Of a DNA stretch of 45,572 nt, positions 1 to 45,572 are shown piece by piece. Under the pieces are notes generated by a model, which saw only the letters and a list, made by a program, of their open reading frames with translations, searched no databases and was not told the DNA's origin. The stretch is from a bacterium (GTDB lineage: Bacteria; Patescibacteriota; Saccharimonadia; CAILAD01; BJGX01), in the NCBI GenBank assembly GCA_023261595.1, contig JAHFOQ010000005.1:1-45572 (forward strand). Reading direction: 5' to 3'. Position numbers and translations under genes: made by a program. The stretch's first letter is position 1; each line of letters starts with the position of its first letter.

Positions 1-63
1 TACAGTTTGGCCAATGTATATTTTATCTGCTTCCTTATTATAGATTGCATATACCGAAAACAT
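1..63 (-). CDS. 5' end of a second, tandem GIY-YIG gene (partial at window edge)
   Basis: Positions 63->1 on the minus strand repeat the start of the 107..355 gene exactly. Confidence 0.7.
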   Translation of the reverse strand, partial: MFSVYAIYNKEADKIYIGQTV

Positions 64-120
64 TAAATTATTCTACACTGCTCTACCTCCGCTGGCCAGC
101 GGAGAGCTACCCCGGAATAT
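1..120. repeat. Copy 1 of a 120-bp direct repeat (identical to 293-412), truncated by the window edge
   Basis: tacagtttggccaatg...ccccggaatat at 1-120 recurs exactly at 293-412; period 292 bp. Confidence 0.95.
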
Positions 121-355
121 GTGATCTTATAAATAATCGTCCGTTACCAGATTTGAGTTGTTTTTCTCTCTTTAAGGCTTCCGAACGGGTGGCAACTGAC
201 TCTTCATAAATCAATTCCCACTTGCCCTGAAATCTTGCTGTATATCCTTTGAACGTATGATTGTTGTGCTGTTTTAAACGCTCAGTCATATTTACAGTTT
301 GGCCAATGTATATTTTATCTGCTTCCTTATTATAGATTGCATATACCGAAAACAT
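107..355 (-). CDS. GIY-YIG domain endonuclease-like protein (small, YhbQ/UPF0213-like)
   Basis: 82 aa, VYAIYNKEADKIYIGQTVNMTERLKQHN...ALKREKQLK: GIY-YIG motif and typical family layout. Confidence 0.85.
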   Translation of the reverse strand: MFSVYAIYNKEADKIYIGQTVNMTERLKQHNNHTFKGYTARFQGKWELIYEESVATRSEALKREKQLKSGNGRLFIRSHIPG

Positions 356-412
356 TAAATTATTCTACACTGCTCTACCTCCGCTGGCCAGCGGAGAGCT
401 ACCCCGGAATAT
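293..412. repeat. Copy 2 of the 120-bp direct repeat
   Basis: Exact repeat of 1-120. Confidence 0.95.
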
Positions 413-527
413 TTGGTTTGTATTAGAGTAATACCACACGATTATATCTGTTGGAGCAGTTGAAAGTCAAGGTGATTAATGCTATTATACGTTCGCTTAC
501 AAGATCGTACCTACACAGGGAGGCACA

Positions 528-1694
528 TTGCCAGTAAGAGAAGAAGCGCGTTTTACGTATACTCTTGGTGCAGAAGTTCAGCCAATTATTACCGGTAAAA
601 AGTTGAGATCAGGCGACATTAGAGCGCAACAAGTTCTGGTTAGACCTGGTAGAAATCTTTCTGAAAAATATTGGGTCGTTACCAAGGTATCGAACGACAA
701 AGACCTTGATCTGGTTGGTGAACTTCTTATTTATGTTAAACCCAGACCTCCATTGAAAGAACATGAAACTTTCGTAACAGTAGAGTCTGGTATTCGTTCT
801 GGTATTCAAGGTAGCAGAAATGTTGCCTTGCGTTCTCGTTTGGAATCAGCTCGATCAGATACAGTCAAAGAAGTTCGTCAACGACTACTCGATGATTGGT
901 ATAGACTCCTGCTCTATAGTGATGGAAGAGAATCACAGCTCCTAGAGCTAATTGTTTCTGACATGCAATTGTGTAGAACGTTGCTGAGAAAAGATGTAAG
1001 AGGTCGTGTAGAACGGTCTGTTGGTTTTCTCGATTCAATCGGAAGAATGAATCCTCAAGCGAATGCAGCTCGTTTAACGGCTGCTATTGCCCGGCTTCGT
1101 CTTCAGCTTGAATATGATGTGCTTACTGAAAAGTCACTTCGGTATAGGTATTTAAACTGCACTACGTTTGCCGAGACAATTGCTGCAGACATTTGGGATG
1201 TACAAGTTCTACTCGAAGGATTTTTGTTGGGTAGAAGAACTGCAAAAAGCTTTTCAGCCGAGACAAGAAAACGTCTCGATAGAGTTAGTATAAAGCCTTA
1301 CTTCTGGGCTAAGGTCTGGATAGATAGATGGCTCAATACTGAAGTGTTCAATGCTCAAGAAGGAAAGTTAATTGTTGAAGCACTTCTTGCTGAACAACAA
1401 CTTGGCGAGATTGATATGTTGCTTTCAGAATTAAAGCATTCAGATAAAAATCAGCAACGGCTTTTATTGAGAATTATTACAATGTCGCTAAGTAGTATTG
1501 AATATAAATCAGTCGACTATCAAACATTTTTCTTAAGGTTACGACGTTCTGTACAACGAACACTGGCAATTTCTAAATCTACAACAGAGAAAGAATATAG
1601 CCAGAGAGTTGAAGCGATCCAACAAGAAATTCGGTATCGTAGCCAAGAAGCTAGTAGCCCTTGGCTACTAAACGACACTTATACTATTAGGTAG
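528..1694 (+). CDS. Hypothetical protein, 388 aa, helix-rich; TTG start
   Basis: Long ORF with AGGGAGG Shine-Dalgarno at about 518-523 and a following terminator; no family recognised. Confidence 0.75.
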   Translation: MPVREEARFTYTLGAEVQPIITGKKLRSGDIRAQQVLVRPGRNLSEKYWVVTKVSNDKDLDLVGELLIYVKPRPPLKEHETFVTVESGIRSGIQGSRNVALRSRLESARSDTVKEVRQRLLDDWYRLLLYSDGRESQLLELIVSDMQLCRTLLRKDVRGRVERSVGFLDSIGRMNPQANAARLTAAIARLRLQLEYDVLTEKSLRYRYLNCTTFAETIAADIWDVQVLLEGFLLGRRTAKSFSAETRKRLDRVSIKPYFWAKVWIDRWLNTEVFNAQEGKLIVEALLAEQQLGEIDMLLSELKHSDKNQQRLLLRIITMSLSSIEYKSVDYQTFFLRLRRSVQRTLAISKSTTEKEYSQRVEAIQQEIRYRSQEASSPWLLNDTYTIR

Positions 1695-1703
1695 ATACAT
1701 TTA

Positions 1704-1729
1704 CCCCACCACACGGTGGGGTGTTTTAT
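1704..1729 (+). terminator. Rho-independent terminator
   Basis: CCCCACC-ACAC-GGTGGGG followed by TGTTTTATT. Confidence 0.85.
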
Positions 1730-1733
1730 TTGC

Positions 1734-1739
1734 TATAAT
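1734..1739 (+). promoter_or_regulatory. -10 element TATAAT, 8 nt before the ATG at 1748 (leaderless candidate)
   Basis: ctaTAATacacatctATG context. Confidence 0.6.
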
Positions 1740-1747
1740 ACACATCT

Positions 1748-2776
1748 ATGAAAGAGACAAAATCCCCTAATCCTAAACTGCATTGGATCGTAAAAACCAT
1801 ACTTATTACTTTAGGAGTATTTATCGCTATCTCATTTATATTTATGATGCGTTTTTGGTTACTTAATCATAGTAAACAAGAAAAGATTGGGGTAAGTTTC
1901 TCACAGGTACAAGCCGAGCGCTACGGAAGTAATTGGCGTAATAATTACACTGCAATAATGGATGAGCTTGGCTTTCGGCATATCCGTATAGCTGCCTATT
2001 GGGACAGGCTCGAGCCTCAGCAAGGCGTATACGATTTTAGTCAAACCGATTATATGGTTAATGAAGCCCAAAAGCGTGGTGCAAAGTTAACCATGGTAAT
2101 TGGCCAAAAAAGTCTGCGGGTACCAGAGTGTTACTACCCTACTTGGCTCGATAAGAATAATTCAGAGGTAGTACATACAGAATCTCTTAAGATGTTAGAG
2201 ACTGTCGTCAATCGTTATAAAAATAATCCAACAATAGAAAAGTGGCAGTTAGAGAATGAGTTCTTATTAAAGAGTTTTGGTAATTGTCCTGCTCAGAATT
2301 TAAATTCTAAAGACTATCAAAGTGAATATAATCTAGTAAAAAGTCTCGATAACTCTCGCCCAATTGTCATTACGCAAAGTAATCAAAATGGTTTTCCAGT
2401 TAGATTGCCATATGGTAATATATTTGGCTTTTCAATGTACCGATGGGTATGGAGTCCTTTTGGTTATTATCGATATCCTCAAACTGGTTTATACTTTTGG
2501 TGGAAAGCCGCAATTATCAATCTGTATACCAGAGCTGATATTAAAATCCACGAACTCCAGGCTGAAGCTTGGGGTAAAGTTGGAAACGAAAATCTAACAC
2601 CACAAGAAAGTTTTCAGACAATGAATCCTAAAATTTTGTATGAAAACATTGAATATGCCAGACAGAGTCAAATAAAAGATTTTGATTTATGGGGATCAGA
2701 ATGGTGGTATCACTTAAAACAAAATGGGTATCCGGCAATGTGGGACGCGGTAAAAACATTACCTAGCAAAAATTAA
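1748..2776 (+). CDS. Membrane-anchored glycoside hydrolase-like TIM-barrel protein (GH5/GH42-like)
   Basis: N-terminal TM; MDELGFRHIRIAAYWDRLEPQQGVYDFSQTD, WQLENEF (acid/base Glu) and DLWGSEWWY (candidate nucleophile). Confidence 0.7.
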   Translation: MKETKSPNPKLHWIVKTILITLGVFIAISFIFMMRFWLLNHSKQEKIGVSFSQVQAERYGSNWRNNYTAIMDELGFRHIRIAAYWDRLEPQQGVYDFSQTDYMVNEAQKRGAKLTMVIGQKSLRVPECYYPTWLDKNNSEVVHTESLKMLETVVNRYKNNPTIEKWQLENEFLLKSFGNCPAQNLNSKDYQSEYNLVKSLDNSRPIVITQSNQNGFPVRLPYGNIFGFSMYRWVWSPFGYYRYPQTGLYFWWKAAIINLYTRADIKIHELQAEAWGKVGNENLTPQESFQTMNPKILYENIEYARQSQIKDFDLWGSEWWYHLKQNGYPAMWDAVKTLPSKN

Positions 2777-2789
2777 GACTCAGTTATAA

Positions 2790-3908
2790 TCATTTATTTC
2801 TCATGGCCTGTTCGTATACTTCGTGTGTTATCTTGGCAGTTTTTTTCCAGCTGTATTTTTTGATCTGTCTATAACCTTTTTTAACAAGTTTTGTTTGTAG
2901 TTCTTTGTCGGCCAATACTTTAGCTATTACGGCGGCGATGTCTTTTACGCTGCGGGGATTAAAGTATTCTGCAGCATCTCCGAGGACTTCTGGAAGGCAC
3001 GTAGCATTACTACTCACCACCGGTAAGCCATAACTCATGGCCTCGAGCCCAGGCAGCCCAAACCCTTCTGAGAGAGATGGTAAAACATAGAGTGTAGCAG
3101 CCTTATACAGCCCTGCTAGTTCTGCATCACTCACAAATCCGGTAAAAATTACACGCTCGCTTAAGCCAGATTTTTTTACTTCCTCCTCTAATCCCTCATG
3201 AAAATCATCTTTCTTACCACCAATAACCAGCTGATAATCGAGTAGGTACTTAGTAGTAAGTTGTCCAAATGCCAGTATTAATCTTTCGAGGTTTTTATGC
3301 GGATAGGCATTGCCGGTATAGAACAAAAAAGGTTTATCAATACCATATTTCTCAAGATCAATTCGTGCCCTTTTATAAGCAGCTTCGCCAGCTAGCGGTG
3401 CCACTACAATTTTATTTCGCCGTACGTGATAAGTCTTTGCGATATCTTCTTTTACATACTCACAATCTACCAAAATTAGTTTAGCTCTTTTTACTCCCTG
3501 ACGCATAGCCAAGCGTCTGGCTTGGTCGCGTACCTTATACTTAAGCTTGCCGATTCCTTTTTTACGAATGTTTTGAAAGTGCAATAATGTTAGGTCGTGA
3601 ATAGTCATCACAAACTTACCTCGATACCTAAGCGGAAAGTTAAAATTGGTAAAATGTACAAGATCAGGTTCTTGTTTTTCGATAATCTTTGCGAGCTTAA
3701 TCTGTTCTTTTAGATTGTACCAATCAATATCAACCGGCAACAAAGAGAGATTCTTTGCTTTCAGGCTAATTTGGTCTTGATCTTTCTTACGGATAAGTAA
3801 AACATATTCGTTTTTTTTGTCGAGTACCAAAACTTGCTCGACCATTTCTTCTATGTAACGACCTATACCAGTTTGTTTTATAAAACGGCCATCAATTAAG
3901 ATCTTCAT
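2790..3908 (-). CDS. Glycosyltransferase family 4; start probably at 3908 (MKILIDGRFIKQTGIGRYIEEM)
   Basis: GT-B motifs: FLFYTGNAYPHKNLERLILAF, VLPSLSEGFGLPGLEAMSYGLPVV; TATAAT lies between the ORF-track start (3980) and 3908. Confidence 0.88.
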   Translation of the reverse strand: MKILIDGRFIKQTGIGRYIEEMVEQVLVLDKKNEYVLLIRKKDQDQISLKAKNLSLLPVDIDWYNLKEQIKLAKIIEKQEPDLVHFTNFNFPLRYRGKFVMTIHDLTLLHFQNIRKKGIGKLKYKVRDQARRLAMRQGVKRAKLILVDCEYVKEDIAKTYHVRRNKIVVAPLAGEAAYKRARIDLEKYGIDKPFLFYTGNAYPHKNLERLILAFGQLTTKYLLDYQLVIGGKKDDFHEGLEEEVKKSGLSERVIFTGFVSDAELAGLYKAATLYVLPSLSEGFGLPGLEAMSYGLPVVSSNATCLPEVLGDAAEYFNPRSVKDIAAVIAKVLADKELQTKLVKKGYRQIKKYSWKKTAKITHEVYEQAMRNK

Positions 3909-3917
3909 ATCTAGCGT

Positions 3918-3923
3918 ATTATA
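3918..3923 (-). promoter_or_regulatory. -10 element TATAAT, 9 nt before the ATG at 3908
   Basis: Minus strand GGTATAATACGCTAGATATGAAG. Confidence 0.6.
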
Positions 3924-4055
3924 CCTTAAATAACCTAATATATTAAGCATGAGCCGGCATAAAACCGCTGTTGCTTGCAATGAATTTTTTAGACTGGTAA
4001 GTTACATATATCCATTGTGATCTTGGGACTCATCAACTCGAAAAGGAGGATGACA

Positions 4056-5615
4056 ATGGAAACCTCCCCCACGACCCGCAAGGTCGTTTTTTCATTTCTG
4101 GCCATTATGCTTACGATTAGTGGCCTGGTACTTTCACAATCATCAGCTTTTGCTTTAACAGGATTTAATGTGCGTTCAGCCTATGGCTACCCAGTAGTTA
4201 ATGTATATGCTAAGCCAAATGTATTTAGCTCCGTAAATTACAAACTACCAAATGGTGCTTCTATTAACCTTCAATGTAAGGTAATAAATGAATGGGGTAA
4301 TTCGTGGCTCAAACTAACTGACAACAATTACATTTTGCAAAGCAACACTACTTATCCTGCAAGTAGTACTATTGTTCCTATTTGTAACCAAACCAAACTT
4401 TACCCAGACCGAACATTGCTTCAAGCGAGTGGTCCAAAAATTTATATTATTCAGTCTGGTAAAATCTTGTGGGTTCCAAATGTTGAGACCCTCAACACAT
4501 GTTTAGGTGGCTACACTAAAGTAGTGCATATTGCAGACAGCGAGCTCACATCTGTCTTGAAGGTCTATCCAGATGGCGGTACAGCCAGTTGTCCGGTGAG
4601 CTACGCGAACGGTACCACCCTTTTAGCTCCAGATTCTGGAACGGTATATGTTATTGCGAATGGGCAAATGTATGGTGTGCCCAACCCAGAAACCCTTATT
4701 GCATGTTTGGGTGGTTGGCCAGCAGTGCACAACATTTCACCCGCTCAAATGGCTTGGGCTCATGCAAGCTACACATATGCAGGAGCCTACAAATGCCCAG
4801 TAATTAGCTATGCGCAAAACACGCTCCTGCAAGGTAGTGGTGCTGGTGTATATCTAGTGCGAAACGGTGCTTGGCTTGGCATCCCCAATCCAAGTGTACT
4901 TGGTTGCTATGGTGGCTGGCCTGCAGTTAACCATGTGAGTGATAGTGAGATTCTGCGCCTAACTCTTACCTATCCAAACGGCGGAACAGCAGCTTGTCCA
5001 TACAGCCTGCCTGAAGGATCGAAGTTGCTTGCGCCAAATGGTACCGTGTTTCTCCTGCACAATAACCTTATTTTCGGTATGCCTAACGCCGAAACACTGC
5101 TTGGTTGCTATGGTGGATGGAATGGTGTTCGCTCAGCCTCGCAAGCTGAGATTGATGCGATGTTTGCAACCTACTCGTATGCTGGTGCTGCAGGATGTGC
5201 TTTGCCCCCTCCTCCAACAACCCCTACAAAAGAACAAAGAGCAATCGAATGGGCAAAGTCTCAAGTTGGCAGTACAGCCTGGAATGGTCTATGCGAACTC
5301 ATGGTAGAACAAGCCTTTGGTACTCGTGGTCGATATGGTAGTGCACTTGCGAATGCGAATGCGAAAATTGCTAGTGGCCAAATGCACAGTGGAGACACTA
5401 ATGTTCCGGCAGGAGCACTTGCCTTTTTTGGTGCGGCAAATGTAAATGGCGGTTATGGCCATGTAATGATTTCCATTGGCAATGGCCAATTTGTGAGCAA
5501 TGGCTATACATGGAATGGCCGTGTGTACGGTGCTCGTATTACAACTATTGGTTCAGTAGGCGCTGGGCCCTATATTGGATGGGCCTGGGCCGACAGTAGT
5601 TGGCCAGGGCGATAA
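4056..5615 (+). CDS. Secreted NlpC/P60- or CHAP-like cell-wall hydrolase with four Cys-containing repeats
   Basis: AAGGAGG SD at 4043-4049; signal peptide; four repeats of about 67 aa; C-terminal WNGLCELMVEQAFG...GGYGHVMISIGNG (Cys/His catalytic pattern). Confidence 0.8.
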   Translation: METSPTTRKVVFSFLAIMLTISGLVLSQSSAFALTGFNVRSAYGYPVVNVYAKPNVFSSVNYKLPNGASINLQCKVINEWGNSWLKLTDNNYILQSNTTYPASSTIVPICNQTKLYPDRTLLQASGPKIYIIQSGKILWVPNVETLNTCLGGYTKVVHIADSELTSVLKVYPDGGTASCPVSYANGTTLLAPDSGTVYVIANGQMYGVPNPETLIACLGGWPAVHNISPAQMAWAHASYTYAGAYKCPVISYAQNTLLQGSGAGVYLVRNGAWLGIPNPSVLGCYGGWPAVNHVSDSEILRLTLTYPNGGTAACPYSLPEGSKLLAPNGTVFLLHNNLIFGMPNAETLLGCYGGWNGVRSASQAEIDAMFATYSYAGAAGCALPPPPTTPTKEQRAIEWAKSQVGSTAWNGLCELMVEQAFGTRGRYGSALANANAKIASGQMHSGDTNVPAGALAFFGAANVNGGYGHVMISIGNGQFVSNGYTWNGRVYGARITTIGSVGAGPYIGWAWADSSWPGR

Positions 5616-5621
5616 TGATTC

Positions 5622-5652
5622 AGACCAATACTAAGGAGTATTGGTCTTTTTT
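5622..5652. terminator. Bidirectional terminator between convergent genes; contains the stop codon of the minus-strand gene
   Basis: AGACCAATACT-AAGG-AGTATTGGTCTTTTTT. Confidence 0.85.
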
Positions 5653-8426
5653 AATATCACTACTTCGTTCTCATTAAACACTTCGAAATATCCTGTTTCT
5701 TTAAGTTTTTTAACATAGTCATCAACTTCTTCTTTAGACATAAATGGCCATTTTTCTAAGTTGCTCGAAATAATAATATATTCAGGATGAGCACCTTCGG
5801 GTAACGGGAGATTATATATTTCTTTTCGCGACGAAAGAACAGCAAAGGCCGAACTTGCTCCAACGCTGGCGTTTGAAGGTATTATCCCGACAGCTTCATG
5901 CGCGCTTTGCTCAGTCGAGGTGAGTGTATAAAACCGCAGTACGAGGGGCTTAAGAATAGCATTTTGATGCATGACTATATTTAAGATACATGCCAAAACA
6001 ACGGTTGTTCCAATTGCTACTTTATACACCTGCTCTTTCTTAATGCCATAATTTTTATGCAAATACTGCACAATTCTATATAAACCGACAATTGAGGCAG
6101 CAGCCAAAATTGGTGCTTGGCTAGCAGTGTAGTGTTCAAGACTGCCCCAGCGCCACATTTCTGTACTTAAAAATCTTCCAAGCCACAGTGGCAGCAACAA
6201 AATGAGTATTTCTAGAGCAAAAATACTAAAACCACCAAATGAAAATACCATTGCCAACATATTGCGTAATTTTTCACCTGGTAAAAAGAAGGCTTTTATC
6301 ACGTTTAAGGGCTGAAGAAAAACAGCTTTTAGCGCGTCTTGCATGCTATTACCAAAAGCAGTTTTTTCGTAGCCATAACTCGGTCCAAACATGGGCAACC
6401 AAACTTTTGTAACCGCCACAAAATATGCAGTGCTTACTAATCCAATAACCACACCAAGCCAATATTTTCTCTCAATAATGACTAAGTAAATACCTACCAT
6501 TATTGCTATTAGTGGCATATCTTCGCGAAAGAGAAGCAACACAGCCAGACCAATACATAAATGACGGTAGTTTTTACTTACCAAAAGAAAATATAACACC
6601 CATGCAAGAGGTAAAACTGCCGCTGCTGAATCGTGGAATGAGTACACTAATGCCGAAAAGAACCCAAAGAAGAGAAAATATGGCAATAGCCAAAGAGCAG
6701 CTAAACTAGGCTTTGGTGAATATTTTTTTGCAACTAAATAGATTGGCCAACCACTTAAAACCACACAAAGAGCCTGAAGAGTTAATAAAAATCCCGGGGC
6801 TTGCCAAAAATAATATAGCGGTACTAACGGTAACAAAAAGAAGTGTGCATGATCCCCGAGTAAATTATAGCCCTTCAGAGGGTTGGCGCTTAAGCCTGAG
6901 TGAATCAACCCGTACATGTGTCGATTAAACAAACCTAAATCGAGCATTGGGATTTGTAGCTTGCGATACAGTAAGTATTCTAGTAATAGGTAGTAGCAAA
7001 GGCTAAAAAACGAAATACATAATGCCCACTTGTTTTGATGTAACCAAGTACTACGTTGCAAACGACGTTGTATATTTTCTAGATACCCAATTTTTGCAGT
7101 ACCCGTTATACCAACTAATACACCAATCATAATCCAAGTATGGGTTACAGCTAAATTACCCAGGCTCTGCCACTGAATAGCAAACATTATTCCCATTAAT
7201 GCCAATGCAAGCAACCAATTCTCTTCTTCCTTGGTTTGAACTCTTGGCCAAGCGCGCACCACCAACCAAACTAAAATAATAGCAAAAACAACCAATAATG
7301 AAGCTCCGATAATTCCCTGTTCTGCCAAAATCTGAATATATACACTGCGCGAGAGCGAGTTACCAGTGTAAATATTACCATCAACACTCAATTGCTTTAC
7401 CAGTATGGTTTGTAGATTGCCGGGGCCAATTCCTACAACGGGGTGGGCTATATATATATCTTTTCCGGCTCGCCAAGAGTCAAGCCGAGTTTGCACTGAA
7501 GTATTTGTATTGATAGACGTAAGTTGCTGAGATAAATTATGCCTAACAACAGATGGACTAATGCCAGTCTGAGGTATGGTGGTCTGTATGTCATTGGGAA
7601 CTGTACCAACTACTGGTTTGGCCAAACGTGCGCCTACAAAAAGAATGAGCGCTGTAATACACACCGACAAAATTAACATTAGACCAAAATATCCAGCTTC
7701 TTTTAATTTTCTTTGCACAATAAGTACTGCAAAGATAAGAATTAATATCAAACCAAGACCGATAAATGCCGAGCGCGAAGTAGCTAGCAAGATAGTGCTT
7801 ATAAATCCGATCGAAGTGATAAAATAGCGTTTGCTTGGTTTGGTAAAAAACGTTACTAATGTTAGGCTCAGCGGGATAATAAGATAGTTTACTAAAGAAG
7901 CTGGCTCAAAGCTGAATCCAGTCACTCTTGGATAACCAAACACTACTTTTGAATAGCGAGCTGCTAGTAATGTGTAGCGAGTAGACATACCAAATACATC
8001 ACCAAAAAACTGCCATAATACAAATAGCACCACCAAGCTACCACTTACAATAATAATATTGCGATACCACACTAAATCTTTTTTCTGAATTATTCCTGCA
8101 ACACAAAAAGCCAATACAAATTCATACCCATACAGTAAAAGTGTTAAATAGCTTTGGTTACCGCTCTTATTGTAAAAAGCCGAGAATATTCCTGTAACAA
8201 TAAAAATACCGAGTACTACCCACGGTATCTGTAGCCAATCAAAACGACGCCGAAAAAGCATTGGTATATTTATAAAAACAAGTACTATGCCAATCACATG
8301 GCTAGGGCGTATAGACACACCATGCCAATATATCTGAGGCCAGATCTCAAAAGGCAATAGAAACAGTAGTGCGCTTAAGAGATAAAAATTAGCTCTCTCT
8401 ACAAAGGATGTTATTTTTTCTGCCAT
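5631..8426 (-). CDS. Fusion: O-antigen ligase/Wzy-like N-terminal half plus DUF2079-like C-terminal membrane protein, 931 aa
   Basis: N-half multi-TM with RLDSWRAGKDIYIAHPVVGIGPGN (O-antigen ligase loop); C-half GDHAHFFLLPLVPLYYF...SFHDSAAAVLPLAWVLYFL...LLFREDMPL (DUF2079-like). Confidence 0.8.
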   Translation of the reverse strand: MAEKITSFVERANFYLLSALLFLLPFEIWPQIYWHGVSIRPSHVIGIVLVFINIPMLFRRRFDWLQIPWVVLGIFIVTGIFSAFYNKSGNQSYLTLLLYGYEFVLAFCVAGIIQKKDLVWYRNIIIVSGSLVVLFVLWQFFGDVFGMSTRYTLLAARYSKVVFGYPRVTGFSFEPASLVNYLIIPLSLTLVTFFTKPSKRYFITSIGFISTILLATSRSAFIGLGLILILIFAVLIVQRKLKEAGYFGLMLILSVCITALILFVGARLAKPVVGTVPNDIQTTIPQTGISPSVVRHNLSQQLTSINTNTSVQTRLDSWRAGKDIYIAHPVVGIGPGNLQTILVKQLSVDGNIYTGNSLSRSVYIQILAEQGIIGASLLVVFAIILVWLVVRAWPRVQTKEEENWLLALALMGIMFAIQWQSLGNLAVTHTWIMIGVLVGITGTAKIGYLENIQRRLQRSTWLHQNKWALCISFFSLCYYLLLEYLLYRKLQIPMLDLGLFNRHMYGLIHSGLSANPLKGYNLLGDHAHFFLLPLVPLYYFWQAPGFLLTLQALCVVLSGWPIYLVAKKYSPKPSLAALWLLPYFLFFGFFSALVYSFHDSAAAVLPLAWVLYFLLVSKNYRHLCIGLAVLLLFREDMPLIAIMVGIYLVIIERKYWLGVVIGLVSTAYFVAVTKVWLPMFGPSYGYEKTAFGNSMQDALKAVFLQPLNVIKAFFLPGEKLRNMLAMVFSFGGFSIFALEILILLLPLWLGRFLSTEMWRWGSLEHYTASQAPILAAASIVGLYRIVQYLHKNYGIKKEQVYKVAIGTTVVLACILNIVMHQNAILKPLVLRFYTLTSTEQSAHEAVGIIPSNASVGASSAFAVLSSRKEIYNLPLPEGAHPEYIIISSNLEKWPFMSKEEVDDYVKKLKETGYFEVFNENEVVILKKTNTP

Positions 8427-9250
8427 CGCTTTGCGTACGGTCGGCGAATTGTGTGTAGAACAAATCGCGAAACCGGACTCCCCCAGCGTTTAAAATAAAT
8501 GTCTTGGCTATGGTAGGCTATCAATTTCTTCTTTGCCATATCAACCTCACTTCCACCTTCTAGATGTATAATCTGTGCCTCTTTAATAAAACGAATTTTT
8601 TGCTTGTTAGCCCAAAATTTGCGACACAAATCAACGTCTTCGTAGTACAAAAAGTATTCAGACTCAAATCCACCAACTTCATTGAATACATTTTTACGTA
8701 CCATCATCGCCGCTCCACTCACCCAATCAACGTTTCGACTTTGCATTGGTAAATAATCAGCATTCAGCCACTTCCAGTGCTTTGCTCGGTTCGGATTTTT
8801 TGCTACACGTTTATTTACAGGCTTTTCTAGAACCATTCTCCAAACTGCAGGCCAATACCCAAACTGATAGCGCTGGGGTATGTTTGACGCATCAAGAACA
8901 AGAGGCGCAACTACAGCATAATTTTTATGCGAATCTAAATAATCTATCAGTACTTCGATGTTATTGTTTGCATTGAGTAGTGTGTCGCTGTTTAAAAACC
9001 AAAGATATTCGCCTTTCGCCTGTTTGGCTGCTAAGTTATTTGCCCGACCAAAACCAAGGTTTTCCTTTGATTGGATTATTTGAACACCGGGAATAATTTT
9101 TTTAACAGTAGATTGATTAAATTTTTCTGAAGCATTATCTACTACTATTACTTCGTAATCTTTAATTTTTAGATGTTTTTTAACAGAACGCAGACAGTCT
9201 TCGAATAATTTTTGGGTATTAAAATTTATAACAATAATACTCAGCTTCAT
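8411..9250 (-). CDS. Glycosyltransferase family 2 (rhamnosyltransferase/WbbL-like)
   Basis: LSIIVINFNTQKLFEDCLRSV, LWFLNSDTLL, DWVSGAAMMVRKNVFNEVGGFESEYFLYYEDVDLCRK. Confidence 0.9.
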   Translation of the reverse strand: MKLSIIVINFNTQKLFEDCLRSVKKHLKIKDYEVIVVDNASEKFNQSTVKKIIPGVQIIQSKENLGFGRANNLAAKQAKGEYLWFLNSDTLLNANNNIEVLIDYLDSHKNYAVVAPLVLDASNIPQRYQFGYWPAVWRMVLEKPVNKRVAKNPNRAKHWKWLNADYLPMQSRNVDWVSGAAMMVRKNVFNEVGGFESEYFLYYEDVDLCRKFWANKQKIRFIKEAQIIHLEGGSEVDMAKKKLIAYHSQDIYFKRWGSPVSRFVLHTIRRPYAKRWQKK

Positions 9251-10218
9251 TGTCGACTCTTTAAGACTTTAAATGGATTTTCTCGGCTTATCATTGCTAA
9301 GAACTCATCGGCGGTAATTTTGTTTTTTGATTGAATTTCTCTTCTTGCTTTAAGAAGCTGGGGTGTATAAAAAAGTGCAGTAAAATGTGCACGCAATACT
9401 CGATATGGGTGGCCCTTTACCATTGAAATTAAACTTAAGCGCCAATTAGCATAAAGAAAACGCCAAAAGATTTTTCCTTGCACACCTTTAGGCAAATCTC
9501 GCCAAAATATATAAATGCTGTTACGAATTGCCATTTCTCTCCCAAAACCTGGAATTTTATTGCTTGTATGGCTTGTGGCATGTAAAACAATTGCGTTATG
9601 GCTTAACCATATAGATTTTTTTTGTAACTGCGCCCGTATACTTAAATCAACATCTTCGTAATAGGCAAAGAACGACTCTTCGAAATACCCAATCTCTGTA
9701 AATAAAGAACTTTTATACAGGCTGGCGCCACCACTGGCAGCAAAGATTGGCTCATCTTTTTCTGGCAATGCACTTACACCTAAATTTCTGTGTCTTGGAT
9801 ACGGAAACCCATACATTGTGTACACATCACCATCTGAATCAATCTTTTTACCTTCTTTATCCAGTATTACCGCAGAGGTAATATTGGCTTTGTTTTTTAT
9901 TGCCGTATTTACAAGCTTTGCTAAACAATCTTTTTGAGCAACAGCATCGTTATTAAAGAGCCAAACATAATCAGACTGGGCAGCTTTAATACCCACATTT
10001 ACTCCGCCGGCAAAACCGAGATTCTTCGGCTCAATAATGAGCTTAACATTTGGGTAGTTTTTGGTGATATATTCTGCCGAACCATCTGTGCTACCGTTTT
10101 CTACTACAATAATTTCGGTTGGCTTATATGTTTGATTTTGCAACGAATTAAGACATTTACCTATTACGTCTTTGCCGTTCCAATTAGGAATTACCACAGT
10201 TACCGTTGGTTGTTTCAT
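9247..10218 (-). CDS. Glycosyltransferase family 2
   Basis: VTVVIPNWNGKDVIGKCLNSLQNQTY, NNDAVAQ, FAASGGASLYKSSLFTEIGYFEESFFAYYEDVDLSIRAQ. Confidence 0.92.
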   Translation of the reverse strand: MKQPTVTVVIPNWNGKDVIGKCLNSLQNQTYKPTEIIVVENGSTDGSAEYITKNYPNVKLIIEPKNLGFAGGVNVGIKAAQSDYVWLFNNDAVAQKDCLAKLVNTAIKNKANITSAVILDKEGKKIDSDGDVYTMYGFPYPRHRNLGVSALPEKDEPIFAASGGASLYKSSLFTEIGYFEESFFAYYEDVDLSIRAQLQKKSIWLSHNAIVLHATSHTSNKIPGFGREMAIRNSIYIFWRDLPKGVQGKIFWRFLYANWRLSLISMVKGHPYRVLRAHFTALFYTPQLLKARREIQSKNKITADEFLAMISRENPFKVLKSRQ

Positions 10219-10225
10219 ATCTGAT

Positions 10226-10231
10226 ATTATA
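10226..10231 (-). promoter_or_regulatory. -10 element TATAAT, 7 nt before the ATG at 10218 (leaderless candidate)
   Basis: Minus strand GATATAATATCAGATATGAAAC. Confidence 0.6.
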
Positions 10232-10248
10232 TCAGTTATATCTGGAAA

Positions 10249-11463
10249 TTACTTTTTCTTTTTCGTTAAGTTTCTTACTTCCCGCAAGGGTTTTGTTATT
10301 TTCCAGCTAGCTGAACTTCTAACATAATCTAAATCATTTTTGTGCCTCTTAAGTGCCTCTCTATGGCTAACTATTGCATCAGTATACTTATTTATAGATT
10401 GATTTTGGAAATATATAGTCTGAATATCACTAACTCGTATTTCTTGAATATCAATTGCAGAATATATGTCGTAAATACTCGGTTTTTTTGGAGTATGTCT
10501 AGTTTTCTTTAATTTATCAAACAATACCTGCATAGTTACGCTTAGCTTAAACTCTTCACCATGTTTTTTACGGATAGTGTTGATATCTTTTTGAGATTGC
10601 AAATGCTGATTTTTAATTTCTCTATAGATAACAGTGGCTGTTTTCTCTTTGAACCCTCTACCGGAAAAATTATATTTTTTTGCCATGGCAAAATTAGTTG
10701 AATTCAAAAATCCTGGCCCACCAAAGTGATCATAACAATATATTGGAGTATTCACTGCTATGCAATACTGCACTGTCTTGCCTATACTAATTACAACATC
10801 TGCGTTTATTAGTAAGTTAGGGTTAACAACTTTTTGTTTGTTTTTAATACCAACTATCTCGGTTTCTATACCTTCTTTACTTAAAAGATCTAAAGCTTTG
10901 ATTACTTCAATCGGTGGATGATTAGATATTACCAACACTTTTTTTAATTGAGTAGAGTTATTCCTGGTTTGTTTATAGAAATAATCTGGTACAGGATTGG
11001 CAAAAACCATTTTCTTTTCTTTAGGTATATTTATTCTCTTAGATAGTTCTATTTCTGTTTCTTTACTATTGAATAGAACAATATCAGAAATCTCACTTTC
11101 TAGCTTGTGTAAAAAGGGCTGCTCTAAAACAAGGTAAGATGACATATGTTGCCATATTATTTTGCCGTTAAATTTTCCGTTATATACCCTCCACAAGAGT
11201 GATTCAGGAATAAGTGAGTGGTGAATTATAACGTACTCAAAATTTATTTTATCTATCTTTAAAGAAGATGTATTGGCTATACATATAGTTACACCTTTTC
11301 TTTTCTTTAGTAATTTTTCAACTTCACCACCCATAATTGCAACGTATAAATACACATTTGCCTTATTCTCAAGAAAGAAGTCAATTAGCTCGAGTGTAAC
11401 CAGCTCTGAACCACCCAAATTTACCATATGATTCTGAGTAATTAATATATTCTTCTTACTCAT
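10249..11463 (-). CDS. GT4-like glycosyltransferase with C-terminal helical tail ending SASWKITKPLR; start probably at 11463
   Basis: KNILITQNHMVNLGGSELVTLELIDFFLENKANVYLYV; C-terminal YVRSSASWKITKPLREVRNLTKKKK; TATAAT overlaps the ORF-track ATG at 11484. Confidence 0.7.
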   Translation of the reverse strand: MSKKNILITQNHMVNLGGSELVTLELIDFFLENKANVYLYVAIMGGEVEKLLKKRKGVTICIANTSSLKIDKINFEYVIIHHSLIPESLLWRVYNGKFNGKIIWQHMSSYLVLEQPFLHKLESEISDIVLFNSKETEIELSKRINIPKEKKMVFANPVPDYFYKQTRNNSTQLKKVLVISNHPPIEVIKALDLLSKEGIETEIVGIKNKQKVVNPNLLINADVVISIGKTVQYCIAVNTPIYCYDHFGGPGFLNSTNFAMAKKYNFSGRGFKEKTATVIYREIKNQHLQSQKDINTIRKKHGEEFKLSVTMQVLFDKLKKTRHTPKKPSIYDIYSAIDIQEIRVSDIQTIYFQNQSINKYTDAIVSHREALKRHKNDLDYVRSSASWKITKPLREVRNLTKKKK

Positions 11464-11475
11464 TTTAGGAAGATT

Positions 11476-11481
11476 ATTATA
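11476..11481 (-). promoter_or_regulatory. -10 element TATAAT, 12 nt before the ATG at 11463
   Basis: Minus strand ATGTATAATAATCTTCCTAAAATGAGTAAG. Confidence 0.5.
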
Positions 11482-11507
11482 CATTGTTAAATTAATCTTA
11501 ATCGGTT

Positions 11508-12665
11508 TTACGCTTTGTCAATAATCCATTTATGATCTAGTAATACTACACCTTCAACTTTTGTATCTGCTTTCATTCTAAAAGTTGCAGCTTGTTGATG
11601 CTGTTCTAGTATTTCAATATTATCTTTACTAACTAAGGTCACATTTATATAATAATTTCCCCTTGCTAATTGAGGTTTGAATTTAAAGATTATTTTTCCG
11701 TTCTCTAAGTTAAATGGGTCAATATTAGCAGACCTGGTATTAGTACCAAAACAATAAATATTTTTCTCATTGAAGATTTGTATACCTATATTAAATTTCT
11801 TATTTTTTATAATCTTAGTATCTATTCTTAACTCAGCAAACTCATTAGGGAGAATATAATCTTCCTTTTTATTCTCCTGGAAAACTGCTATAGATTTAAC
11901 GATATTATTTTTAGAAACGTTCTTACTAGTTGTAAGGTTTTCGAGTTGATATAGCTCGCTAATTTTTTCTGGTTTTCCTATTCCTGCAATCTCGCCTTTA
12001 TCGATAAACAAGGCTCTATCGCAAAATTGCAATACCGATCCCATGTCATGAGTAACAAAACATACTGTAGTATCACTTTCTTTGATCTTCTGAAAATAAT
12101 CAAAACATTTTTTTTGAAATGCTGCATCACCTACTGCAAGCACTTCATCGATGAGCAACACATCAGATTCTGCCCTTACCGCTATTGAGAATGCAAGCCT
12201 AACCTGCATACCCGAAGAATAATTCTTTAGTTTTTGATCCATAAACTCTCTTAGCTCAGCAAAATCAACAATTTCATCATAAAGTGACTCAATTTTTTTT
12301 CTAGACATACCAAGTATTATTCCACTAAGAAAAACATTTTCTCTTCCTGTAAGTTCTGGATTAAAACCAACACCCAATTCTAAAAATGGTGCAATTGTGC
12401 CATTAACAGATAATGATCCACTGGTTGGTTGATAAATATTTGCAATTATTTTCAACAAGGTACTTTTTCCGCACCCATTTTTACCAACAATTCCAAAAAA
12501 TTCACCTCTTTTTATATCAAAATTGATATCTTTCAATATGGCATTTTTACTATAGCTTTTTTTAGAAAAGATGTTTACTGCCCTCGATTTCAAGGTGTCC
12601 TGCTTCTCATGTGGCACCTTAAATGTCTTGTTTAAATTTTTAACAGAAATAATTGCATCATTCAT
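11508..12665 (-). CDS. wzt: Polysaccharide ABC transporter ATP-binding protein (Wzt/TagH-like) with C-terminal glycan-binding-like extension
   Basis: GKNGCGKSTLL, NYSSGMQVRLAFSIAV, LLIDEVLAVGD; extra beta-rich C-terminal region. Confidence 0.92.
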   Translation of the reverse strand: MNDAIISVKNLNKTFKVPHEKQDTLKSRAVNIFSKKSYSKNAILKDINFDIKRGEFFGIVGKNGCGKSTLLKIIANIYQPTSGSLSVNGTIAPFLELGVGFNPELTGRENVFLSGIILGMSRKKIESLYDEIVDFAELREFMDQKLKNYSSGMQVRLAFSIAVRAESDVLLIDEVLAVGDAAFQKKCFDYFQKIKESDTTVCFVTHDMGSVLQFCDRALFIDKGEIAGIGKPEKISELYQLENLTTSKNVSKNNIVKSIAVFQENKKEDYILPNEFAELRIDTKIIKNKKFNIGIQIFNEKNIYCFGTNTRSANIDPFNLENGKIIFKFKPQLARGNYYINVTLVSKDNIEILEQHQQAATFRMKADTKVEGVVLLDHKWIIDKA

Positions 12666-12667
12666 AA

Positions 12668-13477
12668 CTATGCCTCCTCAGCAAAATTTCTTGCTGCTCT
12701 GTTAAAATAAAACATTCCAACCGCAAGTAAAACAAATGGAATTATATATGGGATGAAAATGTATGGAAAATGCAAAACATTCATTGGGATTACAGTTTCT
12801 TTCGTGACAAGTATATACCGTGAATCTTGTATGATTTGTGTTATGGGGCTAAGTAGAATAAATTTCTGGTATCTTACTGGAACAATTGTAAGCGGGTAAA
12901 TAATGGCACTAGCATAAAAAAGTAGCTGCAGGATAACTTCCCATATATGACCGATGTCACGATACTTAACAAAAAATGCCGATATCAACAAAGAGATTCC
13001 AAGACACAAAATAAAGTATTCTATTAAAACAAAAATAAATAGAATATGCGTTAACTCAACAGGTATTCTTGCAAGTAACATAAATATAAATACTACAACT
13101 AAATTTAATGCTAATGTAATAGTCGCGCTTATGCTGGTAGAGAGCACAATTGTAATCCTGGGGAAATATACTTTTCTCATCATCTCCCCTTTATCTGCCA
13201 CAGACCTCATTGCAGTATTGGTAAGATCTGTAAAATATGTCCACATAACAATACCTAATAGTAAATAAAGAGCGTAATGCTGTATACCCGAACCGATGCG
13301 TACAAATACAGTAAACACCAGATACAAAACTCCGAACATAGCTAATGGCTTTGCTAAAGACCATGCATAGCCAAGAAGAGAACCTTGATACTTAATCTTA
13401 AAATCAGTGACAGCAAGTTCTTTTACTAAATCGAATCTACTAATTTTTCTTTGAACTAAATGTTTTGTTATTCGCAT
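12668..13477 (-). CDS. wzm: Polysaccharide ABC transporter permease (Wzm/TagG, ABC-2)
   Basis: VTDFKIKYQGSLLGYAWSLAKPLAMFGVLYLVF plus six TM segments; adjacent to wzt. Confidence 0.92.
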   Translation of the reverse strand: MRITKHLVQRKISRFDLVKELAVTDFKIKYQGSLLGYAWSLAKPLAMFGVLYLVFTVFVRIGSGIQHYALYLLLGIVMWTYFTDLTNTAMRSVADKGEMMRKVYFPRITIVLSTSISATITLALNLVVVFIFMLLARIPVELTHILFIFVLIEYFILCLGISLLISAFFVKYRDIGHIWEVILQLLFYASAIIYPLTIVPVRYQKFILLSPITQIIQDSRYILVTKETVIPMNVLHFPYIFIPYIIPFVLLAVGMFYFNRAARNFAEEA

Positions 13478-13578
13478 AATTACTGATTAATCTTAACATT
13501 TTATCTTAACTTGTAAAAGAGTCATACGATTGCTACAATTGCCCTGATTAGAAAATAATACTGGCTAGGAGTAAAAAG

Positions 13579-16500
13579 ATAGATAATATAAGCAAAAATA
13601 ACATTCGACAGATAAAAGAACTTGAGAATGAACTTGAAGAAATAGAAGTTCAAAACTTAAAATTACAAGAAGATCTAAAAAAAGCCGAGAGAATGTTGAG
13701 CAATGTTCATGGATCAAAAGCATACGCAATTTATCACAAAGTTCAAACAGTCAGACATAAATTATCCTCTTCACCTGGTGGTTATTCAAGAAAAGTAGTT
13801 AAGAAGCTCTTAAGTGACCCTGCGTATTTATTTAGGAAGTTAAATAAAAATTCATCAAACGCTACTATTCTAATCGATCCAAAGGAACAGTATAAAGAGT
13901 GGATATTACGAAACGAGCCGCTAAAAAAAGACTTATTAGAGCAGCAAAGCTTATCAAAGGAATTTAAATACAGACCAATTATTAGCATTATTACTCCTGT
14001 CTTCAACCCTCCAAAGAAAGTATTAGTTGAACTTATTGAATCTGTTCTCAATCAATCTTATCCATTTTGGGAATTATGTCTTGGCGAATTTGGACAGAAT
14101 AAAAAAACACAAAAATTAATATTGGAATATGCAAAGAAAGATAAAAGGATAAAGTATAATTTCTTCACAGAAAACAAAGGTATTGCCGAAAACTCAAATA
14201 ATTGCCTAGAAATCGCTAATGGTGAATATATTGCTCTATTAGATCATGATGATACACTCTCCCCTGATGCTCTTTATGAAAATGCGTTGAAGCTAAATGA
14301 AAAAAAATACGATTTTATCTACTCCGATAAGGATAAAATTAATGAAGATGGAGATCGTTTTGATCCACTTTTCAAGCCCGAATGGTCACCACATTTGATG
14401 TATAGTGCAAATTACTTAACTCATCTAAATGTGATGAATAAAAAGCTCGTTGAAAAAGTTGGAAAATGGGACCCCTCTACTGACGGTGCTCAAGATTGGG
14501 ATTTATTCTTTAAAGTTACCGAGAATACTGACAAAATTGCACATATACCTAAAATACTTTATCACTGGCGTGTCTCAGATACATCAACTGCAATGTCGAT
14601 AGAAACAAAACCCTATGCTCTACAAGGGCAAATCAATTCTTTGGATTTTCATCTAAACAGAGTGGGTAAAAAAGGTTCTGCTTATCACACTAAAGACTTA
14701 ATGCTGGCTGTCAGATGGGATATTGAAAAGATAACGAAGAATCTAGTGCTTATATTAATGAATGTATCAGATAATCTTGATGATATTAAACAAAATTTGT
14801 ATTTTTTCCCAGACAGTACATCATTTAAATTCATCATTACAAATCGAGATAAATCCACCGAGACAAAAAATAAAGATGTATTTTATGTTGAAGAAAAAGA
14901 TAAGTCTAACTTGGTTAAAAAGCTAGTTCAAAAAAGTAGTGCCGAGAATTTATTTATAATTGATTCAAGTTGCGAGAAATTCTCAGTCAATATGTATGAA
15001 GAAATGATAGGCTGGGTCAATCAGCCTGAAGTAGGGTATGTCGCTCCATTAGGTTTAACATCCAGGAAAAATCTTGTTGGATCAATGTCGGTCTTCGGCT
15101 TAGGGGGAATATCTGGTAGAGTTTTTAAAGGAGCAGGTATTGAGGTAAGTGATGGAATGTTTGGTTCTCCCCACTGGTACCGTGATGTAACAATGCTAAG
15201 CCCAGATATGCTTTGTATAAAACGTTCTAGATTTTTAAAGTTTTTCATCGATACCACGAATAATCTCGATGACAATTTAAGATTATCAATGATTGAATTA
15301 TCGAAAGAAAAATATAATATTCTGGACACCCAAGCAATTGTAACTATTAATGTTCCTAAGCAAGATTTACCACCAAACAATATGCAGGTTTCAGCCTACC
15401 AAAAATATAAGAAATTGTGTAGTGAAGGTGACCCATATTACAACAAGAACTTAAGTCTAGAGTATTTATCCCCACATATGGATTTGTCAGATGGTGATGT
15501 AGGCCGCCTTCCTATAACTTCCAAAAAAATGTTAAGTAACTATTTCACTAAAGGTACACAGATAGTAGCTTCTACTGAAAAACTAAATGATATTAAATTT
15601 ATTGAAAAATATGATTATTCAGGGAAAAAAGTCATTCAACATCCCACAAAAGAAATAAAGACTGTACAATGGTTTCTCTCTGGTTTTGATGCAGTATATG
15701 CCGGTCTAAACAATATCTTCACTTTTGCTTCTCATTTAGCAGATAATAATATTGAGAATATATTCTATATAGACACACAAGGCGACGTTGAGAAAGAAAC
15801 TAAGTTAATTCAATCTTACTCTAATCTCTCTGGTGCTAAGATAGAAAAATACTATGAAGATAACAAACTTCCAGATTGTGATCTAGCAATTGCAACTCTA
15901 TGGACTACAGCATATTATGTCGCCAAGCATAGTTCAGCAAAAAAGAAAGCATATTTTATTCAAGATGATGAAACTCTGTTTTATAAACCAGGGTCAGTAA
16001 GCGCACTTGTTGAAGCTAGCTATCAATTAGGTTTAATCGGAATAGCTAACACATCCGGATTAAAAATCATGTACGAAAAAAAATATTCAGGTAATGCTCT
16101 ACTCTTAAGGTCGTCTTTAAATTTAGATAACTATACCAACACAAGACTAAATGCTTTACCTTCAATACCATACCAAGTATTTTTTTATGGTCGACCTGCT
16201 CATAATAGAAATGGCTTTGATTTAGGTGTTGCTGCTTTAAAAAAACTTAAGCAGAAGCTAGGTGAAGATGTAAATATTATAAGCGCTGGAGCAGATTGGG
16301 AACCATCAGAGTATGGTTTAAGTGGAGTTATTACGAACCTTGGTAAGATACCTATGAACAAACTACCGGATTTCTATAGTAGTCTAGACGCTGCACTATT
16401 TTTAATGTTTTCAAAACACCCTGGAGTTGTACCTTCTGAGTTGATGGTTTCTGGGTGTCCAGTAGTTGTTAATAAGAGTTCGGACGAAACATGGAAAGAG

Positions 16501-16695
16501 TTATATAAAAATGGTCTTACTGCTGTTGTTTGTTTACCAACTGTGACGAGTTTGTGTGAGGGTTTGCTCCAAGTATTAACTACTCAGAAATTACGAAACA
16601 AAATAATACCTGCTGCTAGAGAAGAGGCAGTAAACTATTACAGTTTATACGCAGAAGAGTGTCAGCAAGCAATTAAGAGTATTAATAAGCTATGA
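13579..16695 (+). CDS. Giant glycosyltransferase: N-terminal coiled coil, GT2 domain, C-terminal WsaF-like GT4 domain; probable non-canonical ATA start at 13579 (first ATG at 13693)
   Basis: Open frame upstream of 13693 encodes IDNISKNNIRQIKELENELEEIEVQNLKLQEDLKKAER; AGGAG at 13567-13571, 7 nt before ATA; GT2 ALLDHDDTLSPDAL; WFLSGFDAVYAGLNNIFTFASHLA...AYFIQDDETLFY. Confidence 0.8.
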   Translation: MDNISKNNIRQIKELENELEEIEVQNLKLQEDLKKAERMLSNVHGSKAYAIYHKVQTVRHKLSSSPGGYSRKVVKKLLSDPAYLFRKLNKNSSNATILIDPKEQYKEWILRNEPLKKDLLEQQSLSKEFKYRPIISIITPVFNPPKKVLVELIESVLNQSYPFWELCLGEFGQNKKTQKLILEYAKKDKRIKYNFFTENKGIAENSNNCLEIANGEYIALLDHDDTLSPDALYENALKLNEKKYDFIYSDKDKINEDGDRFDPLFKPEWSPHLMYSANYLTHLNVMNKKLVEKVGKWDPSTDGAQDWDLFFKVTENTDKIAHIPKILYHWRVSDTSTAMSIETKPYALQGQINSLDFHLNRVGKKGSAYHTKDLMLAVRWDIEKITKNLVLILMNVSDNLDDIKQNLYFFPDSTSFKFIITNRDKSTETKNKDVFYVEEKDKSNLVKKLVQKSSAENLFIIDSSCEKFSVNMYEEMIGWVNQPEVGYVAPLGLTSRKNLVGSMSVFGLGGISGRVFKGAGIEVSDGMFGSPHWYRDVTMLSPDMLCIKRSRFLKFFIDTTNNLDDNLRLSMIELSKEKYNILDTQAIVTINVPKQDLPPNNMQVSAYQKYKKLCSEGDPYYNKNLSLEYLSPHMDLSDGDVGRLPITSKKMLSNYFTKGTQIVASTEKLNDIKFIEKYDYSGKKVIQHPTKEIKTVQWFLSGFDAVYAGLNNIFTFASHLADNNIENIFYIDTQGDVEKETKLIQSYSNLSGAKIEKYYEDNKLPDCDLAIATLWTTAYYVAKHSSAKKKAYFIQDDETLFYKPGSVSALVEASYQLGLIGIANTSGLKIMYEKKYSGNALLLRSSLNLDNYTNTRLNALPSIPYQVFFYGRPAHNRNGFDLGVAALKKLKQKLGEDVNIISAGADWEPSEYGLSGVITNLGKIPMNKLPDFYSSLDAALFLMFSKHPGVVPSELMVSGCPVVVNKSSDETWKELYKNGLTAVVCLPTVTSLCEGLLQVLTTQKLRNKIIPAAREEAVNYYSLYAEECQQAIKSINKL

Positions 16696-17417
16696 ACACT
16701 TGCCCTCTTTGTACTAGTTCAAATAATTCAGTATTTTTAGATGTAAATAAATATTATTTATATCTAAGATGTAAAAAATGCTCAGGGATATTCAGCGTAA
16801 AGAAGGACAATGTAAATCCTAGGAAGAATAAGACATATCTAGATAACCCTGAGAAATACTTAAAAATCATAGACAGATACGGTCAAAGATGGCTTCTAGA
16901 AGAATTTGAGAAGATGTATTTTGGTATTTCAAATCAAGAAAGAGGCACTTTACTTGAGATCGGTGCTGGTGTGGGATATTTTACACTCTTAGCATTTGGG
17001 CGTGGATGGGATTCATATGGTATAGAAACAAGCGAGAAAGCCGCACAAATGGCAAAGGATATATTTAGAATGGACATAGAATATTCATACCTGGAAAACT
17101 ACAAAACTGATAAGAAATATAACAGTGTAGTTATGATCGAAGTATTAGAGCATCTAGCAGATCCGATTAGCTCTATAGATAAAATTAAAATGTTATGTCC
17201 AAACGGGGTATTATTTGCAACCACACCAAACACCGAGAGCAAGCATTGGAAAACTTCTAAACAAAATATCTATGTTCCAGACGACCATGTCTTTTTATAT
17301 AATAAAAAGACAATTAAGATGCTGGCAAAAATATGTAACTTGAAGGATATTCAAATTGAGAAATTTGGTGTGGGCAAAAAGAATGATTCAAATTTAATGT
17401 TTGCTGCCAGGTTTTAG
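16692..17417 (+). CDS. Class I SAM methyltransferase with N-terminal zinc-ribbon
   Basis: CPLCTSSN...LRCKKCSGIFS; LLEIGAGVGYFTLLA; VVMIEVLEHLADP. Confidence 0.85.
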   Translation: MNTCPLCTSSNNSVFLDVNKYYLYLRCKKCSGIFSVKKDNVNPRKNKTYLDNPEKYLKIIDRYGQRWLLEEFEKMYFGISNQERGTLLEIGAGVGYFTLLAFGRGWDSYGIETSEKAAQMAKDIFRMDIEYSYLENYKTDKKYNSVVMIEVLEHLADPISSIDKIKMLCPNGVLFATTPNTESKHWKTSKQNIYVPDDHVFLYNKKTIKMLAKICNLKDIQIEKFGVGKKNDSNLMFAARF

Positions 17418-18377
17418 TTTAGTATAAGTCTTTGAGATTTTTCTAATTGGTTTTGTAACTTTCCATGATCTTGATTGTTCATAGCCATGTATTTTATTCT
17501 CGAGACTATTGTTATTATTTTTTAGCTGTTCTATTTGTTTTTCCAACTCTCTCTTACTTAATTCTCGCGGTAATTTAGGAATGGAATCAAGAATTTTCTC
17601 TTTATTTGGATCAATCTTTTGAAGCTGAACGAAAAATTCGTATTCTGCATATCTGGTAGGTACATAATTAATTATTTTAAAAGGCATTAGATCAAAAATA
17701 ACTAACTGTTTAAAGATTTCAAGAAAAGAATGTGGAGTAAATACAAAGCAATGACAATCTTGATAAATATTCTGGTCAATACTCTTTTTTGACATTTTAA
17801 TCACTTCTTCTTGGGTGAATTTTTTTGGTGCATTTAGGAATAATTGACCGTCCCATATTTTCCTTGCATCAACCTCTACTGTGCTTAGACCATAATCAAT
17901 TACCTGTTCAGCTGAGGGTATTTTTCTTTTTTCAAGATAACTACCTATAATCTGACCTGCAGTACTAACTGGCCTATTAATATCAAAAGTATATCTCTTG
18001 TCTGGTATAGCTAAACTTAGAATTCCATCTTTATCTAAGACGTTAGATATCTCATCTAGCCAGGAGATGATATCTGGCACGTGTTCAATAATATGTGAAG
18101 CGATAACGTAATTAAATTTCTTATTAAGGGTGGCTTTCTTAAGCGTATCAGATTTTTTTAAACTATAGTCCACATCAACAATCATTGATATAGGAAACTT
18201 CTTGTCATCCTTATATTTCTGCTTTAGCTCTAAAGTTGGCAGATGGTCAAGATAGTAAATGTCTGCTTCATCTTTTGTTAAAACAGGCCATGCTAATGGA
18301 CCTAATTCCAGACCAGTAGCTTTGTTGTATTTTATTCCTTTTAAGAGGATTTCTTTCCTTGTTATATATCTCATCAA
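17394..18377 (-). CDS. Methyltransferase-like protein with C-terminal coiled coil and SRSWKVTKPIR tail
   Basis: NYVIASHIIEHVPDIISWLDEISNVLDKDGILSLAIPD; LEKQIEQLKNNNNSLENKIHGYEQSRSWKVTKPIRKI. Confidence 0.8.
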   Translation of the reverse strand: MMRYITRKEILLKGIKYNKATGLELGPLAWPVLTKDEADIYYLDHLPTLELKQKYKDDKKFPISMIVDVDYSLKKSDTLKKATLNKKFNYVIASHIIEHVPDIISWLDEISNVLDKDGILSLAIPDKRYTFDINRPVSTAGQIIGSYLEKRKIPSAEQVIDYGLSTVEVDARKIWDGQLFLNAPKKFTQEEVIKMSKKSIDQNIYQDCHCFVFTPHSFLEIFKQLVIFDLMPFKIINYVPTRYAEYEFFVQLQKIDPNKEKILDSIPKLPRELSKRELEKQIEQLKNNNNSLENKIHGYEQSRSWKVTKPIRKISKTYTKLKPGSKH

Positions 18378-21130
18378 TTAATACTAGCACCGTTTGGTAT
18401 CATTTCAAGTGTAGTTCCGTACAGCTGAACTTTTGGTAAACTTGCATATTGAGACAGATACAACTGAGAGTTAAGAATCCATCGCTTAGTGCCATTCTCA
18501 ATCAAGTAGATTTTACCGTCATATCCTTGGGCAATTGTCTGTAAATAAATAGTTAACGGGAATGAATCGAATACTGAGGCAGAAATAATCTCGTCTGTAC
18601 TAGCATTAGAGCCATACGCTGTTTTTGTATTAGAATCTGGAAAACCAGCAGATGAGCCAAAATTAATCATTTTAGTACCACTCCCCGTTTTTTTAAAGAA
18701 AGTTGGTGCTAATTTTCCAGAGTCAGTAAAGCTATCGACAGTTGATTGTGCTAGTAGTGTGATAGGTATTTGTCGGCTAATAAAGCCGTAGTTTACTAAC
18801 CGGGCAAAGCTATCAATATAGTATTTATTACCCTGGCTAAGTAGCCAAACTCTTGAATCCGCCTGATTACTTGATTGAACAAGGTATGAAGCTCGATTAC
18901 TAGATAAAGGGAAATAGTTTACAGATAATGATGTTGTATTTCCAGAGTTAACTCCATATGCATCATCAAAACCACTTAAAGCGATGCGCTGCCCATTCTC
19001 CATGACGTAATTTATTCCACTGCTCTTCATAAATATCTTAACGCTGCCTTGTGTAGTAAAGCGATTAAGTGTAGCTGGCGCGATACTCACTGGATTACTA
19101 AAACCCCATTGGCTCAATAGATTATCTGGTACAGAGTAGTAATTACCATCATTTAATAAATATCTACCTAATCCAGTATCTACTTTAAAAGATACAGGAG
19201 CAGTTTGTGGATACTGATAAATTAAGGATTGTGAAAGTGATATCACTGATGCAGTTCTTGGATAACCCCAAGCATTGAGCGTATTTCCATCCGGAATATA
19301 ACGAACATTCTCATTTTCATTAGTGTAAATATTAGAGGTGCCTTTTATTTGATAAAGTGTTGATGCATTTTGTCCATCTTGTAGCTGAGCAATACTTGCT
19401 TGGTCGTAAATATCAATTGTATTTGGGTCTGCCTTCCATGCGGATAAGGTTGAGCCGTCTGGAACCCAGTGTTTTTGCCCATCTAATATATAGGTTTTAT
19501 CTGTAGGAGAAACAACTCTTACAACACTTGATGCATTCGAAGCGGGTACTAGTAAGTTTGCAAGGTTCGGACTAATGGTTAATAAGTTATTAGTGTAGCC
19601 CCATGTGTTTAAGATATTATTGTTAGGTATATATCTTTTCTTTCCACCATCTAATAAATACCACTTATTATCATCTGATGGCTTTAGGAAGTTTGAATAA
19701 TTTATACTCGGTAAAAATCCAAGTGCAAGATTATTGATTTCGACGTAAGCAGGGTTTCCCCAGTTCGATGATTGTATAGTTGATAATGAGCCGATTTTAC
19801 GATTTGTGTCTATAACATATTTTGATCCAGATGAGCTAATATATCTGGATAGATCGGTTCCAGTAGTTTTCGTGGCCAAATATTCTGGTGTTACTGTCGT
19901 CTCTTGTGATGGGATAAATCCCCACTGATATAATAGATCATCATTTGGAATCTTATTAACCTGGTTTCCATTCATAACATAATGAGACATATCATTTGTA
20001 CTCTTCACAAATCTCCCTAGATAATTTTTTTCGGGTAAATTATTCAACACAACAGTTGCTGGTACCGCATCTACATCTTGCTGAGTGAAGCCCCAAAGCT
20101 GCAGGTGTTGCATTGTTGGGATATAATGCTTTTCACCATTTGAAACAAAGTAATAATACGGGCCAGATCTACCTACTTGTTTTAAATTTGGCAATGTTGC
20201 TAGAGAATCAAAATATGATTGAGGGACTTGAAGAACCGGATAACTATCTAATTTCCAGCTATAATAAGTTTCCGAAGTAGGAATCCACATTTTTGTTCCA
20301 CCAATTTGTAAGAAATACCGAGAATCATTTGGCGCTTGTATTACTTGAGTAATATATTCAGATGAATAAGTAGAGCCAAACCAGTCAGTATAGTCTCTCC
20401 AAAAGTTTCTATTGCCGTATGCGCTGCATGAATCACCACTACCATATAGATTATTTAGGGCAGCTTGGTTTGGTTGGTATGGAGTGTAAGAATACAATGC
20501 AGCCGTACCCCTTGTTTGAATATAGACACTACTAGATCCACATGCTGAATTAGGGCTCCATTGTATATTTGCTTGGCCTGTTCGATATGGTACAAACCAG
20601 TTTGGATTATCATCAAAATAATTTCTAAAATGTCTCGCCCCTTGTCCAACTTGATTTGTAAATCCATAAAATGCTGGGTCACAACTACCACTGTCTGGGC
20701 AAGCAAAGCCCATAGCAGTTCGGTATTGCCACGCTTCTGGCCAAGTATCAGTAATTAATCCATTTTCTTTTTGCAATGTCACAATAATAACTTGTGGATT
20801 GATGTTATAATTTTGCGATTGTTCCCAAATTATCTGCGCTGAGCTCTTGCCATTTTCTACATAATCCTTTAAACACGTATAGCCAGCTCGGCAACTTGGT
20901 ACCTTTGAATTTAAGAATAATTGTATGTCGGTAATCGACATACTATTCTTATTAGTGAAAACACCGTCATCAATGATTCTGCCAGCATTAAAAGATGATC
21001 CGTTTGCAGCACTTGCAGAGTTGGTTAATAAAAAAACAGAAAGGAGCGCAATCAAAACACCCATTACAAAAAATAATGTTTTTCTCCTACTCAACTGTAA
21101 TAGTCTGATTAACATTTCCCTCTTTTCCAT
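18374..21130 (-). CDS. Large secreted protein: N-terminal hemagglutinin/muramidase-like domain plus about 12 divergent repeats
   Basis: Signal peptide ...LLTNSASAA; SAQIIWEQSQNYNINPQVIIVTLQKENGLITD; repeats of WYLLDGGKKRYIPNNNILNTWGYTN type. Confidence 0.75.
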   Translation of the reverse strand: MEKREMLIRLLQLSRRKTLFFVMGVLIALLSVFLLTNSASAANGSSFNAGRIIDDGVFTNKNSMSITDIQLFLNSKVPSCRAGYTCLKDYVENGKSSAQIIWEQSQNYNINPQVIIVTLQKENGLITDTWPEAWQYRTAMGFACPDSGSCDPAFYGFTNQVGQGARHFRNYFDDNPNWFVPYRTGQANIQWSPNSACGSSSVYIQTRGTAALYSYTPYQPNQAALNNLYGSGDSCSAYGNRNFWRDYTDWFGSTYSSEYITQVIQAPNDSRYFLQIGGTKMWIPTSETYYSWKLDSYPVLQVPQSYFDSLATLPNLKQVGRSGPYYYFVSNGEKHYIPTMQHLQLWGFTQQDVDAVPATVVLNNLPEKNYLGRFVKSTNDMSHYVMNGNQVNKIPNDDLLYQWGFIPSQETTVTPEYLATKTTGTDLSRYISSSGSKYVIDTNRKIGSLSTIQSSNWGNPAYVEINNLALGFLPSINYSNFLKPSDDNKWYLLDGGKKRYIPNNNILNTWGYTNNLLTISPNLANLLVPASNASSVVRVVSPTDKTYILDGQKHWVPDGSTLSAWKADPNTIDIYDQASIAQLQDGQNASTLYQIKGTSNIYTNENENVRYIPDGNTLNAWGYPRTASVISLSQSLIYQYPQTAPVSFKVDTGLGRYLLNDGNYYSVPDNLLSQWGFSNPVSIAPATLNRFTTQGSVKIFMKSSGINYVMENGQRIALSGFDDAYGVNSGNTTSLSVNYFPLSSNRASYLVQSSNQADSRVWLLSQGNKYYIDSFARLVNYGFISRQIPITLLAQSTVDSFTDSGKLAPTFFKKTGSGTKMINFGSSAGFPDSNTKTAYGSNASTDEIISASVFDSFPLTIYLQTIAQGYDGKIYLIENGTKRWILNSQLYLSQYASLPKVQLYGTTLEMIPNGASIN

Positions 21131-21605
21131 TACTTTCTGCTTTTATATTCATCTGCCATTGGCCTTTTTTTAATTCAGTTTTAGCGATAGAGAAACCATT
21201 GCAATAATAATAACTTGGTCCTTGCGCAATTGTGCCAGTTTTTGTCACAGTAATTGAGTCTTTTGTTAAAGTTAGAACACATTTCCCATTAGAAGCCCCA
21301 TTTACTAAAGCTCTGATATTAAGCAAGGTGTCAGTTTGCGAAACTTGAGTTATCGATAATGAAATACTGCTACTTTGACTTGGCTGAGCAGGTGATGCTG
21401 AACTATTGTTGCTAGAACTCTTGTTTTGAATTGATGTACCATCGGGTAATTGTTTCTGATCGGTATTAGATGTAGTGTTTTTCTGACTGTATTTTTTTAC
21501 TACCAAAAAAGTAGCTACAGACAAGATAATAAGTATGACTACAAGAGTCATGATAGTTATAGTTTTTTTTTGTGTTTTTTTATTCATATTTGTGCCCCTA
21601 TTCAC
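21087..21605 (-). CDS. Small membrane-anchored extracellular protein; likely start ATG at 21587
   Basis: N-terminal TM followed by Ser/Gln-rich linker; AGGGG 7 nt before ATG 21587; TATAAT at 21611-21616. Confidence 0.6.
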   Translation of the reverse strand: MNRGTNMNKKTQKKTITIMTLVVILIILSVATFLVVKKYSQKNTTSNTDQKQLPDGTSIQNKSSSNNSSASPAQPSQSSSISLSITQVSQTDTLLNIRALVNGASNGKCVLTLTKDSITVTKTGTIAQGPSYYYCNGFSIAKTELKKGQWQMNIKAESNGKEGNVNQTITVE

Positions 21606-21681
21606 TAATTATTATACAACTTTCAGAATAAAAATTAAAGGGCCCAATTCTAGTATTTTGGGTATAGTGTATAATCTTGAT

Positions 21682-23046
21682 GTGCACAAGAAACAAATAT
21701 TTTCGTTTAATTACTATCTTCAGTCACCATGGCTAGTTTTTATATCACTATCTTTGATTTTTGGTATATTAATGTTGATTTTTCTCCCACCCTTTGCTGC
21801 ACCAGATGAACCAGCTCATTTTTATAGAGCATATCAGATTAGCAAACTAAACTTAACAAGTCACACTACAAATGAAGGTGCATTAGGTGGTATCGTACTA
21901 AAGATTCCGCCAAATAAACTCTTTTCAAATTGGAAGTTAACCAATGATGAGTTTGTGTCTTTTCCTAATACAGCAGTTTATAGCCCGGCAGGGTACCTAC
22001 CTCAGTCGACAGGAATTGGTTTAGCCAGAACTGCAAAACTACCGGTTGGCTATATGGTTTTACTCGGTAGATTCTTTAATTTGCTAACATATATACTATT
22101 AGTATTTATAGCTATTCGATTAGTACCATTTGGAAAATGGGTATATTGCGTAATTGGTTTGTTTCCAGTAGCAATACAGCAGGCAGCTTCTCTATCGATC
22201 GATGGCATTACAATTGGGCTTTGCTTTATTCTTATAGCCTTACTGCAAAAACTGTTTTATCAAAAGAACAAAATTACCAACCAAGAGATTGCCTGGCTAT
22301 TGTTATTAGCTTCTGGTATAGCCCTAACTAAACCAAATGGTCTAGTATTGCTCATTCCGCTCATATTCCTACCAAAATCTCTATTTATTAATATAAAACA
22401 AAAAATATCTATCATTGGAGGCGCAATTCTCGCAGCTGTTACTTCATATTTTATGTGGAGTGAAGTTATTAAGCTGAAACACTATAATACCAACTCTTCG
22501 CAAACTATTGGGTTATTAAATGTTAACCCTTCGGATCAGTTAAGTTTTATTTTAAAATCACCAATAGTATTTTTTAAGGTATTATTTAAATCCTTTATCT
22601 TCCAGGGAACTGGTGGTGATGCTAAACCAGATTTTTACCTAACCTCGATGTACGGCTATTTCTCTAACTTCTTATATAAGTTACCCTTATCTTTACTAAT
22701 AATGGGCTATGTTCTGCTCTTCATAGTACTAATAACTAAAGAAAAAGATGAAAAAATAAATACATCCTATCTACTTAGCCAGACAAGTACTTTCTTATTG
22801 GCTATACTAGGGGTAGCCGTTGCACTATACCTTGTATGGACACCTGTTGGTGCACCTCAAATAGAAGGTATACAGGGTCGGTATTTTATTCCTTTCTTAC
22901 CATTACTAATTCCATTAGGTATATATGCAAAAAGGTGGATAAATATATCCACAAAAAGCCCTTTAGTACTGGGTTGTATTGTAACTTTCATTGCTTCTTG
23001 TAATCTTTTGGCAATGATTATACTTACTTCTCGTTGGTTTCATTAA
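21682..23046 (+). CDS. DUF2142-family membrane protein; likely GTG start at 21682 rather than 21535
   Basis: FLPPFAAPDEPAHFYRAYQISKL motif; multi-TM; TATAAT at 21670-21675. Confidence 0.8.
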   Translation: MHKKQIFSFNYYLQSPWLVFISLSLIFGILMLIFLPPFAAPDEPAHFYRAYQISKLNLTSHTTNEGALGGIVLKIPPNKLFSNWKLTNDEFVSFPNTAVYSPAGYLPQSTGIGLARTAKLPVGYMVLLGRFFNLLTYILLVFIAIRLVPFGKWVYCVIGLFPVAIQQAASLSIDGITIGLCFILIALLQKLFYQKNKITNQEIAWLLLLASGIALTKPNGLVLLIPLIFLPKSLFINIKQKISIIGGAILAAVTSYFMWSEVIKLKHYNTNSSQTIGLLNVNPSDQLSFILKSPIVFFKVLFKSFIFQGTGGDAKPDFYLTSMYGYFSNFLYKLPLSLLIMGYVLLFIVLITKEKDEKINTSYLLSQTSTFLLAILGVAVALYLVWTPVGAPQIEGIQGRYFIPFLPLLIPLGIYAKRWINISTKSPLVLGCIVTFIASCNLLAMIILTSRWFH

Positions 23047-23408
23047 TCTTTATTCTTGGTATTTCTTAGTGCAATTTCTTGGTTTAGTCTAGAAAGCTTA
23101 TTCTGTAAATCTTCGATTTTATATGATTGTCGAAAGACTACGTAGATTAGAAAAATAATGGCAGTAATCTGCAGGGTGTCATACAGACTCAGTGGAGTGC
23201 TAGATATAAGATTGCTTTGTTCTAAATAATTAAAGATTTGTTGGTTAAATAAAATTCCTAAAGTTAATATAGACCAAAATATTAGTAATATGATCAGCCC
23301 GCGTGTGCTAATCTTTTTACGTTTGTAGTTATCATAAATACGTAATAAAAATAATAATAAAATTGGGAGACATAAGATAATAAGAATGTTGTATTTTGTA
23401 AGCCACAT
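23043..23408 (-). CDS. DUF2304-family small membrane protein
   Basis: 121 aa, three TM plus C-terminal coil, immediately downstream of a DPM1-like GT2. Confidence 0.7.
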   Translation of the reverse strand: MWLTKYNILIILCLPILLLFLLRIYDNYKRKKISTRGLIILLIFWSILTLGILFNQQIFNYLEQSNLISSTPLSLYDTLQITAIIFLIYVVFRQSYKIEDLQNKLSRLNQEIALRNTKNKD

Positions 23409-23409
23409 A

Positions 23410-24108
23410 TTATACCTCTCTTAGTTTCTGACGAATTAGGTTCTTAATTATTCGTAACGCATTAATATTACTCTGCCCTTTAGCCTTAGAATAGTCTGTA
23501 TAAATTGCTTGGATAGGTATTTCTGTTATTTTAAGATTTTGCTGCTTAGCGCGCCAAACAATTTCAGAACAAAACTCAAAACCATTGCTTCGGATTTCAA
23601 TTTTTTCTATAGCTTTTTTAGAAAAGGCTTTTAGCCCAGACTGGGAATCTGTAACACTCACCCCAAGAATAACTCGGGTAGCAAAATTTAAAACCTTATT
23701 GCCGAATACTCTAATAACCGGCATACCTTCTGTATTAAGAAGCCTACTCCCAATTACAAGATCGTAGTCATCATTAACTAGTTTATTAATAACGTTGATT
23801 AAGTCTTTAGGAGAGTGCTGGCCGTCAGCATCGATAGTTACCGCAAAATCATACCCCTCTCGCTTAGCGTATGTTAGGCCGGTACGTGTGGCGGCGCCAC
23901 TACCCATATTTACATAATGACTGAGTGTTAAAACAACATCACCAATAACCTTCTCTGTATCGTCTGAGGATCCATCGTTCACAATTACTATATCTAAATC
24001 AACATTTTTTAATTTTTTCGATTCTTGGCTAATTCTTGTATATACATCTTTTATAACCTCGGCTTCGTTGTAAGCAGGAACAATAATTAAGCCTGTTATA
24101 GTTCTCAT
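23410..24108 (-). CDS. Polyprenyl-phosphate glycosyltransferase, GT2 (DPM1-like)
   Basis: GLIIVPAYNEAEVIKDVYTRI, VIVNDGSSDDTE, TIDADGQHSPKDL, SRLLNTEGMP. Confidence 0.92.
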   Translation of the reverse strand: MRTITGLIIVPAYNEAEVIKDVYTRISQESKKLKNVDLDIVIVNDGSSDDTEKVIGDVVLTLSHYVNMGSGAATRTGLTYAKREGYDFAVTIDADGQHSPKDLINVINKLVNDDYDLVIGSRLLNTEGMPVIRVFGNKVLNFATRVILGVSVTDSQSGLKAFSKKAIEKIEIRSNGFEFCSEIVWRAKQQNLKITEIPIQAIYTDYSKAKGQSNINALRIIKNLIRQKLREV

Positions 24109-24473
24109 TTTTGTACTACCAAAGCAAGTCCCACTAGTATTACAACAAGGCCTATAATGTTTATTATTGTAATTTTTTCGTGAAAAATATAGTAAGAAAT
24201 CATTGTAGAGAAAACTAATGCAAGTCCAGTTATACTAAGTTGCACAACAAAAAATTTGAATTTAGTAAATAAGAACAAGTAAACGGCGGTAGTTAAGACA
24301 TATAAAATACCACCAAGCCAAATCTTTGGGTTAGTGATAGTATGAACAACAATTGTCCCAAACGACCCCTCTAATAACTTATCGCTAACTACCGCATGCC
24401 TCCACAAAGCTTGCGCGGAGATAAGCAGAATCGCCACTAAGGGTATTAATAAGATTAACAAATTACCTGTCAT
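24105..24473 (-). CDS. Small EamA/DMT-like membrane protein
   Basis: 122 aa, about four TM; FSTMISYYIFHEKITIINIIGLVVILVGLALVVQ. Confidence 0.75.
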   Translation of the reverse strand: MTGNLLILLIPLVAILLISAQALWRHAVVSDKLLEGSFGTIVVHTITNPKIWLGGILYVLTTAVYLFLFTKFKFFVVQLSITGLALVFSTMISYYIFHEKITIINIIGLVVILVGLALVVQK

Positions 24474-24515
24474 AATGTATAGATTATATCATTTTCAGGT
24501 TAAAATGAGAGAGAA

Positions 24516-25547
24516 ATGAATAAAAAATTATCAATCGGTATTGTAATAGTTGTACATAATACTCCTGGGCGGCTAAAGAAGTTACTGACCTCTTTGAAGG
24601 GCCAAATAAAGGATAGTGATTATATTGTAGTTGTAGATAATCACCCTGAACATACTTCTGTTAAGATTGCTAATGATTTTAAAGAAGTTAAAAAAGTTAT
24701 ACTCTCTAAAAATAACGGCTTTGCAGTCGGTTGTAACAGTGGTGTAGAAACATTGCCAAAAAATATAGATACAGTGTTCTTTATAAATCCAGATACAACG
24801 CTTAGCCCAGACGCATTGAATCGTCTAAGGACAAATATACCAAACGTATGGTCTGCTTGGATGGGTCTGCTTGTTAAAAAAGATGGTTTAGTTAACAGCG
24901 CTGGTAATGTTGTCCATATATCTGGTCTATCTTGGTGTAGTGGATTCAACAAAGAACCAAGTGAATATACCGAGAATATAGAAGTTAATATCCTCTCCGG
25001 TGCCTGCCTAATGATACGTAAAAGTGAATTAGATAAAATTGGTGACATGCCTGAGGGATATTTTCTCTACTATGAAGACACTGAACTTTCAACTCGACTA
25101 TTGTTAGAAAATAAACAGATGGGCTTAATACATAATGCATTAATTTATCATGACTATGACTTTGGTAAATCGAAAACTAAGTGGTTTTATATAGAACGAA
25201 ATAGATATATGTATATACTACAAAATTGGCCCTTTGCAGTAATTATTCTTTTATTACCATACTTACTTATAGTCGATCTGGGTTTGTTTATTATAAGTAT
25301 TTTAGAAAGGAGATTTGTTTTAAAAGTTAAGTCTCTTGGGTCATTTTTAGTTACTATTCCAAACGTTTTAAAAAAACGTAAAGTTATTATCAATACCAAG
25401 AAAATCTCTTCTTATAGTTTTCTAAATAATTTAGCGACAAAAATAGATACAGAACAACTGGGTAACCCAAAAAAATTTACTATTATTAATGTGATATCTA
25501 GTTTTTATAAAAAAATATGCCTTTTAGTTTTATTACCTTTTAAGTAA
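24516..25547 (+). CDS. Glycosyltransferase family 2 with C-terminal TM region
   Basis: IGIVIVVHNTPGRLKKLLTSLKGQ, FFINPDTTLSPDAL, ILSGACLMIRKSELDKIGDMPEGYFLYYEDTELSTR. Confidence 0.9.
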   Translation: MNKKLSIGIVIVVHNTPGRLKKLLTSLKGQIKDSDYIVVVDNHPEHTSVKIANDFKEVKKVILSKNNGFAVGCNSGVETLPKNIDTVFFINPDTTLSPDALNRLRTNIPNVWSAWMGLLVKKDGLVNSAGNVVHISGLSWCSGFNKEPSEYTENIEVNILSGACLMIRKSELDKIGDMPEGYFLYYEDTELSTRLLLENKQMGLIHNALIYHDYDFGKSKTKWFYIERNRYMYILQNWPFAVIILLLPYLLIVDLGLFIISILERRFVLKVKSLGSFLVTIPNVLKKRKVIINTKKISSYSFLNNLATKIDTEQLGNPKKFTIINVISSFYKKICLLVLLPFK

Positions 25548-25553
25548 ATAGTC

Positions 25554-25559
25554 TATAAT
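25554..25559 (+). promoter_or_regulatory. -10 element TATAAT, 7 nt before the ATG at 25567 (leaderless candidate)
   Basis: gtcTATAATtgaacgaATG. Confidence 0.65.
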
Positions 25560-25566
25560 TGAACGA

Positions 25567-26157
25567 ATGAAAAAAGACACATCACAACAAACTTATACTA
25601 CAAGACTTCAAACACTCCAGGGTAAAAAATGGAAAGAGAAACTCGATGTTCAGCGGCCATATCGATGGAATATTCGTAGACTAAAACTTGGCAAAACTCT
25701 AGATATTGGCTGTGGAATCGGCAGAAACCTTGAAAATTTAAACAAAAAGAGTGTTGGTCTCGATCACAATCTTCATTCTGTTGAGGTTTCGAAATCAAAA
25801 GGCCTCATAGCTTTTACACCTAATCAATTTAAGAGTAGCAAATACAATAAAAAGGGGTCTTTTGATTCAATTTTGATGGCTCATGTTATCGAACATTTAA
25901 ATCCTGCTGAGGCAAAAAAAATTATCAGTCAATATCTGCCATACCTCAAAAAGAGTGGCTGTATAGTAATAATTTGTCCACAAGAAAAAGGTTTTAGTTC
26001 TGACGAAACCCACGTTACCTATTTTGATTCAATAAAAATATCGAAACTATTAGAACAACTGGGATTAACGATTACAAAAACTTATTCATTTCCTTTCGTA
26101 AAACATATTGGCAAGGTTTTCACTTATAACGAAACTATTGTTATTGCAAAATACTAG
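25567..26157 (+). CDS. Class I SAM methyltransferase
   Basis: [37 protein letters not shown]. Confidence 0.85.
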
Positions 26158-27014
26158 CTTAAAATACCGAGTAAGTACTTACCATACCCACTTTTTACCA
26201 GTGGTTCTGCAAGCTTAATAAGTTGTTTTTTATCAATAAAACCTTGCTTATACGCCACTTCTTCAATACAGCCAATCTTGTAGCCAGTTCTTTTTTCGAT
26301 AACATGAATATATTCTGCGGCATCCATCATAGAAGCAAACGTTCCGGTATCAAGCCAGGCTGAACCTGGCTCCATTATTTGCACAGTAAGACCACCTCGT
26401 TTAAGATATTCTTCGTTTACGGTGGTAATTTCTAACTCACCCCTATCGCTCGGTTTAATATTTTTTGAAATCTCTATAACACTATTGTCGTAAAAATATA
26501 AACCAACAACTGCATAATTACTTTTTGGTTCTGTTGGCTTTTCTTCTATTGATAATGCTTTGTTATCTTTATCAAATTCAACCACTCCATACCTTTCTGG
26601 GTCTGATACCTGATAAGCAAAGATAATACCGCCTTCTGGGTTACTACATTGTTGTAAACTATGGCCAAATTCTTGACCATGAAAAATATTATCGCCCAAA
26701 ATAAGCGCTACTTTATCATCACCAATAAATTTTTCGCCAATAATAAATGCCTGTGCAAGTCCTTCTGGTTTAGGTTGAACCGCATATTCTAGTTTGATTC
26801 CTAAATCACTCCCATCACCAAGCAGGCGTTTGAACTGATCACTATCATGTGGGGTAGTGATGATAAGAATTTCGTTAATACCCGCCATCATCAGAGTACT
26901 GAGTGGATAATAAATCATTGGCTTATCATAAATAGGCATTAGTTGCTTACTAATTCCTTTGGTTATTGGATATAACCGACTACCACTTCCACCTGCTAAT
27001 ATAATTCCCTTCAA
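26154..27014 (-). CDS. rmlA: Glucose-1-phosphate thymidylyltransferase; TTG start at 27014
   Basis: [46 protein letters not shown] just upstream. Confidence 0.96.
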
Positions 27015-27055
27015 ACAATTCTCCCCTTTAACTATTTGATTATACCAGATAGAAA

Positions 27056-27080
27056 ATACCTCTACACTAGGTAGAGGTAT
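27056..27080 (-). terminator. Hairpin with weak U-tract after rmlD; the rmlD stop codon lies in its loop
   Basis: ATACCTCTAC-ACTAG-GTAGAGGTAT perfect 10-bp stem, TTTTCT on the minus strand. Confidence 0.6.
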
Positions 27081-27942
27081 GAGATTGAATATAATCACTG
27101 AGTGCGGCGTACCACCCACGAATATAAAAACTTCTTTTGTCTGAATTTTTATCAACAATAACACTCTTTGAGTAGTCTAGAACTGAGTAGCGTGGTCTTG
27201 GTGCGATAATCTGAGAATTGAGTTTAGTATATTCTTCGGTATTTATGGGTACTACACGACAATTCCTATGAGCAAGTTCAAAGATCATCTGGGCAAAATT
27301 AGCCCAAGTAATTCCTTCACCGCCATTACAGAAATGGTGTATTCCAGGTTTCGGTGAGAAGGTAATAATAAACTCACAAAACTGAGCCAGATCTCTCGCA
27401 TTTGTTGGCAAGCCGTATTGATCGTTTACTACCATTACTTCATTTCTGTTATTACTTAATGTAAGCATAGTGTTCACAAAATTTTGACCATCACCATACA
27501 GCCATGAAGTACGGATAATGTAGTGATTAGAACAAGACTGAACAGCTCGCTCTCCAAGTACCTTAGATTTGCCATATAGAGTGAGTGGGTTTGTCTGAGT
27601 ATTAGTTGAATATGGTGTATCTGCATAGCCGTCAAATACATAATCCGAACTAATGTGTATTAAGTATGCTCCTACCTGATTACAAAGCTCTGCAATATGT
27701 TCCACTGCGATAGAATTGATAGCATAGGCTAGATCTGGCTGAACCTCAGCTACATCGACCTTCGTGAACGCTGTAGCGTTAATTACCCAACGAACGTCAG
27801 AATTGACACTAAATACCTTTTGTAATGAAGCTTTTTGGCTTACATCACATGTAGAATGATTGTAAAACTTTGCCTGCGGTATTACATCTTGCAAAGCACG
27901 TCCGAGCTGTCCGTTTGCACCCAATACAATTATCTCTGCCAT
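27067..27942 (-). CDS. rmlD: dTDP-4-dehydrorhamnose reductase
   Basis: [34 protein letters not shown]. Confidence 0.95.
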
Positions 27943-28484
27943 GTACACCTACCCCAATCAAAATCCTTAAGAGGTAGTGCATTCTTGTCTCGCTCTGAAA
28001 CAATTGGATTGTTTATTGGCCAATCAATATCAATATCAGGATCATCATAGGCAATTTCGGCTTCTGTACCCGGATCATATAGACTACCAACGATGTAGTT
28101 ATACGAAGCTGTTTCTGAAACTACTACAAAGCCGTTACCAAAACCAATTGGTAAATACAGCTGGTAACCATTTCTTTCGGTAAGTGCCACCCCAGCATAC
28201 ATCCCAAAAGTGGGCGAATGCAGACGAAGATCAACTGCAACATTAAACACTTCTCCATGTGCACAACTCACCAGCTTGGGTTGACCAGGGCTTACTTGAA
28301 AATGAATTGCTCGCAACACGCCACGGCTTGAGCGGGAACGATTCATCTGAACCTCATCGATATTTATACCTACTTCTCGATATACTTCACGTCGATAGGT
28401 TTCTAAGAAGTAACCTCTATCATCACCAAAGATTTGTGGTTTTACCAAAAGTGCGCCATTCAGACCTAGGTCTTCAACTTCCAT
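27930..28484 (-). CDS. rmlC: dTDP-4-dehydrorhamnose 3,5-epimerase
   Basis: GALLVKPQIFGDDRGYFLETY; RGVLRAIHFQ; GFGNGFVVVSETA. Confidence 0.95.
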   Translation of the reverse strand: MEVEDLGLNGALLVKPQIFGDDRGYFLETYRREVYREVGINIDEVQMNRSRSSRGVLRAIHFQVSPGQPKLVSCAHGEVFNVAVDLRLHSPTFGMYAGVALTERNGYQLYLPIGFGNGFVVVSETASYNYIVGSLYDPGTEAEIAYDDPDIDIDWPINNPIVSERDKNALPLKDFDWGRCTWQR

Positions 28485-28557
28485 TTTTCACTCCTGTCGT
28501 GGAAAGGTACAACAGATGTAGTATAACGAATACTAGATTTATTTCAACACTATATTA

Positions 28558-29568
<1,011 letters not shown>

Positions 29569-29662
29569 TCAAGATTTTATTATCTGGTGTAATTGGTATT
29601 CTTATGCTTGGTGGAAGATTAGAAGTAGTATATAATTAAGACATCAAAAAGGCAAACTGACA

Positions 29663-31396
29663 ATGCAAAAACTACAACAACTATCTTGGGTAAAAAAGAC
29701 ATTCATTATACTGGGTGCAGTACTTGTATTATTTGTATTGCTTATTATTGGGCTGCGTCTCGCCTACTTTGGGCGTATCTTTCCGGGCGTTAGTGTAAAC
29801 GGCGTTTACCTTGGCGGGTTAACAACTGCTGAAGCTCAGAAAATTCTTCAGAAACAAACCGAAGAATACGCACAAAAACCACAGAGCATTACATTTGCCA
29901 GCCAAACAGTTACTATTTCACCTAGTGAGCTTGGTGCTAATTATAATAACGCTCAAGCAGCTAACCAAGCGTTGAATGCAGGGCGCGGTGGCAATATTGT
30001 GCAGAATTTAGCAAATCAAGTTTCTGCATTTATTGGTGCACAAAATCCAACCACAACCCTTACCTTTGATCCAGATAAAGTTAGTGCTTTTCTGGTAACT
30101 CAAAATCAATCAGTAAGTCAGCCAGTACAAAATTCTAGCATTACCTTTACTGATGGAAAGGTAAATATTGCAGAAAGTACTCCTGGCAACCGTCTAAATC
30201 TTTATAATGCACAGCTTTGGCTAGCTCAATATTTTGGCGAACAAACTACAAAACCTGGTATAGCACCAATTTTTCAAGTTCAACCAACAATTAGTAGTAC
30301 GCAACTGAGTACCTACACAAATCTTTGGCAAAAGATAAGTACACAACCAATTACTCTTACATACGGTACAAGTTCTTGGAATATTGATTCGAATACTGTA
30401 GCAAATTGGCTTGCTGCTAGTCCAACTGATTTGCCAGTAAAAAAAGATATGTTAAGTAGTTACTATGCTCCTGCATCTGAAAAAACAAATACCTATTTCG
30501 ATAGCCAGAAAATTGCCACTTGGGTGAAAGATTTAGCGGGTAAAATTAATACTACTCCTCAAGATGCCGAACTTACTATTGTTGATGGAAGAGCTACTGT
30601 TTTTGCGCAAAGCCGAAACGGGTTAAGTTTAGATGAGGTAAGTACAATTAAAACCATAAATGACTTTTTAAATGGTAGTAGCGCCTCTAATGCTATTGCA
30701 TTAAATGTTAAAACTATTCCAGCTGCCGTAAGTAATGAAAATATTGATAACCTCGGTATTAAAGAACTAATCTCTGAAGGAGTAACCTATTTTCCTGGTT
30801 CTCCAGCTAACCGGCTTCAAAATGTACGCACAGGGGCGAAAAAATTTAATGGTATTTTACTTAAACCTGGACAAGTATTTAGTTTTGGTGAGTACCTTGG
30901 CGAAGTAAGTGCAGCTACAGGATATGCGCCAGGATTAATTATCCTTGGTGATCACGAAGAAAAAGCCTATGGTGGCGGTTTATGCCAGGTATCTTCTACC
31001 GCTTTTCGAGCTGCTCTCCTTGCGGGTCTACCAATCTTGCAACGCACTAACCATGCCTTTGCGATAAGCTATTACACTGCTCCTTACGGTGTGCCAGGCG
31101 TAGATGCTACTATCTATTACCCTCAAGTGGATATGAAATTCTTAAATGATACTGGCCATTACATTCTCATACAAACACAAATGTCAGGAACAACCCTAAA
31201 GTTTGATTTTTATGGAACAAAAACAAAGTCTGGCGTTATTCGTGGACCTGAATTTGTGTCTGGCAACTCAGACCCAACCATTCCATCTCAAACAGTGTTT
31301 TATCGTGATGTACTCAACTTAAATGGCGGTGTTACCAAAACTGACACCTTTAATACTTATTACAAAAGCTCGCTTGATTTTCCTATTACTGATTAA
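29663..31396 (+). CDS. VanW-family protein with PG_binding_4-like N-terminal repeats
   Basis: FPGVSVNGVYLGGLTTAEAQKILQKQ; ARTGAKKFNG/PGQVFSFGEYLGE...GGGLCQVSSTAFRAALLAGL. Confidence 0.9.
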   Translation: MQKLQQLSWVKKTFIILGAVLVLFVLLIIGLRLAYFGRIFPGVSVNGVYLGGLTTAEAQKILQKQTEEYAQKPQSITFASQTVTISPSELGANYNNAQAANQALNAGRGGNIVQNLANQVSAFIGAQNPTTTLTFDPDKVSAFLVTQNQSVSQPVQNSSITFTDGKVNIAESTPGNRLNLYNAQLWLAQYFGEQTTKPGIAPIFQVQPTISSTQLSTYTNLWQKISTQPITLTYGTSSWNIDSNTVANWLAASPTDLPVKKDMLSSYYAPASEKTNTYFDSQKIATWVKDLAGKINTTPQDAELTIVDGRATVFAQSRNGLSLDEVSTIKTINDFLNGSSASNAIALNVKTIPAAVSNENIDNLGIKELISEGVTYFPGSPANRLQNVRTGAKKFNGILLKPGQVFSFGEYLGEVSAATGYAPGLIILGDHEEKAYGGGLCQVSSTAFRAALLAGLPILQRTNHAFAISYYTAPYGVPGVDATIYYPQVDMKFLNDTGHYILIQTQMSGTTLKFDFYGTKTKSGVIRGPEFVSGNSDPTIPSQTVFYRDVLNLNGGVTKTDTFNTYYKSSLDFPITD

Positions 31397-32776
31397 TTAT
31401 TTACCAATACAAAAATTACTAAATACTTCACTAATCATCTCAGTAGAAGTTTGCTTTCCGCTTAACTTATTGAATATTTCTACTAAACTTTGTAGTTCAA
31501 CTAAAACAATATCATCACTGACGTTATTCTGAAGTAATGTATTAAGTATGGTTAGTTGTTTTTTAGCATCTCGAAATAACTGTAACTGTCTATTCGTAAG
31601 TAGTGTTACACTATCTAGTCGAATATCTTGGGTAAAAACTTGGAGTGAATCGGTAACTGATTTAATGAGATTTTTATCTTTTGCATTAATTGATAAAGTC
31701 GAAAATTTTGTAAAGAATTTTTTAGGTGATTGTAGAGATGTGTCTGATTTACTAAATACAACGAGTGTTTTTTCTGGATTAAGAAGTGTGGTGAGTCCAT
31801 TATCGCTGAGATATTTCTCTGTATCTAGTTGTTTTCCAGGTTCAATAAGTAATAATATAATGTCACTATGGGTGATTTCTTGTTTGGTTCTTTCAATACC
31901 AAGTTTTTCTACCCTATCTTTAGAATTATGTAGCCCTGCAGTATCAGTTAGAACAAAGTTTATACCGTTTACTGTAATAGATTCTGTTAATACATCACGA
32001 GTAGTTCCTGCAATGTCTGTAACAAGTGCTCTATCATAACCAAGTAAACTGTTGAGTAGTGTACTTTTTCCAGCGTTTGGTAGACCAACCAATGCAACCT
32101 TAAAGCCCTCTCGAATAATATTTTGATGACGGGCATTTTGTAAGATTAGGGTAATTTCATCTTGTGTGGTAAGAATAATTTTTTTAGCATCAACTGAGGA
32201 AATAGATGGTATATCTTCTTCAGAAAAATCTAGATTGGCAATATAATATGCACTTAGGGAAATTATTTGAGATTTTAATGTTTCAATTTGTTTCGACAGC
32301 GCGCCATTAAGTAATTGGGTAGCCTGTTTGGCTGATCGTTTATTCTGTGCGCTGATAAGCTCCGCTACAGCTTCCGCCTGAATAAGATCAATCTTTCCAT
32401 TCAAAAATGCTCGTTGGGTAAATTCGCCTGGTTGGGCTTGTCGAGTATTTGGCTGATTAACAATATATGAAAGAACTAAATTAATAATAGCGGGTGAGCC
32501 ATGTAGATGTAATTCAACAATATCTTCTCCGGTATAACTATTTGGGCTTGGCATATATACTGCCATTGCTTGGTCTATTTTTTTATTGTCTATCTGAATC
32601 CAGCCAAGCTGTAATTCACGTGGCTTGAGTGATCGATTTTTTGCTGGTATAAAGACTTCTTTTACTATACTTTTTGCTAATTCACCAGAAATTCGAATAA
32701 TAGCAAGAGCTCCTAATCCAGTGGGGGTTGCTAGAGCAGCTATTGTATCTTTTGTCGATTCCATTTTGTTAGCCAT
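31397..32776 (-). CDS. mnmE: tRNA modification GTPase MnmE
   Basis: GLPNAGKSTLLNSLLG, DTAGLH, C-terminal FCIGK. Confidence 0.96.
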   Translation of the reverse strand: MANKMESTKDTIAALATPTGLGALAIIRISGELAKSIVKEVFIPAKNRSLKPRELQLGWIQIDNKKIDQAMAVYMPSPNSYTGEDIVELHLHGSPAIINLVLSYIVNQPNTRQAQPGEFTQRAFLNGKIDLIQAEAVAELISAQNKRSAKQATQLLNGALSKQIETLKSQIISLSAYYIANLDFSEEDIPSISSVDAKKIILTTQDEITLILQNARHQNIIREGFKVALVGLPNAGKSTLLNSLLGYDRALVTDIAGTTRDVLTESITVNGINFVLTDTAGLHNSKDRVEKLGIERTKQEITHSDIILLLIEPGKQLDTEKYLSDNGLTTLLNPEKTLVVFSKSDTSLQSPKKFFTKFSTLSINAKDKNLIKSVTDSLQVFTQDIRLDSVTLLTNRQLQLFRDAKKQLTILNTLLQNNVSDDIVLVELQSLVEIFNKLSGKQTSTEMISEVFSNFCIGK

Positions 32777-32791
32777 ATTACTAATTGAAAT

Positions 32792-33229
32792 TTAAGCTTT
32801 TTTTACAACAATAGAACGATTCGGCTCTTGGCCTTCACTCTCAGTAATAACTTCAGAATTTTCTGAGAGATATGTGTGTATTGCTCGTCGTTCAAATGAA
32901 TTCATTGCGGGTAAACGTTTTGGTCTACCACTCTGAGTAACTTCTTTTGCAATACTTTCAGCAATTGCACTAAGTTTTTTTATGCGTTCTTTTTTATATC
33001 CAGCAACGTCAATAATACACCACTCTGAATCAGGATTTTGACGCTTCATAATACTATTTACTAAGTGCTGTAACGAGCGAAGATTATCACCCTTTTTACC
33101 AATTAGTAATGCGTGGTCTGGGCTCTCAATATCTATCTCGTTCTCTTCAGTTATATTTACCGTGTAGCTAATACCAATTTTATCAAGAATATCGCTAACA
33201 ATTTCTTTTGCCGCTTCTCTACTTTCCAC
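32792..33229 (-). CDS. jag: Jag/KhpB-like KH-R3H RNA-binding protein
   Basis: IGKKGDNLRSLQHLVN; RRAIHTYLSENSEVITESEGQEPNR; adjacent to yidC. Confidence 0.92.
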   Translation of the reverse strand: MESREAAKEIVSDILDKIGISYTVNITEENEIDIESPDHALLIGKKGDNLRSLQHLVNSIMKRQNPDSEWCIIDVAGYKKERIKKLSAIAESIAKEVTQSGRPKRLPAMNSFERRAIHTYLSENSEVITESEGQEPNRSIVVKKA

Positions 33230-34040
33230 GACGTTTTCCGATACTCTTAGTATCTTTCTTTTTTGGTTGAGCGATTTTCTTTACTACAGTTACTTCTTCC
33301 ATTTCTTCTACTTCTTCACTCATTACAATTTTTTGTTGTAAGATCGAGACTAGGTTTGCAGTTAGCCAGTAAAGTGGGAGTGCGGCTGGTAATTTCCAAG
33401 CAATAAATACCGTAACAAGTGGAAAAATATAGTTCATCATCTTTGTTGCTGCAGCACTCGGGTCAGATTTATCAGTTTGTTTTGGTGCGATCATTTGTAC
33501 TTGAATAAATTGAGTTATTCCAGCGAGTATTGCTAATGGAATACTTGGATTAGTCATTGAAACAATCCCAAATAAGGTAGGATGGAAGCTCGAAGGATCT
33601 TGAATAATAGATTGTACCGCTGGAAGATGTTGAATTGGTAGATAAAGCAGGTTAGCTAATTCTGCAGTGTTATGAGTTGCGGCTTGAAAAACAAAATACA
33701 GTGCTATAAGAAATGGAAACTGCAAAAGTACTGGTAAGCATGCTGAGAACGGTGATATTTCTTTTTCTTTATATAATTCCATAAGCATTTGAGACTCTAA
33801 TGCCTTATCTCCATTTGCTTTCTTTTTCAGTTTAGCAATTTCTGGCTGCAACGACTGCATCTTTTTTTGGCTTCTAAGTTGCTTTGAAGTAAGTGGCCAA
33901 AGCGCAAAACGAATAATTAAGGTAAGAATAATAACACTTATACCAAAATCGTGCCCTGGAATTAATCCATAAATAAGAAAGAGTAAGTTTAGTAGTGGCT
34001 GAAGAAAAACTACCTGTAATAAATGAAAAATTGGGCTCAT
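33219..34040 (-). CDS. yidC: Membrane protein insertase YidC
   Basis: ISVIILTLIIRFALWPLTSKQLRSQKKMQSLQPEIAKLK; QFPFLIALYFVFQ; synteny. Confidence 0.95.
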   Translation of the reverse strand: MSPIFHLLQVVFLQPLLNLLFLIYGLIPGHDFGISVIILTLIIRFALWPLTSKQLRSQKKMQSLQPEIAKLKKKANGDKALESQMLMELYKEKEISPFSACLPVLLQFPFLIALYFVFQAATHNTAELANLLYLPIQHLPAVQSIIQDPSSFHPTLFGIVSMTNPSIPLAILAGITQFIQVQMIAPKQTDKSDPSAAATKMMNYIFPLVTVFIAWKLPAALPLYWLTANLVSILQQKIVMSEEVEEMEEVTVVKKIAQPKKKDTKSIGKRRGK

Positions 34041-34288
34041 TGGGTCTCCTTAGGTAAATAACTCATATCAACGCGTGGCTGAACAAATGGATTACAACTG
34101 AGAATACGTTTTGTACTTAAGCCAAATGCCCTGATAATTGGTTGATGAATAAAAGCTTGTTTTGTATATTCACTACAAGTTGGGTAATGACGACAAAATC
34201 CATATGGATAGCGCGATTTAAACAGCCCATGGTCTGGTGATAGGGTTTTTTGATATAGATTTATTGAGGTAATAATAATTGGTTTCAT
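34037..34288 (-). CDS. yidD: Membrane protein insertion efficiency factor YidD
   Basis: INLYQKTLSPDHG...CRHYPTCSEYTKQAF. Confidence 0.93.
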   Translation of the reverse strand: MKPIIITSINLYQKTLSPDHGLFKSRYPYGFCRHYPTCSEYTKQAFIHQPIIRAFGLSTKRILSCNPFVQPRVDMSYLPKETQ

Positions 34289-34620
34289 TCGTTTTTAAAT
34301 ACTTTACTTGTTTGAAGGCTTTGTATAATGACTTTCTCTAGTTCTGAATGACTTAGTTCAGAAAGATCGGTGTATACATTTACTATAACGAAAAAACCAG
34401 GTATCGCCAATGAGATATTTCTTCGAATTATCTCTCGAATGCGTCGGCGAGCTCTGTTTCTTGTGACTGCTTTTTTGCTCACCTTTTTTGATACCACAAT
34501 ACCAAGCTTAATTATTGGACTCTTTACTTGAAGTGTCTTAATAGTAAAGTAAGGTGTACGTACACTTTTACCAAGCCGATAGGTTTTAGAAAATTCTACC
34601 TTTTTTCGGAGTGGTTCCAT
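34285..34620 (-). CDS. rnpA: Ribonuclease P protein component
   Basis: LGIVVSKKVSKKAVTRNRARRRIREIIRRN. Confidence 0.93.
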   Translation of the reverse strand: MEPLRKKVEFSKTYRLGKSVRTPYFTIKTLQVKSPIIKLGIVVSKKVSKKAVTRNRARRRIREIIRRNISLAIPGFFVIVNVYTDLSELSHSELEKVIIQSLQTSKVFKNE

Positions 34621-34627
34621 AAATAAA

Positions 34628-34765
34628 CTAGGCTGAAATCTTTTTTCGGCCTTTTAATTTACGTCTTTTTAAGACTGCACGTCCTTGTCGAGTACTCATT
34701 CGAGCAAAGAAGCCATGTACACGAGCTCGGTAACGTTTTTTAGGTTGGTAGGTTTTTTTACTCAT
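34628..34765 (-). CDS. rpmH: 50S ribosomal protein L34 (absent from the ORF track, 45 aa)
   Basis: [45 protein letters not shown] read from the minus strand. Confidence 0.96.
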
Positions 34766-34819
34766 AGGTCTTATATATACTACAGATTTTTATTCCATTA
34801 GTCAATCTAATTAAGGTAT

Positions 34820-34876
34820 TTTTCCACAACCTCTTGGTTAGAAACAGATTTCTGGTTTTTGTTTGGTTGTGGAAAA
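34820..34876. promoter_or_regulatory. Inverted pair of DnaA-box-like sites upstream of dnaA
   Basis: TTTTCCACAACC (34820-34831) and exact inverse GGTTGTGGAAAA (34865-34876), 33 nt apart. Confidence 0.75.
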
Positions 34877-34922
34877 CTTTTTTAGCGATTATTATAGTAG
34901 TAAAGAAGGGGTGAGAAGATAC

Positions 34923-36272
34923 GTGGAGAACTCAGAAACAAAACTATGGGAATTAGTTCGTGGTAACTTACAGTTATCACTCTCTTCAGCTAATTTCTCT
35001 ACATGGATCGCAACAACTCAAGCAGAGTCGATTACTAATTCATCGGCACACATTCGTGTACCAAACTATATGACGAAGCATTATCTAGAAACTAAGTTTT
35101 ATCAAGATATTCTTGATGCATTTTCTCAGATAGATCATCCAATAGAAAAGGTGGTATTTAGTATTGGTAAAGTTGATAAATCAGCTATTAGTCGTCCAAA
35201 TACAACCTCTACAAAACCTGTAGAACAAAAACCTTCTGAAGAGCCAATAAAAACTACTACTCTAAATACACCTTTTCAAAGTAAATATAATTTTTCTAAT
35301 TTTATTGTGGGTTCTGGTAATCGCCTCGCTTTCTCAGCAGCCCAGCTTGTAGTAGAAAAGCCAGGTTCTGCGTATAATCCCCTCTTTTTATATGGACCAG
35401 CGGGAGTGGGCAAAACTCATTTAATGTGGGCGATAAATACCGAAATTCATAAACTTAACCCAGATGCACGTATTGTATATGTCACTAGTGAACAAATTAT
35501 TAGTGAATTTGTGCAAGCAATCCGTAAAGGGGAGAAATTTACCAACAAATACCGTGAAGTAGATGTTTTACTAGTAGATGATATGCAATTTATTGCAGGT
35601 GCTGAAAAAACTCAAGAAGAGTTTTTTCATACATTTAATACTCTCCATCAAAACAATCGTCAAATTGTTTTATGTTCTGATAGACCACCAAAAGAAATAC
35701 CGACACTTGAAGCACGTTTACGTTCTCGGTTTGAATGGGGAATGGTAGCAGATATCCAACCTCCTGACTTAGAAACTCGCATAGCGATTGTTATGCAGAA
35801 GGCTCAAGATAAAGGTGTTAACCTAGATGAATCTGTAGCAGACCTAATTGCTCGCTCGGCTGAAATGAATATTCGTGAGTTAGAAGGAGCGCTTACAAAA
35901 GTACTGGGTTATTGTTTAGCACATAATACTGAATTAACCTTTGAAGTAGCTGAGATGGCCCTCGGAGATCAAAGTAAGCAGAAAAAACGTGTAGAAGTAA
36001 AAGATATACTCCAAAAAACAGCCAGTTATTATAATATTTCCTATGACGAGATAATGGGCACCCGTAGAAATAAAGAAATTGTACTACCCCGACAGATTGC
36101 AATGTATTTTATGCGTACCGAACTTCACCTTAGTTTCCCTATTATTGCGGCGAAACTCGGTGGGAGAGACCATACAACAATTATGCATGGAGTAAAGAAA
36201 TTAGAAAAAAACATTCCCAATGATAGTAATTTAGCTTCAGATATAACAAAGCTTAAAGCAGAAATATTCTAA
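34923..36272 (+). CDS. dnaA: Chromosomal replication initiator DnaA; probable GTG start at 34923 (ORF-track start 34863 overlaps a DnaA box)
   Basis: ENSETKLWELVRGNLQLSLSSANFSTWI; GPAGVGKTHL; LVDDMQFIAG; LGGRDHTTIMHGVKKLE. Confidence 0.97.
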   Translation: MENSETKLWELVRGNLQLSLSSANFSTWIATTQAESITNSSAHIRVPNYMTKHYLETKFYQDILDAFSQIDHPIEKVVFSIGKVDKSAISRPNTTSTKPVEQKPSEEPIKTTTLNTPFQSKYNFSNFIVGSGNRLAFSAAQLVVEKPGSAYNPLFLYGPAGVGKTHLMWAINTEIHKLNPDARIVYVTSEQIISEFVQAIRKGEKFTNKYREVDVLLVDDMQFIAGAEKTQEEFFHTFNTLHQNNRQIVLCSDRPPKEIPTLEARLRSRFEWGMVADIQPPDLETRIAIVMQKAQDKGVNLDESVADLIARSAEMNIRELEGALTKVLGYCLAHNTELTFEVAEMALGDQSKQKKRVEVKDILQKTASYYNISYDEIMGTRRNKEIVLPRQIAMYFMRTELHLSFPIIAAKLGGRDHTTIMHGVKKLEKNIPNDSNLASDITKLKAEIF

Positions 36273-36549
36273 CTGTGGAAAAGTATGTGTATAAGTTGTG
36301 GGAATTGTGTGTAAGTCTTGTGTATGGTGTGTGTAGAAAACGAGCAGTTACCCACAAACAGATACGGTTAGTAATTATGGCTATGTATAACTCAGTACTT
36401 ACACACGTTCTATACTCAGGAAATACACATTTTAACCACAGTATAAGAATAGCCTTTTTAACTATCACAAAAGCTAAAAATAACATTTTCCACAATTTCC
36501 ACAGGACCTATTACTACTATCATTTATTTAATCTAGTACAATATTAGTT
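36273..36549. other. oriC: Putative oriC (dnaA-dnaN intergenic region with DnaA-box cluster)
   Basis: TGTGGAAAA 36274, TGTGTATAA 36286, TTACCCACA 36348, TTTTCCACA 36486, TTTCCACA 36496; AT-rich; gene synteny. Confidence 0.75.
36537..36542 (+). promoter_or_regulatory. -10 element TACAAT, 7 nt before the dnaN ATG
   Basis: ctagTACAATattagttATG. Confidence 0.5.
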
Positions 36550-37650
36550 ATGAAGGTTTCTTTATTACAACAAAATATTGATACAGGATTATCTATTACT
36601 TCTCGAATAGTACAACCTACTAATAGCCTCCCTATTCTTGGTAATATCCTTGTTTTAGTAGAAAAGGGTTCAATTGAACTTCAAGCTACTAATCTCGAGC
36701 TCTCTATTCGGTATAATATGCCTGCTAAAGTAGAAGTAGAAGGTAGCTGTTCTCTTCCCGCTCGCCTTTTCTTTGATATTGTCCATTCATTAAATGACGA
36801 TAAGATTCAACTTACTTCAAATAAAGATAATATTATCTTGAGAACAGATGGTTTTGAAGCTGAAATGAATGGGTTAAATGCGACTGACTTTCCACAAATA
36901 CCAGAAATTACTACAAAAAATACTATTACCCTCCCATATGAAGTATTTATGAGTTCAGTTGAAGAAATTTTACCAGCCGTTAGTATTGATGAATCTCGCC
37001 CAATTTTAGCTGGAGTACTTATTAATATTACTAAGAAAGAACTTCTTTTGGCTGGTACAGATAGTTACCGACTCGCCCAAAATAAGTTAATGATTGATTC
37101 GGATAAAGAAATTTCAGTTATTGTTCCTGCTTCTACTCTCTCTGAAGTATTGCGTGTTGCTTCTATTCTTTCCCCAGAAGAAATAACGATGCAGCTAAGT
37201 GAAACTGAAATTATTTTTGAGATAGGACAAGCACAAATTATCAGCCAACTTATAGAAGGACAATACCCAGATTATAAAAAGATAATTCCTGAAAAATCTA
37301 CCACACAAATTATTCTTGAAAAGAAAGAACTTACCAGGGCTATTAAGATTGCATCGTTATTTTCACGCGAGAATGCTCATAGTATAGAACTTGTAGTAGA
37401 TGCACGAGAACTTATTATTAACTCTAAAGCGAGTGATGTAGGTACGAATTCTTCAAAAATTCCAGCTAAGGTATCTGGTGATCCAATTACGATGAATGTT
37501 AACGCTAAATACCTCTTAGACGCAGCCAATTCAATTAAGAGTGATATACTCCAACTTCTCTTCACCGACAAGCTAGAACCTTGTGTGGTGAAGCCTGAAG
37601 GTAAATATCACTCAGACTATGTACACATAATAATGCCACTTCGTAGTTAG
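36550..37650 (+). CDS. dnaN: DNA polymerase III beta subunit (sliding clamp)
   Basis: LPILGNILVLVEKGSIELQATNLELSIRY; ESRPILAGVLINI; GTDSYRLAQ; C-terminal IIMPLR. Confidence 0.97.
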   Translation: MKVSLLQQNIDTGLSITSRIVQPTNSLPILGNILVLVEKGSIELQATNLELSIRYNMPAKVEVEGSCSLPARLFFDIVHSLNDDKIQLTSNKDNIILRTDGFEAEMNGLNATDFPQIPEITTKNTITLPYEVFMSSVEEILPAVSIDESRPILAGVLINITKKELLLAGTDSYRLAQNKLMIDSDKEISVIVPASTLSEVLRVASILSPEEITMQLSETEIIFEIGQAQIISQLIEGQYPDYKKIIPEKSTTQIILEKKELTRAIKIASLFSRENAHSIELVVDARELIINSKASDVGTNSSKIPAKVSGDPITMNVNAKYLLDAANSIKSDILQLLFTDKLEPCVVKPEGKYHSDYVHIIMPLRS

Positions 37651-37651
37651 T

Positions 37652-38698
37652 ATGCTAGAAAGTGTAGCTCTTACAAATTTTCGTAACTATTCAGACAAAA
37701 CAATTCAATTAACTGAACCAACTACAATAATTACCGGTAAAAATGCTATCGGTAAGACAAATATTTTAGAATCAATTTTTGTTGGGTTATTTACCAAGTC
37801 ATTTCGTGCTCATGATAGTCAGCTTATACAAAACAGTAAAGAATACTTTCGGATTGAACTAAAATTTCCTAAAAATACGTTAGCGTATCATTACACTGTT
37901 CAACCAAAACCAAAAAAAACTATTAAGCATAATACTAAGCTCACTACATTACGACAAAGTATTGGAACATTCCCTGTAGTTCTGTTCGAACCAAACTCTA
38001 TTCTCCTCTTCTCTCTTAGTCCAAGTTTGCGACGTAAATATCTTGATACCCTTCTTTACCAGCTTGATAAAAAATATGTAGAACATAGTATTGTTTATAA
38101 AAGAACGTTACGTCAACGAAATGCCTTACTTAAAAGAAATAAACAATCAGGTAAATATATGCCAGCAGATGAACAAATATATATTTATAATATTCAACTT
38201 GCAACTTCTGGCGCATATATAACAAAACGGCGTGGTGAATTCATAGCACAGATAACACCTCTCATTCAAGATTTTTATAATACTATTTCTTCAGGTAAGA
38301 AAAACATTCAAACAGAGTTTATCTACTCTAACGTTTCGGAAGAAGACTTACTTAACAAAATTCAAAATAATTGGTCGGTAGATAGTAGTGTTGGATTAAC
38401 TTTAATTGGCCCTCACCGAGAAGATTTTGTTGTGTTATTTAATAATGAACCAGTAAAAAATTATGCTTCTCGAGGAGAAATACGTTCATTACTTCTTGCA
38501 TTTAAATTTGCCGAACTTACATTGTTTAAAGATTCAAAAGAGCCACCTATTCTTTTACTTGATGATGTTTTTAGTGAACTTGATGAACAACGGCAAAAAC
38601 TACTAATAAAGAATACATCTAGCTACCAAACAATTATTACTAGTACCGATATTCCTCGAAATGTTATTAAAGAGTTTCAACATATTGAGCTAGTATGA
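37652..38698 (+). CDS. recF: DNA replication/repair protein RecF
   Basis: LTNFRNYSDKTIQL; ITGKNAIGKTNILESI; LIGPHREDF; ILLLDDVFSELDEQR. Confidence 0.96.
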   Translation: MLESVALTNFRNYSDKTIQLTEPTTIITGKNAIGKTNILESIFVGLFTKSFRAHDSQLIQNSKEYFRIELKFPKNTLAYHYTVQPKPKKTIKHNTKLTTLRQSIGTFPVVLFEPNSILLFSLSPSLRRKYLDTLLYQLDKKYVEHSIVYKRTLRQRNALLKRNKQSGKYMPADEQIYIYNIQLATSGAYITKRRGEFIAQITPLIQDFYNTISSGKKNIQTEFIYSNVSEEDLLNKIQNNWSVDSSVGLTLIGPHREDFVVLFNNEPVKNYASRGEIRSLLLAFKFAELTLFKDSKEPPILLLDDVFSELDEQRQKLLIKNTSSYQTIITSTDIPRNVIKEFQHIELV

Positions 38699-38958
38699 GC
38701 GATTTAGAACCAATTAATTTTAGTCAATTTAAGAGGCATAAAGAATTATCAAATAGTAATAGAGATATATCTGAAATTCAGAATATTATTTTTGAAATAA
38801 CAAAAATACAAGTTAATATAAAAAAATATCAGCCTCCGGTTTTAGTAATTACAGCTCCAAGTGCATCAGCAGCAAGTGAACTGAATCTATCAAAACAAGT
38901 ATTACTATCAAAAATATCTCAGTACAATTTATCGCAAATAACTATCGTTATACAATAA
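38695..38958 (+). CDS. DciA/DUF721-like protein
   Basis: Position immediately after recF; LVITAPSASAASELNLSKQVLLSKIS resembles the DUF721 C-terminal half. Confidence 0.6.
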   Translation: MSDLEPINFSQFKRHKELSNSNRDISEIQNIIFEITKIQVNIKKYQPPVLVITAPSASAASELNLSKQVLLSKISQYNLSQITIVIQ

Positions 38959-38963
38959 TTGTT

Positions 38964-39584
38964 TTATCCTGGCGGAGCTCCCTGTCCTTGAAGAAAGCGC
39001 AATTCTTTATACTGAATTTGTTCAGTATTAGTATTAATATTATTTGAATTTAAGTAATTAATAGCATTCTGTTTATATCTATCGTATGGATTGCTTTGAA
39101 TAGTAACGATAAACGTATTTGTTGCATTATTATATTCAATATAAAAACCATCACCTTGTCGAGGAAGTGATTTTATAAATCTCGTTCGTTCGGAAGTATC
39201 TTTTCCGGTTGTAAATATAAATGTTATTGGGTCAATCTTTTCATTATTAATTGATTCAATATTCGAAATCTTTATTGTGTATTGTGTGTTTTCTTTTAAA
39301 TTTGTATTCGGTTTTAAGGTTAAAACTGTATCGCTAATATTTTTTATAAAATATGAATTAGGTATTACTTCTACAATGTTTGCAGTTTCTTTTTTAGAAA
39401 GTGGTTTAGAAAATTCAAAAGTAATTTCTGAACTAACGTCTACTTCTTTACTATAATTAACTGGTTTTGTTTTTAGTAATAAGAATGATTGGTTTGTATT
39501 ACTCGAATTTAGAACAAATATAAACCCTAAAATAATTATAAGAAAAGCTACAAAAATAACTGCAATAATAATGTTCTTTTTCAT
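38964..39584 (-). CDS. Membrane-anchored protein with SbsA/Big_5-like Ig domain
   Basis: N-terminal TM; YSKEVDVSSEITFEFSKPLSKKETANIVEVIP...NLKENTQYTIKISNIE. Confidence 0.65.
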   Translation of the reverse strand: MKKNIIIAVIFVAFLIIILGFIFVLNSSNTNQSFLLLKTKPVNYSKEVDVSSEITFEFSKPLSKKETANIVEVIPNSYFIKNISDTVLTLKPNTNLKENTQYTIKISNIESINNEKIDPITFIFTTGKDTSERTRFIKSLPRQGDGFYIEYNNATNTFIVTIQSNPYDRYKQNAINYLNSNNINTNTEQIQYKELRFLQGQGAPPG

Positions 39585-40612
39585 TCTGTTACCTTATTAT
39601 TATTTACTATATAAATCCCATCTTGCGAAAAAACGATAAGTTGTTTTGGTAGAACTACAGTATTTACTGGATTAGTAATGACAGGGTCAAGTTTTTGTAA
39701 CTCATTTTCGCTCAATTTTGATATGGTATATTTTGAAAATATATTATCGTTTTTCTGCTTAGTAACAGCGAAAAGGAATTGCATCGAACTTGTATTTAAA
39801 CCCGTAATAAGGTTAATATCTGTCGATAAATTAACTTCTTGAACTGATCCTCCTTGTATTAATTTAGGGAAATTATCTGTTGGCGATTTAATTATTATAT
39901 TATTATTGTTAACAATTTTTGCTTGTGAAATCGCTTGTTTCGCAATTTGAGTAATTTGCTTTGAAGCTACAGTAAACTTATTAACTTGTAATTGCGTATT
40001 TGATTCCTTCGTTGTATATAAAACATAATCAGGATTAGATAGTAATAGTTCTTGCAGGTTAACCTCTCCAAGTACTTCTTTATTATTAGTAAGTGTATTT
40101 ATACGTACTAGTGAGCCTTGTATGTTTGGTCGAACATTCTCAGTGTTAAAATATTCGCCATAATTCGTTTGGCTAGGGTTGAGTTGTACTAGTATTAAGT
40201 TAGTATTATCTTGCCATTGTGTAAATGCCACTCTATCTACTTTTACAAGAGGTGTATTTTCTGAACCTTGTTGATCTGTTCTGTAGACAGTCAATTCTCT
40301 ATTACTCGGATTAATGTAGCTAATATTTTCACCGTTATAACTAACTTTTGGTGAAAAACTTGTATTAATAGAACTAATTGTCGTTACCGTGGAATTACTA
40401 ATTTTCTTTAAAAATCCATCTTCAGAAATATAATAAATTGTATTCTCACCTGTAACAATTGGTTGCGAAAGATCTAATTTATCTTTTGAAATAAGGGCAA
40501 TATTTGAGTTATTTGAACCAACAAAAAATATAATAATAGTGGTGATAACTATAATTATTACGATTAATATGAGGAGTAAAATATTTTTCTTGGTAAACAT
40601 ATTATTTTCCAT
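39581..40612 (-). CDS. Membrane-anchored, beta-rich (possible beta-propeller) extracellular protein
   Basis: N-terminal TM followed by recurrent strand patterns (NTIYYISEDGFLKKIS, NGENISYINPSNRELTVYR). Confidence 0.5.
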   Translation of the reverse strand: MENNMFTKKNILLLILIVIIIVITTIIIFFVGSNNSNIALISKDKLDLSQPIVTGENTIYYISEDGFLKKISNSTVTTISSINTSFSPKVSYNGENISYINPSNRELTVYRTDQQGSENTPLVKVDRVAFTQWQDNTNLILVQLNPSQTNYGEYFNTENVRPNIQGSLVRINTLTNNKEVLGEVNLQELLLSNPDYVLYTTKESNTQLQVNKFTVASKQITQIAKQAISQAKIVNNNNIIIKSPTDNFPKLIQGGSVQEVNLSTDINLITGLNTSSMQFLFAVTKQKNDNIFSKYTISKLSENELQKLDPVITNPVNTVVLPKQLIVFSQDGIYIVNNNKVTE

Positions 40613-43046
40613 TTATTGACCAATGCCAAGCTTCACTTGGTAGATTTTTAAAACCATATTTTTCTGCATTTACTTTTAACCAATTAAATCCTGAAGAGCC
40701 TTTACTTAATGTACTACCGTTCTGGGTAAAATCAATTGCTAAACCAACCTCGTGCATTGATGTTCCTGGTATTGCTGTAGGTACTCTACAAGAACTAGCA
40801 GGTGCGGTATAGACATCCGGACATCCATTAGTGGTACGTAATTCAACTTGACGTTGAAAGGACCTAAAACCACCCCCACCAAACGTTATTCCATCAGCTT
40901 TTGCAGCATCAAGTAATTCTTTTAACTTAGCAGCTATTGTGGTATTCACTTGAATCCCATCTACATTACAAACCATAATTTTAACTGTATCAACCCCTCC
41001 AGGTCCTTTATCCTGTTCAACCCCAACCTCAGTTATCCCTGGAGTTGCTGGACAAGGAATATTTGAAGTATCTTCATCTGGATTAGCTGTTGAGGAAGTA
41101 GCATTTCCACACGATATTTTATCTCCAGCAGCCGTAACAAGATCCTGAATAGTCTTCTTAATGCCTGCAATGTATTGCTCTGGATTATTACCACCATCTC
41201 CAGGAGGTGCATATTTCATGATAATATCGGTGATAGTAATTTTACCTTCGTCAAGATAAACCTTTTTAACATAGGTTGGCTGATCATCTTTTGATCCTCC
41301 TCCATCTAAACTATCAGCGAAAGAATCATATTTATACCATAAGCGACCGTTAGCTGAGACATTTGGTTGTGATGCAGTAGCTGTTCTACCAAATGAGTTA
41401 TAGCTATTATCAGGTATAGCCTTACCATAGCTCGATTCTTGAATTGCAATTTGTACGAGCAAGAATGGATTTACTCCAGCTCTTTTAGCACCAGAAACAA
41501 ATTTTGCGCCTAAATTACTCAAAGGTGCATCACCAAGACCTTTTGTTTTAATATAATCATCAATTACTTTACCTAACTCTTCATCACTCGAGTTAATAGT
41601 AAATAACCTTCCATCATCTACACATGTTCCAACACCTTGCGCACCATTTTTATTACAATCATTAGATTGTTGCACGCCTACTGCACTTCCTCCACCATTA
41701 GAAACATTTTCAGCAATAACTGCACCAAAAGCATCTTGTCCGGCAGGACTAGTTGGGTGAACCGCTAATCCATCAGCGTTTGTTATAAGATTATTAGAAT
41801 CAACTAAGCCAGGTTTTATATCTACTGGATCACCCTGCGGGTAGACAGTTTTAAACCAAGAAATAACAGAGTATCCCTCACCTTTATTATCGTAAATTGC
41901 TTTATTAATACTTTGATATGTACCAGCTAGAGATGGTTTATCTTGGAATCTTCCAGCTACATCTACCCAGTAGATTTTTGCTTCTGGATTAGCAGTTTTA
42001 ACTGCGGTGATAGCAGTTTTAATATCATTACCAAATGTAGCTACATCGTACGCATTTGTACCTAGAGCAATTACTACTGCTTTTGAAGCTTTAATTTTCT
42101 CTGTACTTGAATTTATAACTTCTAAACCTGTTGGACTTGGTCCTCCTCCTGTTAAACCTCTACTACTTAATCCGTCTACTTCCACATCGGAATACCCAAC
42201 AGCAGAAAATTTTGCAATAATGTTTGCTTTGGATTGGAAGGTGATTGAATCACCGATAACAAAAACTTTACCAGGTGCTGGTTTACTATCTACCGTAGTT
42301 GGTTGAGTATCATCGGCTTGAGCAGCAGGTAAAAGAGGGTTATTTTGTTTGGTTGTTTGAGCTGGGGTTGTACCACTACCTGCACCCCCACTACCCGAAC
42401 TACCGGCTTGTAATTGTTTGTAATAGCCAAGCGCCATCGTTACATAGGTTTGTACACTACCAGGGCTATATCCAGGACCACCATTATATGCCCCAAACAA
42501 ATAACTTAGCGTGCCTTTTTCTTTCGCTGCTAATTCTCCTTCTTTTGCTCCGCTGGCAGGTATTTGAGCTATATCTTTTAAGAATACCTTAGCAGCGGCA
42601 TTCGCAGCATCTTGAAAATTATTAATATCTCCTGCGTCCTTAGGAAAAGAAGTTGGGAGAAATTGAAACGGACCTTGAGCATTGGCACTACTTGTTGGCC
42701 ATCCTTTATTGTAGTCGTCAGGGTTGGAGCCTTTAATTGCTGATTGTTTATAGTCACGTATCCCATTTTCTACCATAAATAACGCCATTAACGCGAGAGG
42801 ATCGGTTTGTTGGCTATTGGCAGCTTTGGTTATCATAGTTCTAACTGGTTCAGGCAGATCATTCGGTAGTGTTGAACTTACTGATGTAGTGATTGTGGTT
42901 GCACCACAAGGCACATCCGTTGGATCAAACTGTGGCGTTCTTTCAATCTCAAATCTTTGTTGAGGAGTGAAAGCTAAAGCTTGAAAAGGAAGTAAAACTG
43001 TAAGACTTAGCAAAATGAAGGTAAAAATAAGTTTAAGCTTTATCAT
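40602..43046 (-). CDS. Secreted multidomain wall/glycan enzyme: lytic-transglycosylase-like, SGNH hydrolase-like, glucosaminidase-like and VanY-like carboxypeptidase
   Basis: Signal peptide; MVENGIRDYK...QGPFQFLPTSF; VFVIGDSITF...ALGTNAYD...DGLAVHP; IAIQESSYGK...NSFGRT; GGFRSFQRQVEL...GTSMHEVGLAIDF...WHWS. Confidence 0.8.
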   Translation of the reverse strand: MIKLKLIFTFILLSLTVLLPFQALAFTPQQRFEIERTPQFDPTDVPCGATTITTSVSSTLPNDLPEPVRTMITKAANSQQTDPLALMALFMVENGIRDYKQSAIKGSNPDDYNKGWPTSSANAQGPFQFLPTSFPKDAGDINNFQDAANAAAKVFLKDIAQIPASGAKEGELAAKEKGTLSYLFGAYNGGPGYSPGSVQTYVTMALGYYKQLQAGSSGSGGAGSGTTPAQTTKQNNPLLPAAQADDTQPTTVDSKPAPGKVFVIGDSITFQSKANIIAKFSAVGYSDVEVDGLSSRGLTGGGPSPTGLEVINSSTEKIKASKAVVIALGTNAYDVATFGNDIKTAITAVKTANPEAKIYWVDVAGRFQDKPSLAGTYQSINKAIYDNKGEGYSVISWFKTVYPQGDPVDIKPGLVDSNNLITNADGLAVHPTSPAGQDAFGAVIAENVSNGGGSAVGVQQSNDCNKNGAQGVGTCVDDGRLFTINSSDEELGKVIDDYIKTKGLGDAPLSNLGAKFVSGAKRAGVNPFLLVQIAIQESSYGKAIPDNSYNSFGRTATASQPNVSANGRLWYKYDSFADSLDGGGSKDDQPTYVKKVYLDEGKITITDIIMKYAPPGDGGNNPEQYIAGIKKTIQDLVTAAGDKISCGNATSSTANPDEDTSNIPCPATPGITEVGVEQDKGPGGVDTVKIMVCNVDGIQVNTTIAAKLKELLDAAKADGITFGGGGFRSFQRQVELRTTNGCPDVYTAPASSCRVPTAIPGTSMHEVGLAIDFTQNGSTLSKGSSGFNWLKVNAEKYGFKNLPSEAWHWSINGK

Positions 43047-44020
43047 ATTAAATCCTTAATACTCATCTTATATATCCCTAATTCTGAATTGAGATAAATA
43101 TACTGAGAATTTACCGCTAAACTCGTAATTTGCTTAAATTCCACCGGTAGTTTTGCTATCGGTTTTGATTGTTGTTTACTTATATCATAACTATATAAAA
43201 ACATTGTATTTTGTTTGGTATCTTTATCTAGGTATATAAGAGTATTACTATTAATTGCTGCAATTGCCTGTATGTTATTTGTTATTGTTAATTGAGTTAA
43301 TTGTTTGTCTCTAATTAAGTATACTGGTGATGAAGAAATATTTTCTTGGATTAAACTAAACCCAAGAGTAGAAAACGGTTTATAACCAAAATTTTTCTTA
43401 TTTGTGATTTTTTGTAATCCACTTAGTTTAGTAAACTGATTAATAGTAATATTGTTAAAATTATCTTCATTATCTCTTTGAGCAAGATCTATATACGTAT
43501 TATCCGAGAGCAACATATAAGTAATAAACTGGCTGGTAAAAAGTGTATCTCTTTGAGTATTAGCTATGGAGCCTCTATATGCTGTTTCGGTAAGTTCTCC
43601 TGCATCGGTTCCTTTTGTTTTGTCGGTTGAATTTGTAATTAAGTAGTTATCTTTTGATAACCAAGCAAAGAATCTCCCGTTTGTTTTTTGAATAGTCTGA
43701 AAACTACTTAAGTCATAAACAGTTTTTATGTCAGGTCGTTTCTCAGTTACGTACAATCCGAAGGGGTTTAATTCTATCTGACTATCATTTGCAAATTCTT
43801 TTTGTAATTTAAGTTCAGAATTATCTATTTTAAACAGTTTTGTATTACTAATTACATACGGCTGATCATTAATAACAGATATTGTACCGGAAGCTTTACC
43901 AACTAATTCAGGTTTTAGCTCAGTAAGAGAACCTCCAATAATAAAAATACTAATAATTGTTCCGACAATAAATACGCCTAAAATTCCTATAATTATGTAA
44001 AGTAATGTTCGATTATTCAT
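43043..44020 (-). CDS. Membrane-anchored, beta-rich extracellular protein
   Basis: N-terminal TM; repeated SVINDQPYVISNTKLFKID / KTVYDLSSFQTIQK-like strands. Confidence 0.5.
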   Translation of the reverse strand: MNNRTLLYIIIGILGVFIVGTIISIFIIGGSLTELKPELVGKASGTISVINDQPYVISNTKLFKIDNSELKLQKEFANDSQIELNPFGLYVTEKRPDIKTVYDLSSFQTIQKTNGRFFAWLSKDNYLITNSTDKTKGTDAGELTETAYRGSIANTQRDTLFTSQFITYMLLSDNTYIDLAQRDNEDNFNNITINQFTKLSGLQKITNKKNFGYKPFSTLGFSLIQENISSSPVYLIRDKQLTQLTITNNIQAIAAINSNTLIYLDKDTKQNTMFLYSYDISKQQSKPIAKLPVEFKQITSLAVNSQYIYLNSELGIYKMSIKDLI

Positions 44021-45572
44021 TATTGGCTACAAATACTTTTAATATTAGCTTTATCTGGCAAGTAGTCACCAGGGTTTTGTTTTGCACCATCTACCCCATC
44101 TTTACGAACTTCAAAATGTAGATGAGGGCCAGTAGAATCTCCGGTACTATCACCAATTGAGATTACATCGCCTTGCTTCACAGGATCACCAACATTTTGA
44201 ACAAGTATTTCTTTATTGTGGGCATACGCGGTATATAATCCATCTTTATGTTTAAGAATTACAAAATTTCCATATCCGCCACTTTGTCCCACTGGTCGAA
44301 TTGCCGCAACTTCTCCATCTGCAACCGCATAAATCTTTGCTGTTTCTTTACCAGAAAAATAAATATCAACAGCGGGGAATCCATGTCCTTTGGTACATCG
44401 ACTAATTCCATAAGGCTCCTCTACCGGCCAAATAAAATTAGCTGAATTTTGTCCATTATTTTCCAGTGATCCACCACCTCCTCCAGAGTTTCCAGCGTAG
44501 ATACTCGTATCACTAGCATCACTACTCAGCTTACTGAGGTAATCTAGCTGAGTATTATAATAATTATAGAGCCGATATCTAATAGCGAGTAACTGACTAG
44601 GATTATTTAGGTCTTTTGCGTCTTGTAGAAGAAACTTACAATCATTGTATTTGTTAAATTCTGAATCTGGATTATCATTTACTGGTTGTTTATTTACATC
44701 AAGGTCGACAGATTTTTCAGGGTAATAAGAAAAATATCTTTTATATCCTGTTAAGGTTCCTTTATCGTCTCGAATTTCTCTTTCTTTAATTTCAAAGTAT
44801 AATGCCGTTGGAATTTTCGCTTTAAAACATTCATCATAGTGTGAGAATTTGCGTTTTTGATTCTCATCATTTCCCTTTTTTACCCCCTCTATAATGTGGG
44901 CATTATCAATAGGATCTAACGCAAGTTCTTGTGGGGTGAAACCTGCTGTCTCAATCTTAAAATACTGATCTCCGGTAATGTCTGCTGCTAAGGCATTATT
45001 TTTTTCTCCTGTTGCATAAAACAATATATCGCTATGTATATTAGCAAGAGACCATAATGGATCTAAGATAGATTTAAAACTACCTATCATTGCTGTTCTT
45101 GCGGTGTTGGGTGAAGTAGAATTTTGCATTATGATACTCGCCAATGAATGAATGTTGGCAGTATTAAAAATACGGTAAGCAATACCATTATTTTTTTGGA
45201 GCTTACTATCAATATCATCTGCTCTTAAGGCTAATACTTTTGATTCATAAGGGGTTAAAAATCTCCCACCAATTCCTAAGGTATAATCATTCATTAATTG
45301 TCGTAAGCCCATACTTTGACGGTTATAGTTATTTGGTCCAGGTTCAAGGCCACTTACTGAAGTAGAAGAACCAGTTCTAACATATGAAGTCATGATTTGC
45401 TCTAGGCCAAAACTACTAGTGTTACTAAACACACCTTGTGAATTATTTAAGATTTGTGTCTTAAGATCGGTGTAGCCATTAAGCATTATTTGGTTACCAT
45501 CTTGACCAGTTTCTTGCTTAAGACTATCTAAAAGGTTAGAAAGTGTTGAGAAAATACTCCCAAGAAAACCAG
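44020..45572 (-). CDS. M23 (LytM) endopeptidase at the C-terminus of a longer protein; 5' end lies outside the window
   Basis: GHGFPAVDIYFSG...GYGNFVILKHKDGLYTAYAHN...STGPHLHFEVRKDG; frame stays open upstream of 45486 to the window edge (GFLGSIFSTLSNLLDSLKQETGQDGNQI-M). Confidence 0.9.
   Translation of the reverse strand, partial: GFLGSIFSTLSNLLDSLKQETGQDGNQIMLNGYTDLKTQILNNSQGVFSNTSSFGLEQIMTSYVRTGSSTSVSGLEPGPNNYNRQSMGLRQLMNDYTLGIGGRFLTPYESKVLALRADDIDSKLQKNNGIAYRIFNTANIHSLASIIMQNSTSPNTARTAMIGSFKSILDPLWSLANIHSDILFYATGEKNNALAADITGDQYFKIETAGFTPQELALDPIDNAHIIEGVKKGNDENQKRKFSHYDECFKAKIPTALYFEIKEREIRDDKGTLTGYKRYFSYYPEKSVDLDVNKQPVNDNPDSEFNKYNDCKFLLQDAKDLNNPSQLLAIRYRLYNYYNTQLDYLSKLSSDASDTSIYAGNSGGGGGSLENNGQNSANFIWPVEEPYGISRCTKGHGFPAVDIYFSGKETAKIYAVADGEVAAIRPVGQSGGYGNFVILKHKDGLYTAYAHNKEILVQNVGDPVKQGDVISIGDSTGDSTGPHLHFEVRKDGVDGAKQNPGDYLPDKANIKSICSQ

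Follow-up and report, generated by a model that had tools for sequence, protein, structure and literature searches.

At the end of the window, by which we mean the whole 45,572-nucleotide stretch analysed, five consecutive minus-strand open reading frames occupy 38964-39584, 39581-40612, 40602-43046, 43043-44020 and 44020-(45486/45570), the last of them open at the end of the contig, which is also the end of the window. Their coordinates bear out the 4, 11, 4 and 1 nt overlaps described in an earlier note on this DNA, and Pfam matches agree with the kinds of gene it named: an Ig-like protein, an 814-aa multi-enzyme and a terminal M23 peptidase. The block is convergent with plus-strand dnaA, dnaN, recF and DciA-like genes (34863..38958; Bac_DnaA, DNA_pol3_beta, RecF/SMC_N and DciA matches), which are the usual boundary of the slot in loci fetched from relatives. 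It is because of dnaA-dnaN-recF that we place the origin here, GC skew giving no clear origin mark within the window. The same-genus genome G001 (locus L055) has the whole string of genes unbroken, and about 100 loci have the slot, so the arrangement is not due to chance.

The outermost frame encodes the C-terminal 516 aa of what we call the body protein (44020..45572; this and all further block coordinates are minus-strand), truncated by the contig end as judged from its G001 orthologue, which has 1132 aa and one TM at about aa 163, and from an overlapping contig described below. It carries an M23 metallopeptidase domain (44092..44361; PF01551, E 5.3e-26 to 1e-24) with an HLH motif. An AlphaFold model of the body protein of another locus, L075 (39 alignment rows), yields no body fold (pLDDT 54), and Foldseek recognises nothing in it but a MepA portion at the C-terminus (probability 1.00, E 0.03).

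The 814-aa product (40602..43046) is a predicted peptidoglycan hydrolase in which Pfam domains follow an N-terminal TM/signal segment: an SLT/lysozyme-like domain at about aa 60-200 (42447..42869; PF01464, E=0.0019, and a family profile) with the motifs MALFMVENG, AQGPFQF and AYNGG; an SGNH/GDSL hydrolase domain at about aa 255-455 (41682..42284; PF13472, E=3e-4) with GDS, GTN and D..HP; a GH73 glucosaminidase domain at about aa 500-650 (41097..41549; PF01832, E=8e-4, and a family profile) with its catalytic motifs; and a VanY domain at about aa 690-814 (40605-40979; PF02557, E=7e-13, over its cut-off) with the Zn motif SMHEVGLAID...EAWH, a segment that matches VanY-type carboxypeptidases in the PDB (E=4e-10). 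The SLT, SGNH and GH73 matches are individually weak in Pfam (E 0.0003-0.002) and are backed by relatives, SGNH recurring in 19 of the 58 closed loci surveyed below. The catalytic motifs of the VanY, SGNH, SLT, GH73 and M23 domains point to peptidoglycan hydrolysis as a prediction only, and such matches do not amount to proof of activity: in PrgK of pCF10 the LytM domain is degenerate and the CHAP domain showed no activity in vitro (PMC11323569).

On either side of this gene lie anchor 1 (43043..44020; 325 aa) and anchor 2 (39581..40612; 343 aa), each beta-rich with a single TM and without a Pfam family match, and in the case of anchor 1 without an NCBIfam match. The earlier note described the two as unrelated-looking and suggestive of scaffolds; the idea of unrelated scaffolds is not supported, since hhalign aligns them over 298 columns (probability 96%, E=4e-9), and on this profile comparison they are diverged paralogs. 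We tentatively read the strand pattern of anchor 1 as propeller-like. The sequence profile of anchor 2 gave no credible match in the PDB, and its AlphaFold model, built on a two-sequence alignment, was set aside (pLDDT 33).

The last gene of the operon (38964..39584) encodes a 206-aa single-TM protein with a Big_5 Ig-like domain (PF13205, E=5e-9) and a C-terminal tail domain of about 80 aa (38994..39218) that has no Pfam match and was defined by an iterated profile. This profile finds the tail domain in 39 of the 58 closed loci, mostly within the last gene, and in 34 of 61 genomes, usually as one copy per genome; 26 of 30 testable matches lie no more than 14.5 kb from virB4. The whole protein has a single-TM topology similar to that of VirB8, and a comparison of the tail domain with PrgL as VirB8 showed no similarity.

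The secretion machine upstream

These genes make up the downstream portion of the chromosomal type IV secretion system (T4SS) already known from Patescibacteria, here that of a tiny parasitic member of the Saccharibacteria. In the same MAG, contig C36 shares positions 44903-45572 of the window (670 bp, 98%) and extends the M23 protein by its N-terminal part (L004:3-2495), directly upstream of which lies a VirB4 ATPase (L004:2562-4112; P-loop_TraG 3.5e-28; NCBIfam conju_CD1110 333 bits against a curated cut-off of 325), assigned the same CD1110 VirB4 family name as VirB4 of pCF10. Contig C5 holds a divergent VirB2-like T4SS_pilin (28-603; 5.4e-18, two stretches in one ORF), two TrbL/VirB6-like proteins (3.2e-6, over the cut-off, and 1.7e-4, below it), PrgI (VirB3; 1.3e-15) and the start of VirB4 (101 aa); G001 has three pilin-like ORFs. 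The resulting order, for which contigs C20, C36 and C5 were joined by the 98% overlap and comparison with G001 rather than by reads, is VirB6-like, VirB6-like, PrgI, a 287-aa TrsD-like protein, VirB4, body-M23, anchor, multi-hydrolase, anchor and Ig-tail protein, flanked by the divergent pilin upstream and convergent recF downstream.

The earlier note had inferred a trans-envelope machine and looked to VirB4 and VirB6 genes past position 45572 and to co-occurrence across Saccharibacteria, with unrelated housekeeping genes upstream as the contrary outcome. What lies upstream are T4SS genes, both VirB4 and VirB6-like proteins among them, and VirB4 is matched in 57 of 61 relatives, some of the matches being fragmentary or weak. 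Sixty-five of 100 fetched loci read from virB4 through the downstream genes to recF, DciA or dnaN. No VirB8-like protein was recognised, and the relaxase family PF03432 (other MOB classes lay outside the search) has no match in the genome, which is 93% complete; two VirD4 candidates with TraG-D_C matches (838- and 858-aa frames) sit on other contigs, C4 and C41.

The machine agrees with the Patescibacteria T4SS (Quinonero-Coronel 2025, PMC12102498; PMC10633639) in VirB4, PrgI/VirB3, VirB6, the TrsD position and VirB2-like pilins, as well as in its proximity to dnaA, the lack of a detected relaxase, and the presence of peptidase and lysozyme genes after virB4. Unlike conjugation systems, it has no relaxase by PF03432 and its VirD4-type genes do not adjoin virB4. 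The T4SS is origin-proximal and essential in Southlakia epibionticum (SEML1_0006-0019; Wang 2023, PMC10633639). Homologues of peptidases and lysozymes encoded right after virB4 have also been reported essential (PMC12102498), and a recent perspective calls the role of the T4SS in Saccharibacteria completely unknown (PMC11665869).

Exchange of hydrolase domains beside virB4

Among 58 de-duplicated closed loci the slot between virB4 and recF holds 2-5 genes, and 56 of the loci encode peptidoglycan-hydrolase domains; 44 combine glycan-cutters with peptide-cutters. The hydrolase genes go with virB4 even in loci without an adjacent recF (e.g. L131, L147, L112), and half of the M23 matches in relatives (22/44) are no more than 14.5 kb from virB4, where about 3% would be expected.

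A multi-domain hydrolase also stands immediately downstream of PrgI and VirB4 in MPF-FATA systems (PMC11323569): in pCF10 (NC_006827) the gene right after VirB4 is PrgK, with Phage_lysozyme2 and CHAP. Its Phage_lysozyme2, CHAP and LytM/M23 modules recur in the Saccharimonadia slots, to which, unlike in pCF10, SGNH, GH73, VanY, Amidase_2, M74, M14, NlpC and C39 are added. Where pCF10 has one gene and one domain order, the Saccharimonadia loci show 44 domain architectures among the 58; the window genome divides its specificities between two genes, the M23 body directly after VirB4 and SLT-SGNH-GH73-VanY two genes on.

Exchange is seen at C-termini. The window and G001 hydrolases are 87.5% identical over aa 1-655, and past a junction near aa 655 the swapped segment (40605..41081) is VanY in the window and Amidase_2 in G001; their VirB4 proteins are 97% identical. 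An assembly artefact is not favoured as the explanation, because in each genome the reading frame runs through the junction and other pairs show swaps too, a judgement made on assembled sequence, with G001 a 2.2-Mb composite MAG. The body protein behaves similarly: same-genus G009 and G003 have bodies 72% identical with VanY in one and no enzyme in the other, and the bodies of L058 and L057 are 44% identical and carry an M74-like enzyme (MepA as top Foldseek hits) and VanY, respectively. By sequence comparison, then, the VirB4-adjacent body is constant, and its C-terminal enzyme can be M23, VanY, M74-like or M14, or be missing. Such exchange occurs between members of one genus or family whose VirB4 proteins are still about 80-97% identical, and the C-terminal enzyme type requires at least 24 changes on a 57-row VirB4 tree, against a shuffled mean of 29.7. 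Our search of openly readable papers found no description of domain shuffling in this slot; the available parts of the Patescibacteria T4SS papers are likewise without modular exchange, an SGNH-containing four-enzyme protein, paired anchors or the tail domain. Thus the machine is already known, while the content of the virB4-to-recF interval was not found described.

Proposed function of the slot and competing readings

We propose that the block is very probably the promoter-distal end of a Saccharimonadia epibiont's T4SS, namely an expanded VirB1 (PrgK-like) hydrolase slot between virB4 and the replication genes. The hydrolases would be tethered to the machine through their membrane segments and, together with the single-TM anchors, would clear a path through peptidoglycan for a channel or pilus: the SGNH enzyme might remove blocking groups such as O-acetyl, a muramidase or glucosaminidase would cut glycan strands, and VanY, an amidase or M23 would cut peptides. 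Because the enzymes swap domain by domain even between close relatives, they may be species-specific cutters for a particular wall, perhaps the host's, and we see an even chance that what varies is adapted to the host bacterium's wall rather than to the cell's own.

The likeliest alternative, possible if not probable, is that these are VirB1-type assembly enzymes which open the cell's own peptidoglycan only, for T4SS building, with neutral exchange among interchangeable cutters. VirB1 and PrgK do act within the producing cell's envelope (PMC11323569, PMC12102498), the pCF10 hydrolase occupies the same place after VirB4, and some genomes show a single recognisable hydrolase domain; yet one cut per wall would be enough, whereas the enzymes of the window are directed at stem peptides as well as glycan strands, and perhaps at esterified sugars, and exchange within genus and family beside so conserved a VirB4 is odd for a constant own wall. 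The genome has no M23 or VanY match outside this operon; this leaves room for an own-wall housekeeping role, and together with the dnaA-proximal position it would suit growth or division autolysins that merely adjoin the origin and the T4SS. We regard this as very unlikely, the association being with virB4 whether or not recF is adjacent, such frequent change of type not being expected of autolysins, and many relatives having separate VanY genes elsewhere.

In polymorphic toxins an exchangeable C-terminal enzyme joins an unchanging carrier at a sharp boundary, a layout that the slot proteins share. The hydrolases could accordingly be T4SS or Sec substrates, lytic toxins acting on the host for nutrient release. 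TM7x kills many host cells early, when T4SS expression is higher (PMC10768705), and hydrolases have been proposed to compromise host envelopes (PMC11665869), but the TM/signal segment at the N-terminus fits Sec export with tethering to the membrane better than export through the T4SS, and an unsystematic look revealed no immunity-type gene beside the hydrolases. In contrast to polymorphic toxins, the enzymes are wall hydrolases and their carrier lies within the secretion operon, and we consider export as effectors unlikely.

Returning to the expanded hydrolase slot, we tentatively put forward, as a doubtful extension, that the virB4-recF interval is a host-range cassette whose modules are swapped to match host peptidoglycan, with the tail domain as an unrecognised machine component, perhaps in the role of VirB8; were this so, module content would predict host wall chemistry. 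A fast-changing hydrolase set on a conserved machine predicts which bonds are cut, and cultured pairs allow host wall type to be set against module content. According to the available parts of the Patescibacteria T4SS papers, VirB1 homologues are not highly associated with virB4 outside Paceibacteria; for Saccharimonadia the slot answers this remark, the enzymes being present under many different folds.

T4SS genes beyond the contig end

The five overlapping minus-strand genes (38964-45572) described in the earlier note are borne out, with overlaps of 4, 11, 4 and 1 nt, and the block is convergent on the plus-strand replication genes dnaA, dnaN, recF and a DciA-like gene, with rnpA, yidD, yidC and jag past dnaA. 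The window spans the whole of contig C20, one of 42 in a 798-kb MAG of ~93% completeness, and terminates within the M23 protein. The first 670 bp of a second contig of this MAG, C36 (L004:1-670), match window 44903-45572 at 98%, and C36 then runs on through the N-terminal 831 aa of the M23 protein to 516 aa of a VirB4 ATPase, which lies upstream of it and scores above the curated threshold for the NCBIfam family CD1110 VirB4. Since ~2% of positions differ within the overlap, more than one strain contributes to the MAG at this locus.

The genes farther upstream were assigned to a third contig, C5, through a DNA search with the same-genus relative G001, the contig order being set by overlap and comparison, not by reads. 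C5 carries a double T4SS pilin in divergent orientation, two TrbL/VirB6-like genes, PrgI and a 287-aa protein in the TrsD position, which we call TrsD-like by position and literature, without a profile match, and it ends in the first 101 aa of VirB4. The pilin ORF (L157:28-603) holds two T4SS pilin units in tandem and is divergent from the VirB6 genes. In G001, a single contig bears a VirB6-like gene, PrgI, TrsD-like, VirB4, the body-M23 protein and all downstream genes; upstream of these lie three pilin-like ORFs and more VirB6-like sequence. The trans-envelope machine that the earlier note had inferred from the wall enzymes and anchors is thus correct, with VirB4 upstream on C36 and pilin, VirB6-like and PrgI genes on C5. 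A PF03432 search of the window's genome for a relaxase gave no match; two VirD4-type genes lie on other contigs.

The machine itself is not new, as Patescibacteria T4SS are already published: they have a VirB4 clade nested in MPF-FATA, with PrgI, VirB6, TrsD and VirB2-like pilins, often near dnaA and mostly without a relaxase (PMC12102498), and the S. epibionticum locus SEML1_0006-0019 is essential (PMC10633639).

Hydrolase domains in the virB4-to-recF slot

Among 100 loci, of which 20 belong to related genomes and the other 80 are named loci in GTDB genomes, 65 show virB4, a few same-strand genes and then recF, DciA or dnaN; 24 leave the contig and 11 are without replication genes there. In some lineages, many of them gut or rumen, virB4 lies apart from recF (L112, L117, L127, L131, L135, L147, L151, L152 and others), and hydrolase or tail genes often still adjoin it. 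Removal of duplicates left 58 closed loci with slot genes, whose domains were assigned by Pfam scans of proteins from ~20 loci and then by profiles grown from those matches. By these local profiles (E <= 1e-3, a few weak matches counted), hydrolase domains occur in 56 of 58 loci, glycan- plus peptide-cutting ones in 44 and SGNH in 19, in 44 different architectures. In relatives with a placed virB4, 22 of 44 M23 matches fall <=14.5 kb from it, versus ~3% by chance, and 8 of 30 VanY matches are virB4-linked, the remaining copies being mostly separate small proteins.

Exchange of enzyme domains on constant carriers

The protein that follows VirB4 has a constant body (~800-900 aa, one or two TM segments), while its C-terminus varies between M23, VanY, M74-like, M14, SGNH or nothing recognisable. 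The bodies of two relatives of one genus, G009 and G003, are 72% identical over 907 aa, yet one carries VanY and the other ends straight after the body; those of loci L058 and L057 are 44% identical, with an M74-like end (its predicted model matches MepA) versus a VanY end. The window's 814-aa protein and its G001 orthologue share 87.5% identity over 655 aa and are unrelated beyond, VanY in the former facing Amidase_2 in the latter, in a pair whose VirB4 is 97% identical; nucleotide identity drops from ~80% to ~50% at a junction near window 41080. On a 57-row VirB4 tree the C-terminal enzyme type changes at least 24 times, against 25-35 (mean 29.7) for shuffled labels, so that its phylogenetic signal is only slight. 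A VanY-bearing protein beside uvr-type genes on another G001 contig (C596, L161:5679-6578) shares ~50% identity with the VanY segment of the window protein; it may be a reservoir for the swap, but G001 is a composite MAG.

Anchors, tail domain and possible target wall

T4SS require local opening of the wall, in monoderms the task of a multi-domain VirB1-type enzyme. The natural comparison for the slot hydrolases is PrgK of pCF10, with Phage_lysozyme2 and CHAP, whose gene likewise follows VirB4 and whose LytM is degenerate (PMC11323569). Genes, order, domains, motifs and domain exchange are read from the sequence; the tethered predicted hydrolases would clear peptidoglycan at the contact site, where the SGNH domain would take off O-acetyl groups blocking muramidases, a role suggested by recurrent SGNH fusion to glycan cutters and by PMC11323569. 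A host wall is a plausible target, because the own wall should vary little between sister species.

The 325-aa and 343-aa anchors are homologous to one another and fast-evolving (65% and 45% identity to G001). The last operon gene joins an Ig-like domain to a C-terminal domain of ~80 aa (window 38994-39218). This domain recurs in 39 of the 58 closed loci, where it sits mostly within the last gene, and in 34 of 61 genomes, usually as a single copy; of the 30 matches that could be tested, 26 lie near virB4. No Pfam family matches it, nor does it resemble PrgL, the VirB8 counterpart of pCF10; linked to the T4SS as it is, it is possibly an unrecognised machine component.

Elsewhere in the window, a 918-aa protein (18374-21130) has no Pfam match at 1e-5, and a surface polysaccharide cluster (5631-17417) encodes a DUF2079/O-antigen ligase fusion, glycosyltransferases, a Wzt-type ABC exporter, a methyltransferase and a 1000-aa double glycosyltransferase with WsaF_C.
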